Below are positions 1 to 64,000 of a stretch of 64,000 bases of DNA, one piece after another. The stretch's first letter is position 1, and every line of letters begins with the position of its first letter. Both the position numbers and the translations under genes were made by a program. This DNA is from Pseudoduganella namucuonensis (GTDB taxonomy: Bacteria; Pseudomonadota; Gammaproteobacteria; Burkholderiales; Burkholderiaceae_D), in contig NZ_FPBO01000027.1 of NCBI RefSeq assembly GCF_900116645.1, positions 1 to 64,000 on the forward strand. Direction: 5' to 3'. The notes under the pieces were generated by a model. That model did not search any database. It was not told where the DNA came from and saw only the letters and a list, made by a program, of their open reading frames with translations.

Positions 1-947
<947 letters not shown>

Positions 948-1021
948 TTTATTCTTCCTTAGAACAAGATTTAAAGTTGACCGGCCGGGGGATCGACCCG
1001 CGGCCGGCCAAGCATTTGATT

Positions 1022-3127
1022 TTACTTCGCTTTAGCGGTGACGATCGCGTCGGTCACGTGCTTAGGCGCTTCGGAGTAGTGCTTGAATTCCATCGTGTAG
1101 GTCGCACGGCCTTGCGTCGCGGAACGCAGGGTGGTCGAGTAACCGAACATTTCCGACAGAGGCACTTCAGCTTTGATGATCTTGCCACCGCCGCCTGGGA
1201 TTTCGTCCATGCCCTGCACCATACCACGGCGGGACGACAGGTCGCCCATCACGGTACCGGCGTAGTCTTCCGGCGTTTCCACTTCCACCGCCATCATTGG
1301 CTCCAGGATGACTGGAGCCGCTTTGCGGCAGCCATCCTTGAAGGCCATCGAAGCGGCCATCTGGAACGCGTTTTCGTTCGAGTCCACATCGTGGTACGAA
1401 CCGAAGAACAGCGTGACCTTGACGTCGACCACTGGGTAGCCGGCCAGCACGCCGGTGTTCAGCGTGCCGCGCACACCCTTTTCAACCGCAGGGATGTATT
1501 CGCGTGGAACGGTGCCGCCCTTGATGGCGTCAACGAACTCGAAGCCCTTGCCCGGCTCTTGCGGCTCGATCTTCAGAACCACGTGGCCGTATTGGCCGCG
1601 GCCGCCCGACTGCTTGACGAACTTGCCCTCGGACTCTTCGCAGGTCTTGCGGATGGTTTCGCGGTAGGCCACTTGCGGCTTGCCGACGGTCGCTTCCACG
1701 CCGAATTCGCGCTTCATGCGGTCGACGATAATTTCCAGGTGCAGCTCGCCCATACCACCGATGATGGTCTGGCCGGATTCCTCGTCGGTCTTGACGCGGA
1801 ACGAAGGATCTTCCTGCGCCAGGCGGTTCAGCGCCAGGCCCATTTTTTCCTGGTCGGCCTTGGTCTTAGGCTCGACAGCCTGCTGAATCACAGGCTCGGG
1901 GAACACCATGCGCTCCAGGATGATGATCGACGATGGATCGCACAGGGTTTCACCGGTGGTCACGTCTTTCAGGCCCACGGCGGCGGCGATGTCGCCGGCG
2001 CGCACTTCCTTGATCTCTTCGCGCTGGTTGGCGTGCATCTGCAGAATACGGCCCAGGCGCTCTTTACGGCCTTTGACCGAGTTGTACACGGTGTCGCCCG
2101 AGTTCACGGTGCCGGAGTACACGCGGAAGAAGGCCAGCTGGCCGACGAACGGGTCGGTCATGATCTTGAAGGCCAGCGCCGAGAATTTCTCGTCGTCGGC
2201 GGCTTTGCGGGAGGTCGGCTCTTCGTCCTCGTCGGTGCCCTTGACGTCTTCGATGTCCAGCGGCGAAGGCAGGTACTCGATGACGGCGTCCAGCATGGCC
2301 TGCACGCCCTTGTTCTTGAAGGCGGTGCCGCACAGCATGGGAACGATCTCGGAAGCGATGGTGCGGTCGCGCAGCGCCTTCTTGATCTCGGCTTCGGTCA
2401 GGTCGCCTTCTTCCAGGTACTTGTTCATCAGGTCTTCGTTCGCCTCGGCGGCGGCTTCAACCATCTTCTCGCGCCACTCGGCGGCGGAATCGGCCAGCTC
2501 GGCCGGGATGTCGACGTAGTCGAACTTCATGCCTTGCGAAGCGTCGTCCCAGATCACGGCCTTCATCTTGACCAGGTCGATCACGCCCTTGAAGTTCTCT
2601 TCGGCGCCGATCGGGATCTGGATCAGGACAGGGTTCGCCTTCAGGCGGGCGCGCATCTGCTCGTAGACCTTGAAGAAGTTGGCGCCGGTGCGGTCCATCT
2701 TGTTCACGAAGGCCAGACGCGGCACCTTGTATTTGTTGGCCTGGCGCCATACGGTTTCCGACTGTGGCTGAACACCGCCCACTGCGCAGTAAACCATGCA
2801 AGCACCGTCCAGCACGCGCATCGAGCGCTCGACTTCAATGGTGAAGTCGACGTGGCCCGGGGTGTCGATGATGTTGATGTGGTGCTCTGGGAAGTTGTTC
2901 GCCATGCCCTTCCAGAAGCAGGTGGTCGCCGCGGAGGTGATGGTGATACCGCGCTCTTGTTCCTGCTCCATCCAGTCCATGGTGGCTGCGCCGTCGTGCA
3001 CTTCACCAATCTTGTGGTTCACGCCGGTGTAGAACAGCACGCGCTCGGTGGTGGTCGTCTTACCGGCGTCGATGTGAGCGGAAATACCGATATTGCGGTA
3101 GCGCTCGATGGGGGTCTTGCGGGCCAT
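1022..3127 (-). CDS. fusA: Translation elongation factor G
   Basis: EF-G is the GTPase that drives ribosomal translocation and, with RRF, ribosome recycling. The 701-residue product begins [20 protein letters not shown], with the P-loop [13 protein letters not shown], switch [11 protein letters not shown] and G4 NKMDR near the N-terminus. Domains IV-V follow (GRGQYGHV; C-terminal EFKHYSEAP). The length is normal for the family. It is third in the str operon, 110 bp after rpsG. A stable stem-loop follows the rpsG stop, which may mark an RNA-processing or attenuation point. The opposite strand is open for 730 codons, but this is a codon-bias shadow. Confidence 0.99.
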
Positions 3128-3209
3128 AGTTGATCCTAAATCTTTGAATGAACAAAACCGGACGCCATTTTTTCACAAAAATGAGCCCGGCTTCGTACAA
3201 TGAATAAAT

Positions 3210-3230
3210 GGCCGGGAAGCTGTCCCGGCC
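3210..3230 (-). promoter_or_regulatory. Intercistronic stem-loop between rpsG and fusA
   Basis: GGCCGGGA and TCCCGGCC form perfect 8-bp arms around a 5-nt loop, beginning eight bases after the rpsG stop on the minus strand. No T-tract follows, so this is more likely an mRNA-stability or processing element than a full terminator inside the str operon. Confidence 0.5.
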
Positions 3231-3237
3231 GAATTTA

Positions 3238-3708
3238 TTAGAAGCGGAAGTGCGAGAACGCCTTGTTCGCTTCAGCCATGCGGTGGACTTCGTCGCGACG
3301 CTTCATCGCGCCGCCACGGCCTTCAGCCGCTTCCATCAGCTCACCGCCGAGGCGTTGTGGCATGGATTTTTCGCTGCGCTTGTTGGCGGCTTCACGCAGC
3401 CAGCGCATGGACAGGGCCATGCGGCGCACTGGGCGGACTTCAACCGGCACTTGGTAGTTTGCACCACCGACGCGGCGGGATTTCACTTCAACCAGCGGCT
3501 TGGCGTTGTTGATCGCGGTGGCGAACACTTCCAGCGGATCCTTGCCCGATTTGGTGGCGATGTGCTCGAAGGCACCGTAGATGATGTTTTCAGCGACCGA
3601 CTTCTTACCGGACAGCATCAGAACGTTCACGAACTTGGCGACATCGGTGTTGCCGAATTTTGGATCCGGCAGAATCTCGCGCTTGGGTACTTCACGACGA
3701 CGTGGCAT
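3238..3708 (-). CDS. rpsG: 30S ribosomal protein S7
   Basis: S7 nucleates assembly of the 30S head and contacts tRNA at the decoding and exit sites. The 156-residue product starts [19 protein letters not shown] and includes [11 protein letters not shown] and [16 protein letters not shown], both typical of S7. An in-frame ATG lies five codons upstream, but MPRRREV is the conserved start. It is the second gene of the str operon, 139 bp after rpsL. In E. coli, S7 represses translation of its own operon; whether the rpsL-rpsG gap here carries that site cannot be judged by eye. Confidence 0.98.
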
Positions 3709-3847
3709 ATCAATTCCTTTCAATCTTCAGTTGAGCTTGCGACGATATGTTTCGCAACCTCGCGGATCACCATCATAGTGGTCCACTTACTCGGCCAGTA
3801 CGACCGATTACATTCACTTAGTTAGCTGCAACCAGGCGAAACTTGTC

Positions 3848-4231
3848 TTACTTCTTGCCAGCCTTGGCACGCTTCGCGCCGTACTTCGAGCGAGCTTGCT
3901 TACGGTCTTTAACGCCCTGGGTATCCAGTGCACCGCGAACCATGTGGTAACGCACACCCGGCAAGTCTTTCACACGGCCGCCGCGCAGCAGGACCACGCT
4001 GTGCTCTTGCAGATTGTGGCCTTCGCCGCCGATGTACGAAATCACTTCGAAACCGTTGGTCAGACGCACTTTGGCGACTTTACGCAGTGCCGAGTTAGGC
4101 TTCTTAGGAGTGGTGGTGTATACGCGGGTGCATACGCCACGCTTTTGCGGGCAGTTTTCCAGTGCCGGCGATTTGCTCTTCACGCGCAGGGAAACGCGTG
4201 GGTTGCGAATCAATTGATTGATGGTTGGCAT
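3848..4231 (-). CDS. rpsL: 30S ribosomal protein S12
   Basis: S12 sits at the decoding centre and controls translational accuracy. The product (127 residues, [12 protein letters not shown] start) contains the conserved [12 protein letters not shown] loop, where K43-type changes give streptomycin resistance; the residue seen is the wild-type lysine. It also has [13 protein letters not shown]. It is the first gene of the str operon, with a clear sigma-70 promoter about 165 bp upstream and no other gene between. Confidence 0.99.
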
Positions 4232-4396
4232 CGTTCTTAATCCAACAAAATACTACGTTGACAACCCGCACAGCCAAAACGCTGTCCGGGGGCTAAAACC
4301 TAGACCCAAGCTACCGGCACCGAAGGCACGAACAGCCACTCACGCAGAGCGGCCCGTTTTGCGTATACGATGCGCAGGATAAAATGAGAACTCGCG

Positions 4397-4425
4397 AGTA
4401 TAGACTGGTGCGCAACCGCGGTCAA
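4397..4425 (-). promoter_or_regulatory. Sigma-70 promoter of the str operon
   Basis: On the minus strand TTGACC (4425-4420) and TATACT (4402-4397) are separated by exactly 17 bp, close to consensus for a highly expressed operon. The predicted start near 4390 leaves a leader of about 160 nt before rpsL. The rest of 4232-4522 holds no other recognised feature. Confidence 0.8.
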
Positions 4426-4522
4426 CCGCTTTTGCACATTTTTGCGGCAAGGGCGCAGGCCGCGGTTGCATGCCCCACGGGAACTGTTACTATTTCCGGC
4501 AACCCACCGCTGGAGCGCGCGC

Positions 4523-5473
4523 TTGAACCAGAACATCTTCGTCAGCCTGGCGTCCTACCTGGATCCCATGCTGTTTTTCACCCTGAACGACGCCATCGCC
4601 AAGGCGGCCCGGCCGGAGCTGCTGCGCTTCGCCGTGGTGGACCAGAACCACGCCAGCCAGCGCGAGGCGATCGCCGCGCTGCCCTTCGCCGGCCAGATCC
4701 GCTACCTGCACGTGCAGGTGCAGGACACGCTGGGCGTGTCGTGGGCGCGCAACCAGGCCTTCTCGCTGTACGACGGCGAGCAGTACCTGCTGCAGATCGA
4801 TTCCCACATGTGCTTCGAGCCCGGCTGGGACGAGGTGCTGCGGCGCCAGCACAGCCAGTTGCTGGCGCGCTCGGCCAAGCCCATCCTGAGCACCTACCCC
4901 TACCGCTTCGACATGGTGGACGGCAAGCCCGAATACGTGCGGCCCGAGGGCAAGACGGTGCTGGTGCTGCGCCCGCACCCGGACACGCCGCTCACCCCCA
5001 GCGAGGTGGTACTGCGCTTCATCGCCAAGCACCTGTTCACCGACCAGCCGGTGCCGGGCTGCCACATCGCGGCCGGCTTCGTGTTCTGCTGCGGCAACTT
5101 CATCGAGGAAGTGCCCTACGATCCCTATCTGTACTTCCACGGCGAGGAGCAAAGCCTGGCGGTGCGCGCCTACACGCGCGGCTGGGACATCTTCCACCCG
5201 CTGCACGTGCCGATCTACCACCTGTACAAGGCCGCCAACACGCCGCACGAGACCCACCACTGGCATGGCGAGGTGAACAACCAGCGCGCCTTCACCGGCA
5301 GCTACCTGACGGCGCGCGCCGCCAGCCGCCTGAACCGCCTGCTGTGCGGCGACGGCCTGCCCGGCGCCTACGGCCTGGGCTCGGTGCGCACGCTGGAGCA
5401 GTTCGCCGCCTTCAGCGGCATCAATTACCGGCTGCGCCAGGTGGGCGACCCGTTCAACGGCCAGCTGTGCTGA
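4523..5473 (+). CDS. GlcNAc-type glycosyltransferase (PF11397-like)
   Basis: This 316-residue protein resembles the 'Glycosyltransferase (GlcNAc)' family related to the eukaryotic Skp1-hydroxyproline GlcNAc-transferase. It starts MNQNIFVSLASYLDP, followed by WARNQAFSLYDGEQYLLQIDSHMCF; the DSH triad replaces the classical DxD metal site, as is usual for this family. Further on are GCHIAAGFVFCCGNFIEEVPYDP and the HxxxxH-rich ETHHWHGE. A TTG start at 4523 is preferred because GGAG lies 8 nt upstream and the homology begins there; an upstream ATG at 4442 would add 27 low-complexity residues. No transmembrane segment is seen, so it is probably cytoplasmic. The acceptor is unknown. A phosphoethanolamine transferase gene follows after 49 bp, suggesting a role in surface glycoconjugates. 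Confidence 0.75.
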   Translation: MNQNIFVSLASYLDPMLFFTLNDAIAKAARPELLRFAVVDQNHASQREAIAALPFAGQIRYLHVQVQDTLGVSWARNQAFSLYDGEQYLLQIDSHMCFEPGWDEVLRRQHSQLLARSAKPILSTYPYRFDMVDGKPEYVRPEGKTVLVLRPHPDTPLTPSEVVLRFIAKHLFTDQPVPGCHIAAGFVFCCGNFIEEVPYDPYLYFHGEEQSLAVRAYTRGWDIFHPLHVPIYHLYKAANTPHETHHWHGEVNNQRAFTGSYLTARAASRLNRLLCGDGLPGAYGLGSVRTLEQFAAFSGINYRLRQVGDPFNGQLC

Positions 5474-5522
5474 CCGGGCGGGCCGCACAAAGCGCTCGCC
5501 GGGTGGGCCAAAGGGCCCGATA

Positions 5523-7511
5523 ATGGGCGCCTTCGCCCCCACCCTTCGTCCCATGCGCGTGCAACCCGGCCCCCTCTTCCTGCTCCTCAGCTACATCGCC
5601 CTGTCGGCCGTGCCCTTCGTGCCGCTCGCCATGGGCAAGCCGGTGGACCAGCCGTGGCAGATGCTGGGCATGGAGATCGTGGCCTGGACCGCCGTGTGGG
5701 CCGCCTTCAAGCGGCCCGCCTACTTCCACTGGCTGCTGCTGCCGGCCTTCCTGGCGCTGCCCACCGAGGTCTACCTGATCATCTATTACGGCCAGGGCAT
5801 CTCCACCCATCACCTGGGCATCATCGCCGAGACCAGCCCCAAGGAGGCGATGGAGTTCCTGGGACGCACCGTGTGGCTGATGGGCGCGGTGCTGCTGACG
5901 GCCATCGCCTGGTTCGTCGCCGGCTGGCGCATGGCCTTCAAGACGCGCGCGCTGGACTGGAACGACGCCTCGCGCTGGGTGGCGCTGGCCATCGTCGGCG
6001 TGCTGGGCGGCGTGGCCGCCTACGGCTGGGAATTCGGCGTGGCCGGCAAGCCGGCGCCGCCCAAGGCCGCCCCGGCCAAGGCGCCGGCGAAGGCGGCGGA
6101 CAAGGCATCGGCCAGTGGAGCGCCCGCCGCCGGCGCTTCCGCGCCCACCGCGTCGGCCGCCGCCTCGGGCTTCGGCGACGTCGTCCCCGGCGAGGACGAG
6201 GAGGAGGTGCAGGACGCGGTGGAGGCCGACGAGGCCCCGGAGACCGGCTCGGTGCCGGCCGCAGGCCGCACCGGCTGGAAGCTGCGCCCGCTGGCGCACT
6301 GGGCGCGGGTGCCGGTGGAGTTCGACGCCTTCACCGGCACCTGGCCGTTCGGCCTGATGGCGCGCGGCGTGGACTTCTACAAGGAGCGCCAGCACCTGGC
6401 GGAGCTGGGCAGCCGCAGCGGCGCCTTCACCTTCAAGGCGCGCCAGGCCGAGCCGAACGAGGAGCCGGAGGTGGTGGTGCTGGTGATCGGCGAGTCCTCG
6501 CGCTACGACCGCTGGAGCCTGAACGGCTACCAGCGCGAGACCAATCCGCTGCTGTCCAGGGAGGGCAACCTGGTGGCGCTGCGCGACGTGATCACCGCCG
6601 TTTCCGCCACCCGGCTGTCGGTGCCCGTCATCATCTCGCGCAAGCCGGCGACGCAGAGCCTGCGGGACGGCTTCGCCGAGAAGTCCTTCATCACCGCCTA
6701 CAAGGAGGCCGGCTTCAAGACCTACTGGCTGTCGAACCAGATCTCGTTCGGCCAGTTCGACACGCCGGTGTCGGTGTTCGCCAAGGAGGCGGACGTGATC
6801 CAGTTCCTGAACCTGGGCGGCTTCACCAACAACTCGAACTTCGACCAGATCCTGCTGGCGCCGCTGAGGCAGACGCTGGCCGCGCCCGCGCCGAAAAAGC
6901 TGATCGTGCTGCACACGCTGGGCAGCCACTGGAACTACAGCCAGCGCCACCCGGCCGAATTCGACAAGTGGAAACCGTCGCTGTACGGCGTGAACAAGCC
7001 GGCCTACACGGACCTGCGGATCAAGGAACAGCTGAACAACAGCTACGACAACTCCGTGCTGTACACGGACTGGTTCCTGTCGCAGGTGATCGCCGCGCTG
7101 AAGTCGGCGCCGCTGCGCAGCTCCCTGGTGTACGTGTCCGACCACGGCCAGACCCTGTACGACGGCGCCTGCCGCCTGGCCTTCCACGGCCACAACACGC
7201 AGTACGAGTTCCACGTGCCGGCCTTCGTCTGGTACTCGGACCAGTACAAGGACCGCTACCCGGACAAGGTGCGCCAGCTGGAGCGGCACAGAAAGTCGCG
7301 CCTGGCCACGGAGAACATGTTCCACACGCTGCTGGACCTGGGCGACATCCGCTATCCGGGCGAGCGCCTGGAGTGGAGCTTCGTGAACAAGCAGTTCAAG
7401 CACCACAAGCGCTACGTCGACAGCTATGGCTGGACCAACTACGACAACGCCATCGTCAAGGGCGCGTGCCGCGAGGTGATCGACAGGAACAAGCCGCTCA
7501 AACAGGACTAG
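5523..7511 (+). CDS. Phosphoethanolamine transferase, alkaline-phosphatase superfamily
   Basis: These inner-membrane enzymes move phosphoethanolamine from phosphatidylethanolamine to lipid A, LPS core or other glycans. This 662-residue protein has four or five N-terminal membrane helices, then an Ala/Pro/Lys stretch and an acidic segment (about residues 175-250) not expected in EptA. The periplasmic catalytic domain follows: VIGESSRYDRWSLNGYQRETNP, later VYVSDHGQTLYD (metal Asp-His) and FHGHNTQYEFHVPAF. The usual catalytic Thr of GET is Ser (S325) here. The ATG at 5523 has AAAGGG upstream; an ATG at 5553 is an alternative start. Loss of polymyxin sensitivity is a known consequence of some family members; whether this one acts on lipid A cannot be told from sequence. 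Confidence 0.85.
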   Translation: MGAFAPTLRPMRVQPGPLFLLLSYIALSAVPFVPLAMGKPVDQPWQMLGMEIVAWTAVWAAFKRPAYFHWLLLPAFLALPTEVYLIIYYGQGISTHHLGIIAETSPKEAMEFLGRTVWLMGAVLLTAIAWFVAGWRMAFKTRALDWNDASRWVALAIVGVLGGVAAYGWEFGVAGKPAPPKAAPAKAPAKAADKASASGAPAAGASAPTASAAASGFGDVVPGEDEEEVQDAVEADEAPETGSVPAAGRTGWKLRPLAHWARVPVEFDAFTGTWPFGLMARGVDFYKERQHLAELGSRSGAFTFKARQAEPNEEPEVVVLVIGESSRYDRWSLNGYQRETNPLLSREGNLVALRDVITAVSATRLSVPVIISRKPATQSLRDGFAEKSFITAYKEAGFKTYWLSNQISFGQFDTPVSVFAKEADVIQFLNLGGFTNNSNFDQILLAPLRQTLAAPAPKKLIVLHTLGSHWNYSQRHPAEFDKWKPSLYGVNKPAYTDLRIKEQLNNSYDNSVLYTDWFLSQVIAALKSAPLRSSLVYVSDHGQTLYDGACRLAFHGHNTQYEFHVPAFVWYSDQYKDRYPDKVRQLERHRKSRLATENMFHTLLDLGDIRYPGERLEWSFVNKQFKHHKRYVDSYGWTNYDNAIVKGACREVIDRNKPLKQD

Positions 7512-7530
7512 CGGCCACACGGGAGACGAC

Positions 7531-8703
7531 ATGATGGCTGACACGGAAACCACGGCGCGGCTGCAATCGATCGACATGCTGCGCGGGCTGGTGATCGTGC
7601 TGATGGCGCTGGACCATGTGCGCGACTTCTTCGGCCCCGCGCCCTTCCAGCCGGAGGACCTGGCCGCCACCACGCCCGCGTGGTTCTGGACGCGCTGGAT
7701 CACCCACCTGTGCGCCACCGTGTTCGTGTTCCTGGCCGGGACCTCGGCCTGGCTGCGCGGCGCGAAAGGCGGCGCCGGCGCGGACCGATCCGCCCGCAGG
7801 CGCGAGCTGTCGCGCCATCTCGCCACGCGCGGCGCCATGCTGGTGGCGCTGGAATGGACCTGGATCAGCTTCAGCTGGCAATTCGGCTACGAGGTGATGA
7901 TCGCGCAGGTGATCTGGGCGTTGGGGATGGGCATGATCGCGCTGGCCGGCCTGGTGTGGCTGCCGCGCCCTGCCATCGCCGCCTTCGCCGCCGCGCTGAT
8001 CCTGGGCCACAACGCGCTCGATGGCTGGCGGCCGGGCGGCCTGCTGTGGCAGGCCCTGCACCAGGGCGGCTTTTATCCGCTCGCTGGCGGCTTCGGCATC
8101 GTGTTCATGTACCCGCTGGTGCCCTGGGTGGGCCTGATGGCGGCCGGCTACGCGTCCGGCCCCGTGTTCGCGCTGCCCGCGGCGCGGCGCCAGCGCCTGC
8201 TGCTGGCCGCGGCGGGCGCGCTGCTGCTGGCGTTCGCGCTGCTGCGCGCCTGGAACGTGTATGGCGATCCCCAGCCCTGGTCGCCGCAGGGGCGCGGCTG
8301 GATGTTCGACCTGATGTCGTTCGCGCGCGTGCACAAATACCCGCCGTCGCTACAGTACCTGTGCGTGACCGGCGCCATCGGCCTCGCCCTGCTGGCGCTG
8401 TTCGAGCGCGTGCGCGCGATGGCTCGCCTGCTGCCTTTCGTGCTGGCGTTCGGCCGTTCTCCGCTGTTCTTCTACACCATCCACATCGCGCTGATCCACC
8501 TGCTGGCGGGGGTGCTGTTCGAGGTCCGCTTCGGCGCCGCGCCCGAATTCGTCGACGGCTCGCTGCGGCTGCCGGATGGCTACACGCCTTCGCTGCCGGT
8601 GGTGTACGCCGCGTGGGTGGCCATCCTGTTCATCATGTACGGGCTCACCCGGCTCTGGCAGCGGCGGCGGCGGCCACTCCGCCCCGCCGCGCCAGCCATC
8701 TGA
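7531..8703 (+). CDS. DUF1624 / HGSNAT-type membrane acyltransferase
   Basis: This polytopic 390-residue membrane protein opens with RLQSIDMLRGLVIVLMALDHVRDFF, the conserved start of the DUF1624 (heparan-alpha-glucosaminide acetyltransferase catalytic) family. About nine to ten hydrophobic helices follow. By analogy it would transfer an acyl group across the membrane to a sugar or lipid headgroup. The ATG-ATG start at 7531 has GGGAGAC just upstream and sits 19 bp after the phosphoethanolamine transferase stop, so the two are probably co-transcribed and both modify envelope components. Its 3' end overlaps the convergent GNAT gene by 59 bp. The substrate is unknown. Confidence 0.8.
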   Translation: MMADTETTARLQSIDMLRGLVIVLMALDHVRDFFGPAPFQPEDLAATTPAWFWTRWITHLCATVFVFLAGTSAWLRGAKGGAGADRSARRRELSRHLATRGAMLVALEWTWISFSWQFGYEVMIAQVIWALGMGMIALAGLVWLPRPAIAAFAAALILGHNALDGWRPGGLLWQALHQGGFYPLAGGFGIVFMYPLVPWVGLMAAGYASGPVFALPAARRQRLLLAAAGALLLAFALLRAWNVYGDPQPWSPQGRGWMFDLMSFARVHKYPPSLQYLCVTGAIGLALLALFERVRAMARLLPFVLAFGRSPLFFYTIHIALIHLLAGVLFEVRFGAAPEFVDGSLRLPDGYTPSLPVVYAAWVAILFIMYGLTRLWQRRRRPLRPAAPAI

Positions 8704-9190
8704 AGACGGTGGTGCCGTCCTCGTCGGTGGCGATGCCCAGGCGGGTGAAGCCCAGCTTGCGCACCAGGCAGGTCGACGCCACGTTGGACGGCTCCACCTG
8801 CGCCAGCACTTCGCTGGCCTCGCCGCTGTCGAACGCCAGTTCCAGCAAGGCGCCGACGGCGGCGCCGCCTATGCCCTGCCGCATGCAGGCGGGCGCCACC
8901 GCGTAGCCGATCTCGACCCGGTCGCCATACGGTTCGTCCTTGAAGCCGCAGCCGCCGACGATGTAGCCGTCCGATTCGCGGACGATGTAGAAGGTGCTGC
9001 ACCAGAACGCCGGCTTGCCCTCGGCCAGCTGCCGCAGGGCCCGCTCGGCCACGAACGGGGGCGGCAGCGCGCCGTCGATGAAGCGTTCGGAGGCCGGCGC
9101 TTCCGACGCCGCGATCGCGCGCAAGTCGTCCACCGGAACCACGCGCAGGGCCACAGCCGTTTCGGATCTCGTGCTCCCGGTGGTCGACAT
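8645..9190 (-). CDS. GNAT-family N-acetyltransferase (RimJ/RimL type)
   Basis: The 181-residue product shows the GNAT fold: VGGCGFKDEP (beta4), VEIGYAVAPACMRQGIGGAA (the acetyl-CoA-binding R/Q-x-x-G-x-G/A loop) and SNVASTCLVRKLGFTRLG, the RimJ-like C-terminal motif. The N-terminal 20 residues are not conserved-looking, and the Ala-rich tail overlaps the end of the DUF1624 gene. It is a single gene between a convergent and a co-directional neighbour. The substrate (protein N-terminus or small amine) cannot be assigned. Confidence 0.85.
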   Translation of the reverse strand: MSTTGSTRSETAVALRVVPVDDLRAIAASEAPASERFIDGALPPPFVAERALRQLAEGKPAFWCSTFYIVRESDGYIVGGCGFKDEPYGDRVEIGYAVAPACMRQGIGGAAVGALLELAFDSGEASEVLAQVEPSNVASTCLVRKLGFTRLGIATDEDGTTVFRWLARRGGVAAAAAARAG

Positions 9191-9292
9191 ACGGGCCTCC
9201 CATATTCAATCGGACATGTGCATCCGCACCCTTTCAGAGTAGCATAATTATTGCATTACGGAAATAACTCTTAAATGAGTTTTAACGCGCTC

Positions 9293-10897
9293 TTATACCT
9301 CGCTCAATACATGGCCGCATTCCGACGGGTGGGCGAGGTAGTCGCTGAGCCAGTTGTGCACGCTCAGCGCCTTGGACTCGATGGCGGGGCCGAAGCCGCG
9401 CTCGGCCAGCAGGGCGATGCCGTTGGTGCGCGCCAGCACGCCGGGGCGCACGCGCAATCGGCCGCCCTCCTCGCCCACGCACAGCGGGGCCAGCGCGTGC
9501 TCCAGCAGCGGCGCCAGCACCAGGTTGTGGGACGAGACGAGCACCGTCCCGGAGCGCGCCAGCGTGTCCAGCACGGCCGCCGCGGCGGACACCGATTCCA
9601 GGTGGTTGGTGCCCCGGAATATCTCGTCGATGATGAACAGCGCCGGTCCCTTCGCGGCCAGCGCCAGCAGCTCCCGCGCGCGCCGCAGCTCGGCGATGTA
9701 CAGGCTTTCGCCGCCGGCCAGCGAATCCTCGCTCTGCATGCTGGAATACACGGGCAGCGGCGGCACGCTGGCCGCGTCCGCGTAGCAGAAGCCGAAGGCG
9801 CGCGCGGTCACCAGGTTCAGGCCAATGGTGCGCAACAGCGTGCTTTTTCCGACGCCGTTCTGGCCTGAGATGAAGGCGCCCCGCCCTCGCAGCTCCAGCG
9901 TCAGCGGCGTGGCCTCGTCCAGCAGCGGATGCACCACGCCGTCCAGCGCGATCGCGCCATCGCCGCCGGATTCGGCAGACTCGCCGCAATCGCCGGACTC
10001 GCCCAGCCCGGCCCAGCAGAAGCGCGGCGCTTGCCCCAGGTGGCGGGCCAGCGCGATATCGGCCTCCAGGTTGGCGACCAGCAGGTAGCTGCCGCGCAGG
10101 AAGCCGCGCAGGGCCAGGAAGGCGTCACGGCTGGCGTAGTAGTGGCGGATGTTCGACAGCCATATCCAGTCGTTGTACTCCTTCACGCCCGGCATGGCGC
10201 GCGCCAGCGGCGAGCGGCCCAGCTTGCGGCTGGCCTTGCCCGCCAGCGACGCGTCCGGCCGCAGCGCGGCGACGCAGGCGTCCACGGCGGCGTCGGCGGG
10301 CAGCGCGCCCACCAGGCTGTGGACGCGCAACTGCTGCTGCAAGGCCGTCACCAGGCGTTCCCAATCCTGGGCGCGCTGGTAGTAGGCGGTCTGCATGGCC
10401 ATCAGCGCCAGCCACAGCGCCACCGCCACGATCCATCCCGGCGCCCAGAAAAAGGCGCCCGCCAGCGACGCCAGGAAGACCAGCGGCAGCAGGGCCAGGC
10501 AGCGGCTCCAGCGCGGCGAGGGTGGCGGCCCCTCGCCGAACAGCAGGCCGGCCACGTCGGCGTCGGCCGCGCGCAGGCCGCCGCAGGCCTGGTGCAGCCG
10601 CTCGCGGGTCGCGCCGTCGTCCACCAGCAGGCGCACGCGCGCGATGGACTCGGCCGAGGCGGCGGCGCCGCGCAGGCGGCCGTGCAGCATCTGCCTGCCG
10701 AAAATGCTCGTGTCCCGGCCCAGGCGCTCCGCGTACCGCTCCAGCAGCAGGTCGCGCCAGGTGTGGTCGTCCAGGCTGTCCGGGCCGGACACGGCGGCGT
10801 GGTACATGGCCACGTCGCTGGGCGCGAACGGGTAATCGATAACCGGGGCCTCATAGCCCATCAACATCTTCAGCATGGCGGATCGCAAAGTGGACAC
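9293..10897 (-). CDS. MutS-like ATPase with a transmembrane pair
   Basis: The C-terminal third matches the MutS ATPase domain: Walker A ISGQNGVGKSTLLRT, YSSMQSEDSLAGGESLYIAEL (the MutS N3/ST region), Walker B FIIDEIFRGTNHLE and VLVSSHNLVL. The 534-residue protein lacks the MutS mismatch-binding domain. Instead it has an alpha-helical N-terminal half with a hydrophobic hairpin around residues 155-190 (LVFLASLAGAFFWAPG..). It belongs to the poorly characterised membrane MutS-related group found in many bacteria, not to canonical mismatch repair. The gene stands alone. A GGACAC/GTGTCC inverted repeat lies at about 10892-10914, around the start codon. The function is unknown. Confidence 0.8.
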   Translation of the reverse strand: MSTLRSAMLKMLMGYEAPVIDYPFAPSDVAMYHAAVSGPDSLDDHTWRDLLLERYAERLGRDTSIFGRQMLHGRLRGAAASAESIARVRLLVDDGATRERLHQACGGLRAADADVAGLLFGEGPPPSPRWSRCLALLPLVFLASLAGAFFWAPGWIVAVALWLALMAMQTAYYQRAQDWERLVTALQQQLRVHSLVGALPADAAVDACVAALRPDASLAGKASRKLGRSPLARAMPGVKEYNDWIWLSNIRHYYASRDAFLALRGFLRGSYLLVANLEADIALARHLGQAPRFCWAGLGESGDCGESAESGGDGAIALDGVVHPLLDEATPLTLELRGRGAFISGQNGVGKSTLLRTIGLNLVTARAFGFCYADAASVPPLPVYSSMQSEDSLAGGESLYIAELRRARELLALAAKGPALFIIDEIFRGTNHLESVSAAAAVLDTLARSGTVLVSSHNLVLAPLLEHALAPLCVGEEGGRLRVRPGVLARTNGIALLAERGFGPAIESKALSVHNWLSDYLAHPSECGHVLSEV

Positions 10898-10935
10898 CGT
10901 CGTCAGATGTGTCCGGTTGTCAACTTTTCAAGCAT

Positions 10936-10968
10936 AAAAAAAACCGCCGCCCGGGATTGCGGCGGCGG
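10936..10968 (-). terminator. Rho-independent terminator after TonB-dependent receptor
   Basis: Read on the minus strand, CCGCCGC / GCGGCGG arms (10965-10959 and 10950-10944) around an 8-nt loop are followed by eight consecutive T (10943-10936). It lies about 60 bp after the receptor stop, on the correct strand. Confidence 0.85.
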
Positions 10969-11030
10969 AAACTGACTGCGGGACTAGTGCAGTCGGGAGA
11001 TAAGGGACGGCCGCCGAGGCGGCCTCGAAA

Positions 11031-14000
11031 TCAGAACTTCATGCGCAGGCCCAGCGAGTAGGTGCGGCCCGGCGAGTATTGCGAGAACGTGGCGTTGGAG
11101 AACTGGAAGTAGGTGCGGCGCGACGCCCGGTTCAGGTTGACGACGTCGAACGACAGCGTCGGCCAGCCATCCTTGTCGAACACCTGGTCCAGTTCCACGC
11201 TGGACGAGAAGTCGAGCTGCTTGTAGTCGCTGACGAACAGCGCGGCGTCCGGAATGCCGTTCTGGTTGCCGCCGGAGACCTGGCTGCCTTTCGAGAAGGT
11301 GTGCGACAGGCGCGCCATGTAACCGTGGTTGTCGTAGTAGACGCCAAAGTTGTTGGTGCGCTTCGGTACGCCCAGCGCGATGAAGCCGGCCGAGCCCTCG
11401 CCGCTGGCGCGCTGGTTGATCAGGGTGACGGTCTCGCTGAAGCCGAAGCCGCGCAGCGGCAGCAGCTTGTCCAGCGGCTGCACCCAGCCCAGTTCCAGGC
11501 CGCGGATGCGCAAGGTGCCGGCCGCGTTGCGGGGACGGGTCAGCACCACGGTGGCGGCGTCCGGGCCGCCGCGCGAGTTGATGGCGCTCTGCTGGTTGGG
11601 CGCCAGCGAACCGTAGGTGACGCCGTAGGCCGCCAGCGCGCTGAACGGCATGGTGATGTTCTCGTTGACGGTGAAGCCGTCCACCTTCTTCTGGAACGCG
11701 GTCAGGCTGACGTAGCCTTCGCGGCCGGTGTACCAGTCCAGGCCCAGGTCGATATTGTCCGACAGGTAGGGCGTGAGGCCGGCGTTGCCGACGCTGCCGA
11801 TGTCGGCCGACGGCGACGAGAAGTTGATGCCGGGGCGCAGCGCGTTCGGATCGACGCGGGTCATGCTGCGCGACGCGGCGGCGCGGGCCACCAGGTCGCT
11901 GCGCAGCGTGAGGGCGGCCGTGGCGGAGGGCAGCGTGTTGCTGTACTCCGTCTCCTGGTACACCCACTGGCTCAGGTTGGGATACTTGCTGCCATTGAGC
12001 GGCAGCGCGGCGTTGCGCGGATCGGTCTGCGAGTTGAACGAACCCACCGACTGGCGGGTGCGCACGTGGCGCACGCCGGCGTTGTAGCGCAGCTCGTAGC
12101 CCAGCGGCTTGGCCTCGCCGCCGATCTCGGTGTAGACGCCGGTGGCCTTCTCTCCGATGTAGCCGGCGCTGGCGCCGGTGGACGAGGAGCCGGCGTCCGG
12201 AGCGGTGCTGTTGTAGTGGTCGTAGTTCGCGTCCTTGCGGAAGCGCGCCCAGTCGATGATGGGCTTGCCGTACGGGCCGGGCACGATGTAGCCGCCCAGC
12301 GCGGCCAGCGGTATCAACGAGCCGCCGTAGGTCAGCGCGTCGTTGCGGCCGGCGGTGTAGCCGGTGCCGAAGCCAGGATACAGCGCGGCGGCGCTGGCGC
12401 CCGGCGTGTTGGCGCCGTCGCAGGCCGGCGCGCCGTTCGGGCCCGGCAGGAACACGCTGGGGTTGTTGCCGCACACGGCGGCCTGCCACGCGGCCGAATT
12501 CTCCTGCGCGCGGATGCGGCGGTTGATGTCGTCGAAGGCCACGCCGCCCTTGACGCTGAAGGCCTTGTCGCCCCAGGTCAGGTCGGCGCGCGCGCCCTTG
12601 GTCTTGGTTTCGCGCAGTTCGTTCTGGATGTTGACGCGGCCGCCGCCCCACACGTAGCTGGCCGGGTTGTTCAGGTCCAGGCTGGAGCTGATGTTCGGCA
12701 CGCCGCCGTTGTTGTTGTCGTAGGTGACGGTGTTGCCGCCGTTGACCGCGGTGATCGGCATCACCGTGGGCGCCTCGTGGCTGAAGCGGCTGCGGTTGTA
12801 GTTGGCCTGCGCCTCCAGTTTCAGGGTCGGGCTCAGCTTCCATTCCATGCCGGGGTTGAAGCCCAGCAGGTCCACCTTGTCGTGCCGCGGCCCGTATTCG
12901 ATGAAGTTCAGGCTGTTGGCGAAGGTGCCGCCGGTGGCCACGCAGCCCTTGCTGCAGTCGGAGCGGTCCACCGTCATGTTCAGCGGGATGGCGGCGTTGT
13001 TGCGGACCGCCCAGTTGTAGGCGACGCGCTGGGCCTCGTCGTCCTTCTTGCTGTACATGGTGTCCAGGTAGAAGTGCAGGTTCCCGGTGGGGCGGTACTC
13101 GGTGCTGAAGATGGCAGAGATCTTGTCCTTGGTGCCGAAGTAGTCCATGGTGCGCCCCAGGCGCGGCACGATGGCGTTGTCGATCTGCTGGATGGTCAGG
13201 CCGGGATTGTGCGCCAGCAGGAAGGCCTGGTCGATGGGCGTGCCGGCCACCAGGCCGTTGCCGGCGTTGGCCGGCACCACGGACGGGATGGTCCAGTTGC
13301 CGCCGCCGGTGTTGTTGCGGGTGGCCGAGGTGTTCTGCGACGCCGACAGGTTGGCGTTGGTCCAGCCGACCGACTCGAAGCCGGTGGTGCGCGTTTCCTG
13401 GCGCGAGAAGGAGATCCCGCCCAGCACGCCGAAGGTGCCGCCCCAGGTCTGGCTGCCCAGCAGCGAGCCGCGCATGCCGGCCTTGTCGGCGATCTGGGTC
13501 TTGGTGCCGGTCAGGCTGCCGGCCACGTAGCGGCCTTCCTTGTCGAAGGGCCGCGCGCTGCGCAGGTTGACGACGCCGGCGGCGCCGCCCTCGAGCATCC
13601 CCGCCGTCGGGCTCTTGCTGACGGTGAGCTTGGTGAACAGGTCGGTCGGCAGCAGGTCCAGGTCGATCTCGCGGTTGCTGTTCTGGCCGTCGATCGGGCC
13701 GGACGAGGCCACCGCGATCTGCGCGTTGTTCAGCAGGACCTTGGTGAAGCTCGAGCCCAGGCCGCGGATCTGGATGTTCATGCCCTCGCCCGTCACGTCG
13801 CGCGCCACCTGCACGCCGGGGATGCGGCTGAGCGACTCGGCGATGTTCTTGTCGGGGAATTTGCCGAAATCCTCGGCGTTGATGGAGTCCTGGAAGCCGA
13901 CCGCCTCCTTCTTGTCGCGGGCGGAGGACAACAGCGAGTTGCGATAGCCGCTGACCTGGACGGTCTGCATGGGCTGGGCGGCCTCCTGGGCGGCGCCGGG

Positions 14001-14117
14001 GCTGGCCGGGGCCGCGTCCTGCGCGTAGGCCTGCGAAATGAGGCCGGCCATGACCGTGAGGCCCAATGCCACCTGGCGGCGCGCCCGCACGGCGGACCTT
14101 CCGTGTTGCTTCATCAT
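11031..14117 (-). CDS. TonB-dependent receptor, Caulobacter/Xanthomonas type
   Basis: This outer-membrane active transporter has 1028 residues. An N-terminal signal peptide (MMKQHGRSAVRARRQVALGL..SQAYAQ) is followed by a short TonB-box-like segment (MQTVQVSGYR). The plug is DSINAEDFGKFPDKNIAESLSRIPGV..EGMNIQIRGLGSSFTKVLLNN, the signature of the large TonB receptors often linked to oligosaccharide uptake. A long beta-barrel ends in the aromatic SLGLRMKF. An AGGAGACTT site precedes the start, a sigma-70 promoter lies upstream and a strong terminator follows. No SusD, glycosidase or TonB/ExbBD gene adjoins, so the ligand is not indicated. The LacI-operator-like repeats upstream suggest substrate-responsive repression. 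Confidence 0.92.
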   Translation of the reverse strand: MMKQHGRSAVRARRQVALGLTVMAGLISQAYAQDAAPASPGAAQEAAQPMQTVQVSGYRNSLLSSARDKKEAVGFQDSINAEDFGKFPDKNIAESLSRIPGVQVARDVTGEGMNIQIRGLGSSFTKVLLNNAQIAVASSGPIDGQNSNREIDLDLLPTDLFTKLTVSKSPTAGMLEGGAAGVVNLRSARPFDKEGRYVAGSLTGTKTQIADKAGMRGSLLGSQTWGGTFGVLGGISFSRQETRTTGFESVGWTNANLSASQNTSATRNNTGGGNWTIPSVVPANAGNGLVAGTPIDQAFLLAHNPGLTIQQIDNAIVPRLGRTMDYFGTKDKISAIFSTEYRPTGNLHFYLDTMYSKKDDEAQRVAYNWAVRNNAAIPLNMTVDRSDCSKGCVATGGTFANSLNFIEYGPRHDKVDLLGFNPGMEWKLSPTLKLEAQANYNRSRFSHEAPTVMPITAVNGGNTVTYDNNNGGVPNISSSLDLNNPASYVWGGGRVNIQNELRETKTKGARADLTWGDKAFSVKGGVAFDDINRRIRAQENSAAWQAAVCGNNPSVFLPGPNGAPACDGANTPGASAAALYPGFGTGYTAGRNDALTYGGSLIPLAALGGYIVPGPYGKPIIDWARFRKDANYDHYNSTAPDAGSSSTGASAGYIGEKATGVYTEIGGEAKPLGYELRYNAGVRHVRTRQSVGSFNSQTDPRNAALPLNGSKYPNLSQWVYQETEYSNTLPSATAALTLRSDLVARAAASRSMTRVDPNALRPGINFSSPSADIGSVGNAGLTPYLSDNIDLGLDWYTGREGYVSLTAFQKKVDGFTVNENITMPFSALAAYGVTYGSLAPNQQSAINSRGGPDAATVVLTRPRNAAGTLRIRGLELGWVQPLDKLLPLRGFGFSETVTLINQRASGEGSAGFIALGVPKRTNNFGVYYDNHGYMARLSHTFSKGSQVSGGNQNGIPDAALFVSDYKQLDFSSSVELDQVFDKDGWPTLSFDVVNLNRASRRTYFQFSNATFSQYSPGRTYSLGLRMKF

Positions 14118-14160
14118 CTTTAAGTCTCCTGTGGTGTTCTATTTTTGATGCTTGCAGCTC

Positions 14161-14189
14161 AGTGTAGAAGCGCGCAATGACGTTGTCAA
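14161..14189 (-). promoter_or_regulatory. Sigma-70 promoter of the TonB-dependent receptor
   Basis: On the minus strand a perfect TTGACA (14189-14184) is 17 bp from TACACT (14166-14161). A TGAC-GTT-GTCA near-palindrome (14178-14188) overlaps the -35 box and could be an operator. The position fits the receptor gene starting at 14117. Confidence 0.75.
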
Positions 14190-14204
14190 CAATTTCTAAC
14201 ATTA

Positions 14205-14307
14205 AATGTTATACGCAACCATTCACCTCTCTCAGAACAGGAAACCGAAGCTCCGGTAGCCGGCGGGATCGGCTTCGTTGCGCTTCGACATGGAATGTTA
14301 TACGCAA
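14205..14307. repeat. Direct repeat pair, candidate operator
   Basis: AATGTTATACGCAA occurs at 14205-14218 and 14294-14307, each followed by one variable base pair and CATT, so about 20 positions are conserved. The copies lie in the 350-bp divergent region between the receptor and the exporter operon, upstream of the receptor -35. TGTTATACGCAAYCA has TGNT..ANCA ends around a central CG, reminiscent of LacI-family operators. No regulator of that family is in the window. Confidence 0.5.
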
Positions 14308-14327
14308 TCATTGCCCCGGACGGTGCT

Positions 14328-14376
14328 TGTCCGGGCGGACGGCGGCGGACAGGCGGACACGGACGGACAGCGGACA
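14328..14376 (+). promoter_or_regulatory. CGGACA repeat cluster, candidate upstream activator site
   Basis: CGGACA occurs at 14346, 14354, 14364 and 14371 on the plus strand, with one inverted copy (TGTCCG) at 14328 on the far side. The cluster ends 40 bp before a sigma-54 -24/-12 element, the usual distance for enhancer sites of NtrC-type activators. The same arrangement is found before the TldD operon at 41423-41488. The activator encoded at 19185-20522 is the candidate binder (inference). Confidence 0.65.
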
Positions 14377-14415
14377 TGGCCTATCGGATTCCATTGAAAA
14401 CAAGGACTTAGGCAT

Positions 14416-14430
14416 TGGCACGAATCATGC
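14416..14430 (+). promoter_or_regulatory. Sigma-54 promoter of the exporter operon
   Basis: TGGCACGAATCATGC matches the -24/-12 consensus TGGCACG-N4-TTGC at all but one of the fixed positions (A for the first T of TTGC), with correct GG-to-GC spacing. The predicted start near 14442 gives a leader of about 26 nt before the ATG at 14468. Confidence 0.8.
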
Positions 14431-14467
14431 GTTAGTGACCACAACCGCATACCCTTATTCGACCGCC

Positions 14468-15736
14468 ATGATTCGCGACACCTCACACCAAGACACCGTC
14501 ATCGCCCCGCCCCCGCGCCAGCACCTGAAGCGCAAGGCGATAGGCGCCGCCATCGCGCTGGCCGTGGCGGCCGGCGGCGCCCTGCTGTTCCAGACCTGGA
14601 GCGGCAGCAGCCACTCGGTGAACGCGGCGCGCCTGCGCATCGCGGAGGTCAGCCGCGGCACGCTGGTGCGCGACGCCGCCGTCAACGGCCGCATCGTGGC
14701 CGCCGTCAGCCCCACCCTGTATTCGACCTCGCCCTCCACCGTCACCCTGAAGACCCACGCCGGCGACACGGTGAAGAAAGGCGACATCCTGGCCGTGCTG
14801 GAATCGCCCGACCTGGCCGATGAGCTCAAGCGCGAGCAGGCCACCTACACGGAACTGGCGGCCGAGGTGGCGCGCCAGCAGATCCTGGCGCGCAAGCAGA
14901 AGATGCTGGCCAGGCGCGACGCCGACACCGCCGAGATCGACCGCCTGTCCGCCCAGCGCACGCTGGAACGCTACGACAGCGTGTCCAACGAGGGCGTGGT
15001 GGCCAAGATCGACTACCAGAAGGCCAGGGACGCGCTGCAGGCGGCCGAGATCCGCGCCCGCCACGCGGCGCAGGCGGCCGAACTGGAGGGCGACAACGTG
15101 CTGCTGGAGCTGAAGACCAAGTCCGCCCAGCTGGAACGCCAGAAGCTCAACCTGGCCAACGCCCAGCGCAAGGTGGACGAGCTGACCGTGCGCGCGCCGG
15201 TGGACGGCTTCATCGGCACGCTGTCGGTGCCGAACCGCAGCGTGGTGCAGGCCAACGCGCCGCTGATGACGCTGGTGGACCTGTCCGCGCTGGAGGTCGA
15301 GGTCGAGGTGCCCGAAACCTATGTGGCCGACATGGGCCTGGGCATGAGCGCCGAGATCCAGGTCGGCGCCACCAAGGCCATGGGCAAGCTGTCGGCGCTG
15401 TCGCCGGAAGTGGTGAAAAACCAGGTGCTGGCGCGCGTGCGCTTCAGCGGCGCGCAGCCGGAGGGCCTGCGCCAGAACCAGCGCGTGTCGGCCCGCCTGC
15501 TGATCGACGAGAAACCGAACGCCCTGATGCTGCCGCGCGGCTCCTTCGTCGAGTCCGAGGGCGGTCGCTACGCCTACGTGCTGCGCGACGGCGTGGCCGT
15601 GCGCACGCCGATCAAGCTGGGCGCCACCAGCGTCAACGCGGTGGAAATCCTGGGCGGCTTGAAACAGGGCGACAAGGTCGTCATCGCCGGCACCGAGACC
15701 TTCGAGAACGCGGAACGCGTCTCGATCAAGCAATAA
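14468..15736 (+). CDS. HlyD/MacA-type periplasmic adaptor subunit of ABC exporter
   Basis: This membrane-fusion protein links an inner-membrane ABC exporter to an outer-membrane channel. The 422 residues comprise a cytoplasmic stub, one membrane anchor (KAIGAAIALAVAAGGALLFQ, about residues 20-40) and a split lipoyl domain (STVTLKTHAGDTVKKGDILAVLESPDL; VRAPVDGFIGTLSVPNRSVV). A long alpha-hairpin coiled coil lies between (about 115-240), and beta-barrel and membrane-proximal domains close the protein. The ATG at 14468 is downstream of the sigma-54 start point; no strong Shine-Dalgarno is seen. It heads the adaptor-ATPase-permease-permease-activator-kinase cluster. No TolC-like gene is nearby, so a shared TolC is assumed. 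Confidence 0.88.
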   Translation: MIRDTSHQDTVIAPPPRQHLKRKAIGAAIALAVAAGGALLFQTWSGSSHSVNAARLRIAEVSRGTLVRDAAVNGRIVAAVSPTLYSTSPSTVTLKTHAGDTVKKGDILAVLESPDLADELKREQATYTELAAEVARQQILARKQKMLARRDADTAEIDRLSAQRTLERYDSVSNEGVVAKIDYQKARDALQAAEIRARHAAQAAELEGDNVLLELKTKSAQLERQKLNLANAQRKVDELTVRAPVDGFIGTLSVPNRSVVQANAPLMTLVDLSALEVEVEVPETYVADMGLGMSAEIQVGATKAMGKLSALSPEVVKNQVLARVRFSGAQPEGLRQNQRVSARLLIDEKPNALMLPRGSFVESEGGRYAYVLRDGVAVRTPIKLGATSVNAVEILGGLKQGDKVVIAGTETFENAERVSIKQ

Positions 15737-15769
15737 GATCAACCGAACAATCCCACCCACGAGGCCACC

Positions 15770-16474
<705 letters not shown>

Positions 16475-16478
16475 GCGC

Positions 16479-17792
16479 ATGTTCTCCTACTACTTCATGC
16501 TCGGCGTGCGCAGCCTGCGCCGCAACCCCGCGCTGACCGCGCTGATGGTGGTGACGCTGGCGGTGGGCGTGGCGGCCAGCATCGCCACGCTGACCATCCT
16601 GCACGTGATGTCCGGCGACCCCATCCCCCACAAGAGCGAGCGCCTGATCGTGCCGCTGGTGGACAACGGCCCGCTGCAGGGCTACACGCCGGGCGACAAG
16701 CCGAACGACCGCCAGCTGTCCTATATCGACGCGGCCAACCTGCTGGCCGGCAAACAGGGCGACCGCCGCACCGCCATGTACGGCGTGGCCGGCCCGGTGG
16801 AGCCGGCGCGCAAGGACTTGAACGTGTTCACGGCCAGCGGCATGGCGCCCACGCGCGACTTCTTCGCCATGTTCGACGTGCCCTTCCTGCACGGCCAGGC
16901 CTGGAGCGGGCAGCACGACGCCGCCGGCGCCGACGTGGTGGTGCTGAGCCGCAAGCTGTCCGAGAAGCTGTACGGCGGCGCCAACCCGGTCGGCCAGCGC
17001 GTCGCCCTGATGGGCCACGAGTACCAGATCACCGGCGTGATCGACAGCTGGAACCCGATCCCGCGCTACCACCGCATCATCGGCGGCAGCGGCGCCTTCG
17101 GCACCGAGGACGAGTTCTACATCCCCTTCTCCTCCGCCATCCGCCACCAGTACAGCCACAACGGCAGCATGAACTGCACCGCCGACCGCGATCCCGGCTT
17201 CGACGCGCTGCTCAAGTCCGAATGCACGTGGATCCAGTTCTGGTACGAGCTGCATTCGGCCGGCGACCGGCCCGCCCTGCACAACTACCTGAACGCCTAC
17301 GCCGCCGAGCAGCACAAGCTGGGACGCATGAAGCGCAAGGCCGACACCCAGCTGTACAACGTGATGGAATGGCTGGAGTTCCTCAAGGTGGTCGGCAACG
17401 ACAACAAGCTGTCGGCCTGGCTGGCGTTCGGCTTCCTGGTGCTGTGCCTGGTGAACACCATCGGCCTGCTGCTGGCGAAGTTCTCGGTGCGGGCGCCGGA
17501 GGTGGGCATCCGCCGCGCGCTGGGCGCCTCGCGCAAGGAGATCTTCGCGCAGTTCCTGATCGAGACGGCGGTGGTCGGCCTGGCCGGCGGCGTGCTCGGG
17601 CTGCTGCTCGCCTTCGGCGCGCTGGCGCTGATCGCGATGCAGTCCAAGCAGCTGACGGTGGTGGCGCACATGGACTGGTTCATGCTGGCGATGACCTTCC
17701 TGATGGCCGTGACGGCCGCGATCCTGGCCGGCCTGCTGCCGACCTGGCGGGCCTGCCAGGTGACGCCGGCCCTGCAACTGAAATCACAATAA
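16479..17792 (+). CDS. ABC exporter permease 1, FtsX/MacB family
   Basis: The 437-residue protein has an N-terminal helix (about 20-45, ALMVVTLAVGVAASIATLTIL) and a large periplasmic MacB-PCD domain (about 50-310). Three C-terminal helices carry the FtsX motif VGIRRALGASRKEIFAQFLIE. This is the half-size MacB-like topology (1+3 helices) without a fused ATPase. The ATG at 16479 lies four bases after the ATPase stop, giving tight coupling. It would pair with the second permease downstream. The exported substrate is unknown; family members move peptides, lipoproteins, macrolides or siderophores. Confidence 0.88.
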   Translation: MFSYYFMLGVRSLRRNPALTALMVVTLAVGVAASIATLTILHVMSGDPIPHKSERLIVPLVDNGPLQGYTPGDKPNDRQLSYIDAANLLAGKQGDRRTAMYGVAGPVEPARKDLNVFTASGMAPTRDFFAMFDVPFLHGQAWSGQHDAAGADVVVLSRKLSEKLYGGANPVGQRVALMGHEYQITGVIDSWNPIPRYHRIIGGSGAFGTEDEFYIPFSSAIRHQYSHNGSMNCTADRDPGFDALLKSECTWIQFWYELHSAGDRPALHNYLNAYAAEQHKLGRMKRKADTQLYNVMEWLEFLKVVGNDNKLSAWLAFGFLVLCLVNTIGLLLAKFSVRAPEVGIRRALGASRKEIFAQFLIETAVVGLAGGVLGLLLAFGALALIAMQSKQLTVVAHMDWFMLAMTFLMAVTAAILAGLLPTWRACQVTPALQLKSQ

Positions 17793-17810
17793 TCCGAACG
17801 GAGCACAGAC

Positions 17811-19046
17811 ATGGAATTCCGTCCCATCCTCTCCTCGCTGATGCGCAACAAGACCGGCCCGGTGCTGGTGGCCGTGCAGGTCGCGCTCAGCCTGGCCATC
17901 CTGGCCAACGCGCTGCACATCGTAAACATCCGCCAGGCCGTGGCCGCGCGGCCCAGCGGCGTGCAGGCCGAGCGGGACATCTTCCACCTGCAGGTGCGCG
18001 AACTGAGGGAGCAGGGCCACGAGCAGCAACTGGCCACGCAAAAGGCGCAGACGGCGACGCTGCGGGCGGTGCCGGGCGTGGTCTCGGTGGCCAAGACCAG
18101 CCAGGTGCCGCTGTCGCGCTCCGGCAGCTACAACAGCGTGTCGGCGGACCTCAAGCAGGACAAGGAGAGCGGCATCGCCGCGTTCTACGTGTCGCCGGAC
18201 TCGCTGGTCAAGACCTGGGGCCTGAAGCTGGTCGAGGGCCGCGACTTCAACGACGCCGACGTGATGGAGATCGACCAGAACACCAGCAAGGAATTCCCGG
18301 CCGTGATCCAGATCACCAGGGCCATGGGCGAGAAGGTGTGGCCCGGGGCCACCAGCTTCCTCGGCAAGACGCTGTACATGGGCGTGGGGCCGGACGCCAA
18401 GCCGGTGCGCGTGATCGGCGTGATCGACACGCTGCAATCGCCCGGCGCGCAGGTCAACGTGGACGGCGGCACCAGCGTCGTCACGGCGGTGCGGCTGACG
18501 GGCGACTCGAACGCCACCTACACCGTGCGCGCCGAGCCGGGCCAGCGCGACCGCGTGATGAAGGAGGCCGAGGAGGCGCTGCGCCGCGCCGGCAACAACC
18601 AGGTGGTGGTGAAGGCGAAGACCATGGACGAGGACCGCCAGGAGCGCTACCGCGCGGACACCGGGCTGTCGTGGATGCTGATCACGGTCAGCGCGCTGCT
18701 GCTGCTGATCACGGCCAGCGGCATCGTCGGCATGGCCAGCCTGTGGGTGACGCAGCGGCGCAAGCAGATCGGCGTGCGGCGCGCGCTGGGTGCGCGGCGG
18801 ATGGACATCCTGCGCTACTTCATCACCGAGAACGTCATGATCACGACGATCGGCGTGGTGGCCGGCGTGCTGCTGGCGCTGGGCCTGAACCAGCTGCTGG
18901 TGAGCGCGCTGGAAATGGCGCGGCTGCCGGCCGGCTACATGCTGGCCGGCGCCGGCGTGTTCTGGACGCTGGGCGTGTGCGCCGTCTACGGCCCCGCCTG
19001 GCGCGCCGCCTCCACCTCCCCCGCCCTCGCCACCCGCAGCGCCTGA
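17811..19046 (+). CDS. ABC exporter permease 2, FtsX/MacB family
   Basis: The 411-residue second permease has an N-terminal helix (VLVAVQVALSLAILANALHIV), a periplasmic MacB-PCD domain, then three helices with the FtsX motif IGVRRALGARRMDILRYFITEN. GGAG lies upstream of the ATG, 18 bp after permease 1. The two permeases differ enough to suggest a heterodimer rather than a recent duplication. A long hairpin follows the stop and may reduce read-through into the regulator genes. Confidence 0.88.
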   Translation: MEFRPILSSLMRNKTGPVLVAVQVALSLAILANALHIVNIRQAVAARPSGVQAERDIFHLQVRELREQGHEQQLATQKAQTATLRAVPGVVSVAKTSQVPLSRSGSYNSVSADLKQDKESGIAAFYVSPDSLVKTWGLKLVEGRDFNDADVMEIDQNTSKEFPAVIQITRAMGEKVWPGATSFLGKTLYMGVGPDAKPVRVIGVIDTLQSPGAQVNVDGGTSVVTAVRLTGDSNATYTVRAEPGQRDRVMKEAEEALRRAGNNQVVVKAKTMDEDRQERYRADTGLSWMLITVSALLLLITASGIVGMASLWVTQRRKQIGVRRALGARRMDILRYFITENVMITTIGVVAGVLLALGLNQLLVSALEMARLPAGYMLAGAGVFWTLGVCAVYGPAWRAASTSPALATRSA

Positions 19047-19053
19047 AGTTGCT

Positions 19054-19146
19054 CCACCTACATCGGTGTCAGGCGCGACATTCGGACACGAGCTCTTCGC
19101 TCGCTCCCAAAATGTCCGAATGTCGCGCCTGACACCGATGTGGTGG
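19054..19146. repeat. Long inverted repeat (34-nt arms) between permease and activator genes
   Basis: Positions 19060-19088 and 19113-19141 are perfect 29-nt inverted copies; five more pairs (CCACC/GGTGG) extend the stem after one bulged base. The loop is about 24 nt. Each arm contains CGGACA or its complement, the hexamer also found in both sigma-54 enhancer clusters. No T-tract follows. It may be a mobile intergenic hairpin, a transcript-end stabiliser or a regulator site. Confidence 0.7.
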
Positions 19147-19184
19147 CGGTAACTTTTCGGGGGGTTTTGCGGTATGCTGGCGGG

Positions 19185-20522
<1,338 letters not shown>

Positions 20523-20552
20523 TGGCCGCCGCCGCGCCGCCGGGACGGCGCC

Positions 20553-21914
20553 ATGCCCGCTGACCGCGCCGCCAAAGGCATCCGCCTGTCCCTGCTGACC
20601 CGCTGGTCCGCCCTGGTCGGCACCCTGCTCACGCTCGGCATCCTGATCGCGCTGGCCCTCACCCGCCTGCTGCCGGACCAGCCGGTGCTGGTGGTCGGCA
20701 TCTGCCTGCTGGCCGTGATCCCGCTGGCGATGATCACGATACGCGCGCAACTGGAGCACATCCTGTCGCTGTTCCGCGCGCTCACCGGCACCGTAACCAG
20801 CTACAAGGACGGCGACTTTTCCTTCAGCCTGCACTGGCCGCAGAACGACGAGTTGAGCGACCTGGTGGCGGCCCACAACGAACTGGGACGCGTGCTGCGC
20901 GAACAGCGCCTCGGCCTGGTCCAGCGCGAGCTGCTGCTGGACACCATGGTGCAGAACACGCCGGTGGCGATGCTGCTGGTCAGCGAGGGCGGCCCCATCG
21001 TGTACGCCAACGTGGCCGCGCGCCAGTTGCTGCACCAGGGCCGCCGCCTGGAGGGCCACCGCATCGACGCCATCCTGGAGCAGGCCACGCCCGCGCTGCG
21101 CGAGGCGATGGCGCGCGGCGGCGACGGCCTGTTCACGGCCGGCGCCGACGCCGATGGCGCGGACGAGGAGGACGTGTACCACCTGGCCCGCCGCAGCTTC
21201 AACCTGAACGGCCGCCGGCACGAGCTGCTGCTGCTGCGCCAACTGACGCAGGAACTGCGCCGCCAGGAGGTGCAGACCTGGAAGAAGGTGATACGCGTGA
21301 TCAGCCATGAGCTGAACAACTCGCTGGCGCCATTGACCTCGCTGGCGCACTCCGGCGCGGAGCTGGTGCGGCGCGGCCAGACCGAGCGCCTGCCGCAGAT
21401 CCTGGCCACCATCGAGGAGCGCAGCCGCCACCTGGAAACCTTCATCCTCGGCTACGCGCGCTTCGCCAAGCTGCCCACGCCACGGCTGGAGGAGCACGAC
21501 TGGGCCGCCTTCACCGGCCAGTTGGCGCACCAGGCGCAATTCACGCTGGCCGGCGAATTGCCGCTGGAGCGCGTGTTCTTCGACGGCGCGCAGATGGAGC
21601 AAGCCTTGCTGAACCTGCTGAAGAACGCCCACGAATCGGGCTCCCCGCCCGAGGGCGTGAGCCTGGAGGTGCGCCGCGTGCAGGGCGTGGTGCGGATCGA
21701 CGTGCAGGACCGGGGCCCGGGCATGAGCGAGACGGTGTTGACCAACGCGCTGGTGCCCTTCTACTCCACCAAGCGCAGCGGCACCGGCCTGGGGCTGGCG
21801 CTGGCGCGCGAGATCGCCGAGGCGCACGGCGGCCGCATCACGCTGGCCAACCGCGACGGCGGCGGGCTGACGGTGACGATGGTGTTGCCGCTGCCGGCGG
21901 CGCAAGGAACTTAG
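20553..21914 (+). CDS. Sensor histidine kinase with short-loop membrane anchor
   Basis: The 453-residue kinase has two N-terminal helices (about 18-38 and 43-63) separated by only a few residues (TRLLPDQP). A HAMP-like/linker region and a PAS-like segment (LLDTMVQNTPVAMLLVSEGGPIVYAN) follow. The HisKA box is VISHELNNSLAPLTS, and the HATPase domain has LLNLLKNAHES (N box), VQDRGPGMS (G1) and GTGLGLALAREIAEAHGG (G2). With almost no periplasmic loop it resembles intramembrane-sensing kinases that receive their signal through a partner ABC transporter, which fits its place next to the FtsX exporter. It presumably phosphorylates D54 of the upstream activator. Confidence 0.9.
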   Translation: MPADRAAKGIRLSLLTRWSALVGTLLTLGILIALALTRLLPDQPVLVVGICLLAVIPLAMITIRAQLEHILSLFRALTGTVTSYKDGDFSFSLHWPQNDELSDLVAAHNELGRVLREQRLGLVQRELLLDTMVQNTPVAMLLVSEGGPIVYANVAARQLLHQGRRLEGHRIDAILEQATPALREAMARGGDGLFTAGADADGADEEDVYHLARRSFNLNGRRHELLLLRQLTQELRRQEVQTWKKVIRVISHELNNSLAPLTSLAHSGAELVRRGQTERLPQILATIEERSRHLETFILGYARFAKLPTPRLEEHDWAAFTGQLAHQAQFTLAGELPLERVFFDGAQMEQALLNLLKNAHESGSPPEGVSLEVRRVQGVVRIDVQDRGPGMSETVLTNALVPFYSTKRSGTGLGLALAREIAEAHGGRITLANRDGGGLTVTMVLPLPAAQGT

Positions 21915-21934
21915 GTTCCCGCCTGCGCGGGAAC
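21915..21934. repeat. REP-like palindrome
   Basis: An 8-bp GTTCCCGC/GCGGGAAC stem closes a CTGC loop and begins directly after the kinase stop, between the kinase and the spermidine-synthase-like gene. Hairpins of this general TTCCCGC..GCGGGAA type are common intergenic repeats in proteobacteria. Only one copy was seen in this window. Confidence 0.55.
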
Positions 21935-21969
21935 GACAGGCCCCGGGACTGTTTGGTAAACTGCGCCCC

Positions 21970-22737
21970 ATGAACAAACCCGCCTCCCTCCGCTTCGACC
22001 AGCCCGGCCATCCCCCGGCCACCATCACCGAATACCAGGGCGTGCGCTCGCTGCACCTGGGCACCTCCTGGGTGCAGGGGGCGATGCGGCTGTCCAAGCC
22101 GGACGCGATCGAACTCGAATACGTGCAGATGATGATGATGTGGATGCTGTTCCAGGACAATCCGCGCCACATCGTGCAGCTGGGCCTGGGCAGCTCGGCG
22201 CTCACCAAGTTCTGCTACCACCGCTTCCCCCTGGCGAAGGTCACCGCCGTGGAGCTGAACCCGAACGTGATCGCCATCTGCGAGTCGCAATTCGGCCTGC
22301 CGCCCAACGACGGGCGCCTGAACGTGGTGGAGATGAACGCGCTGGACTTCGTCATGGACCCGGCCAACCACGGCACGGTGGACATCCTGCAGGTGGACCT
22401 GTACGACGAGGAGGCGCGCGGCCCGGTGCTGGACACGCCGGAGTTCTACCAGGCCTGCTTCGACTGCCTGGGCGAAAACGGCGTCATGACCACGAATGTG
22501 TTCGGCGAGTACATGAACTACGGTAAAAACCTGGAGGCGATGGAGCTGGTGTTCGACGCGGTGGTGTGGTTGCCCGAGGTGCACGACGCGAACATCATCG
22601 TGGTGGCGTTCAAGCGGGCGCCGTCGATCGATTTCAGCGTGCTGTACGAGCGCGCCGGCGTGATCAAGAACCGCATGAACCTGCGGGCCAAGACCTGGGT
22701 GGACGGCTTGAAATCGTGGATGCTGGACCAGCAGTAG
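21970..22737 (+). CDS. Spermidine synthase-like SAM-fold protein
   Basis: The 255-residue protein has the class I Rossmann pattern of spermidine/spermine synthases: HIVQLGLGSSALTKFCYHRFP (GxGxx nucleotide loop), VTAVELNPNVIAIC (acidic ribose-binding residue) and VDILQVDLYDEEARGP (the catalytic-Asp region, here VDLYDEE). It lacks the N-terminal tetramerisation strand set of true SpeE, so it may be one of the many SpeE paralogues of unknown substrate. It follows the kinase gene by 55 bp with the REP-like hairpin between. A clear Shine-Dalgarno is not evident. Confidence 0.75.
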   Translation: MNKPASLRFDQPGHPPATITEYQGVRSLHLGTSWVQGAMRLSKPDAIELEYVQMMMMWMLFQDNPRHIVQLGLGSSALTKFCYHRFPLAKVTAVELNPNVIAICESQFGLPPNDGRLNVVEMNALDFVMDPANHGTVDILQVDLYDEEARGPVLDTPEFYQACFDCLGENGVMTTNVFGEYMNYGKNLEAMELVFDAVVWLPEVHDANIIVVAFKRAPSIDFSVLYERAGVIKNRMNLRAKTWVDGLKSWMLDQQ

Positions 22738-22847
22738 CCGGACGCACAATTAATCAGATTAATATATATCTCACTGGAAATCACGATTTATTAAATATAG
22801 TTCGTCATTTCCGGTTATTCCGTGGTTTTTGTGTCAATAGGCCTTTG

Positions 22848-22909
22848 TGCACCGTTACGGTGCAGGTAGTATTTTCGCGCGATGATCGAACGGCATCATT
22901 GCGCGAAAA
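22848..22909. promoter_or_regulatory. Two palindromes upstream of TonB receptor 2
   Basis: TGCACCG-TTA-CGGTGCA (22848-22864) is a perfect 17-bp palindrome, operator-like. A second, TTTTCGCGCGATGAT..ATCATTGCGCGAAAA (22872-22909), has 15-nt arms with one mismatch and ends 23 bp before the start codon, so it probably folds in the 5' leader. The preceding 100 bp (22741-22840) are unusually AT-rich for this genome and likely hold the promoter. Confidence 0.5.
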
Positions 22910-22932
22910 GAAACCACACGAGAGAAGCCCAT

Positions 22933-25362
22933 ATGACCAAAGCCCCACCCCTCTTCCGACGCACCCTGATCGCCAGCGCCATCCTGCTGGCCGCCTCGCA
23001 GGCATACGCACAGACCGCACCCGCCACCACGGGTGAGGAACAGACCGTGGTCGTGCTGGGTTCGCGCTCGACCGCCAAGACCGCGCTGGACACGTCCGCG
23101 CCGGTCGGCCTGATCAGCATGAAGGACATGCAGTCCGCCGGCCCGCTGGAACTGGGCAAGCTGCTGCAGACGCTGGACCCGTCGTTCAACTTCTCCACCA
23201 CCTTCATCAGCGACGGCACCGACATCATCCGTCCCGCGACCCTGCGCTCGCTGGGCCCGGACCAGCTGCTGGTGCTGGTGAACGGCAAGCGCCGCCACCA
23301 GCAGGCGCTGGTGAACGTGCAGCAGACCATCGGCCGCGGCTCGGCCGGCACCGACATCAACGCCATTCCGCTGGCGTCCATCCACCACATCGAGGTGCTG
23401 CGCGACGGCGCCGCCGCCCAATACGGCTCGGACGCGATCGCCGGCGTGATCAACATCGTGCTGAAGTCGAACGTCAACGAGACCGCGCTGAGCGGCCAGC
23501 TGGGCACCACCAAGGAGGGCGACGGCGACATGTTCTCCGGCAGCGTGAACCGCGGCTGGGCGCTGGGCGAGAACGGCGGCTTCCTCAACGTCACCCTGGA
23601 AGGCCGCAAGCGCGAGGAAACCAACCGCGCCGGCGTCGACTCGCTGCGCGTCAATCCGCCGCGCGTGACCCAGCGCATCGGCGACAGCGACGCCAAGGAC
23701 GCCTACCTGTGGTGGAACGCGGCCCTGCCGATCGACAAGGCGAGCGAGTTCTACGCCTTCGGCGGCTTCTCCAAGCGCAAGGGCGATTCGTCCGGATTCT
23801 TCCGCTCCAAGGGCGACGGCCGCAATGTGCCGTCCGTGTATCCGGAAGGCTTCCTGCCCAACATCCGCACCACCGTGACCGACGGCTCCTACGCCTTCGG
23901 CTACCGCCGCGACCTGGCCAACGACTGGAAGGCCGACGTCAGCATCAACCACGGCATGAGCGAGCTGGCCTTCCACGAGAAGCAGACCATCAACATCTCC
24001 TACTGGTACGAGCCGAAACCGGGCGGCGGCATCTACGCGCAGTCGCCGTTCGAGGCCGACACCGGCACGCTGAAGTTCAACCAGACCACCTTCAACGCCG
24101 ACGTCAAGGGTCCGGTCAAGCTGGGCGGCGAGGAGATCTTCGTGGCCACCGGCTTCGAATACCGCCAGGACAACTACCAGATCATCGCCGGCGACCCGGT
24201 GTCCTACCAGTACGGCCGCACCAACAACCCGGCCATCGTCATCAAGGACCAGAACGGCGGCGTCGCGGCATCGGGCACCCAGGGCTTCCCCGGCTACACG
24301 CCGTCCACGGCGGTCGACGAGGGCCGCCACAACATCGCGCTGTTCCTGGACACCGAATACCGTCCGGTCAAGGACCTGCTGCTGGCCGGCGCCGTGCGCT
24401 ACGAGAAGTACTCGGACTTCGGCAACACCGTCACCGGCAAGTTCAGCGCGCGCTGGGACCCGTCCAAGCAGTTCGGCCTGCGCGGCAGCGTGTCGTCCGG
24501 CTTCCGCGCGCCGGGCGTGCAGCAGAAGTTCTACAGCTCCGTGTCCACCAATCTGAACCAGGCCGGCCAGCTGACCGAGACCCTGACCGCGCGCGAGGGC
24601 AGCACCGTCACCACGGCGCTGGGCATCAAGCCGCTGAAGGAGGAAACCTCGCGCAACGCCAGCTTCGGCATGGTGCTGCGTCCGGCCACCAACATGTCGC
24701 TGACGGCGGACGTGTACCAGATCAAGATCAAGGACCGCATCGTCTTCTCCAGCGAGATCTCGCCCGAAGCGGGCGGCGGCCCGATCGCCAACGTGCTGAA
24801 TCCGCTGGGCGTGGGCCAGGCGCAGTTCTTCACCAACGCGGTCGACACCCAGACCCGCGGCCTGGACATCGTGGCCGACCACACCACCCGCTTCACCGGC
24901 GCCACCCTGGTGCTGTCCGGCCAGCTGGGCTTCAACAAGACCGAGGTGACCAAGCGCCACTCGCCATCGAGCCTGCTGAGCGGCGCGCAGCTGTTCAACC
25001 AGGCGCAGGTGACGCTGATCGAACGCGGCCAGCCGCGCAAGCACCACGTGGTGGCGGCCGACTTCACCACCGGCCCATGGAACGTGAACGCGCGCGCCAA
25101 CTACTACGGCGAAGTGCAGGGCGAGGGTTTCAGCCCGCTGCAGACCTGGGCCGCCAAGTGGCTGCTGGACATGTCCGGCCGCTACAACTTCAGCAAGAAG
25201 ACCAGCGTCTCGGTCGGCGTGAACAACGTGTTCGACACCTTCCCGTCCGAATGGACCAACGGCGGCGACTTCCCGAAACTGGGCTTCAAGTACTGCTGGG
25301 AGACCTGCCCGTTCGGCGTGAACGGCCGCTCCATGTACGTGCGCTTCGACACGGCGTTCTAA
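22933..25362 (+). CDS. TonB-dependent receptor (siderophore/cobalamin-like)
   Basis: This 809-residue outer-membrane receptor has a signal peptide (MTKAPPLFRRTLIASAILLA..AYAQ), TonB-box-like EEQTVVVLGSR and the plug LGPDQLLVLVNGKRRHQQALVN..IEVLRDGAAAQYGSDAIAGVINIVLK. The barrel ends VRFDTAF with a terminal Phe. A CxxxC (YCWETCPF) lies just before the last strand. GAGAGAAG precedes the ATG at 22933, which is preferred over an ATG 17 codons upstream that lacks a signal sequence. The two palindromes upstream suggest control by a dedicated repressor. It overlaps the convergent MocR gene by 4 bp. The ligand is unknown. Confidence 0.92.
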   Translation: MTKAPPLFRRTLIASAILLAASQAYAQTAPATTGEEQTVVVLGSRSTAKTALDTSAPVGLISMKDMQSAGPLELGKLLQTLDPSFNFSTTFISDGTDIIRPATLRSLGPDQLLVLVNGKRRHQQALVNVQQTIGRGSAGTDINAIPLASIHHIEVLRDGAAAQYGSDAIAGVINIVLKSNVNETALSGQLGTTKEGDGDMFSGSVNRGWALGENGGFLNVTLEGRKREETNRAGVDSLRVNPPRVTQRIGDSDAKDAYLWWNAALPIDKASEFYAFGGFSKRKGDSSGFFRSKGDGRNVPSVYPEGFLPNIRTTVTDGSYAFGYRRDLANDWKADVSINHGMSELAFHEKQTINISYWYEPKPGGGIYAQSPFEADTGTLKFNQTTFNADVKGPVKLGGEEIFVATGFEYRQDNYQIIAGDPVSYQYGRTNNPAIVIKDQNGGVAASGTQGFPGYTPSTAVDEGRHNIALFLDTEYRPVKDLLLAGAVRYEKYSDFGNTVTGKFSARWDPSKQFGLRGSVSSGFRAPGVQQKFYSSVSTNLNQAGQLTETLTAREGSTVTTALGIKPLKEETSRNASFGMVLRPATNMSLTADVYQIKIKDRIVFSSEISPEAGGGPIANVLNPLGVGQAQFFTNAVDTQTRGLDIVADHTTRFTGATLVLSGQLGFNKTEVTKRHSPSSLLSGAQLFNQAQVTLIERGQPRKHHVVAADFTTGPWNVNARANYYGEVQGEGFSPLQTWAAKWLLDMSGRYNFSKKTSVSVGVNNVFDTFPSEWTNGGDFPKLGFKYCWETCPFGVNGRSMYVRFDTAF

Positions 25363-26915
25363 GCGCCGTTTGACAGGGAGCGGTCCCGCCGGGCCGCGCC
25401 CTCGTAGGCCGCCAGGTGGACCACGGCGGCCAGCCGCCGCGCCAGGCCGTCCATGCGCTCGGCCGGTATCTGGGCGTAGCCCAGCATCAGGCCGCGGCAA
25501 TCCGGCACGCCATCGGTGGCGTGCGCGCTCAGCGCGTGCGCCACCACTCCCTCCTCCATCAGCCTGTCGCTGATTTCCCCGTCGTCCAGTCCCGCGTCGT
25601 CGAAGCGCAGCGCCAGGTGCATGCCGGCCGACGCGCCCACCACTTGCGCGATGCCGCCCAGGTGCTGGCGCAGCGCCGCCTGCAACGCGTCGCGCCGCTG
25701 GCGGTACAGGCGGCGCATGCGCCGCAGGTGCAGCGCGAACTGGCCGCTGCGCAGGAACTCCGCCAGCGCCAGCTGCTCGGCCACGCGCCCGCGCGCGCTG
25801 GACTGGGCGCGCATGGTCGCCAGCGGCCCGGCCAAGGCGGCCGGCACCACCAGGAAGCCCAGGCGCAGCGAGGGGAACATGGTCTTGCTGAAGGTGCCCA
25901 GATAGAGCACCGGCGCGTCCGGCGCCAGGCCCTGCATGGCGGGCAGCGGCGGGCCGTCGTGGCGGAACTCGCTGTCGTAGTCGTCCTCGATGATCAGCGC
26001 GCCCGCCGCGCGCGCGTCCGCGATCAGGCGCAGGCGGCGCTCCAGCGACATCACCGTGCCCAAGGGGTATTGGTGCGAAGGCGTGGTGTAGACCAGCTTG
26101 GGGGGCCGCTCGCGCCAGTCGCCGGCGGTGGGCGCCAGTCCCTGCGCGTCGACGGAGATGCCGGCGATGCGCAGGCCGGCGCCGCGGAAGGCCGCCTGCG
26201 CGCCGGCGTAGCCGGGGTTCTCGATCCATACGGTGTCACCCTCGTCGGCGCAGACGCGCGCGCACAGATCCAGGCTGCTCTGCGTGCCGTCCGTGATGAA
26301 CACCTGGTCCACGCCGCACAGCACGCCGCGCGAGGCGCGCAGATAGTCGGCGATGGCGCCGCGCAGCGCCGGCTCGCCGGCCTGGTCGCCGTAGTTCAGC
26401 TGCACGGTGCCCATGCCGCGCCAGGCGCGGTCCAGCAGGCGGCGCCACAGCGCGGTGGGGAAGGCGTCCAGCGCGGGCACGCCGGGGACGAAGGCGCCCA
26501 TCATGTCGGCCGGTCCCGCCACGGCGCGCAGGTCGCGGGCGCGGCGCGACAGCATCGGCGCGGCGGCGGCGTCTTGTACGCCGTCGCCACCGGTGGCGCG
26601 GTCCGGCCCCGGCGTGGCGCCACCGCCGCCGGGTGGCCGCGCGATGGCCGCCGCCACCGGCGCCACCACCGTGCCGCCGCGGTCGCTGACGACGAAGCCC
26701 TCGCACGCCAGCTGCTCGTAGGCGTAAAGCACCGTGTTGCGCGCCACGCCCAGTTCGGACGCCAGCGCGCGCGTGGCGACCAGGCGCGTGCCCGCCGCCA
26801 GCGTGCCGTTGCGGATCGCCGCGCGCAGGCATTCGTGCAACAGGCGCTGGCGCGGCCAGGCGCGCTGGCCATGGTCGCGGGTGTAGGTGTCGAGCAGCAG
26901 GGCGTAATCCATCAT
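25359..26915 (-). CDS. MocR/PdxR-type GntR regulator with aminotransferase domain
   Basis: The 518-residue regulator fuses an N-terminal GntR winged helix (about 15-85: LLHECLRAAIRNGTLAAGTRLVATRALASELGVARNTVLYAYEQL) to a class I aminotransferase fold. The PLP-binding region is LGTFSKTMFPSLRLGFLVV, where the Lys in FSKT would form the Schiff base; IIEDDYDSEF is also conserved. MocR proteins sense PLP or amino acids. Divergent transcription with a pyridoxamine-phosphate-oxidase-like gene 85 bp away strongly suggests a PdxR-like role in vitamin B6 metabolism. The linker between the domains is long and Gly/Pro-rich. Confidence 0.9.
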   Translation of the reverse strand: MMDYALLLDTYTRDHGQRAWPRQRLLHECLRAAIRNGTLAAGTRLVATRALASELGVARNTVLYAYEQLACEGFVVSDRGGTVVAPVAAAIARPPGGGGATPGPDRATGGDGVQDAAAAPMLSRRARDLRAVAGPADMMGAFVPGVPALDAFPTALWRRLLDRAWRGMGTVQLNYGDQAGEPALRGAIADYLRASRGVLCGVDQVFITDGTQSSLDLCARVCADEGDTVWIENPGYAGAQAAFRGAGLRIAGISVDAQGLAPTAGDWRERPPKLVYTTPSHQYPLGTVMSLERRLRLIADARAAGALIIEDDYDSEFRHDGPPLPAMQGLAPDAPVLYLGTFSKTMFPSLRLGFLVVPAALAGPLATMRAQSSARGRVAEQLALAEFLRSGQFALHLRRMRRLYRQRRDALQAALRQHLGGIAQVVGASAGMHLALRFDDAGLDDGEISDRLMEEGVVAHALSAHATDGVPDCRGLMLGYAQIPAERMDGLARRLAAVVHLAAYEGAARRDRSLSNGA

Positions 26916-26935
26916 GGCTCCATTAAATTGAACAT

Positions 26936-26961
26936 CGCTGGACCTTATGACGGGGCCAGCG
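26936..26961. promoter_or_regulatory. Inverted repeat in MocR-PNPOx divergent promoter
   Basis: CGCTGG (26936-26941) and CCAGCG (26956-26961) form a dyad with a 14-bp spacer, and TGGACC/GGGGCCA extends it imperfectly. It lies in the middle of the 85-bp divergent region and is the best candidate MocR operator. GntR/MocR regulators often use paired half-sites of this spacing. Confidence 0.45.
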
Positions 26962-27000
26962 AGCCATTATATTCGCGCTTCAACCAATTGAAGGGAGATC

Positions 27001-27648
27001 ATGACCACCCATTCCACCGCCCGCACCCGAGTGCGCCGCATTCCCACCAACGCCGCCTACGACACGGCGACCCTGCACGCGATCATCGACGACGCCTACG
27101 TGTGCCACATCGCCTTCAGCGATGATGGCGGCCCGCATTGCATCCCGACCGCCTGCTGGCGCGAAGGCGATCACCTGTACATCCACGGCTCGAACGGCAG
27201 CCGCATGCTCAAGCGGCTGACCGAGGACGAGTGCTGCGTGACGATCACGCACGTGGACGGCCTGGTGCTGGCGCGCTCCGCATTCAACCACTCGATGAAC
27301 TACCGTTCGGCGATGGTGTACGGGCGCTTCGAGGTGGTGGAGGGCGAGGCCAAGAAGGCGTCGATGGAGGCGTTCATGGAGAAGCTGGCGGCCGGCCGCC
27401 AGGCCGAGGTGCGCGGCGGCAGCGACAAGGAATACGCGGCGACGACGGTGATGCGCATCCCGCTCGCGGAAGCGGCCTGCAAGGTGCGCAAGGGCGGCCC
27501 GGAGGACGACGCCGAGGACATGGCGATCGAGGTCTGGACGGGCGTACTGCCGCTGCGGCGCGCGCAAGCCGCGCCGATCGCGGCGGAGGGCAACACGCTG
27601 CCGCAGCCGGCCTATGTCCAGGCCTGGCAGCACAACACGATCTACTAA
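27001..27648 (+). CDS. Pyridoxamine 5'-phosphate oxidase-family flavin protein
   Basis: The 215-residue protein belongs to the split-barrel PNPOx-like flavin-binding superfamily: residues 30-90 carry DDAYVCHIAFSDDGGPHCIPTACWREGDHLYIHGSNGSRMLKRL in scattered conserved form, followed by VLARSAFNHSMNYRSAMVYGRFEVV. This is the pattern of the nitroimidazole-resistance-like FMN proteins rather than canonical PdxH. GAAGGGAG precedes the ATG. The divergent MocR gene suggests PLP-linked regulation. Its TAA stop lies inside the first arm of a perfect palindrome. Confidence 0.82.
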   Translation: MTTHSTARTRVRRIPTNAAYDTATLHAIIDDAYVCHIAFSDDGGPHCIPTACWREGDHLYIHGSNGSRMLKRLTEDECCVTITHVDGLVLARSAFNHSMNYRSAMVYGRFEVVEGEAKKASMEAFMEKLAAGRQAEVRGGSDKEYAATTVMRIPLAEAACKVRKGGPEDDAEDMAIEVWTGVLPLRRAQAAPIAAEGNTLPQPAYVQAWQHNTIY

Positions 27649-27700
27649 GCGGGCTGAGCCCCATTTGGGGCCTGGCCCCAAATGGGGCTCAGCCCGCTTA
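27646..27700. repeat. Perfect 55-bp palindrome containing both convergent stop codons
   Basis: 27646-27672 and 27674-27700 are exact inverted 27-nt copies around a single T. The outermost TAA is the stop of the PNPOx-like gene (27646-27648), and the outermost TTA is the complement of the stop of the convergent membrane-protein gene (27698-27700). It would make a very stable hairpin in both transcripts, so it probably acts as a bidirectional 3'-end or terminator element. The central 35 bp recur at 59021-59055 with only the middle base changed. Confidence 0.9.
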
Positions 27701-29425
27701 GCGGCGCTCGCGGAACCACAGGGTGAGCATGGCGAGCGTGAAAAGCAGCGCGAAGGGCCAGGCGGGGTAGGCGGGGCCGGTCGCGGCGGCGTTTGTCGCA
27801 GCCGGCGAGCGGGCGGCGTAGGCGGCGGTGGCGTCGTGGCGCAAGGCGCGCTGCCAAGCCGGCCAGTCGTTCGCCGCGTGGACGTAGACGCGGTGAACGT
27901 TGTCACCGCTGCGCAGCGCCTGCCAGCCGGAGCGCGCCGGCCAGAACGCGGCGCACACGGCGTCCGCCTTGTCGGCGCGGGGCTGCCAGTTCACGGACGC
28001 TTGCCCTTCGATCTCCAGCGCGCCGCCCGGGCTGGCGCCCTGCGCGCAGATCTCGGTGCGCAGGCCGGCGACCGGCATGGCGGCGGGCTGCAGCCAGGCC
28101 AGCTTGCGCGCGCTGCCAATGGCGGCCTGGTCGAGCAGTCCCTGCCACCAGTGGCCCAGCGCGGCCGGGGCGGTGATGGCGTAGCGGTGCCAGTCGCCCA
28201 CGCCCAGCCACACGACGCGCCCGCCCTTCCAGTCGCGCTGCCACAGCCAGGGCTTGCCCTTGGCGTCCCGCGCCAGCACGGTCCATGGCGCGCCAGCCTG
28301 CTCCGCCGGGTTGAGCGCGGCAGGCGCCAGCGCCAGCTGGGTCGTACCGGAACCGAACTGGCGCGCGTCCTCCTTTTCGGTGGTGGCGGACTGGGGGACC
28401 AGCCGCAGCCCCAGTTCGCGCTGCCAGACGCCCGCGTCGGCTGCATTCCCGGCCAGGACGATCAAGGGGACGCCCTGCGCTGTTTGCGCCAGCAGCGCGG
28501 CGCGCGCGGGGACGGACGCGCTTTCGAACCAGGCGGCGTCGATGAAGCGCGCATGCACCTCGCTCAGGGCGGCGCGCGCGGTCTCGCTGCGCGCGAGACC
28601 CTTGCCCAGCGTGGTTTGCCAGTCGGCGATGGCGTTGCTGTCCGTGAGGAGCTGGTTCAACACCCGCGTGTCGAAGGAAGGCGCGCCGAAGCGGCCTTCG
28701 ACCTGCAACGGGATAGGCGCCTCGACTCGCAGCGGCACCGGTCCTTCCGCGATGGTTTTGCCGGCGCCGTCGAGCAGGCGCGCTTTCAGCGTGAGGGTTT
28801 CGGCCAGCGGCGGCAGCCACTGCACGGTGAGCCGCGCCGGCGCGCCGGACGGCTCCTTGCCGGATTCGGCGAGGATTTCGCCGTTCTCGGCCAGCAGTTG
28901 CAAGCGCCAGCCGGCGGCGGGCCGCGTGCGGTGCGCGGTGAGCGTGAACTGGCGGCCGAGCGGCAGCGCGCGCGGACTTTCGAGGCGCAGCAGGTCGACC
29001 TCCGGCTCGGTCCATCGCAAGGGGCGGGCTGGAAGGTCCCGCCATTGCGCAGCGTGCAGGCCGTGGCCGTCCAGGACGATGGACCGCGCGCCCGGCACGG
29101 CCAGCAGCGCGCGTGTCATGGCGTCCGGATAGCCGCGGTTCTCGGTGGCCAACGCCACTTCCCCACCCGCCGCGCCGGGACCGCGCGGCGCGGACAGCAG
29201 CGCCCACAGCGCGAGCGCCGCGACGAGGACCAGGGCGGCGTCCGGCCATTTGCGCTTGCGCGCGTACATGGCCGCGCTAAGCAGCCCGGCCAGCAGGCCA
29301 GCGAAAAGCACCACCACGGGTAGGCCCGATGCGGGCAGGCCCCACGATGCCAGGGCCGATCCAGCCAGGTCCAAGGCGCCAGAGCTCCGCGCGCCAAGTT
29401 CCAATACCGCGCCGCTAGCGCTCAT
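27698..29425 (-). CDS. Membrane protein at the end of the TldD/MoxR operon
   Basis: The 575-residue protein is not recognised as a named family with confidence. It has two N-terminal helices (about 30-52 and 62-82), a long soluble region, and one C-terminal helix (AYPAWPFALLFTLAMLTLWF). The soluble part looks like Ig-like beta segments followed by a region (VPLIVLAGNAADAGVW..) that may be glutamine-amidotransferase-like. This layout resembles the large membrane proteins found with BatA/vWA modules. It overlaps the DUF4175 gene by 4 bp (ATGA) and is the last gene of the ten-gene operon. Its stop codon forms the end of the 55-bp palindrome. Confidence 0.6.
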   Translation of the reverse strand: MSASGAVLELGARSSGALDLAGSALASWGLPASGLPVVVLFAGLLAGLLSAAMYARKRKWPDAALVLVAALALWALLSAPRGPGAAGGEVALATENRGYPDAMTRALLAVPGARSIVLDGHGLHAAQWRDLPARPLRWTEPEVDLLRLESPRALPLGRQFTLTAHRTRPAAGWRLQLLAENGEILAESGKEPSGAPARLTVQWLPPLAETLTLKARLLDGAGKTIAEGPVPLRVEAPIPLQVEGRFGAPSFDTRVLNQLLTDSNAIADWQTTLGKGLARSETARAALSEVHARFIDAAWFESASVPARAALLAQTAQGVPLIVLAGNAADAGVWQRELGLRLVPQSATTEKEDARQFGSGTTQLALAPAALNPAEQAGAPWTVLARDAKGKPWLWQRDWKGGRVVWLGVGDWHRYAITAPAALGHWWQGLLDQAAIGSARKLAWLQPAAMPVAGLRTEICAQGASPGGALEIEGQASVNWQPRADKADAVCAAFWPARSGWQALRSGDNVHRVYVHAANDWPAWQRALRHDATAAYAARSPAATNAAATGPAYPAWPFALLFTLAMLTLWFRERR

Positions 29426-31509
29426 GGCTGCTCCTTGCCGCGCCAGGCCTGGCCGAATTTCGTGTCCGACCGCGGCCGGGCCTGCAGCACCACCGGCACC
29501 TCGGTGAGCGTGCCGCGCAGCCAGGCGCGCAGCTCGTCGCGGCAGGCGTGGCAGCCGTCGGCCACGTCCTGCACGGCGCGCTGGGCGGCCAGCTTCTGTT
29601 CATCGTTGGCGATGCGGGCGGCGATGACGTCGCGCGCGGTCTTGCTCCACAGCGCGGGCAAGACGCCCCCAGCGCCCAGCGACTGCACCAGTTCGCGCAC
29701 GTCTTGCGGTATCACGTCGTTGGCGGCGCCCTGCGCGCGCTTGTAGCTTTGCGCGCCCACCACGTCGCCGCTCATGCGCTTTTCCTCCTTGATCGCCGGC
29801 GGCACGAAGGCGGTGCGGTGCAGGTAAACGCGCTCGGCTTGCTGCAGTTCCTTGATGGCGGCCAGCGCCTTGTATTCCGGCGGCAGCGCGGGCTTCGGCG
29901 CGATGGCGCGCAACTGCTTCTCCGCCTCCCACATGGCTTTCAGCGCACGGCGCAGCACTTCCTTGGTCTGCGGGTCGAAGATCGTGGCGTTGTCCGCCTC
30001 GTCGTGGGCGTGGCCGAACCGCTGCAGCACATTGTCCATTTTGCCGAAGCCGCCCGGCGCCGGGGCCGAACCGCCGTGGTCGTGGCTATCGCCGGGGCCG
30101 TGCTCGTCGTCGCCGAAGAGCGTGGATTCCTCGCCCAGGAACTGGCCGTAGCGCAGCCTTAGCTTGGCCTGGTCGCCGGCGATGGCCTCGCTGCGGGCCC
30201 GGAGTGCGGCCGGGCCGAGCTTGGGCATGTCCGCCACCAGTTGTTCGGTGTCGATGATGATCTGGCGCTGGCTGCGCAGGTTCTCCGGCTTGACCAGGGT
30301 GGGCAGCGCGGTGGCGTCCAGGCTTTCGGCCTGCGGGCCGGGCAGGCGCAGCGTGTAGGTCGGCGATTGCACTGTATGGGGGTGCTCGGGCGCGTTGTCG
30401 GTGGCGCGCACGAAGAAATAGAGTTCGTCGCCCGGCTCCATGCCCAGCTCCTCCAGCGACCAGTTCTTTTGCCATTGGCGGCCGCGCGGGTCGTTCGATT
30501 GCGGCAGCGGCATTTCCTTGTCGCTGAAGCGGATGTTTTCCCCGCTGCCGCGCGCGAGTGTCATGTGCAGGCTGGCGCGGACGATGCCGTAGTCGTCGCG
30601 CGTGGAAACCGAAAGCTGCACGTTCTTCGCGCCGGCGGCCAGCAGGTGGATCGCTTCCTTGGGCGCGGCGATGGCGACCCGCGGCGGCTGGTCCGGCGTG
30701 ACGAGGATGTTGTGGCGCGCGGTGGGCAGATGGCGGGCTCGCCAGAACACGGACTCGGTGGCCTTCCAGGCGGCGCACTCCCGCGCCACCGGCAGCGACT
30801 GGCCGTCGCTCAGCTCGACCGCGGACGCGGGTTCCCCCGGGCGCGCGAAGCACCAGCGGACGTCGCTGTACTGCGGGATCTGGATGTCCTTGGCGGCGGT
30901 CTCGAACGCGGCCGCCTTCGTGTATGCGGGCGGGGTGACGCGCAGGGTCAATTCGCCTGGCGCCGCCGGCCTGGCGGCCGCCGAAGCGCTCGACGCCGCC
31001 GGCTTCGGCGCCGCCACCTGTTGCAAGGCCCAGGCGGCGCCCGCCGCCAACAGGCTGAGGATGAGGGGCAGGACGCGCCATCGCACGCGGGTGCGGGCGA
31101 TGGCGCGGTAGCCGTCGTCGTTCAGCACGTCGAGCAGGCGGGCTTGCAAGCGTTTGCGCTGCAGCCGCGCGATGGCGGAGGCGGGTTCGCTGGCGAGCAG
31201 CTCGCTGCTGTCCTCCAGCGCCGGGAAGGCGGCGTCCAGCCAGCGGGGCCACTCGACGGCCAGGCGGCGGCGCAGCGCGCGCAGGTCGAGTATGAGCCAG
31301 ATCAGACCAACGCCCAGCAGGAAGAGTGGGATCGCGAATGGCGGCAGGCCGGCGGCGCCTTGGGAGGCGGTGCGCGGGCCCGCCACGGTGAGCGCACACA
31401 CCAGCAGCGGCGGCAGCAGCACGAGCGCCCACAGCGGCGCGCGGCGCAGCAGGAACGCGCGCCAAAGACGGCGCTGGACGGTGGCGCGGAAATCAGCGTC
31501 GACGGACAT
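29422..31509 (-). CDS. DUF4175-like membrane protein
   Basis: The 695-residue protein has N-terminal hydrophobic segments (about 18-45 and 58-75) and another near 150-168. A periplasmic region with beta-sandwich-like repeats follows (TLRVTPPAYTKA; KNVQLSVSTRDDYGIVRASLHMT), then an alpha-helical, charged C-terminal half with a His-rich patch (GDDEHGPGDSHDHGGSAP). This is the DUF4175 layout seen next to MoxR/DUF58/BatA genes. It starts 17 bp inside the BatA-like gene and overlaps the next gene by 4 bp, indicating translational coupling. The biochemical role is unknown; the His cluster could bind metal. Confidence 0.7.
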   Translation of the reverse strand: MSVDADFRATVQRRLWRAFLLRRAPLWALVLLPPLLVCALTVAGPRTASQGAAGLPPFAIPLFLLGVGLIWLILDLRALRRRLAVEWPRWLDAAFPALEDSSELLASEPASAIARLQRKRLQARLLDVLNDDGYRAIARTRVRWRVLPLILSLLAAGAAWALQQVAAPKPAASSASAAARPAAPGELTLRVTPPAYTKAAAFETAAKDIQIPQYSDVRWCFARPGEPASAVELSDGQSLPVARECAAWKATESVFWRARHLPTARHNILVTPDQPPRVAIAAPKEAIHLLAAGAKNVQLSVSTRDDYGIVRASLHMTLARGSGENIRFSDKEMPLPQSNDPRGRQWQKNWSLEELGMEPGDELYFFVRATDNAPEHPHTVQSPTYTLRLPGPQAESLDATALPTLVKPENLRSQRQIIIDTEQLVADMPKLGPAALRARSEAIAGDQAKLRLRYGQFLGEESTLFGDDEHGPGDSHDHGGSAPAPGGFGKMDNVLQRFGHAHDEADNATIFDPQTKEVLRRALKAMWEAEKQLRAIAPKPALPPEYKALAAIKELQQAERVYLHRTAFVPPAIKEEKRMSGDVVGAQSYKRAQGAANDVIPQDVRELVQSLGAGGVLPALWSKTARDVIAARIANDEQKLAAQRAVQDVADGCHACRDELRAWLRGTLTEVPVVLQARPRSDTKFGQAWRGKEQP

Positions 31510-32563
31510 GGCTTAGCAGACGTTCAAGGACAAACAATGCCAGCAGCGCGTGGGCGAGCCAGGCGGCGGGGGTGGTGTCCGGCATCGCCAGCGGCGCGCC
31601 GCGGCCGGCGGGCAGCGACAGCGCGGGCATGGCGTAGGGTTGCGCGGGGTACGCGAGCGCTTGCCAGGTTTCGTAGAGCGCGCGGGCGGAATCGGCATCC
31701 GCGGGCGGCCAGTTTGACGAGGCCCACAAGCGGCCGCGCGGGCTGTCGGCGATTTGCAGGGCCACGCCGTTGATGCTGAGCGCTTGCGCCGGGGCCCGGG
31801 TCGCGGCGGGCATCAGCGGCAGGGCATCCGGGGGCAGCCACCATAGCGGCGCGCGCCAGTCGGCCGGTGGCGCCGCGGCGCGGTCCCAGACGATCAGCTC
31901 GGTCTTCGCGGTTGGCGCGTCGGCCAGGATGTAGCGGCTGTTGCCGGTGCCGGCGGCGTCGAAGGCGGCGAACAGCGCGCGCCAGGCGGCCAGGCGCTCC
32001 CGGGGAGCCGACAGCGCGATGTGGCGCTCCTTGATGGGCGATTCCGCTGAGGGAAGCGTGGACGCGGGCGGAATTCGGATATCGACGGCATGGGCGAATT
32101 GTGGGATCCGCGCGGGCATGGGCAGCGACGCGGCCAGTATCAGCACGCGCGCGCCGGAACGCCATTCGTGTTCGTTTGCCTGCAGCCAGGCGAGCGCGCC
32201 AGCGGGCAACGGCGTGCGCCGCGCATCCTGGAAGCCAGCGGCCGCGATCTGCCGCTCGATCCAGGCGGCGCTTGCCGGTGGCGTGGTGAGCGCGGGATCA
32301 ATCAACACGGTGTCGGCGCGCCAGGGGATGGTGGTGACGGCCAGCCACGCGATCAGCGCCACCAGCAGCAGGCAGCGCACGGCAAGCAGCGCCACGTCTT
32401 CCCAGCGCCAGATGCGTAGTTGCCGGGGCGGCGCGGCGGGCAGGAAGCGCGCGGTGGCCAGCGGCTCGGCCTTCACGCGCTGGCGCTTCTGGCGGTGCCA
32501 CCATATCGGCAGCAACAGAACCGGCAGCGCGAGCCACCACAATGCCTGTGCGCTGGCGATCAT
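31493..32563 (-). CDS. BatA N-terminal-domain membrane protein
   Basis: The 356-residue protein begins MIASAQALWWLALPVLLLPIWWHRQKRQR, the typical BatA N-terminal helix followed by a basic stretch. A second helix follows (VALLAVRCLLLVALIAWLAV, about 57-76), then a DxxLxDP-type degenerate vWA region, and a C-terminal helix (AAWLAHALLALFVLERLLS). The vWA metal site (DxSxS) is not intact. BatA-like proteins work with MoxR ATPases in envelope stress functions in several bacteria. The ATG overlaps the DUF58 stop (ATGA), and the end overlaps DUF4175 by 17 bp. Confidence 0.78.
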   Translation of the reverse strand: MIASAQALWWLALPVLLLPIWWHRQKRQRVKAEPLATARFLPAAPPRQLRIWRWEDVALLAVRCLLLVALIAWLAVTTIPWRADTVLIDPALTTPPASAAWIERQIAAAGFQDARRTPLPAGALAWLQANEHEWRSGARVLILAASLPMPARIPQFAHAVDIRIPPASTLPSAESPIKERHIALSAPRERLAAWRALFAAFDAAGTGNSRYILADAPTAKTELIVWDRAAAPPADWRAPLWWLPPDALPLMPAATRAPAQALSINGVALQIADSPRGRLWASSNWPPADADSARALYETWQALAYPAQPYAMPALSLPAGRGAPLAMPDTTPAAWLAHALLALFVLERLLSHVRRR

Positions 32564-33450
32564 GGCCGCCTCGCCGATGCCAGTTGCAGCCAGCCGCGCA
32601 GCGCCGCTGCAGGTGCCTGCTCGATGCGGGCCTCGTAGTACGGAAAGTCGCGCTGGCGGCAGTCGGTGGACACTTGCGCGAAGTGCGCCGCCAACGCCGC
32701 GCGGTAGGCTTCGCGGTCCGCGCCTTGCAGGCGGTGCAAGCCCGCTCCCGCTTCCGGATCCCGATAGCCGGAGCCGGCGCGGAAACTGGCGTCCACCTCG
32801 GCCTGCGTGCGCAAGGACATCAGGCGCACGTCGTGCCGCATGCCGCGCAGCCGCATCAGCGCTTCGCTCAGCGGCGATGGCCAGTCGAGGAAGTCGCTGG
32901 CGGCGAACACCAGGCTTTGCGCGCGGGCGAAATGCAGGCAGGATTTGAGCGCGTCCGCGTCCGGCAGCACGCCCTCGGGCCGGGCCTTCGACAGCGCGGC
33001 CAGCACGCGCCGCAACTGGCGCGGCCCGCGCGAGGCGGGTGTGAACTCGGCCCTGCCGCCGGTGCAGACGATCAGCCCGAAGGCGTCGCCCTGGCGCTGC
33101 GCGATGGCCGCCATGCAGGCCAGCATGGTGCGCGCGTACCAGAGCTTGTCGATGCCGGGCATGTCGTGGCTGCGCTCGGCCATGGACGCGGTGGCGTCCA
33201 GCCACAGCCAGACGGCGACGTGGCTGTCGCGCTCCGCCTCGCGCACGTAGTAGCGGTCGGCGCGCGCCAGCAACTTCCAGTCCACCCGGCGCCATTCGTC
33301 GCCGGGGGCATAGGCGCGGTACTCGGAGAACTCCACGCCGGCGCCGCGTTCGCGGCCCGCGTGGATGCCATGGCCCAGCCCCGCCAGCACGTGGCGGATC
33401 ACAAGGTCCAGGTCCGAGGTGTGCGCCAGCAGCGCGGGTGTTTCAAGCAT
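32560..33450 (-). CDS. DUF58 protein with vWA-like domain
   Basis: The 296-residue soluble protein contains the DUF58 core YAPGDEWRRVDWKLLARADRYYVREAERD (about 48-77), followed directly by a vWA-like strand with LWLDATASM, a DxTxS version of the MIDAS metal site. DUF58 proteins are almost always encoded next to MoxR ATPases and are thought to be their substrates or adaptors. Here the MoxR gene ends 13 bp upstream, and the BatA-like gene overlaps the stop by 4 bp. Confidence 0.88.
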   Translation of the reverse strand: MLETPALLAHTSDLDLVIRHVLAGLGHGIHAGRERGAGVEFSEYRAYAPGDEWRRVDWKLLARADRYYVREAERDSHVAVWLWLDATASMAERSHDMPGIDKLWYARTMLACMAAIAQRQGDAFGLIVCTGGRAEFTPASRGPRQLRRVLAALSKARPEGVLPDADALKSCLHFARAQSLVFAASDFLDWPSPLSEALMRLRGMRHDVRLMSLRTQAEVDASFRAGSGYRDPEAGAGLHRLQGADREAYRAALAAHFAQVSTDCRQRDFPYYEARIEQAPAAALRGWLQLASARRP

Positions 33451-33463
33451 CTTGGCCTGGGCC

Positions 33464-34468
33464 TCAGTCCGGGCGCACGTCGTTGCGCAGCGCGGCGAGG
33501 ATGTCGGCGACGGCGATGCCGTCCGCTTCCGCCTCGAAGTTGCGCAGCACGCGGTGTGCCAGCACCGGCAGCAGCATGGCGACGATGTCCTCGCGCGTGA
33601 CGGCGAGGCGGTTGTGCATCAGCGCGCGCGCCTTGGCCGCCAGCACCAGCGCCTGGCCGGCGCGCGGACCGGCGCCCCAGCCGACGTGCTTTTGCACGGC
33701 GGCGACACTGCTCTCCTTCGGCCGCGTGGCGCGCACCAGGCGGGTCGCGTACACCAGCAGGTGCTGGCCGATCTCGATGTCGCGCACCAGCTGCTGCAGG
33801 CGCAGCAGGGTCGCCACGTCCATCACCGGCTCGGCGTCGGCCAGCCCGGCGTGGGTGGTGGCGGACACCATGGCCACCTCCTCCGCCTCGGTCGGATAGC
33901 CGACGTCGATGCGCAGCAGGAAGCGGTCCAGCTGCGCCTCCGGCAGCGGGTAGGTGCCGGCCTGCTCGATGGGATTCTGCGTGGCCAGCACGAAGAAGGG
34001 ACGCGGCAGCCTGTGCGTCTGGCCGGCGAAGGTCACGCAGCGTTCCTGCATGGCCTCCAGCAACGCGGACTGGGTCTTGGGCGGCGCGCGGTTGATCTCG
34101 TCCGCCAGCAGCACCTGGGTGAACACGGGGCCCCGCTGGAAGCGGAATTCCCGCTTGCCGGTGGCGTGGTCCTCCTCCAGGATCTCGGTGCCGACGATAT
34201 CGGAAGGCATCAGGTCCGGCGTGAACTGCACGCGGCGGAACTCCATCGCCGTGGCCTGCGACAGCGACTTGACCAGCAGCGTCTTGCCCAGCCCCGGCAC
34301 GCCCTCCACCAGCGCGTGGCCGCCGCCCAGCAGGCAGATGATGAGCGAGTCGATCACGTCCCGCTGGCCGACGATCACCTTCGACATGCTGGCCTTCAGG
34401 GCCGCCACCTTGGCGCCCAGCGCGCCGATTTCGTTCTCGTCCCAGGACGAGGAATCATGCAAAGACAC
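33464..34468 (-). CDS. MoxR-family AAA+ ATPase
   Basis: The 334-residue ATPase has VIVGQRDVIDSLIICLLGGGHALVEGVPGLGKT (Walker A), LLADEINRAPPKTQSALLEAMQE (Walker B) and FFVLATQNPIEQAGTYPLPEAQLDRF (sensor 1/arginine finger); all are canonical MoxR. MoxR proteins act as chaperone-like AAA+ machines, maturing or inserting cofactors with vWA partners. The GTG at 34468 is chosen because GGGAG lies 7 nt upstream and DUF4159 ends two bases earlier (TGA-CC-GTG); an upstream in-frame ATG (34561) would run far into DUF4159. It is central to the operon and is followed by DUF58. Confidence 0.93.
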   Translation of the reverse strand: MSLHDSSSWDENEIGALGAKVAALKASMSKVIVGQRDVIDSLIICLLGGGHALVEGVPGLGKTLLVKSLSQATAMEFRRVQFTPDLMPSDIVGTEILEEDHATGKREFRFQRGPVFTQVLLADEINRAPPKTQSALLEAMQERCVTFAGQTHRLPRPFFVLATQNPIEQAGTYPLPEAQLDRFLLRIDVGYPTEAEEVAMVSATTHAGLADAEPVMDVATLLRLQQLVRDIEIGQHLLVYATRLVRATRPKESSVAAVQKHVGWGAGPRAGQALVLAAKARALMHNRLAVTREDIVAMLLPVLAHRVLRNFEAEADGIAVADILAALRNDVRPD

Positions 34469-34470
34469 GG

Positions 34471-35091
34471 TCAAGCTCCCAATGCGTACTGAATAATGTT
34501 GACTGCGAAGCGGGTGTTGTCGATGGCCAGCCAGCGCTTGTTGCGGAAGTCGTAGTCCCACTCGCAGCCATAGTCCTTGTTGCTGTACAGGACCCGCACC
34601 CGGCCGTTGAATTCGATGGCCTTCAGGTAGTCGTGCACCAGGTCGTCGCCCCAGCCGTTCAACTCCACGCTGGTGTTGGGCGGGCCGTCGAACTTGAAGA
34701 AGCTCGAATAGACCGGGTGGTTGTTCGGGATCTTGTTCAGCGCGCGCTTGCCGAAGATCCTCGCCATCTCGGCCTCGAACGATTTCGCGAACAGGCCGTC
34801 GATGTCGTGGTTGCAGTCGTCCACGAAGACGAAACCGCCGCCCCGCACGTAGCGCTCGAAGTTCTTGCGCTCGGCGGGGGTGAACTGCACCAGCTTGTGG
34901 CCGGCGAAGTAGCAGAACGGCGCCTCCAGCATCTTCGCGTCGGACAGCGCCACGATGCGCTCCACCGGGTCCACCCGCAGTGTGGTGTACTCGACCAGGG
35001 AGTTGAGCACGTTGCTGGGCATGCGGACGTCCACGTCCCAGTCGCCGGACTCGTAGGTCAGGCGGGTGAAGTAGAAGTCGTGGCTAGGCAT
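34471..35091 (-). CDS. DUF4159 protein
   Basis: The 206-residue protein is a stand-alone DUF4159 domain: FYFTRLTYESGDWDVDVRMP at the start, then APFCYFAGHKLVQFTPAERKNFERYVRGGGFVFVDDCNHD, the glutamine-amidotransferase-like core. The C-terminus is WDYDFRNKRWLAIDNTRFAVNIIQYALGA. DUF4159 is usually found in membrane proteins of the MoxR/BatA group; here it is separate and has no signal peptide or helix. It follows PmbA-like 2 after 102 bp, which hold a 66-nt repeat, and is coupled to MoxR by a 2-bp gap. The function is unknown. Confidence 0.82.
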   Translation of the reverse strand: MPSHDFYFTRLTYESGDWDVDVRMPSNVLNSLVEYTTLRVDPVERIVALSDAKMLEAPFCYFAGHKLVQFTPAERKNFERYVRGGGFVFVDDCNHDIDGLFAKSFEAEMARIFGKRALNKIPNNHPVYSSFFKFDGPPNTSVELNGWGDDLVHDYLKAIEFNGRVRVLYSNKDYGCEWDYDFRNKRWLAIDNTRFAVNIIQYALGA

Positions 35092-35122
35092 GGGTTAGGT
35101 CCTGGACCGGCGGCGGGAAACC

Positions 35123-35188
35123 GGGGACAGACCCTCCGCGCCACACGCCGTCGCGTAGGCATGGGTCGCTGAACGCGGGTCTGTCCCC
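35123..35188. repeat. 66-nt palindromic repeat, copy A
   Basis: The 12-nt ends GGGGACAGACCC and GGGTCTGTCCCC (35123-35134, 35177-35188) are exact inverted copies. A second 66-nt copy at 42455-42520 matches at 58 of 66 positions, with identical first 22 and last 18 bases. Copy A separates PmbA-like 2 from DUF4159 inside the operon and could tune read-through or protect the upstream mRNA end. Confidence 0.85.
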
Positions 35189-35193
35189 AGTGC

Positions 35194-36531
35194 TCATACC
35201 GCATCCGACAGCGACGTGAAGTTGAAGTCGCGGATCTTCATCGCCGGCAGCAGCATCTGGAAGCGCGAGCCGACGCCGCCCACCACCACCGGCTTGCCCA
35301 GTTCCTCGATGTTGTTCAGCATGGACACCGGGCTTTCGTTGAAGCGGAAGTTCTTGATCGGATGCTTGATCTTGCCGTTCTCGATGTAGAAGGTGCCGTC
35401 GCGCGTCAATCCGGTCAGCGCCACCGATTGCGGGTCCACCATGCGGATGTACCAGAGGCGCGTGACCAGCACGCCCTTCTTGGTGCCGGCGATCAGTTCC
35501 TCCGTGCTCTTGCTGCCGCCAGCCATGATGATGTTGCCGTGCTGCGCGGTGGCGCGCTTGCCGTTCTTCCCGGCCCAGAAACGCGAGTAGTCCAGCGTGG
35601 ACACGACGCCGTTCTTGATGATGTCGGTGCGCTCGCGCGCCTGCATGGTGGCGCCGTCCCAGGGCAGCACCGGCACGTCCGGGTTCCACGGGTCGGCCCA
35701 CACGTTCACCTGCTCGTCGTACAGCTTGTCGCCCAGGCGGTTGGCGCCGCCCTTCTTGGACAGGAAGCTGCGACCCTCGTCGGCGCGGCGCGCGTCGAAG
35801 GCGTTGAACATGAAGTTCAGCATGTCCGACGTGGCCGCCGGCTCCAGGATCACCGTGTAGCGGCCCGGCTCCATGGCCTTCGCGTCCACCGATCGCACCG
35901 CCTTCTCGATCGCCACGTTGGACGCCTCGCGCGCGTCGAACCGGCCCGCGTCGTTGGCGTAGCGGGTGGCCCAGCCCGAACCCCGGCCGTCCTCCGTGCG
36001 CGCGGTGATGGTGAAGCCCAGGTTGCTCAGTTCCTGGTAGCCGAACAGGCCATTGGAGTTGGCCAGCGCCTCGAAGCCGGTGGTGTCGTTGAAGAAGCCG
36101 GCCGCCTGCAGCTTGGCCTTGCGCGCCGCGTCTATGCTCTGGAACGCCACCTCGGCGCGGTACTCGGGATCGATGTCGGCCGTGCGCTTGCTCCAGGTGG
36201 GCGTGGCCTTGTACTGCTGCGGCTTGATCGCCGGCAGGAACTCCGGATTCTCCGGCGCCAGGCGCGCCACGTCCTCGGCGCGGCGCACGGCCTTTTCCAG
36301 CGACTTGTCGTCGAACTCGTTGATCGACGCCGCGCCCACGCGCTTGCCGAAGGCGACCGTCACGCTCAGCTGCGTGTTCTCTGTGAGGCCGGCGGTGGAG
36401 ACGGCGTTGTTGGCGTAGCGGATATTGCCCGAGCGGCTGCCGCTCAGGCCCACCTCGCACTGGTCCGCCTTCGAGTAGGCGATCACCTTGTCGCAAACGC
36501 GCTTCGCTTCTTCCTGGTTCAGAAATTTCAT
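35194..36531 (-). CDS. PmbA/TldE-like protein 2
   Basis: PmbA (TldE) is the non-catalytic partner of TldD in a heterodimeric zinc protease that trims peptides such as microcin B17 and CcdA. The 445-residue protein starts MKFLNQEEAKRVCDKVIAY and carries the family pattern TEDGRGSGWA, MEPGRYTVILEP and GTFYIENGKIKHP, with no HExxxH motif. There is no signal peptide. It is highly similar to PmbA-like 1, without gaps over most of the length; a 46-nt tract (35363-35408) is identical to 38441-38486. The start is 13 bp after TldD-like 2. If TldD-like 2 is exported by Tat, this partner would need co-export or would act in the cytoplasm. Confidence 0.88.
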   Translation of the reverse strand: MKFLNQEEAKRVCDKVIAYSKADQCEVGLSGSRSGNIRYANNAVSTAGLTENTQLSVTVAFGKRVGAASINEFDDKSLEKAVRRAEDVARLAPENPEFLPAIKPQQYKATPTWSKRTADIDPEYRAEVAFQSIDAARKAKLQAAGFFNDTTGFEALANSNGLFGYQELSNLGFTITARTEDGRGSGWATRYANDAGRFDAREASNVAIEKAVRSVDAKAMEPGRYTVILEPAATSDMLNFMFNAFDARRADEGRSFLSKKGGANRLGDKLYDEQVNVWADPWNPDVPVLPWDGATMQARERTDIIKNGVVSTLDYSRFWAGKNGKRATAQHGNIIMAGGSKSTEELIAGTKKGVLVTRLWYIRMVDPQSVALTGLTRDGTFYIENGKIKHPIKNFRFNESPVSMLNNIEELGKPVVVGGVGSRFQMLLPAMKIRDFNFTSLSDAV

Positions 36532-36544
36532 CTGGCGCTGCTCC

Positions 36545-38182
36545 TCAGCCGATCTTGCGGGCGGTGTTGATGACGTTCACGCCGTTGAAGCGCGTGGTGC
36601 TCGATCCGTGCGACACGGCGCTCACCTGCGGCGGCTGGCCCTTGCCGTCGAAGAAGGAGCCGCCCATGCGCCAGTCGCGCTCGTCGCACATGGCGGCGCA
36701 GGCGTTCCAGAATTCCTGGGTGTTGGACTGGTAGGCCACGTCTTCCACCTGGTTGACGATCTTGCCGTTCCTGATCTCGTAGAACAGCTGGCCGCCGAAC
36801 TGGAAGTTGTAGCGCTGCTGGTCGATGGAGAAGGAGCCGCGTCCCAGGATGTAGATGCCCTTCTTCACGTCGGCCACCATCTCGTCCGGCGTCATCTTCC
36901 TCTTGCCAGCCGCGAGGGACACGTTGGGCATGCGCTGGAACTGCACGCTGCTCCAGCTGTCGGCGTACGAGCAGCCGTGCGATTCCTTCTCGCCGATCAC
37001 GTGGGCCTGGTCGCGCGTGGTCTGGTAGTTCACCAGCACGCCGTCCTTGATGATGTCCCAGCGCTTGGCCTTCACGCCCTCGTCGTCGTAGCCGACCGCG
37101 CCCAGCGAGCCGATGGCGGTGCGGTCGGCCACGAAGTTGACGATGTCGGCGCCGTACTTGAATTTCTTCGATTCCCACTTGTCCAGCGTGGCGAAGCTGG
37201 TGCCGGCGTAGTTGGCCTCGTAGCCCAGCACGCGGTCCAGTTCCGTGGCGTGGCCGACGGATTCGTGGATGGTGAGGAACAGGTGCTCGGGGCTGAGCAC
37301 CAGGTCGTACTTGCCCGGCTCGATGGATTTCGCGGTCAGCTTCTCGCGTGCCTGGCGGCCGGCGGCGCGGGCGTCCTCGATCAGGTCGTAGCCGTTCTTG
37401 TACAGCTGGGTCACGCCGCCGGCGGCGCGCACCTTGTTCCCGGCCTTCGCGTCGAAGAACTCGTAACCCATGCCGGCCGGCGACGACAGGCCGTCGCGGG
37501 TGCGGAACTTGCCGGTGGCCTTGTCCACGGCGGTGGCGGTGAACGGGGACCACAGGCGGTGCACGTCCTGGTCGATGTAGGAGCCGTCGGTGGAGGCGAA
37601 GTACTTCTGCTGGTTCACCTGGAACAGCATGGACTGCATGAAGCTCGCGCCGGCGTCCATGCCGGCCTTGTTGGCGGCGATCAGCATCTCGGCCTTGTCC
37701 TTGATGGGCACCGTGCGCCAGTCCTTGATGTACGGCGTGGACCAGGCCACCTCGCCCACGCCCTTCACCGGCGCCAGGCGCACGGGTTCGGTCTGCAGGC
37801 GGGCGTTGGCCTTGGCGATGGCGACCGCCTGGCGCGCGGCGTCGGCCACGGAGTCCAGGGTCATCACGTTGGTGGAGACGAAGCCGTAGGCGCCGCCGGC
37901 GATCACGCGCACGCCGACGCCGCTCGATTCGGTGTTGACGATGTTTTCGACGTTCAGGTCGCGGGTGGTGATGAACTGGTTCAGGTAGCGGCCGACGCGC
38001 ACGTCGCAATAGCTCGCGCCGGCCTTGGTGGCGGCGTTCATCGCGGCGTCCGCCAGCGATTTCTTGAACTGCACGGCCATGGGGTTGAGCAGCTCCTCGG
38101 CCGCGATGGCGTTGCCGAACACCGGCACCAGCATGGCGCCGCCGGACAGCGCGCCCACTTTCAGAAATGTACGTCGTTCCAC
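36545..38182 (-). CDS. TldD-like zinc metallopeptidase 2 with Tat signal
   Basis: The 545-residue protein opens with MERRTFLKVGALSGGAMLV and ends the signal at about A27 (NAIAAEE). RRTFLK fits the twin-arginine motif well. The catalytic HESVGH (306-311) is followed by ATELDRVLGYEANYAGTS, and the C-terminal MCDERDWRMGGSFFDGKG supplies the third ligand Cys expected from E. coli TldD. The start is GTG at 38182, with AGGAG 5 nt upstream; the frame stays open further upstream, but that region is non-coding repeat. It aligns without gaps to TldD-like 1. E. coli TldD (481 aa) has no signal, so periplasmic targeting is the notable feature. Confidence 0.9.
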   Translation of the reverse strand: MERRTFLKVGALSGGAMLVPVFGNAIAAEELLNPMAVQFKKSLADAAMNAATKAGASYCDVRVGRYLNQFITTRDLNVENIVNTESSGVGVRVIAGGAYGFVSTNVMTLDSVADAARQAVAIAKANARLQTEPVRLAPVKGVGEVAWSTPYIKDWRTVPIKDKAEMLIAANKAGMDAGASFMQSMLFQVNQQKYFASTDGSYIDQDVHRLWSPFTATAVDKATGKFRTRDGLSSPAGMGYEFFDAKAGNKVRAAGGVTQLYKNGYDLIEDARAAGRQAREKLTAKSIEPGKYDLVLSPEHLFLTIHESVGHATELDRVLGYEANYAGTSFATLDKWESKKFKYGADIVNFVADRTAIGSLGAVGYDDEGVKAKRWDIIKDGVLVNYQTTRDQAHVIGEKESHGCSYADSWSSVQFQRMPNVSLAAGKRKMTPDEMVADVKKGIYILGRGSFSIDQQRYNFQFGGQLFYEIRNGKIVNQVEDVAYQSNTQEFWNACAAMCDERDWRMGGSFFDGKGQPPQVSAVSHGSSTTRFNGVNVINTARKIG

Positions 38183-38227
38183 ATCTACTCCTGGTTCAAG
38201 TTTAGTACAAAACCCACCGCAAGGGCT

Positions 38228-38255
38228 GGGGTCAGACCCCCAGGGGTCTGACCCC
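38228..38255. repeat. Tandem inverted GGGGTCAGACCCC element
   Basis: GGGGTCAGACCCC (38228-38240) and its exact inverse GGGGTCTGACCCC (38243-38255) are separated by two bases. The element lies in the 89-bp gap between PmbA-like 1 and TldD-like 2 within the operon. Its GTC-AGACCC core resembles the ends of the 66-nt repeats. Confidence 0.75.
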
Positions 38256-38271
38256 CGACTTCGCCTTCGGG

Positions 38272-39609
38272 TTACACCGCGTCCGACAGCGAGGTGAAGT
38301 TGAAGTCCCGCACCTTCATCGCGGGGATCAGCATCTGGAACGGCGACTCGTCGCCGCCCAGGATCTCGGGCTTGCCGATCTCGTCGATGTTGTTGAGCAT
38401 GGTGACCGGGCTTTCGTTGAAGCGGAAGTTCTTCACCGGGTGCTTGATCTTGCCGTTCTCGATGTAGAAGGTGCCGTCGCGCGTCAGGCCGGTCAGCAGC
38501 ACGGTTTGCGGGTCCACCATGCGGATGTACCAGGTGCGGGTGATCAGCACGCCCTTCTTGGTTTTGGCGATCAGCTCCTGCGTGGACTTGTTGGTGCCCG
38601 CCATGATGAAGTTGCCCGGCGCGCCAACGGCGCGCTTGCCCTGCTTCCGCGCCCAGAAGCGCGAGTAGTCCATCGCCGCGACCTTGCCGCTCTTGATGAT
38701 GTCCATGCGCTCGCGCGCCAGCATGGTGTTGGTGTCCCACGGCGTGACGGCGATGTCCTTGTCCCACGGGTCGGACCAGATGTTGACCTGCTCGTCGAAC
38801 AGCTTCTCGCCCAGGCGGTTGCCGCCGCCCTTCTTCGACAGGAAGCTGCGGCCCTCGTCCGCGCTGCGCGCGTCGAAGCCGTTGAACATGTAGGCCAGCA
38901 GGTCGGAGGTGGCGGCCGGCTCCAGGATCACCGTGTAGCGGCCAGGCTCCAGCGCCTTGGCGTCCACCGAGCGCAGCGCCTTCTCGATCGCCACGTCGGA
39001 GGCCTCGCGCGCGTCGAACCTGGCGACGTCGCCCGCGTCGCGCCGCACCCAGCCCGATCCGCGGCCGTCCTCGGTGCGCACGGTGCAGGTGAAGTTCAGG
39101 CCCGTGTTCTCCTGGTGGCCGAACACGCCCTTGGAGTTGGCGATGGCCTCGAACGCGGTGCTGTCGGTGAAGAAGCCGGCGGCCACCAGCTTGTTCTTGC
39201 GGCTGTTCTCGATGCTGTAGGCGGCCACCTGGGCGCGGAAGTCGGGATCGATGGCGGCGGTGCTCTTGCTGTAGGTGTCGCTGGCCTTGTACTCCTGCTT
39301 CGAGACGGTGGACATGAACTCCGGGTTTTCCGGCGCCAGGCGCGCCAGGTCCTCGGCGCGGCGCACGGCCTTTTCCAGCGACTTGTCGTCGAACTCGTTG
39401 ACGGTGGCGGTGCCCTGCTTCTTGCCGTAGGCGACAGACACGGACAGCTGCGTGTCCTCGACCAGGCCGGCGGTGGAGACGGCGTTGCGCGCGTAGCGGA
39501 TATTGCCCGTGCGGTTGCCGGTCAGCTTGACCTCGCATTCGTCGGCCTTGGTCAGGGACAGCACCTTGTCGGTGATGCGCTTCGCTTCTTCCTGATTCAG
39601 AAATTTCAT
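38272..39609 (-). CDS. PmbA/TldE-like protein 1
   Basis: The 445-residue partner protein starts MKFLNQEEAKRITDKVLSL and shows the same PmbA pattern as copy 2 (VRTEDGRGSGWVRR; LEPGRYTVILEPAATSDLL; TFYIENGKIKHPVKNFRF). It lacks HExxxH, as expected for the TldE subunit, and has no signal peptide. It starts 16 bp after TldD-like 1, so each TldD is paired with its own PmbA. Near-identical stretches with copy 2 suggest tandem duplication of the pair with later gene conversion. E. coli TldD and TldE form a heterodimer, so four subunit combinations are possible here. Confidence 0.88.
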   Translation of the reverse strand: MKFLNQEEAKRITDKVLSLTKADECEVKLTGNRTGNIRYARNAVSTAGLVEDTQLSVSVAYGKKQGTATVNEFDDKSLEKAVRRAEDLARLAPENPEFMSTVSKQEYKASDTYSKSTAAIDPDFRAQVAAYSIENSRKNKLVAAGFFTDSTAFEAIANSKGVFGHQENTGLNFTCTVRTEDGRGSGWVRRDAGDVARFDAREASDVAIEKALRSVDAKALEPGRYTVILEPAATSDLLAYMFNGFDARSADEGRSFLSKKGGGNRLGEKLFDEQVNIWSDPWDKDIAVTPWDTNTMLARERMDIIKSGKVAAMDYSRFWARKQGKRAVGAPGNFIMAGTNKSTQELIAKTKKGVLITRTWYIRMVDPQTVLLTGLTRDGTFYIENGKIKHPVKNFRFNESPVTMLNNIDEIGKPEILGGDESPFQMLIPAMKVRDFNFTSLSDAV

Positions 39610-39625
39610 GTTCTAGTCCTTAGCC

Positions 39626-41263
39626 TTAGCCGATCTTGCGGGCGGTGTTGATCACGTTGATGCCGTTGAAGCGCGTGGTGCTGGCGCCGTGCGACACGAT
39701 GCTGACCTGCGAAGGCTGGCCCTTGCCGTCGAAGAAGGAGCCTCCCATGCGCCAGTCGCGCTCGTCGCACAGGGCGGAGCAGGCGTTCCAGAACTCCTGG
39801 GTGTTGGACTGGTAGGCCACGTCCTCCAGCGGCTGGGTGATCTTGCCGTCCTTGATCTCGTAGAACAGCTGGCCCCCGAACTGGAAGTTGTAGCGCTGCT
39901 GGTCGATGGAGAAGGAGCCGTCGCCGACGATGTAAATGCCCTTCTTGACGTCCTTGATCATCTGGTCCGGCGTGAGCCGCTTCGTGCCGGCCTTGAGCGA
40001 CACGTTGGGCATGCGCTGGAACTGCACGCTGCTCCAGCTGTCCGCGTAGGAGCAGCCGTGCGACTCCTTCTCGCCGATGATGTGGGCCTGGTCGCGCGTG
40101 GCCTGGTAGTTCACCAGCACGCCGTCCTTGATGATGTCCCAGCTCTTGCAGCGCACGCCCTCGTCGTCGTAGCCGACCGCGCCCAGCGAACCGGCGGCGG
40201 TCTTGTCGGCGACGATGTTGACCATGTCGGCGCCGTACTTGAATTTCCTCGACTTCCATTTGTCCAGCGTGGCGAAGCTGGTGCCGGCGAAGTTGGCCTC
40301 GTAGCCCAGCACGCGGTCCAGCTCCGTCGGGTGGCCGACCGACTCGTGGATGGTCAGCCACAGGTGCTCGGGGCTGAGCACCAGGTCGTACTTGCCCGGC
40401 TCGACGGATTTCGCCGTCAGCTTGGCCTTGGCCTGCTGGCCGGCCGCGCGCGCGTCCTCCACCAGGTCGTAGGACTTGCGGTACAGCGTGGTCACGCCGC
40501 CGGCGGCCTTGAACTTGTCCTCGGCGCGGCCGTCCAGGTATTCATAGCCCATGCCGACCGGCGTGGACAGGCCGGAACGGGAGCGGAACTTGCCGCTGGT
40601 CTTGTCGACGGCGGTGGCGAAGAAGGGCATCCACAGGCGGTGCAGGTCCTGGTCGATGTAGGAGCCGTCGGTGGAGGCGAAGTACTTCTGCTGGTTCACC
40701 TGGAACAGCAGCGATTGCATGAAGCTGGCGCCGCCGTCCAGGCCGGCCTTGTTGCCGGCGATGAGCAGCTCGGCCTTTTCCTTGATGGGCACCGTGCGCC
40801 AGTCCTTGGTGTAGGGCGTGGCCCAGGCCACCTCGCCCACGCCCTTCAGCGCGGCCAGTTGCACCGGTTCGGTCTGCAGCCTGGCGTTGGCCTTGGCGAT
40901 GGCGACCGCCTGGCGCGCGGCGCCGGCCACGCCGTCCGGCGACATGTCGTTGGTGGCGGCGAAGCCGTAGGCGCCGCCCGCGATCACGCGCACGCCGACG
41001 CCGGCCGATTCAGTGTTGGTGACGTTCTCGATGTTCAGGTCCCGGGTGGTCAGGAACTGGTTCAGGTAGCGGCCGATGCGCACGTCGCAGTAGCTGGCGC
41101 CGGCCTGGGTGGCGGCGGTCATGGCCGTGTCGGCCAGCATCTTCTTGAACTTCACGTCGACCGGCTTGAGCAGCTCTTCGGCCGCGATGGCGTGGCCGAA
41201 CGGGGGCAGCAGCATTGTGCCCAAGGCAAAACCGCTAATGTTGAGAAATGCGCGTCGTTCCAT
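39626..41263 (-). CDS. TldD-like zinc metallopeptidase 1 with Tat signal
   Basis: This is the first gene of the ten-gene operon. The 545-residue product begins MERRAFLNISGFALGTMLLP and has an AxA cleavage site near 25-27 (HAIAAEE); RRAFLN fits a twin-arginine signal. The zinc site is HESVGH (306-311), with Cys 495/499 in ACSALCDERDWRMGGSFF as the likely third ligand. The core GGAYGFAATNDMSPD and GLSTPVGMGYEYLDG are TldD-like. A sigma-54 promoter with a CGGACA enhancer cluster lies 110-225 bp upstream. Export of folded metalloenzymes is the usual reason for Tat use, which fits a metal-loaded peptidase. Confidence 0.9.
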   Translation of the reverse strand: MERRAFLNISGFALGTMLLPPFGHAIAAEELLKPVDVKFKKMLADTAMTAATQAGASYCDVRIGRYLNQFLTTRDLNIENVTNTESAGVGVRVIAGGAYGFAATNDMSPDGVAGAARQAVAIAKANARLQTEPVQLAALKGVGEVAWATPYTKDWRTVPIKEKAELLIAGNKAGLDGGASFMQSLLFQVNQQKYFASTDGSYIDQDLHRLWMPFFATAVDKTSGKFRSRSGLSTPVGMGYEYLDGRAEDKFKAAGGVTTLYRKSYDLVEDARAAGQQAKAKLTAKSVEPGKYDLVLSPEHLWLTIHESVGHPTELDRVLGYEANFAGTSFATLDKWKSRKFKYGADMVNIVADKTAAGSLGAVGYDDEGVRCKSWDIIKDGVLVNYQATRDQAHIIGEKESHGCSYADSWSSVQFQRMPNVSLKAGTKRLTPDQMIKDVKKGIYIVGDGSFSIDQQRYNFQFGGQLFYEIKDGKITQPLEDVAYQSNTQEFWNACSALCDERDWRMGGSFFDGKGQPSQVSIVSHGASTTRFNGINVINTARKIG

Positions 41264-41373
41264 ATTATCTCCAAAAGAACACTGCCGGGTTTTGCGGCCG
41301 GGGGACTGCCTTGTGGGCTGTCCTGCGCCGCGAAATCTGTAGACTAGTCAACAAGCAATAAAGGGATGCGTTC

Positions 41374-41389
41374 TGCAAGTTCCATGCCA
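41374..41389 (-). promoter_or_regulatory. Sigma-54 promoter of the TldD/PmbA/MoxR operon
   Basis: On the minus strand TGGCATGGAACTTGCA matches TGGCACG-N4-TTGCA at 11 of 12 fixed positions with correct spacing. The expected start near 41363 gives a leader of about 100 nt before TldD-like 1. Of 41264-41635, this element, the enhancer cluster and a plus-strand sigma-70 promoter are all that was recognised. Confidence 0.82.
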
Positions 41390-41422
41390 TTTGTGAAATG
41401 GCCCGCTGGCCGGGCGGCGCGG

Positions 41423-41488
41423 TGTCCGGGGCTGTCCGAAGTGTCCGCGCGAGTGTCCGAACGCTGTCCGAGCGGACCGCTTCGGACA
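41423..41488 (-). promoter_or_regulatory. CGGACA repeat cluster, candidate enhancer
   Basis: TGTCCG (CGGACA on the minus strand) starts at 41423, 41433, 41442, 41454 and 41465. The spacings of 10, 9, 12 and 11 bp are close to one helical turn. An inverted copy lies at 41483-41488. Relative to the sigma-54 promoter 33 bp away, the direction of the repeats and the distal inverted copy repeat the arrangement at 14328-14376. Confidence 0.7.
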
Positions 41489-41548
41489 GTATGTAACGTC
41501 TTGTATAGGCCGCGTAACGGCGTGTATATCGGCGCCGCGACATTCCGC

Positions 41549-41577
41549 TTGACCCATGTTGCAAGTTCAACCATTAT
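41549..41577 (+). promoter_or_regulatory. Sigma-70-like promoter of the secreted methyltransferase
   Basis: TTGACC (41549-41554) and CATTAT (41572-41577) are 17 bp apart, in front of the gene at 41636. A weaker sigma-54-like alternative, CGGCACG-N4-GCGC, lies at 41591-41605, so shared control with the divergent operon is possible but less supported. Confidence 0.5.
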
Positions 41578-41635
41578 CGCCGCACGCGACCGGCACGTGT
41601 CGCGCCACCGACCTTCCAAAACCAAGGAGATTTGC

Positions 41636-42442
41636 ATGAAACGACTGTTACTGGCCGCCGCCATCGTGTGCGGCGTGGCCGGCCCGGCGCTGGCGGACGA
41701 CGCCCTGAAGGCGGCCATCGCCAGCGGCACCCGCACGCCCGCCAACGTGGAGCGCGACGCGCAGCGCCATCCGTATGAAACGCTGACCTTCTTCGGCATC
41801 AAGCCCACCATGACGGTGGTGGAACTGTCGCCGGGCGGCGGCTGGTACACCGAGATCCTGGCGCCATACCTGCGCGACAAGGGCAAGCTGATCGCCGCCG
41901 GCGCCACGCCCGGCTCGGCCAGCGAGAACGTGCGCAAGGGCGCCGCGCGCTTCCAGGAGAAGCTCGACGCCGTGCCGGCCGCCTACGGCAAGGTGCAGCT
42001 GGGCGCCTTCGAACCGGGCAACGGCGTGTACAACTACGCGCCCAAGGGCACGGCCGACATGGTGCTCACCTTCCGCAACGTCCACAACTGGATCGGCACC
42101 GGCGACGCCAACATGAAGGCGCTGTTCGCCAGCGTGTACGACGCGCTGAAACCGGGCGGCGTGTTCGGCGTGGTGGACCACCGCCTGCCGGCCTCGGTGA
42201 AGCAGGACGAGAAGGCCAGCAGCGGCTACGTGCACGAGGCCTACGTGATCAAGCTGGCGGAGAACGCGGGCTTCAAGCTGGCCGGCAAATCGGAGGTGAA
42301 CGCCAACCCCAGGGACAAGGCCGACCACGAGGGCGGCGTGTGGGCGCTGCCGCCAACCTACGGCAACAAGGACAAGGACCGCGCGAAATACGCCGCCATC
42401 GGCGAGAGCGACCGCATGACGCTGAAGTTCGTGAAACCTTAA
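41636..42442 (+). CDS. SAM-dependent methyltransferase-like protein with signal peptide (COG4798 type)
   Basis: The 268-residue protein has a clear Sec signal (MKRLLLAAAIVCGVAGPALA, cleavage near 20). A class I methyltransferase fold follows: TVVELSPGGGWYTEILAPYL (SAM loop), GTADMVLTFRNVHNW and ALKPGGVFGVVDHR. COG4798 proteins often carry such signals, though SAM is not known to be available in the periplasm, so either it is a non-canonical enzyme or the fold has another use. AAGGAG precedes the ATG at 41636. It is divergent from the TldD operon and shares the intergenic region with the enhancer cluster. Substrate unknown. Confidence 0.82.
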   Translation: MKRLLLAAAIVCGVAGPALADDALKAAIASGTRTPANVERDAQRHPYETLTFFGIKPTMTVVELSPGGGWYTEILAPYLRDKGKLIAAGATPGSASENVRKGAARFQEKLDAVPAAYGKVQLGAFEPGNGVYNYAPKGTADMVLTFRNVHNWIGTGDANMKALFASVYDALKPGGVFGVVDHRLPASVKQDEKASSGYVHEAYVIKLAENAGFKLAGKSEVNANPRDKADHEGGVWALPPTYGNKDKDRAKYAAIGESDRMTLKFVKP

Positions 42443-42454
42443 GGCCGCAACCCA

Positions 42455-42520
42455 GGGGACAGACCCTCCGCGCCACGCGCTGTCGCAACGGCACGGGACG
42501 CGGAACGCGGGTCTGTCCCC
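42455..42520. repeat. 66-nt palindromic repeat, copy B
   Basis: This copy has the same 66-nt length and ends as copy A (35123-35188), 58/66 identical. Inner arms TCCGCG (42467-42472) and CGCGGA (42499-42504) extend the hairpin. It begins 13 bp after the methyltransferase stop, ahead of the chemoreceptor gene, so it may form the 3' end of that mRNA. Confidence 0.85.
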
Positions 42521-42631
42521 GGCTCACGCCGCGTATCTCTGTAGTTTTTTAGCACAGATCGCCACAAAAACGCACGAACGATCTCTTTTTTGCACGAGAA
42601 TGTTTTCCTCACGTTCCATCCGAGGATAGCC

Positions 42632-44203
42632 ATGCGCCAGAACCTGCCCGTTACCGCGATCGAATACCAGATGGAGGAAGGCCGCCCCATCGTCTCCAAA
42701 ACCGATCTGAAGGGCAAGATCACCTACGTCAATCCCTACTTTGCGGAAGTGAGCGGCTTTTCGCAGGAAGAGCTGCTGGGCGCGCCGCACAACCTGGTGC
42801 GCCATCCGGACATGCCGGAGGCGGCCTTCGCCGACCTGTGGGCGACGCTGAAAGCCGGCCAGTCCTGGACCGGCATGGTGAAGAACCGCCGCAAGAACGG
42901 CGACTTCTACTGGGTGCTGGCGAACGTGACGCCGGTGCTGGAGAACGGCCGCGCCACCGGCTACATGTCGGTGCGCACCCGGCCGGGCCGGCAACAGATC
43001 GAGGAGGCGGACCGGCTGTACCGCGCCATCGCGGCCGGCAGCGCCGGCAACGTCGCCCTCAAGCAGGGCCGCGTGGTGAAGACCGGTTTCGCCGGCAAGC
43101 TGGCGGGCCTGCGCACGCTGAGCATCCGCGCCCGCATCAACACCGGCCTGGTGGCCTTCAGCGCCATGTTCCTGCTGATGGGCGGGATCGGCGTGAGCCA
43201 ACTGAACGGCGCCGCCGCCGGCTGGATGGGCGGACTGGCGGGCCTGGGGCTGGCCTTCACGCTGCTGCAGGCCTACGCCTTCCAGAAGGCGGTGGGCGCG
43301 CCGCTGCACCACGCGCTGGAGGCGGCGCGCACGCTGGCCGGCGGCGACCTGACCAGCGACATCGACACCTCCCGCGGCGACGACATGGGCCAGATGCTGC
43401 GCGCGCTGCAGCAGATGAATGTGAACCTGCGCGCCATCGTCGGCGACGTGCGCTCCAACGTGGAGTCGATGCGGGCCGCCACGGGCGACATCGCGGCGGG
43501 CAATATGAACCTGTCCCAGCGCACCGAGTCGCAGGCCTCCAGCCTGGAGCAGACGGCGGCCAGCATGGACCAGTTCTCGTCCACCGTGAAGCAGAACGCG
43601 GAGCACGCGCGGCAGGCCAGCCAGCTGGTGGTCTCGACCACCGAGGTGGCCACGCGCGGCGGCGATTCGGTGGCCAGGGTGGGCGCCACGATGAGCGACA
43701 TCAGCGCCTCGGCGCACAAGATCGTGGATATCATCAGCCTGATCGACGGCATCGCCTTCCAGACCAACATCCTGGCGCTGAACGCGGCGGTGGAGGCGGC
43801 GCGCGCCGGCGAGCAGGGACGCGGCTTCGCCGTGGTGGCCTCCGAGGTGCGCAACCTGGCGCAGCGCTCGGCGGCCGCGGCGCGCGAGATCAAGGGGCTG
43901 ATCGACGATTCGGTCAAGCAGGTGACGCTGGGCGACAAGCTGGTGGGCGAGGCGGGTCAGACCATGTCCGAGATCATCGGCTCGGTGCAGCGCGTGGCCG
44001 GCATCATGACCGAGATCGCCGGCGCCAGCCAGGAGCAGACCGGCGGCATCGCGCAGGTGAACCGCGCGGTGTCGGAGATGGACCAGGGCACGCAGCAGAA
44101 CGCGGCGCTGGTCGAGGAGGCGGCGGCCGCCGCCGCCAGCCTGGACGAGCAGGCCGCGCAACTGGCGCTGGCGGTGTCGATGTTCCAGGTGCGGCGGCGC
44201 TGA
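42632..44203 (+). CDS. Aer-like methyl-accepting chemotaxis protein with PAS domain
   Basis: The 523-residue chemoreceptor has an N-terminal PAS domain (about 8-120: ITYVNPYFAEVSGFSQEELLGAPHNLVRHPDMPEAAFADLW.., the Aer FAD-binding pattern). Two closely spaced helices follow (about 170-210), then HAMP, and the signalling domain with the invariant hairpin tip IDGIAFQTNILALNAAVEAARAGEQGRGFAVVA. It is probably an energy or redox sensor with no periplasmic ligand domain. GAGGATAG precedes the ATG at 42632; 14 more upstream codons are unlikely. Other chemotaxis genes are absent here. Directly behind its stop is a truncated solute-binding-protein remnant. Confidence 0.92.
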   Translation: MRQNLPVTAIEYQMEEGRPIVSKTDLKGKITYVNPYFAEVSGFSQEELLGAPHNLVRHPDMPEAAFADLWATLKAGQSWTGMVKNRRKNGDFYWVLANVTPVLENGRATGYMSVRTRPGRQQIEEADRLYRAIAAGSAGNVALKQGRVVKTGFAGKLAGLRTLSIRARINTGLVAFSAMFLLMGGIGVSQLNGAAAGWMGGLAGLGLAFTLLQAYAFQKAVGAPLHHALEAARTLAGGDLTSDIDTSRGDDMGQMLRALQQMNVNLRAIVGDVRSNVESMRAATGDIAAGNMNLSQRTESQASSLEQTAASMDQFSSTVKQNAEHARQASQLVVSTTEVATRGGDSVARVGATMSDISASAHKIVDIISLIDGIAFQTNILALNAAVEAARAGEQGRGFAVVASEVRNLAQRSAAAAREIKGLIDDSVKQVTLGDKLVGEAGQTMSEIIGSVQRVAGIMTEIAGASQEQTGGIAQVNRAVSEMDQGTQQNAALVEEAAAAAASLDEQAAQLALAVSMFQVRRR

Positions 44204-44204
44204 C

Positions 44205-44897
44205 TTCCCGCGCCTGCTGGAACTGGCGCTGGACAAGACGATCGCCAGCGACGGCCCGTACGAGATCGTCCAATACGGCTACAAGCTGACCAATCCGCGC
44301 CAGGCCGCGGAGGTGAAGAACAATGGCGTGATCGACGTGATGTGGGACGGCAGCAACCGCCAGCGCGAGACGGACTTGCTGCCGGTGCGCGTGTCGCTGC
44401 TGAAGGAACTGAACGATTACCGCCTGTTCCTGATACGCGCCGAGGACGCCGACAAGTTCGCGGCCGTCAAGACACTGGACCAGCTGCGCGCGCTGACCGC
44501 CGGCGCCGGCGTGAACTGGCCATCGACCGACGTGCTGCGCGCCAACGGCCTGCCGGTGATGACGTCGATAGACTATGAATACCTGTTTCCCATGCTGCGC
44601 GTGAAGCGCTTCGACTACATGCCGCGCGGCGCGCACGAGGCCTGGTCGGAACTGGCCCAGCACGAGGGCGAGGGACTGGCGGTGGAGCGCACCATCTTCC
44701 TGCACTACCGCGTGCCCTATTACTTCTTCGTCAGCCGCGCGCGGCCGGCGCTGGCCGCGCGCATCGAAAGGGGATTGCGGATCGCGCAGAAGGACGGCAG
44801 CTTCGACCGCCTGTTCAATTCCATCCCCGCCTTCCAGCGCGGGATGGAGGAGATTGCAGCCCGCAAGCGGCGCGTGTTCGAGCTGCACCTGCCCTGA
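44205..44897 (+). pseudogene. 5'-truncated transporter substrate-binding domain protein
   Basis: From the base after the chemoreceptor stop, a frame reads FPRLLELALDKTIASDGPYE.. to ELHLP-stop, about 230 residues. It resembles the middle and end of a periplasmic amino-acid-type solute-binding protein (LTNPRQAAEVKNNGVIDVMWDGS; DYMPRGAHEAW; HYRVPYYFFVSR). The signal peptide and roughly 50 N-terminal residues are missing, and no start codon or ribosome site is present at the junction. A GTG at 44313 could start a shorter form. A deletion that fused the preceding gene's end to this one is the simplest reading; alternatively it is a degraded duplicate. Confidence 0.65.
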
Positions 44898-44992
44898 GAA
44901 GCTGAAAAGATAGACAAAAGGGCAACCGCAAGTTAGAGTCTGCCGATGCGAAATCGATCGCAACTCCCATCAACTTCGGTGAAGGAACGGCA

Positions 44993-45721
44993 ATGAGACA
45001 ATACGGCGCGGAATTCTTTGGAACATTTTGGCTGGTGCTGGGCGGCTGCGGCAGCGCGGTGCTGGCGGCGGCGTTTCCCGGCGTGGGCATCGGCCTGCTG
45101 GGCGTATCGCTGGCCTTCGGCCTGACGGTGCTGACCATGGCCTACGCGATCGGCCACATTTCAGGCTGCCACCTGAACCCGGCGGTGTCGATCGGCCTGT
45201 GGGCCGGCGGACGCTTCCCCGCCAACAAGCTGCTGCCCTACATCGTGGCCCAGGTGCTGGGCGCGATCGTCGCCGGCGGCGTGCTGTACCTGATCGCCAG
45301 CGGCAAGGCCGGCTTCAGCCTGAGCGCCGACTTCGCCTCGAACGGCTATGGCGAGCACTCGCCGGGCGGCTACTCGCTGCTGGCGGCGCTGGTGACGGAA
45401 GTGGTGATGACGATGATGTTCCTGATCGTGATCCTCGGCGCCACCGACGGCCGCGCGCCGGGCGGCTTCGCGCCGCTGCCCATCGGCCTGGCGCTGACGC
45501 TGATCCACCTGATCAGCATCCCCGTCACCAACACCTCGGTCAATCCGGCGCGCAGCACCGGCGTGGCGCTGTACGTGGGCGACTGGGCGGTCGGCCAGCT
45601 CTGGCTGTTCTGGCTGGCGCCGATCGCGGGCGCCCTGCTCGGCGCGCTGGTCTACCGCCTGATCGGCAGCAACCAGGCGAGCCTGCAGGCGGTGCCGCAA
45701 ACGGAACGCAACGCCGCGTAA
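44993..45721 (+). CDS. aqpZ: Aquaporin Z
   Basis: This 242-residue water channel has six helices and both NPA half-helices: [16 protein letters not shown] and [15 protein letters not shown]. The narrow ar/R filter is indicated by Phe in the first helix, His in the fifth and Arg after the second NPA, which is the water-selective AqpZ set. The length is normal (231-250). GAAGGA precedes the ATG. It stands alone; its stop abuts the stop of the convergent beta-lactamase-family gene with no gap. Confidence 0.95.
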
Positions 45722-47377
45722 TCAGGGCTTTTTCACGGGCGCGAGATCGAGGTCGGCGAAGTCGAAGCTGAAGTCGGTCTCGCCGGACACCGGCGCCATC
45801 CTCACGCGCTCGATGCTGCCGTCCGGATTCAGCGAAAACGTCACATAGGCGTCGGCGTTGAGATGGCGCTGGCGCCAGCGGACGATGAAGCTGTCGTGCT
45901 GGAAGTGCTCCAGATCGCCCGTCAGGTCCGGCGTGCGCGCGAAGCGCATCACCTGCCGGTCCCCCTCCCGCCGTATCGTCACCTGGCCGTACCAGGGGTC
46001 CTGGTAGTCGCCCTCGTACGCCGCCAAGGCCAGCGAGGGCCGCGACGCCGCGTCGCGCGCGGCGGCGGCCTTGGCCACCTTGGCCAGTTCCTCCCGGTGC
46101 CGTTTGCGCTCGTCGTCCGCGACGATGGAGATCCAGTCGCGCGTGGAGCCGCCCAGGTAATGGTCGAGGATGCGCCACTGCAGCGCGTTCATCGAGCCGC
46201 CGTTCTCGGCGTTGGTGAAGATCGCCACGCCCAGCCTCTCCTCCGGCACCAGCAGCACGCGCGAATAAAAGCCCAGCAGCGCGCCGCCGTGCAGGGCCAG
46301 CTTGCGGCCCTTGTAGTCGCGCAGCTGGAAGCCCAGGCCGTAGGCGTTGAAGTTGGGACGGGTGGCGGCCAGCGCGCCCTTGGGATCGGGGATGCGCATG
46401 GCCGTTTGCGGGCTCCACATCTCGGCCAGCTGCTTTTCGCTGATGAGCTGAACGCCGTCCGGCGTTCTGCCGCCGTCCAGCAGCATGGCCATCCAGCGCG
46501 CGATGTCCTCCGCGTTGCTGTTGATGCCGACCGCGCCCTTGGCGTTCTCCACCGGCACAGCCGGCACGGCGACGGTGCGCTCGTCCACGCGGCTGTGCGG
46601 CGCGGCGTGGTCCGCCGCCCGCAGCATCGCGGCCTGGCTGGTGGTGGTCGCTTGCATGCCCAGCGGCGCCAGGATGCGCTCGCGCATCGCCTCCTCCCAT
46701 GACTTGCCCGTCTTGTCGGCGACGATACGGCCGGCCACGATGTAGTGGACGTTGTCGTAGGCGTAGCCGTTGCGGAAGCTGGTGGCCGGCCGGATGAAGC
46801 GCAGCCGGGCGATGATCTCGTCGGTGCTGTAGGTGCTGCTCGGCCACCACAGCAGGTCGCCGGCGCCCAGCCCAAGGCCGCTGCGGTGCGTGACCAGGTC
46901 GCGGATGGTCATGGCGCCGGTCACGTAGGCGTCGCGCATCTGGAAGCCGGGCAGGTGCTGGATGACGGGATCGTCCCATTTCAGCTTGCCCTCGTCGACC
47001 AGCATGGCCAGCGCGGCGGCCGTGAAGGCCTTGGAGTTGGAGGCGATCTCGAACAGCGTCCGGCCGGTGACCGGGGCCGGCTCGCCGAGCTTGCGCACGC
47101 CGTAGCCCTTGGCCGCCACCACCTTGCCGTCCTTGACGATGGCGATGGCCATGCCGGGGACGTCGAAGGTCTTGAGGACGCGGTTCACGTCCGCGTCCAG
47201 GTCGTAGGCGGCCCGCTGCGCGGCCGCGGCGGGGGCGACGGCCACCTCGTGCGCGTGGAGGTTCGGCGCCGACAACGCCGATAACGCCAGCAGCAGCGGC
47301 GGCAACAACGAAACCCGCGACGCCGGCGACGGCGCGCCGCCTTTCCTCATCATCGGGCTCTTCCTCATCGCGCTCAT
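45722..47377 (-). CDS. Serine hydrolase, beta-lactamase (class C-like) family
   Basis: The 551-residue protein has an N-terminal signal (RVSLLPPLLLALSALSAPNLHA). The penicillin-binding fold follows: SxxK as FEIASNSKAFTA, the YxN motif as YAYDNVHYIV, and the C-terminal HGG region LALHGGALLGFYS. A C-terminal domain (DUF3471-like, FSLNPDGSIERVRMAPV) extends it beyond typical AmpC (about 380). Such proteins are usually D-aminopeptidases or esterases rather than drug-hydrolysing enzymes. The ATG overlaps the stop of the upstream aminopeptidase gene (ATGA), so both are translated together and probably act on periplasmic peptides. Confidence 0.88.
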   Translation of the reverse strand: MSAMRKSPMMRKGGAPSPASRVSLLPPLLLALSALSAPNLHAHEVAVAPAAAAQRAAYDLDADVNRVLKTFDVPGMAIAIVKDGKVVAAKGYGVRKLGEPAPVTGRTLFEIASNSKAFTAAALAMLVDEGKLKWDDPVIQHLPGFQMRDAYVTGAMTIRDLVTHRSGLGLGAGDLLWWPSSTYSTDEIIARLRFIRPATSFRNGYAYDNVHYIVAGRIVADKTGKSWEEAMRERILAPLGMQATTTSQAAMLRAADHAAPHSRVDERTVAVPAVPVENAKGAVGINSNAEDIARWMAMLLDGGRTPDGVQLISEKQLAEMWSPQTAMRIPDPKGALAATRPNFNAYGLGFQLRDYKGRKLALHGGALLGFYSRVLLVPEERLGVAIFTNAENGGSMNALQWRILDHYLGGSTRDWISIVADDERKRHREELAKVAKAAAARDAASRPSLALAAYEGDYQDPWYGQVTIRREGDRQVMRFARTPDLTGDLEHFQHDSFIVRWRQRHLNADAYVTFSLNPDGSIERVRMAPVSGETDFSFDFADLDLAPVKKP

Positions 47378-49227
47378 TTCCTGTTCAGCACCTTGTCCAC
47401 ATTGGCCTGGGTGTCCGGGTGGTAGCGCGGGCGCGCCTGCTTGTACAGGGCCAGCGCCCATTCGCGGTCGGTGGGGCTCTTGAACAGCGCGGTGTACAGC
47501 GGCACCACGAACTTCTTGCGGCCCACCTTCATCAGGAAGGCGCTCAGCGGTTCGCGCACGTCGTGGCCGGCCTTCACGGACGCCAGCTGGAAGCGGAACG
47601 CCACCTCGTTGTTGCCGCTCCTGGCCAGGCCGAAGGCATGGTCCAGCTCCTTCAACTGGGCGGCGGTGGCCTTGCCGTCGATGCCGTTCAGGAAGTGCAT
47701 CCATTCGATGGCGATCCAGTTCTTGGTGTCCAGCGTCGCCGTCGTCAACTCGCCCTTCAGCCACTGGTCGCGCTGCGCGTCCAGCGCGGTCAGGCGCGGC
47801 GACACGGCGCGCTTGGCGGTGCCGGGCACGCCGGCGCCGTGCAGCCATTCCTCCAGTTCGTTCTGCGTCATCACGTCCGGATACTTGTCCAGCAGGTTCT
47901 TGCGCAGGTAGGCCACGAACTGCTCGGTGGTGGCGGACTGGAAGGCGTGCTGGTCGAACCAGCCGCGCAGGAAGGGATCGAACACCTCGCGGCCGGCGCG
48001 CTGCTCCAGCGTGTGCAGCAGCCAGGCGCCCTTGGGATAGGCCAGGCCCTCGTCGGTGTAGGTCTGGGACGGGTTGCCGTCCGGGTCGCGCGTGATCAGC
48101 GCCTGCTTCGCGGTCGGGATGTCCTTGAGCGAGATGAACAGCTCCTCCTGCTCCAGCTGCAGGCCCATCTGCGCCACCTCCGCGCCGTAGATGCTTTCCA
48201 CGATGCGGGTGGTGACGTAGGTGGTGAAGCCCTCGTTCAGCCACCAGTGCTTCCAGGTGGCGTTGGTGACCAGGTTGCCGGACCAGGAGTGCGCCAGTTC
48301 ATGCGCGATCAGGTCGACCAGGCTGCGGTCGCCCGCGATCATGGTCGGCGTGAGGAAGGTCATGCGCGGGTTTTCCATGCCGCCGATGGGGAAGGACGGC
48401 GGCAGCACGATCATGTCGTAGCGTCCCCACCGGTAGGGGCCGTACAGCGCCTCGGCGGCGGCCACCATCTTCTCGGTGTCGGCCAGCTCGTAGGCGGCGG
48501 CCTCGATGCGCGCCGGCTCGGCGTAGACGGCGGTGCGCGGGCCGAGGTCGCGCACCTCGATCTCGCCGATGGCGATGGCCAGCAGGTAGGACGGGATGGG
48601 CTGCGGCATCTTGAACTTCCAGCCGCCGGCGCCGGTGGCCTTGGGGTCGTTCTCGGCGCTCATCACCACGCGCAGGCCGGACGGGGCGTCCACCCGCGCG
48701 CTGTAGGTGAAGCGCACGGCCGGCGTGTCCTGCACCGGCGCCCACGACCGCGCGTCGATGGTCTCGGACTGGCTGAACATGAAGGGCCGCTTGCCGGACA
48801 TGGTCTGCTGCGGCGTCATCCACTGCAGCGCGGGCGCGGTGGGGGCGGTGCGGTAGTAGACGCGCACCTTCTCCGGCTGCGTTGGCAGCGAGATGCGCAG
48901 GGCCTGGCCCTTCTCGGGGTCCGGCTTGTCCAGCATGTAGGAGGCGGCGCTCCAGCGGCCGTTGGGCTGCAGCACCTGCACGCGGGCGATGTTCAACTGG
49001 CGGGTGTCGAGCACCAGCGCGCGGGCGGACTTGTCCAGCCAGTTCAGCGTGAGCTCGGCGTAGCCGGACAGCGTCTTGCTGCCGAAATCGGCCTTCAGGT
49101 CGAGGTGCAGGTTGGTGGTGCGGACCTGGTCGTAGCGCGCGTAGCTGAGCGGGTCGGCGTGGGCGGCCATGCCGATGCCGGCCAGCAGCGCGCACAGCGT
49201 TCTGCGCAGAGGGATAGTCGTTCGCAT
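47374..49227 (-). CDS. Periplasmic M1 aminopeptidase, leukotriene A4 hydrolase-like
   Basis: The 617-residue zinc aminopeptidase has a signal peptide (MRTTIPLRRTLCALLAGIGMAAHA), GGMENP exopeptidase motif, zinc site HELAHSWSGN with the second Glu in WLNEGFTTY 18 residues on, and a C-terminal helical domain of the leukotriene A4 hydrolase type. The ATG at 49227 is chosen because the signal peptide starts there; the frame stays open upstream without coding character. It would release N-terminal residues from exported peptides. It is translationally coupled to the beta-lactamase-family gene. Confidence 0.92.
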   Translation of the reverse strand: MRTTIPLRRTLCALLAGIGMAAHADPLSYARYDQVRTTNLHLDLKADFGSKTLSGYAELTLNWLDKSARALVLDTRQLNIARVQVLQPNGRWSAASYMLDKPDPEKGQALRISLPTQPEKVRVYYRTAPTAPALQWMTPQQTMSGKRPFMFSQSETIDARSWAPVQDTPAVRFTYSARVDAPSGLRVVMSAENDPKATGAGGWKFKMPQPIPSYLLAIAIGEIEVRDLGPRTAVYAEPARIEAAAYELADTEKMVAAAEALYGPYRWGRYDMIVLPPSFPIGGMENPRMTFLTPTMIAGDRSLVDLIAHELAHSWSGNLVTNATWKHWWLNEGFTTYVTTRIVESIYGAEVAQMGLQLEQEELFISLKDIPTAKQALITRDPDGNPSQTYTDEGLAYPKGAWLLHTLEQRAGREVFDPFLRGWFDQHAFQSATTEQFVAYLRKNLLDKYPDVMTQNELEEWLHGAGVPGTAKRAVSPRLTALDAQRDQWLKGELTTATLDTKNWIAIEWMHFLNGIDGKATAAQLKELDHAFGLARSGNNEVAFRFQLASVKAGHDVREPLSAFLMKVGRKKFVVPLYTALFKSPTDREWALALYKQARPRYHPDTQANVDKVLNRK

Positions 49228-49357
49228 AGGCTCATTCGTCTTGTTGAGAAAAACGCCCGCCATGTTCGTGACTGGCGAAGCGGCGGTGCAGAATAGCATA
49301 CCCAGGCGCCCGTGAACCGCGCGGCGCGGCGCGCTCGCTGTGCTATCATGCGGCCTG

Positions 49358-49480
49358 AACTTTGGGGAGTAGTCGGCTTCCGGTCCCGCCGGAAGAACCT
49401 GTGTCAACATGATCGGCCCGCAGGCCGTGGCGCAGGTGGCCAGCACCGCTGGCTTGACGAGACCATTGATCGAGGGGCGG
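49358..49480 (+). ncRNA. yybP-ykoY (manganese) riboswitch
   Basis: The sequence TTTGGGGAGTAG..CGGCTTCCGG (from 49361), GTCAACATGA (about 49402) and TTGACGAGACC (49454-49464) carries the conserved segments of the yybP-ykoY Mn2+ aptamer. A GGGCGGC/GCCGCCC stem (49475-49502) follows, and the gene for a UPF0016 Mn2+/Ca2+ exporter starts at 49545. A TATCAT -10-like box is at 49344-49349. The rest of 49228-49544 holds no gene. Binding of Mn2+ would allow exporter expression. Confidence 0.9.
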
Positions 49481-49544
49481 CCGCTATGGGCCGGAGCCGC
49501 CCTTGGATCATTGGTTAACGTCCGGCCCTTGAGATCACCCCATC

Positions 49545-50120
49545 ATGGAAGCTTTCCTCATCTCCGCGGGCATCGTGGCCCTGGCCGAAATCGGCGACAA
49601 AACCCAGCTGCTCGCCTTCCTGCTCGCCGCGCAATTCCGCCGTCCCGTGCCCATCGTGCTGGGCATCTTCACGGCCACCGTGCTCAACCACGCCTTCGCC
49701 GGCGCCGCCGGCGCCTTCGTCACCACCCTGCTGGGGCCGGACGCGCTGCGCTGGGTGCTGGGCCTGTCCTTCATCGCCATGGCGGGCTGGATACTGGTGC
49801 CGGACGAGATCGACGAGGACGCGCGGCCGGCGGCCAGGTACGGCGTGTTCGCGACCACGGTGATCGCCTTCTTCCTGGCCGAGATGGGCGACAAGACGCA
49901 GATCGCCACCGTGGCGCTGGCGGCCCGCTTCGACAGCCTGGCGGCGGTGGTGATGGGCACCACCCTCGGCATGATGCTGGCCAACGTGCCGGCCGTCTAC
50001 CTGGGCAGGAGCGCGGCCACCAGGGTGCCGCTCAAGCTGGTGCACGGGATCGCGGCGCTGATCTTCGCGGCGCTGGGCGTGGCGACCCTGCTGGGGGCGG
50101 GCGACGGCCTGATTGGCTGA
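49545..50120 (+). CDS. UPF0016/GDT1-family manganese exporter (MneA type)
   Basis: The 191-residue membrane protein consists of two related halves, each with the signature E-x-G-D-K-T/S: ALAEIGDKTQLLAFLLA and FLAEMGDKTQIATVALA. These acidic residues form the cation path of the TMEM165/GDT1 family. About six helices are seen. Bacterial members export Mn2+ and are controlled by Mn2+ riboswitches, and the yybP-ykoY aptamer just upstream supports this role. Its stop is five bp before the convergent end of the glucan synthase gene. Confidence 0.93.
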   Translation: MEAFLISAGIVALAEIGDKTQLLAFLLAAQFRRPVPIVLGIFTATVLNHAFAGAAGAFVTTLLGPDALRWVLGLSFIAMAGWILVPDEIDEDARPAARYGVFATTVIAFFLAEMGDKTQIATVALAARFDSLAAVVMGTTLGMMLANVPAVYLGRSAATRVPLKLVHGIAALIFAALGVATLLGAGDGLIG

Positions 50121-50125
50121 CGTCG

Positions 50126-53100
50126 TCACTGCCGCGGCAGGCCGAGGATCACGCGGTGCGGCTGGCCGTCGTCGACCAGCGGGATGTCGTTGCCGGCCTG
50201 CGCAACCCCGTCGACCGTCAATCCCGGCGCGCCGCGCGCCACCTCGATCGTGTATTCGCTGCCGCCGAAGCGGTAGCGCAGCGTGTAGCCGTCCCAGTCT
50301 CCGGGAACCTTGGGATCGAGGGTCAGCTTGTCGGCCGAGCGCGTCAGGCCCAGCAGCGATTCCAGGATCAGCCGGTACATCCAGCCCGAGGACCCGGTGT
50401 ACCAGCTCCAGCCGCCCCGGCCCACGTGCGGCGACACGGCGTACACGTCGGCCGTCACCACGTAGGGCTCCACCTTGTACACCATGCTCGACTCCCAGGT
50501 CGAGCCGTGCCGCACCGGATTGATCATCCGCATCAGCTCCCAGGCGCGCTCCACGTTGCCCATCTTGGCGAAGGCCATCACGGTCCAGATCGCGGCGTGG
50601 GTGTACTGGCCGCCGTTCTCGCGCACGCCCGGCACGTAGCCGCGGACATAGCCCGGATTCGGGTCGGCCTTGTCGAACGGCGGGTCGAGCAGCTGGATCA
50701 GGCCGTGGTCGCGCCGCACCAGGCGCTGGTCGACCTGCTCCATGGCGCCGTGCACGCGCTCCTTGTTGGCCGCGCCGGACAGCACGCCCCAGCTTTGCGA
50801 GATGGAGTCGATCTGGCATTCCTCGTTCTCGTGCGAGCCCAGCGGCGTGCCGTCGTCGAAATAGGCGCGGCGGTACCACTGGCCGTCCCACGCGTTCTGC
50901 TCGACGTTGGCGGCCAGCTTGCCCGCCTCCTCGCGGCACTCGGCGGCGAACGGGCCGTCGCCCTTGCGCTCGGCCACGCCGGCGAAGCGCTGCAGCACGT
51001 CGAACAGGAAGAAGGCCAGCCACACGCTCTCGCCCTTGCCCTCCTCGCCCACCTTGTCCATGCCGTCGTTCCAGTCGCAGGAGCCGATCAGCGGCAGGCC
51101 GTGCGCGCCGAAGCGCAGGCCGTTGCGGATGGCGCGCACGCAGTGCTCGTAGACGTCGCCCGTCTGCGCCGAGCGCACCGGCAGGTCGTAGTAGGAATCC
51201 TCCTCCTGCTTGACGGGGCGCCCCTCCAGGAAGTGCACCACCTCGCCCAGCACGCTGACGTCGCCGGTGCTGGAGACGTAGCGCCACACGGCCAGCGGCA
51301 GCCACAGGTAGTCGTCCGAGCAGTGCGTGCGCACGCCGCGGTCCGACGGCGGGTGCCACCAGTGCTGCACGTCGCCCTCCAGGAACTGGTGGGCGCAGCA
51401 CAGCACGATGTGGTCGCGCAGGATCCTCGGTTCGGTGTGCACCATGGCCATCGCGTCCTGCAGCTGGTCGCGGAAGCCGAAGGCGCCGCCGGACTGGTAG
51501 TAGCCGCTGCGCGCCCACATGCGGCAGGCGATGGTCTGGTACATCAGCCAGCCGTTGGCGATGACGTCGATGGCCGGTTCCGGCGTGGTGATCTGCACCG
51601 CGCCCAGCACCCGGTCCCAGTGCGCGCGCACGGCCGCCAGCGTCTCGCGCGCGGCGGCCAGGCCGCCGTGCTTCTGCACCAGGCTGGAGGCGTCGGCGTT
51701 GCGGCGCCCGCCCAGGCCGAGGATGAACACGATCTCGCGCTCCTGGCCCGGCATCAGGTCGAACGGCGCCTGGATCGCGCCGCAGCTGTCGAGCGCCGTG
51801 CCGACCTTGCCGGACAGGCGCGAGCGCTTGAGCGCGGCCGGACTGGCCAGCGTGCCGTTGCGGCCGACGAACTCGGCGCGGTCGGCCGTCACCGAGCGCA
51901 GGCTGGCGTCGGCGTTGAAGAAGGCCACGCGGCCGGAGAACTCGGTGTTGTACGGGTTCCTGGCCAGCAGCGCGCCGCTGACCGCGTCCACCTCGGTGAT
52001 GATGTGCATGCCGGACTTGGAGCGCATGTCGCCCAGCACCCACTCGACGTAGCCGGTGACGGACAGGCGGCGGTTGATCAGCGAGTCGTTGCGCACCTTG
52101 ATGACGGTGTAGCGCACCGGCGCGTCCAGCGCCACGAAGGTGGTCAGCTCGGAGGTGACGCCGGCCTCGGTGTGCTCGAACACGCTGTAGCCGAAACCGT
52201 GGCGCGTGACGTAGTCGCCGGCGCCGCGGGCCGGCAGCGCCGTGGGCGACCACACCTGCCCGCTCTGCTCGTCGCGCAGGTAGAAGGCCTCGCCGCTGGC
52301 GTCGGACACCGGGTCGTTGTGCCACGGCGTGAGGCGGTACTCGTGCGCGTTCTCCTGCCAGGTGTAGGCCTGGCCGCTCTCCGAGATCACGCTGCCGAAC
52401 TGCGGGTTGGCCAGCACGTTGGACCAGGGCGCCGGGGTGCGCTGGTTGGCGCCGGTGACGATCACGTACTCGCGGCCGTCGGCCGAGAAGCCGCCCATGC
52501 CGTTGTCCAGGATCAGCCCGTGCGGGCGGCGCGTGTTGGGGCCGGCGTCCGAATACTCGCCGCGGGTGTCGGCCATCAGCGGCGGCATGCGCAGCGGCGC
52601 CGGGCCGGGCCGCTTGATCTGCTCGGCCAGCGTGCCGCGCTCGTCGCTGACGATGACGCGCGCCACCGACTGCAGCAGCACCCGGTCGTCCGGCGCGATC
52701 TGCTCGCCCATGCGCACGAAGATGCCGCCCGGGCGGTCGATGGCCTGGGCGTCGATGCCGGAGGCGATCAGGCCCATGATCTGGTCGTGCAGCGCCTGGC
52801 GGTAGCCGGACAGGTCCTCGTACCAGATCACCAGGTCCACCACCAGCCCCTTCAGGCGCCAGTAGGCGTGCGCCTGCACCATCTGGCGCGCCAGCTCGAT
52901 GTTGGCCGGGTCGCGGATCTGCAGCAGCACGATGGGCAGGTCGCCCGAGATCGCGTAGGCCCACAGGCCGGACTGGCCGCGCTGGTTGCGCGTCAGGATG
53001 CCGGCGTCGGCGCGCAGCGCGGCGTTCGGGTAGATCACGCTGTTGGCCAGGCGGCCGTACAGCTGGGCGTCGGTCTCGCTGGCGTTGAGCTGGCGCAGCA

Positions 53101-56100
53101 CCACCTGGCTGTGGGTCCAGGCCAGTTCGAACACGCGGTCGGCCAGGTGGCGGTCCTGGTACTTGTCGATCAGGTGCAGCGCGGCCTCGCGCGTGTCGGT
53201 CATGCCGGTGACGATGTCGACCACGGCCGACTCGTCCGGCTCCAGCACCACCTGGTAGCGGATCGCCACGATGGGGTCCAGCACCGAGCCCTCGGCGCCG
53301 CTCAGCGGCCCCTCGTCGATCATGGCGCGCGGCGCGATCGCCGTGTTGCCGCGGCCCAGGAACTTCGAGCGGTCGGTCTCGTAGGACACGCTGCTGACCG
53401 AGGCGTCGTGCAAGGTCATCAGGTGCAGCATGTAGGGCATGTGCTCGTCCTTGCCGCGCGGGCGGCGGGTGCACAGGATGGCCGTCTCGTGCGGCAGCAC
53501 CTCGGTCTGCACGAACAGCTTGGAGAAGGCCGGGTGCGCCGCGTCGGCGGCGGCCGGCGCCATCACCACCTCGGCGAAGCTGGTCACCTCGATGGTGCGG
53601 CGGCGGTCGGACTTGTTGGTGATGCGGGTGCGCCGCATCTCGATGTCGTCCTCCGGCGAGACCACGATCTCGGTGTACAGCTCCAGTTCGCGGTCGGTGC
53701 GGCGGAACTCGGCGCGGCCCTCGGAGAAGATCACCTCGTACTTGCGCGGCTCGACCAGGGTGGGCTGGTAGGTGGTGGACCAGAAGGCGCCGTCCTCCAG
53801 GTCGCGCACGTAGCAGAAGTTGCCCCAGTTGTCGCGCGTGCTGTCCTCGCGCCAGCGGGTCACGGCCAGGTCCTTCCAGCGGCTGTAGCTGCCGCCGGCG
53901 TTGGTCACCATCACATGGTAGCGGCCGTTCGACAGCAGCTGCGTCTCCGGCACCGGCGTGGCGGCCTGACCCAGGATCCGCATCGGCATCATGGACTGCT
54001 CCTGCGCCGTGCTGCGGATGGCGGCCTGCTCGGCCGTGTTGGAATAGAAGGCGCCCGCCTGCGGGCTGCGCTCCTGCAGCACCAGCAGCGTCGATTGCAG
54101 CAGCGGGTCGGCCTCGAAGCGGCGCTGCATGGGCCGGTCGTGCAGCAGGAAGCTCAGCGCCAGCAGGCCCATGCCCTGGTGGTGCACCATGAAGGAGCGG
54201 ATCACCGCGTGGCTCTGGCCGCGCGGCAGGCGCGCCGCCGTGAAGTCGACCGCCTCGTAGAAGCCGTAGCGGCCCATGAAGCCCATGGCGGCCATGCGCT
54301 GCAGGTTGACGCACGCGGCCTCGGCGCGCACCATCAGGCCCAGCATGGTGGCGTAGGGCGCGATCACCAGGTCGTCCGCCAGGCCGCGCTTCAGGCCCAG
54401 GCCGGGCACGCCGAAGGCGCGGTACTGGTAGTTGAGCGAGGCGTCGGTGGTGTTGTAGCCGGACTCGGAGATCCCCCACGGCACGCTGCGCTGCTTGCCG
54501 TACTCGATCTGCGCGGTGATGACGGACTGGTAGGTCTGGTCCAGCAGCGTCTCCGGGTAGTTCGGCATCACCAGCAGCGGCATCAGGTATTCGAACATGG
54601 AGCCGGACCACGACAGCAGCACCGGCTCGCCGTTCAGGATGCACAGCTGGCGGCCCAGCGCGAACCAGTGCTCCTGCGGCAGCTGGCCCTGGGCGATGGC
54701 GACGAAGCTGGCCAGCCGCACCTCGGAGGCCAGCAGGTCGTAATAGCTGGCGTCCAGGCGCCGCTCGGTGACGTTGTAGCCGATCGCCAGCAGGTTGGTG
54801 GTGGGGTTGAACAGGAAGCCGTATTCCACCTGCGCGTATTCCTGCGCCTGGCGCGCCAGGTCGGTCAGCTCGGCGATGCGCTCGCGCGCCCTGATGCTGC
54901 CGCGCTCCACCAGCGCCGCCAGCACCTGCTGGCGTTCGCGTTCGCTGGGCGCCAGGTCGGACTGCGGGCTGCCGCTGGCCGGCATGCCGGCCAGTTCGCG
55001 CAGCGTGGGGATGCGCATCATGTTGGCGTCGAAGATCTCGCCGGCCGTGATCCACGGCGCCAACTCCAGCAGGTCGTCCAGCGCGGCGCGGCACTGCGCG
55101 GCCAGCGCCGCGGCCCAGTGGCGCACGGCGGGGTCGGCGGCGGCCTCGTGGCCGGGATCGAAGGCGGCGCTGGCCTCGGCCGCGCGCTTGAGCCAGGCGT
55201 GCATGTCGACCAGGCTGGCCGGGAACAGCGGCAGCACGGCGGCGGCGTCGCGCCGCAGCGCCAGCAGCTGCTCGGGCACGGCGGCGCCGGCCGCGGCGGC
55301 GGCCTCGTGCAGCACGTCGATGGTGGTGACGATGCCGTCCAGCAGTTGCACGCCGGCGATGGGCTGGTCCAGCTGGTGCAGCAGGCCCTGCTGCAGGGTC
55401 AGCAGGTGGCCGGCCAGGTTGCCGCTGTCCACCGTCGAGATGTAGACGGGATGCAGCGGCTTCATGCTCAGCGTGTCGTACCAGTTGTAGAAATGGCCCT
55501 GGTGGCGTTCCAGCTGGGCCATGCTGCGCATGGTGGCGGCGGTGCGCGCCACCAGCTCGCCGCCGCCGATGTAGCCGAAGTCGTGCGCGCTCAGGTTGGC
55601 CAGCAGCGCCATGCCGATGTTGGTGGGCGAGGTGCGGTGGGCGATCACCTGGGTCGGATGCTCTTGCATATTGTCCGGCGGCAGCCAGTTGTCCTGGGGT
55701 CCGACGAAGGTTTCGAAATAGCCCCAGGTCTTGCGCGCCAGCGTGTGCAGGAAGCGGTTCTGCTCCTCCGTCAGCACCGCCTGCTCGCGCGGCAGCGGAA
55801 GGCTGATCCACCACGCCACCACCGGCGCGCCCAGCCAGGCCGCCAGGAACAGCAGCGCCGGGCCGATCGCGCCCGGGCGCCAGGCCACCAGGGCGGCGCC
55901 GGCCGCCAGCGCGATGGCGGGCGAGGCCCACATGCCGCGCCAGTGGTCGGCCAGCGAGTCGCCGCCGCGCGCCAGCGCGGAGGCGCGCCATTCCAGCAAG
56001 TGGCGGCGCGAGAACAGCAGCCGCCAGCCGGTGCGCACGATGGCGTCCAGGCTGATGTAGCTTTCGTAGGGCAGGAACACCAGCGTCAGCAGCGCGTGCG

Positions 56101-58972
56101 CGAAATGCAGGCGGCTGCGCCACAGCGATTGCGCGATGTGCTGGCTCCACAGCGTGTCGCGCGGCCGGCGCAGCAGGTCGTACACGGCGCTGGCCAGCGG
56201 CGGCAGGAAGATCACCGCCAGCACGGCGGCGGTCCAGTACCACGGGTTGGGCAGCGCTATCCAGGCCAGCAGCAGCGACAGGGTCAGCACCGGCGCCACC
56301 AGGCTGCGGCGCAGGTTGTCGAACAGCTTCCAGCGCGACAGCGCGGACAGCGGGTTGCGCTCGCGGCGCCGGGCCTGGGTGCGCGCCTGGGCGCGGGCCT
56401 GCGTCCCCTCGCGGTCGGCGCCCGGCAGCGGCGTGGACGGCATCAGCCACGACAGCAACTGCCAGTCGCCGCGCATCCAGCGCTGGCGGCGCGTGATGTC
56501 GTCGCTGTAGCGGGCCGGGTATTGCTCGTAGAGCTGGGCGTCGCTCAGCAGGCCGGCGCGCAGGTAGCAGCCCTCCAGCAGGTCGTGGCTGAGGATGCGG
56601 TTCTCCGGCAGCCGGCCGCCCAGCACCTGCTCGAACACGTCCACGTCGTAGATGCCCTTGCCGATGAAGGAGCCCTCGTAGAACACGTCCTGGTAGACGT
56701 CGGACACGGTGCGGGTGTAGGGGTCGATGCCCGGCTCGCCGCCGCACAGCTTCTCGTAGCGCGAGGCGTTCTCGCTGGGCAGGCTGACCGCCACCCGCGG
56801 CTGCAGGATGCCGTAGCCCTCGACCACGCGGTTGCGGTGCGGGTCCACCCGCGGCCGGTTCAGCGGGTGCTGCATGGTGGCCACGAACTGGCGCGCGGCG
56901 TCGCGCGGCAGCTGGGTGTCGGTGTCGAGCGTGATCACGTAGCGGATGGTCTCCAGCTCGCCCACGTCGCCCACCACCAGCGAGAAGCATTCGCGGGCGC
57001 CGCCGCGCAGGAAGCGGTTCAGCTCCTCGAGCTTGCCGCGCTTGCGTTCGCGCCCCATCCACACGCCCTCGGCGCGGTTGTACAGCCGCGGCCGGTGCAG
57101 CAGCAGGAAGGGGCCGTTGGACGCGTGGCCGGCCGGCCCGGCGGTGGCCGCCGCGCCGTGCGGCGTGACGTCCTCGCCGGCCGTGTATTTCTGGTTCAGG
57201 CGGCGGATGCCCTCCTGCGCCTGCAGCAGCAGCGCCGCGTCGGACGCCAGCGTCTCCTCCTTGGCGTCGGCGAAGTCGGTCAGCAGGCAGAAGCGCAGGT
57301 TGCGGTCGCGGTTGGCCAGGAAGCGCACCTCCAGCTGCTCGATCAGCTCGTCGACGTTCTCCTTGCTGTAGATCAGCGTGGGCACGGCCACCAGCGCGCG
57401 CGCGTTGGACGGGATGCCGTCGCGGTAATCCATGCGCGGCAGCGGGTTCGGGCGGGTCAGCAGCGTCGCGGCCCAGTTCACCAGCGCCAGGCCCAGCTGG
57501 GTGCTGGCCAGCAGCGCCAGCACGGCCAGCAGCGCCAGCGCCCAGCCATCCACGCCGTCGCGCATGGCGCGGTCGAACATCATGCCGGCCGCCACCACGG
57601 TGACGGCGGCCACCGCGCCCAGGTAGGACGTCAGCGGCGAGGCGCGCGCGGTGCGCTGCAGCGCGTCCCACATCGGCCAGCGCACGCCGGCCTGTCGCTC
57701 CAGCGCCAGCACGCCGCGGTCGACCAGGTAGAAGCCGACGTGGCCGTGGCGCGGGTCGCCGGTGTCGCGGTTGTTGCGCGCCAGTTGCAGCGCCATGGCG
57801 GCGATCTCCTGCTCGCTGAGACGCGAACGGCGGGCGAGCTTCTCGATCACGTGGCGGTACTGGTCGCGGGTGGAGAAGTCCATCTCGCCGTAGACGTCGA
57901 CCGGGTCCATGCGCAGGGTCTGCTCGACCACGCTCATGGTTTCGACGAACTCCTGCCAGTCCATGGTGCCCAGGAAGCGCAGGCTGCCGATGCTGTTGGC
58001 GATGGAGACCTGCTCGGCGGCCTGCTGCTGGATCTCGGCCTGTACCAGCTGCTCGATGGTCTGGCCGGTCTCGGCCAGGCGGTGGGTCAGCCAGGTCAGC
58101 GCCAGGTTCAGCGCCGTGCTCTGGCCCTGCATGCGGCGCGCCAGCTCGGCCACGAAGCCGCTGGTGATGGGCGGGTTGGAGCGCGCCATGTCGGCCACCA
58201 GCAGGATCAGGCCGCTGGGGTTCTTGTCGGCGATCTCCATCATCTGGTCGGCCCAGGTGTTGGCCAGGTCGCGCTGCAGGCGGTTCTCGGCCACGCGCGC
58301 GGCCACCCGGCGCAGGTTCTCGATCAGCGCCAGGCGCAGCATGATGGGGATGGCCCACAGCTCGCCCAGTTTCAGCTTGGTGACCTCCTGGTAGGCGTCG
58401 ACGAAGCGGCACAGGCTCTCGGGATCGACGCGGCCGTCGCCGTGGGCGATGATCTCCAGCGCGATCTGGTAGACGCGCGGGGTGCCGTCGGGCGCGCCCT
58501 TGGCCAGGCGCGGCAGTTCCTTGCTGTAATTCTTGGGCAGGTGGCGCCGCGCGGTGCGGATCTGCTCCTCGATCAGGTAGGAGTTGTCCAGCAGCCACTC
58601 GGAGGCCGGCGTGATCTGTCGCGCGGTCTTGACGGCGGCGGTCAGCTCGTCGCAGGTGCGGGAAATGACGTCGGCGTTCTCACGCAGACGCGCCAGCAGA
58701 CGGTCGGGGCCGCCGCGCGGGCTCAGTTCATGGTTGGCGGCCAACACCTTGCCATGGGCCGCCATCTGCAGCGCGCTGAACAGCTCGGCGCGCAGCGGGG
58801 AATCATCATCCTCCGCGCCCGTCGGCGACGCACCTGCAGTAGCCTCCCGAAAACCAAACTTTATGCCGCGCAAGAAAGGGGGATGCTCGTTCAATTGGAC
58901 CTCGCTGTTTTCCCTGATGAGGGATGTCAAAGTATGGTCCGAACGATAGTACGGAGGCGCACGCATGGTCAC
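50126..58972 (-). CDS. Cyclic beta-1,2-glucan synthase (NdvB/ChvB type)
   Basis: This giant multidomain membrane enzyme of 2948 residues (family usually about 2800-2900) makes cyclic beta-1,2-glucan for the periplasm, with roles in osmoadaptation and host interaction. An N-terminal helical region (about 1-430) precedes membrane helices (430-510) and a GT84 domain (VITLDTDTQLPRDA, the DxD; NRPRVDP). More helices follow (about 910-1060), then a glycoamylase-like domain (WGISESGYNTTD..) and the C-terminal GH94 phosphorylase domain (GSCDWNDGMDKVG near 2560) that controls ring size. The start is GTG at 58972 or ATG at 58966; no clear Shine-Dalgarno. No partner exporter (NdvA/ChvA) gene is adjacent. 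Confidence 0.92.
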   Translation of the reverse strand: MTMRAPPYYRSDHTLTSLIRENSEVQLNEHPPFLRGIKFGFREATAGASPTGAEDDDSPLRAELFSALQMAAHGKVLAANHELSPRGGPDRLLARLRENADVISRTCDELTAAVKTARQITPASEWLLDNSYLIEEQIRTARRHLPKNYSKELPRLAKGAPDGTPRVYQIALEIIAHGDGRVDPESLCRFVDAYQEVTKLKLGELWAIPIMLRLALIENLRRVAARVAENRLQRDLANTWADQMMEIADKNPSGLILLVADMARSNPPITSGFVAELARRMQGQSTALNLALTWLTHRLAETGQTIEQLVQAEIQQQAAEQVSIANSIGSLRFLGTMDWQEFVETMSVVEQTLRMDPVDVYGEMDFSTRDQYRHVIEKLARRSRLSEQEIAAMALQLARNNRDTGDPRHGHVGFYLVDRGVLALERQAGVRWPMWDALQRTARASPLTSYLGAVAAVTVVAAGMMFDRAMRDGVDGWALALLAVLALLASTQLGLALVNWAATLLTRPNPLPRMDYRDGIPSNARALVAVPTLIYSKENVDELIEQLEVRFLANRDRNLRFCLLTDFADAKEETLASDAALLLQAQEGIRRLNQKYTAGEDVTPHGAAATAGPAGHASNGPFLLLHRPRLYNRAEGVWMGRERKRGKLEELNRFLRGGARECFSLVVGDVGELETIRYVITLDTDTQLPRDAARQFVATMQHPLNRPRVDPHRNRVVEGYGILQPRVAVSLPSENASRYEKLCGGEPGIDPYTRTVSDVYQDVFYEGSFIGKGIYDVDVFEQVLGGRLPENRILSHDLLEGCYLRAGLLSDAQLYEQYPARYSDDITRRQRWMRGDWQLLSWLMPSTPLPGADREGTQARAQARTQARRRERNPLSALSRWKLFDNLRRSLVAPVLTLSLLLAWIALPNPWYWTAAVLAVIFLPPLASAVYDLLRRPRDTLWSQHIAQSLWRSRLHFAHALLTLVFLPYESYISLDAIVRTGWRLLFSRRHLLEWRASALARGGDSLADHWRGMWASPAIALAAGAALVAWRPGAIGPALLFLAAWLGAPVVAWWISLPLPREQAVLTEEQNRFLHTLARKTWGYFETFVGPQDNWLPPDNMQEHPTQVIAHRTSPTNIGMALLANLSAHDFGYIGGGELVARTAATMRSMAQLERHQGHFYNWYDTLSMKPLHPVYISTVDSGNLAGHLLTLQQGLLHQLDQPIAGVQLLDGIVTTIDVLHEAAAAAGAAVPEQLLALRRDAAAVLPLFPASLVDMHAWLKRAAEASAAFDPGHEAAADPAVRHWAAALAAQCRAALDDLLELAPWITAGEIFDANMMRIPTLRELAGMPASGSPQSDLAPSERERQQVLAALVERGSIRARERIAELTDLARQAQEYAQVEYGFLFNPTTNLLAIGYNVTERRLDASYYDLLASEVRLASFVAIAQGQLPQEHWFALGRQLCILNGEPVLLSWSGSMFEYLMPLLVMPNYPETLLDQTYQSVITAQIEYGKQRSVPWGISESGYNTTDASLNYQYRAFGVPGLGLKRGLADDLVIAPYATMLGLMVRAEAACVNLQRMAAMGFMGRYGFYEAVDFTAARLPRGQSHAVIRSFMVHHQGMGLLALSFLLHDRPMQRRFEADPLLQSTLLVLQERSPQAGAFYSNTAEQAAIRSTAQEQSMMPMRILGQAATPVPETQLLSNGRYHVMVTNAGGSYSRWKDLAVTRWREDSTRDNWGNFCYVRDLEDGAFWSTTYQPTLVEPRKYEVIFSEGRAEFRRTDRELELYTEIVVSPEDDIEMRRTRITNKSDRRRTIEVTSFAEVVMAPAAADAAHPAFSKLFVQTEVLPHETAILCTRRPRGKDEHMPYMLHLMTLHDASVSSVSYETDRSKFLGRGNTAIAPRAMIDEGPLSGAEGSVLDPIVAIRYQVVLEPDESAVVDIVTGMTDTREAALHLIDKYQDRHLADRVFELAWTHSQVVLRQLNASETDAQLYGRLANSVIYPNAALRADAGILTRNQRGQSGLWAYAISGDLPIVLLQIRDPANIELARQMVQAHAYWRLKGLVVDLVIWYEDLSGYRQALHDQIMGLIASGIDAQAIDRPGGIFVRMGEQIAPDDRVLLQSVARVIVSDERGTLAEQIKRPGPAPLRMPPLMADTRGEYSDAGPNTRRPHGLILDNGMGGFSADGREYVIVTGANQRTPAPWSNVLANPQFGSVISESGQAYTWQENAHEYRLTPWHNDPVSDASGEAFYLRDEQSGQVWSPTALPARGAGDYVTRHGFGYSVFEHTEAGVTSELTTFVALDAPVRYTVIKVRNDSLINRRLSVTGYVEWVLGDMRSKSGMHIITEVDAVSGALLARNPYNTEFSGRVAFFNADASLRSVTADRAEFVGRNGTLASPAALKRSRLSGKVGTALDSCGAIQAPFDLMPGQEREIVFILGLGGRRNADASSLVQKHGGLAAARETLAAVRAHWDRVLGAVQITTPEPAIDVIANGWLMYQTIACRMWARSGYYQSGGAFGFRDQLQDAMAMVHTEPRILRDHIVLCCAHQFLEGDVQHWWHPPSDRGVRTHCSDDYLWLPLAVWRYVSSTGDVSVLGEVVHFLEGRPVKQEEDSYYDLPVRSAQTGDVYEHCVRAIRNGLRFGAHGLPLIGSCDWNDGMDKVGEEGKGESVWLAFFLFDVLQRFAGVAERKGDGPFAAECREEAGKLAANVEQNAWDGQWYRRAYFDDGTPLGSHENEECQIDSISQSWGVLSGAANKERVHGAMEQVDQRLVRRDHGLIQLLDPPFDKADPNPGYVRGYVPGVRENGGQYTHAAIWTVMAFAKMGNVERAWELMRMINPVRHGSTWESSMVYKVEPYVVTADVYAVSPHVGRGGWSWYTGSSGWMYRLILESLLGLTRSADKLTLDPKVPGDWDGYTLRYRFGGSEYTIEVARGAPGLTVDGVAQAGNDIPLVDDGQPHRVILGLPRQ

Positions 58973-59011
58973 TGTGCGCTAGCGTACACATCCAGGGTGC
59001 GGCGCAACAAA

Positions 59012-59064
59012 AAGCGAACCGAGCCCCATTTGGGGCCAGGCCCCAAATGGGGCTCAGTTCGCTT
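59012..59064. repeat. Second copy of the 35-nt palindromic core
   Basis: Arms 59012-59037 and 59039-59064 are inverted copies with one mismatch (59020/59056) around a single A. The inner 35 nt equal those of 27656-27690 except for the middle base. It contains the TGA stop of the cysteine desulfurase fusion (59054-59056), which is transcribed toward the glucan synthase gene, so it likely forms the 3' end of that mRNA. Confidence 0.85.
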
Positions 59065-60616
59065 GCAGGGCCATGCCGCCGGCGAGGTCGTAGGCTTGGG
59101 CGTAGCCCAGGCGCCGCAGGCGGGCGGCGGCCTTGCCGCTGCGGGCGCCGCTGCGGCACAGGAACACCAGGGGCGCGCCGTCGCCGCCCAGCCAGCCGGG
59201 GATGTGCTCGTCCAACCGGCCCAGCGGCACGTTCAGCATGGCGCGGCCGGCCGGGCCGGCGCCCGCGCCGGCCATGTGCTCGTGGCTTTCCCGCACGTCG
59301 ACCAGGACGGCGTCCGGGTGGTCGCGCAACATTTCTTGCAGCGCAGCATGGCTGAGGTGCATGTCCGCCGGCGCTTCGCCGGTTTCGTCGCCGTTATCGG
59401 CGTGCAACACATCCTCCGGCGGCGCCGGCGGCCGTTCGGACGCGCGCAGCGCCTCGCCGCAACGGGCGATGCGCTCGCAGGCGGCGGCAATGTCGGCCTC
59501 GGCCACCAGCGGGCCGAAGGACATGCGGATGGCGGACGCGCTGCGCCACAGCGGTACGCCCATGGCCTGCAGCACGTAGCTGGGCGCGGCCTTGGCGGAG
59601 GAACAGGCGCTGCCGGAACTGACGCGCACGCCGGCAGCGTCGAGCACGTCCATCAATTCGCGGCTGGACAGGCCGGGCACGGAAAAGTTCAAGGTGGTGG
59701 GCAGCGCGTGCTCGAACGGGGCGTTGAACACCACGCCGGGCCAGGCCTGGCGCAGGCTGGCCGCCAGGCGGTCGCGGAAGCCGCACAATTCCTCGTGCGC
59801 GTGGAACACGCCGCCCCGCTCCAGCGCGGCCAGCACGGCGTCCAGCGCGGCCACGCCGGCCATGTTCTCGGTGCCGGAGCGCAACGCGCCCTCCTGGCCG
59901 CCGCCCACGATCAGCGGCGTGAACGGGGCGCCGGCGCGCACGTACAGCATGCCGATTCCCTTGGGCGCGTACAGCTTGTGGCCGGAGAACGGCGCGTAGT
60001 CGATGCGGCTGCGCGCCAGGTTCAACTGGAACTTGCCCAGCGCCTGCACGCAATCGACCAGCCAGTAGGCGCGGCTGCCGCTGGCGTTCAGCACTTGCTC
60101 GATGCCGGCGATGTCGGACAGCACGCCGGTCTCGTTGTTGGCCGCCATGGTGCACAGCATGGCCGTTCGCGGCAGCAGCGCGGCCAGCCCGGCCAGGTCG
60201 TGGCGGCCGTCGCCGTCCACCGGCAGCGCGCTCAGCTCGAGATTCAGGCCGAGCAGCCGGTTCCAGTGCGCCAGGCTCTCCGGCACGGCCTTGTGCTCGG
60301 TGGCGCCGTAGACCAGCAGCGAACCGATGGCCTCGCCGGCGTCGCGCCGTTCGCGCAGCGCGCACAGGGCCGACAGCACGGATGTCTGTATGCCCTCGGT
60401 GGCGCCGCTGTTGAACATCAGCCTGCCCTCGCCCACGCCCAGCAGCCGCACGGCGCGGCGGCGCGCGCCGTCCAGCAGCGCGCGCGCCCGCAGGCCGCTG
60501 GAGTGGGTGCTGCTCGGGTTGCCGTAGCAATCGCGCATGGCGTGCACGGCGGCGGTGACGGCGGCGGGAAGGACGGGGCTGGTGGCGTTGCCGTCGAGGT
60601 AGATTTCGTTGTGCAT
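59054..60616 (-). CDS. Cysteine desulfurase-rhodanese fusion
   Basis: The 520-residue protein joins a class V aminotransferase of the IscS/NifS group (about 1-375) to a C-terminal rhodanese domain (about 400-520). PLP Lys lies in FSGHKLYAPKGIG. VSSGSACSS carries the persulfide-forming Cys, which is on a short group I-like loop. The rhodanese part has LVDVRESHEHMAG and VFLCRSGARSGKAA with the sulfur-accepting Cys. The fusion suggests direct sulfane-sulfur transfer from cysteine to the rhodanese. It is divergent from an Lrp-family regulator by 127 bp. The stop lies within a palindrome. It is probably not the Isc housekeeping enzyme, since no isc genes adjoin. Confidence 0.88.
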   Translation of the reverse strand: MHNEIYLDGNATSPVLPAAVTAAVHAMRDCYGNPSSTHSSGLRARALLDGARRRAVRLLGVGEGRLMFNSGATEGIQTSVLSALCALRERRDAGEAIGSLLVYGATEHKAVPESLAHWNRLLGLNLELSALPVDGDGRHDLAGLAALLPRTAMLCTMAANNETGVLSDIAGIEQVLNASGSRAYWLVDCVQALGKFQLNLARSRIDYAPFSGHKLYAPKGIGMLYVRAGAPFTPLIVGGGQEGALRSGTENMAGVAALDAVLAALERGGVFHAHEELCGFRDRLAASLRQAWPGVVFNAPFEHALPTTLNFSVPGLSSRELMDVLDAAGVRVSSGSACSSAKAAPSYVLQAMGVPLWRSASAIRMSFGPLVAEADIAAACERIARCGEALRASERPPAPPEDVLHADNGDETGEAPADMHLSHAALQEMLRDHPDAVLVDVRESHEHMAGAGAGPAGRAMLNVPLGRLDEHIPGWLGGDGAPLVFLCRSGARSGKAAARLRRLGYAQAYDLAGGMALQAN

Positions 60617-60709
60617 GGCGTGATGTGCGGAAATGTTTCAGGTACCGGACAGCTTACGCAAGGGCGCGAAACCATACATTCCAAATCCGGCTGATAAAGC
60701 GCATAATTC

Positions 60710-60723
60710 AGCATACACATGCT
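60710..60723. promoter_or_regulatory. Candidate Lrp-type operator
   Basis: AGCAT-ACAC-ATGCT is a 14-bp palindrome in an AT-rich part of the 127-bp divergent region between the desulfurase fusion and the Lrp-family gene, 20 bp before the regulator start. Lrp/AsnC proteins bind such short AT-rich dyads, but one site alone is weak evidence. Confidence 0.35.
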
Positions 60724-60743
60724 ATTTTTTTCCGATTTATAGA

Positions 60744-61226
60744 ATGAACCAACTCGACCGCCACGACTACGCCATCCTGGGCGCGCTGCAGCTGGACGGC
60801 ACGCTGTCCGTCGCCGAGCTGGCCGAGAAGGTGGGGCTGTCCAGCACGCCCTGCTGGAAAAGGCTGAAACGGCTGCAGGACGAGGGCTACATCGAAAAGC
60901 GCGTGGCCATCGTCAACCGGCGCAAGGCCGGGCTGCCGGTGACGGTGTTCGTCAGCGTGCGCACCAGCCAGCACGACGAGAAATGGCTGGCCCGCTTCGC
61001 CGCCGCCGTCGAGGCGCTGCCCGAGGTGCAGGAATTCCACCGCATGAGCGGCGACATCGACTACCTGCTGAAGGTGGTGACCACCGATATCGAGGGCTAC
61101 GACCGCTTTTACAAAAAACTGATCAGGGCCACCCAGCTGTCCGGGGTATCATCGGCGTTCTCCATGGAACAGATTAAATACACCACCGCGCTGCCGCTGC
61201 ACCTGGTCTCGCACGGAACACCCTGA
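60744..61226 (+). CDS. Lrp/AsnC-family transcriptional regulator
   Basis: The 160-residue regulator has an N-terminal helix-turn-helix (LDRHDYAILGALQLDGTLSVAELAEKVGLSSTPCWKRLKRLQDEGYIEK) and a C-terminal RAM ligand domain (VEALPEVQEFHRMSGDIDYLLKVVTTDIEGYDRFY). The length is typical. It is transcribed away from the cysteine desulfurase-rhodanese gene, an arrangement like that of cysteine-responsive Lrp paralogues (DecR/CyuR type) with their cysteine-degrading targets, so it probably senses cysteine (inference). The HPP-CBS gene starts at its last base (TGATG), so the two form an operon. Confidence 0.9.
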   Translation: MNQLDRHDYAILGALQLDGTLSVAELAEKVGLSSTPCWKRLKRLQDEGYIEKRVAIVNRRKAGLPVTVFVSVRTSQHDEKWLARFAAAVEALPEVQEFHRMSGDIDYLLKVVTTDIEGYDRFYKKLIRATQLSGVSSAFSMEQIKYTTALPLHLVSHGTP

Positions 61227-62389
61227 TGAACTTTCTGACCTCGCTACTCCCCGCCACCAGCCACACCTCCTTCCGCGAACGCGCGCGGGCCTGCTCGGGC
61301 GCCATCCTGGCGCTGCTGGCCACCGGCCTGCTGAGCCGCGCGATGCTGCCGGACCACCTGACTTTCGCCTTCCTGGCCGCGCCCATGGGCGCCTCCGCCG
61401 TGCTGCTGTTCTGCCTGCCCGCCAGCCCGCTGGCGCAGCCCTGGTCCGTCATCGGCGGCAACGTCGTGTCCGGCCTGGTCGGCGCGGCCTGCGCGCGCTG
61501 GCTGGGCGGCGGCGCGCCGGTGGCGGCGCTGGCCGTCTGCCTGGCCATCGCCGCCATGTTCGCGCTGCGCTGCCTGCATCCGCCCGGCGGCGCGGTGGCG
61601 CTGACGGCGGCCATGGGCGGGCCGGCGATCCTGGCGGCCGGCTTCGAGTTCCCGCTGGTGACGGTGCTGCTCAACTCCACGCTGATGGTGATCGGCGCCA
61701 TGGCCTACAACAACCTGACCGGGCGCCGCTACCCGCACCAGCAGCAGGCGCCGCACCCGAATCCGCACGCCACGCAGGACCCGGTGCCGACCATGCGGCT
61801 GGGCTTCAAGCCCGAGGACCTGGACGCCGTCCTCAAGCAATACAACCAGGTGCTGGACGTGAGCCGCGACGACCTGGAGGAGATCTTCATCCAGACCGAG
61901 CTGCAGGCCTACAAGCGCCGCTTCGGCGTGATCCGCTGCGGCGACATCATGTCCAGGGACGTGGCGACGGCGCAATTCGGCACGCCGCTGGAAAGCGCGT
62001 GGCGCGAGATGCGTTCGCACCGCGTGGCGGCGCTGCCGGTGCTGAACCGCGCGCGCCGCGTGATCGGCCTGGTCACGCAGGGCGACTTCCTGGACCGCAG
62101 CGGCCTGGACGACTACGCCGGCATGCGCGCCCGCCTGCGCGGCTTCCTGCGCCGCAGCGGCGTGACGCACACGGAAAAGGCGGAGGTGGTGGGCCAGATC
62201 ATGAAGGCCAAGCCGGTCACCGCCACCGTGGCCACGCCCATCGTGGAGCTGGTGGCGCTGATGGCCGACTCGGGCTACCACCACATCCCCGTGGTGGACG
62301 CGGAGGAGCGCTTCGCCGGCATCGTCACCCAGTCCGACCTGGTGGCGGCGCTGTACGAGAACCGGCTGGCCGAGGCGCCCGCCGCCTAA
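61226..62389 (+). CDS. HPP-family membrane protein with paired CBS domains
   Basis: The 387-residue protein has an N-terminal HPP domain with four to five helices, including the eponymous LHPPGGAVALTAAMGG (about 113-130), then a linker and two CBS domains (about 235-375: GDIMSRDVATAQFGTPLESAWREM..HRVAALPVLNRARRVIGLVTQGDF; MKAKPVTATVATPIVELVALM..YHHIPVVDAEERFAGIVTQSDLV). HPP proteins include a plant/cyanobacterial nitrite transporter; CBS pairs usually bind adenosine nucleotides and gate activity. It overlaps the Lrp gene by one base. The link to cysteine sulfur metabolism, if any, is untested. Confidence 0.88.
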   Translation: MNFLTSLLPATSHTSFRERARACSGAILALLATGLLSRAMLPDHLTFAFLAAPMGASAVLLFCLPASPLAQPWSVIGGNVVSGLVGAACARWLGGGAPVAALAVCLAIAAMFALRCLHPPGGAVALTAAMGGPAILAAGFEFPLVTVLLNSTLMVIGAMAYNNLTGRRYPHQQQAPHPNPHATQDPVPTMRLGFKPEDLDAVLKQYNQVLDVSRDDLEEIFIQTELQAYKRRFGVIRCGDIMSRDVATAQFGTPLESAWREMRSHRVAALPVLNRARRVIGLVTQGDFLDRSGLDDYAGMRARLRGFLRRSGVTHTEKAEVVGQIMKAKPVTATVATPIVELVALMADSGYHHIPVVDAEERFAGIVTQSDLVAALYENRLAEAPAA

Positions 62390-63009
62390 GGTTCGACTCG
62401 GCGCCTGCGGGAAAAGTGCCAGTCGACCACGAAGCGGATGGCGCACGCGAACAGCGTCATTTGAAGGTACAAGGACGCGGCGGCCCGCGGCGACGCGCTA
62501 AAGCTGGAAAACAATAAAGCCACAGCGCCGAAGATGAATCCAAATTGCGCCGTCCGGCGCGCCGGCGTGGCAAGGGCGATCCGGCCAGAGAAGTACCAGC
62601 CAAAACCGGAATAGAGCGCAGTGGCGATCGCGACCATGCACGCCAGGTTAATGACGCTCAATGGAATATGTTCCGATGGAAACCACATCGCACTCCCCGC
62701 CGCGATGAACGCAAGAAATGAAATCAGGCCCGCGACACCATAACGCCTGGGGACAGTGCCCGCTGGCGACGGCGCGGGCATTTCCGTTTCGCGTGCCCCG
62801 GCATCGGGTTCCGACAGATCGCGCACATGGATCTTGAAGGCCGCGGCGAGGGCCATTTTGGTCTCCCTCGACGCACTTCCATCCGCTTCGACCCGTTGAA
62901 TCGTGCGAAGGCTCACGTCCGTGATTTCAGCCAATTGCTCCTGAGACCAGGCGCGGTCCGTGCGCATGCGCCTAACGGCTTTTGCATTTATCTTCATTTC
63001 GTCGTCCAT
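62386..63009 (-). CDS. XRE-family regulator with C-terminal membrane helices
   Basis: The 207-residue protein has an N-terminal helix-turn-helix (MRTDRAWSQEQLAEITDVSLRTIQRVEADGSASRETKMALAAAF) and a linker. Four hydrophobic helices follow (about 92-108, 118-137, 147-165, 172-192), so it is a membrane-tethered DNA-binding protein. GGAG precedes the ATG at 63009; upstream in-frame sequence (to 63087) lacks a ribosome site. It overlaps the convergent HPP gene by 4 bp and is divergent from the DUF885 gene. The signal is unknown. Confidence 0.82.
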   Translation of the reverse strand: MDDEMKINAKAVRRMRTDRAWSQEQLAEITDVSLRTIQRVEADGSASRETKMALAAAFKIHVRDLSEPDAGARETEMPAPSPAGTVPRRYGVAGLISFLAFIAAGSAMWFPSEHIPLSVINLACMVAIATALYSGFGWYFSGRIALATPARRTAQFGFIFGAVALLFSSFSASPRAAASLYLQMTLFACAIRFVVDWHFSRRRRVEP

Positions 63010-63194
63010 TGTGAGCTCCAGTTTGTGAAGAACGGGACTGGAGGATGCACAGCTTACACCGAAAGCGCCACGACAGATTGCCGCCAACCGGGCGACACTT
63101 GCCCGCCAACCTACCGTTTACGGCGGTCTGCCCAGTGGATCGCGGCCCGGCAATGACGTAACATTGGCGTTCCCCTCATTTCAGGATCACGACG

Positions 63195-64000
63195 ATGAAG
63201 CATCGCATCACCCTGGGCGTTTTGGCCACCGCCATCCTGCTGGCATGGGCGCCCGCCCGTGCCGCCGCCCCCTCGGCCACCCACGCCGCGGAAACAGCGC
63301 CCGCCACCAGCGCGGCCTACGCGAAAAAACAATTGCTGGCACTGGCCGACGAGTACTACGACGCCATCGCGCAGTACGAGCCGGTGGACGCCACGCAGAA
63401 CGGCGACAACCGCTTCGACGACCGGATCGGCATGAGCATCGCGCCCGCCGTGCGCGCGAAGCAGTACGCCAAATACCACGCGTACAGCAAGCGCCTGAAG
63501 GCGATACCGCGCGCGCGGCTGAACCGCGGCGACCGCATCAACTACGACGTGCTGGCCTTCGAGCTGAAAACGCTGCTCTCCTTCGAGCGCTTCCCCGAGC
63601 ACCTGCTGCCGCTGAACCAGATGGACAGCATGCCGGTGACCCTGGCGAACTTCGCCGGCGGCGAGGGCTCGCAGCCCATCGCCACCGTGAGGGAATACGA
63701 GGCCTACCTGAGCCGCCTGCGGCAACTGCCGGCGTGGATAGACCAGGCCATCGCCAATATGCGCGTCGGCATGCGGCAAAAGGTGGTGCTGCCGAAGGCG
63801 CTGGTGGTGTCGCTGCTGCCGCAATTGAAGAAGCTGGCCAGCGCCAGCGTCGAATCGAACATCTACTACACGCCCATCGCCAGACTGCCGGCTTCCTTCG
63901 CGGACGCCGACAAGCGGCGCCTGACGGCCGCCTACCGCGACACCATCGCCATCAAACTGAACCCCGCGCTGGAGCGCCTGGTGGCGTTCGTGGAGACGGA
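63195..64000 (+). CDS. DUF885-family protein, N-terminal part
   Basis: At least 268 codons are present before the window ends. A signal peptide (MKHRITLGVLATAILLAWAPARAAA) is followed by AYAKKQLLALADEYYDAIAQYEPVDATQNGDNRFDDR, then DRINYDVLAFELKTLLSFERFPEHLLPLNQM and NFAGGEGSQPIATVREYEAYLSRL; these are the start of DUF885, a large alpha-helical family related to zinc carboxypeptidases (M32-like fold). The expected catalytic HExxE motif lies beyond the window. AGGATCAC precedes the ATG. It is divergent from the XRE-family gene by 185 bp. Confidence 0.85.
   Translation, partial: MKHRITLGVLATAILLAWAPARAAAPSATHAAETAPATSAAYAKKQLLALADEYYDAIAQYEPVDATQNGDNRFDDRIGMSIAPAVRAKQYAKYHAYSKRLKAIPRARLNRGDRINYDVLAFELKTLLSFERFPEHLLPLNQMDSMPVTLANFAGGEGSQPIATVREYEAYLSRLRQLPAWIDQAIANMRVGMRQKVVLPKALVVSLLPQLKKLASASVESNIYYTPIARLPASFADADKRRLTAAYRDTIAIKLNPALERLVAFVET

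Follow-up and report, generated by a model that had tools for sequence, protein, structure and literature searches.

The window, that is, the whole 64,000-nucleotide stretch of Pseudoduganella namucuonensis DNA that was analyzed, carries two tandem TldD/PmbA gene pairs and further genes downstream of them. The features were located as follows:

39626..41263, minus strand: TldD1, ATG start, 545 aa
41180..41263, minus strand: putative Tat signal of TldD1, residues 1–28 (MERRAFLN...AIAA)
38272..39609, minus strand: PmbA1, 445 aa, without a signal
38228..38255, strand not given: two copies of GGGGTCNGACCCC in the gap between PmbA1 and TldD2
36545..38182, minus strand: TldD2, GTG start, 545 aa
38099..38182, minus strand: putative Tat signal of TldD2, residues 1–28 (MERRTFLK...AIAA)
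35194..36531, minus strand: PmbA2, 445 aa, without a signal
34471..35091, minus strand: DUF4159 protein, 206 aa (PF13709, E 7.4e-50), no signal here
33464..34468, minus strand: MoxR-type AAA+ ATPase (PF07726, E 4.5e-64)
32560..33450, minus strand: DUF58 protein (PF01882, E 1.1e-33)
31493..32563, minus strand: BatA-like inner-membrane protein, 356 aa, with two N-terminal TM segments in the TM scan
29422..31509, minus strand: DUF4175 membrane protein, 695 aa (PF13779, E 1.4e-12)
27698..29425, minus strand: membrane protein, 575 aa, with N-terminal TM segments and a large soluble part

The two pairs had been recognized in the preliminary description, and this reading was supported, as all four minus-strand genes encoded PmbA_TldD domains 1–3 above the Pfam cut-off. 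Their scores were far under the TldD and PmbA equivalog cut-offs. The GTG start of TldD2 was preceded by AGGAG, and GGGGTCNGACCCC had 2 matches in the window against 0 expected. The GTG start of MoxR, which was inferred by eye, lies 2 bases past the DUF4159 stop. The BatA-like protein scored 20.9 bits against PF07584, under the cut-off of 25.9, and the 575-aa membrane protein had no Pfam match. No TM segment was detected in MoxR or DUF58 using the TM scan.

The TldD/PmbA genes head an operon with the DUF4159, MoxR, DUF58, BatA-like, and DUF4175 genes, of which the MoxR, DUF58, and DUF4159 genes are adjacent. That the pairs are members of such a MoxR/DUF58/DUF4159 operon had been overlooked in the preliminary description. 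The operon was kept in the 80 fetched loci except for two cut at contig ends, with the exact order found in 66, and it was also kept in 11 loci of other families; the BatA-like gene was scored in the 80 loci. A homologue of the 575-aa membrane protein was found in 7/80 loci, the flanks of which mostly stop short of the gene. Other phyla were sampled via plasmid records, and one Nonomuraea record was read.

Both TldDs start with ERR(A/T)FL(N/K), followed by a hydrophobic stretch and AIA, as had been described, and TldD1 aligned to E. coli TldD only from residue 27 onward. The N-termini were evaluated using a simple twin-arginine and hydrophobicity criterion written for this analysis. It was passed by 172/172 operon TldDs, by 0/164 PmbAs, and by 35 of 8600 shuffles of TldD N-termini; thus, the signal of the TldDs goes beyond chance. 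Arg-Arg was present at residues 3–4 in all 172 operon TldDs scored and in 7/7 more. In a 20-row alignment covering several families and classes, M1, R3, R4, and P20 were the only invariant residues among the first 30. The AxA site was found in 162/172 operon TldDs and was missing within the scanned range in 10. The hydrophobic segment reached a 15-residue peak mean of 1.66, and no TM-like segment was detected in TldD1 or TldD2 using a 19-residue hydrophobicity scan. With the curated Tat HMMs, TldD2 remained sub-threshold with TIGR01409 and PF10518 (13 vs 16.7 bits; 15.9 vs 22.7 bits), TldD1 had no listed match, and the short Tat HMMs gave weak matches (6/20 and 5/20). The comparison lends good support to the proposal that TldD reaches the periplasm through Tat: several families from at least two classes share an invariant Arg pair within an N-terminus that otherwise varies, and TatC is present in the genome. 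On this basis, Tat export of TldD is likely. No description of a Tat-exported TldD turned up in the searches of open-licence literature.

The metal-binding motif HESVGH (residues 306–311 in TldD1) was read in both window TldDs, in agreement with the preliminary description. HExxxH was present in 172/172 operon TldDs and absent among the PmbA sequences listed. The accompanying claim that the C-terminal ligand Cys was retained had to be withdrawn. On alignment with relatives and with the canonical TldD of the same genome, the ligand column, which holds Cys454 of the CGK motif in E. coli, was occupied by Asp512 in both window TldDs (FFDGKGQ). Cys495 and Cys499 fall in other columns and are probably the residues that had been taken for the ligand. 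Asp occupied the ligand column in 179/179 TldDs (172/172 operon TldDs plus 7/7 more), whereas Cys did so in 17/17 other TldDs aligned. Accordingly, Asp is predicted to replace Cys as the third metal ligand beside HExxxH. As the AlphaFold model of TldD1, which was built from a shallow alignment of 23 rows, had a pLDDT of only 34, this assignment rests on the alignment. In the accessible part of an earlier report, Asp at this position was noted as a natural substitute (Gemmatimonas; PMC5810440). Asp-for-Cys was also considered as a strict mark of export and was rejected because one locus (L171, G815) has a KRRSFL signal yet retains Cys. Likewise, Cys content was discarded as a sign of export since the operon proteins were hardly below their relatives (mean 5.2 vs 6.2 for TldD and 3.0 vs 3.0 for PmbA).

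The operon TldDs formed one group with a support of 99/98, the operon PmbAs did not form one clade, and the PmbA2 clade mirrored the TldD2 clade. A recent duplication as the origin of the tandem pair was rejected because Undibacterium and Pelomonas rows appeared in both the TldD1 and TldD2 clades.

As no twin Arg was found in the DUF4159 proteins of the window or of the 80 loci, not every partner is visibly exported. Outside the Burkholderiales set, the DUF4159 N-terminus was signal-like in 11/11 loci, with the upstream frames read by eye. DUF4159 was found in 45 genomes of the 200 searched. It was encoded in short frames (207–299 aa) in 6 genomes with operon-type TldD and in frames of at least 578 aa in the other 39, none of which was listed with operon-type TldD. 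Short DUF4159 frames were confined to cases with TldD. For 8 of the 39 long frames, the topology was assessed by hydrophobicity scan alone. In L211, L215, and L216, two late TM segments are separated by a positively charged loop, which would place DUF4159 outside; the case is weaker for L212. In L209, L210, and L214, a single late TM segment followed by positive charge would, taken alone, imply that DUF4159 is inside, and L213 does not fit. As these topologies were mixed, they gave no firm answer on the side of the membrane. The DUF4159 model (pLDDT 60; best PDB match 4i66, Hoch_4089, E 6.9e-9) points to no function.

TldD/PmbA is known for its part in maturing antibiotic peptides as a peptidase of the cytosol, and the characterized TldD/E complexes are regarded as cytosolic. 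In two-subunit hydrogenases and other Tat hitchhiker complexes, only one of the two subunits carries the signal. The TldD/PmbA pair resembles them in this respect; unlike the hydrogenases, it is a peptidase without an Fe–S or nickel cofactor, and its co-export is putative. The E. coli TldD/TldE (PmbA) complex, as far as the accessible sections of its report cover it, has in common with the window proteins the three-domain PmbA/TldD architecture, HExxxH, and the inactive partner PmbA (PDB 5NJ5; PMC5810440). Unlike that complex, the window TldDs have an extra N-terminal Tat-like signal and Asp in place of Cys454, and the window contains two tandem pairs within a MoxR/DUF58/DUF4159 operon.

The lack of a signal on the PmbA partners had raised either hitchhiker export or a compartment split, and it was borne out, as none was found in PmbA1 or PmbA2. 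Since at least one PmbA was kept in 80/80 loci and no PmbA was seen with a signal, hitchhiking is favored. If instead only TldD were exported by Tat and acted as a periplasmic homodimer, with PmbA left in the cytoplasm alone or together with canonical TldD, signal-less PmbAs would also be expected. The gene numbers fit such a split, given that two TldDs accompany one PmbA in 6/80 loci and TldD genes outnumber PmbA genes in L133, L137, L138, L168, and L169. An active TldD homodimer of Sulfolobus is also quoted in the accessible portion of PMC5810440. However, PmbA is retained in every one of the 80 loci, and the mirrored PmbA2 and TldD2 clades are what fixed partners would produce. In addition, the same excerpt states that activity of E. 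coli TldD/E, a dimer ~65 Å wide, requires both subunits and that the E. coli TldD homodimer resisted purification (PMC5810440). A compartment split appears unlikely.

It is more doubtful still that the TldD N-terminus serves as a Sec signal or stays uncleaved as a membrane anchor, so that TldD would be exported unfolded across the inner membrane or tethered to it without Tat. The low Tat HMM scores and the 10 TldDs without AxA in the scanned range agree with this explanation. Against it, Arg-Arg is invariant, while a Sec signal requires positive charge only, and AxA is present in 162/172; moreover, the moderate hydrophobicity of the segment, with no TM-like segment, is poor for an anchor and typical of Tat signals. 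The motif may also be unrelated to export, in which case a cytoplasmic TldD would serve as a peptide-trimming helper of the MoxR ATPase. The cytosolic location of characterized TldD/E, the lack of TM segments in MoxR and DUF58, and the signal-less DUF4159 of the window are in line with this, but the invariant RR, hydrophobic stretch, and AxA all precede the start of the E. coli TldD match, and the DUF4159 N-termini were signal-like in the 11 other loci. We regard a purely cytoplasmic role as very improbable.

Related operons were compared for the role of this gene set. The RL3499–RL3502 operon of Rhizobium leguminosarum has MoxR in common with the window operon; it presumably also comprises DUF58 and BatA-DUF4159 genes, and we know of no TldD or PmbA in it. 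As cited in PMC3893208, the MoxR gene of this operon is required to keep the membrane intact and the cells in shape. Among operons of this type, a mutant with an envelope defect is known only for RL3499. The Bat (Bacteroides aerotolerance) operons share MoxR, DUF58, and BatA-like genes with the window operon and, unlike it, have no TldD/PmbA in the part of the description available (PMC5700661). In the extract at hand on Stenotrophomonas maltophilia, biofilms of each of the seven isolates showed down-regulation of some genes of NIPOLPBK_01784-01792 (PMC7688217). Eight genes are named for the nine tags of this cluster: two for TldD, one each for MoxR, a protease, and a membrane protein, and three for hypotheticals. 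Its TldD was taken as gyrase-related, and the extract does not mention export (PMC7688217). By its matching make-up, the cluster would correspond to the f38 loci of this analysis.

The signal anatomy and its conservation, Asp in place of Cys, and the conserved operon can all be read in the sequences. Together, the export tag, the altered metal-binding residue, and the envelope operon suggest an uncharacterized TldD form outside the inner membrane. A Tat-exported TldD with PmbA as its hitchhiker, in the service of an envelope operon, is considered reasonably probable, and we infer its transport, hitchhiking, activity, substrate, and role as follows. The operon would produce a pair of paralogous TldD/PmbA metalloproteases that act at the inner membrane, on its periplasmic face. 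TldD would fold and take up metal in the cytoplasm and then bind the signal-less PmbA, after which its twin-arginine signal would take the folded heterodimer through Tat and be cut near AIA-AE. The active site would consist of HExxxH and Asp, not Cys, as the third ligand, and a missing metal-binding thiol may suit an oxidizing compartment. Like E. coli TldD/E, the exported enzyme would trim unfolded peptides from their N-termini, acting with DUF4159 and the membrane proteins encoded in a MoxR-DUF58-BatA-type operon, which would serve to maintain the envelope; this last role is drawn from the Rhizobium operon.

More tentatively, the hitchhiker may have three parts, with the TldD signal carrying PmbA and, in Burkholderiales, also DUF4159 as a folded complex; an Asp-liganded periplasmic "pencil sharpener" would then be run by the MoxR/DUF58 ATPase system across the membrane. 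In such a three-part complex, DUF4159 would bear its own signal only in other lineages.

TldD genes of such operons should not be annotated as gyrase regulators. If Tat export with PmbA as a hitchhiker is correct, the peptidase heterodimer would offer a new system in which to test Tat hitchhiking, and the Asp-liganded exported TldD branch would provide an enzymatic output for a poorly understood type of MoxR envelope operon.

The two tandem TldD/PmbA pairs were found to be a real, conserved and uncharacterised variant of the TldD/PmbA peptidase, encoded by the following genes.

41263-39626, minus strand: TldD1
39609-38272, minus strand: PmbA1
38182-36545, minus strand: TldD2, GTG start
36531-35194, minus strand: PmbA2

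Three PmbA/TldD domains scored above the Pfam cut-off in all four products alike, and TldD1 and TldD2 shared 81% identity. These pairs lie on contig C42 of the 8.5-Mb host genome, which encodes two extra family members, both canonical: a TldD (C35) and a PmbA (C54). Among named relatives of the host, Pseudoduganella and Duganella (Oxalobacteraceae) are the nearest. A palindrome, GGGGTCNGACCCC, occurs in two adjoining copies between PmbA1 and TldD2 (38228-38255; expected number 0). No copy outside this gap was detected in the whole window, and the pair may be a dispersed repeat.

The preliminary description overlooked the operon to which the pairs belong. On their 3' side lie genes for DUF4159, MoxR, DUF58, a membrane protein resembling BatA (its Pfam score in the window falls below cut-off), DUF4175 and another membrane protein, and all genes overlap or are separated by at most 102 bases. 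Among relatives, the best 80 of 445 confirmed loci were compared, mainly from Oxalobacteraceae with one Pelomonas and some MAGs. TldD, PmbA, DUF4159 and MoxR were present in 80/80, DUF58 and BatA in 79, and DUF4175 in 78; the two loci without some operon genes, L039 and L093, both stop at contig ends. The exact order was retained in 66 of these 80, where order was taken by the left end of stop-to-stop frames and a few apparent swaps were overlaps, and six (L040, L053, L073, L099, L101 and L115) carried two TldDs and one PmbA. TldD, PmbA, DUF4159, MoxR, DUF58 and DUF4175 were also found in 11 further loci, each with one or two TldDs, that represent other families and one or more other classes (L132-L138, L166, L168-L170); L137, L138, L168 and L169 have two TldDs and one PmbA. 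In L166 (genome G685), a lone signal-bearing TldD (7352-8989) lies on the strand opposite to the adjoining complete operon, and no PmbA was detected beside it. Upstream of the window operon, a divergent gene (41636-42442, plus strand) encodes a methyltransferase-like protein of 268 aa that apparently has a signal peptide (MKRLLLAAAIVCGVAGPALA). Its Pfam matches were all below cut-off, and a homologue divergent to the operon was present in 65 of the best 80 loci.

The N-termini of TldD1 and TldD2 are MERRAFLNISGFALGTMLLPPFGHAIAAEE and MERRTFLKVGALSGGAMLVPVFGNAIAAEE, respectively. E. coli TldD aligns only from residue 27 onward, so this segment is extra relative to the E. coli protein. The profile evidence was weak: TldD2 matched two curated Tat HMMs but below both cut-offs (13 bits vs 16.7; 15.9 bits vs 22.7), and TldD1 was not among the matches of the profile search. 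Among 20 diverse TldDs, TIGR01409 matched six and PF10518 five (E <= 0.1). No transmembrane segment was detected in TldD1 or TldD2 by the TM scan. The survey of homologues proposed in the preliminary description covered 172 operon TldDs, 160 from the 80 loci (best 80 of 445) and 12 from L131-L138. Arg-Arg was found at residues 3-4 in 172/172, Phe at residue 6 in 171, Leu at residue 7 in 170, and AxA further along in 162; Arg-Arg also recurred in 7/7 additional TldDs (L166, L168-L170). Starts were picked by a score favouring the aligned position, where all 172 have a start codon (124 ATG, 42 GTG, 6 TTG). Only M1, R3, R4 and P20 were invariant among the first 30 residues in a 20-row alignment. 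A TATFIND-like rule, written for this analysis, recognised 172/172 operon TldDs vs 35/8600 shuffled N-termini and 0/164 PmbAs, which upholds the earlier proposal of a Tat-type signal on both TldDs and signal-less PmbA partners. TatC is encoded in the host genome. Judged from sequence, the comparison across relatives is stronger evidence for the putative Tat signal than the HMM scores.

The third metal ligand of E. coli TldD is Cys454 of the CGK motif (PMC5810440). HExxxH was present in 172/172 operon TldDs; the ligand Cys, previously described as kept, was not. CGK is replaced by DGK, within [ST]FFDGKGQ in 172/172 and FFDGKGQ in the seven further TldDs, and in a 56-row alignment the ligand column held Asp in 39/39 operon TldDs, including those of the window, and Cys in 17/17 non-operon TldDs. 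Among operon rows, Cys495 is invariant and Cys499 variable, both outside the ligand column; one TldD per operon in L137, L138, L168 and L169 has Ala for Cys499 with Cys495 still present. Asp in place of Cys was already noted in Gemmatimonas, and the resulting site was termed more thermolysin-like (PMC5810440). Asp as a strict mark of export was rejected, since a sister TldD in L171 (genome G815, ~1509-4112, minus strand) combines a KRRSFL Tat-like signal with the ligand Cys. A single-sequence search of the 10.7-kb L171 contig found no DUF4159 gene. TldD export may be older than the Cys-to-Asp change.

DUF4159 had a twin Arg in 0/80 loci (best 80 of 445), and no signal was found in the upstream frames read for 27 of them. 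Its N-terminus was signal-like, as judged by eye, in 11/11 loci of other families, with RR in five (L136, L137, L168-L170) and R plus A, K or S in six. DUF4159 occurred in 45 of 200 sampled genomes, host included. Its frames were 207-299 aa in the six genomes with operon-type TldD vs at least 578 aa in the 39 others (at least 918 aa in 38 of them); thus, operon-type TldD/PmbA goes with stand-alone DUF4159. Among the matches listed, G506 was the only one of those 39 genomes with a TldD match at E <= 1e-60, which lacks a signal and lies at a separate place (L139).

The distribution of operon TldDs is patchy. Both copies were found in 28/35 same-genus genomes, a high-similarity match in 0/24 same-order genomes, and a match at E < 1e-200 in 13/398 genomes across the phylum, host included. 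Operon TldDs formed one group (support 99/98) in a tree with long branches flagged among the outer rows; operon PmbAs were not one clade, with the L139, L146 and L171 PmbAs nested among them. The TldD1, TldD2 and matching PmbA2 clades each contained Massilia/Duganella, Undibacterium and Pelomonas rows, which points to duplication before these genera or to block transfer. A nine-tag uncharacterised stretch of S. maltophilia with two TldDs and MoxR, some genes of which showed down-regulation in the biofilms of every isolate (PMC7688217), is probably the same operon type, and X. campestris tldD genes XC_0094 and XC_0096 are among the tabulated HpaR1-affected genes of PMC6430473. The open-licence literature searched yielded no account of TldD being exported by Tat.

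The sequence data show the anatomy of the signal, the Asp in the ligand column and the operon; from these we infer transport, PmbA co-export, activity, substrate and role, with the following as the best reading. Each TldD would fold in the cytoplasm, taking up metal and PmbA there, and would cross by Tat with PmbA carried along as a hitchhiker. Since the E. coli heterodimer is ~65 A wide and requires both subunits (PMC5810440), co-export of PmbA is physically plausible in view of the Tat size limit. On the outer side of the inner membrane, the exported TldD/PmbA would trim unfolded peptides, and this trimming would serve the MoxR/DUF58/DUF4159 system. As RL3499, a Rhizobium MoxR, is required for cell shape and membrane integrity (PMC3893208), the operon may likewise have a role in the envelope.
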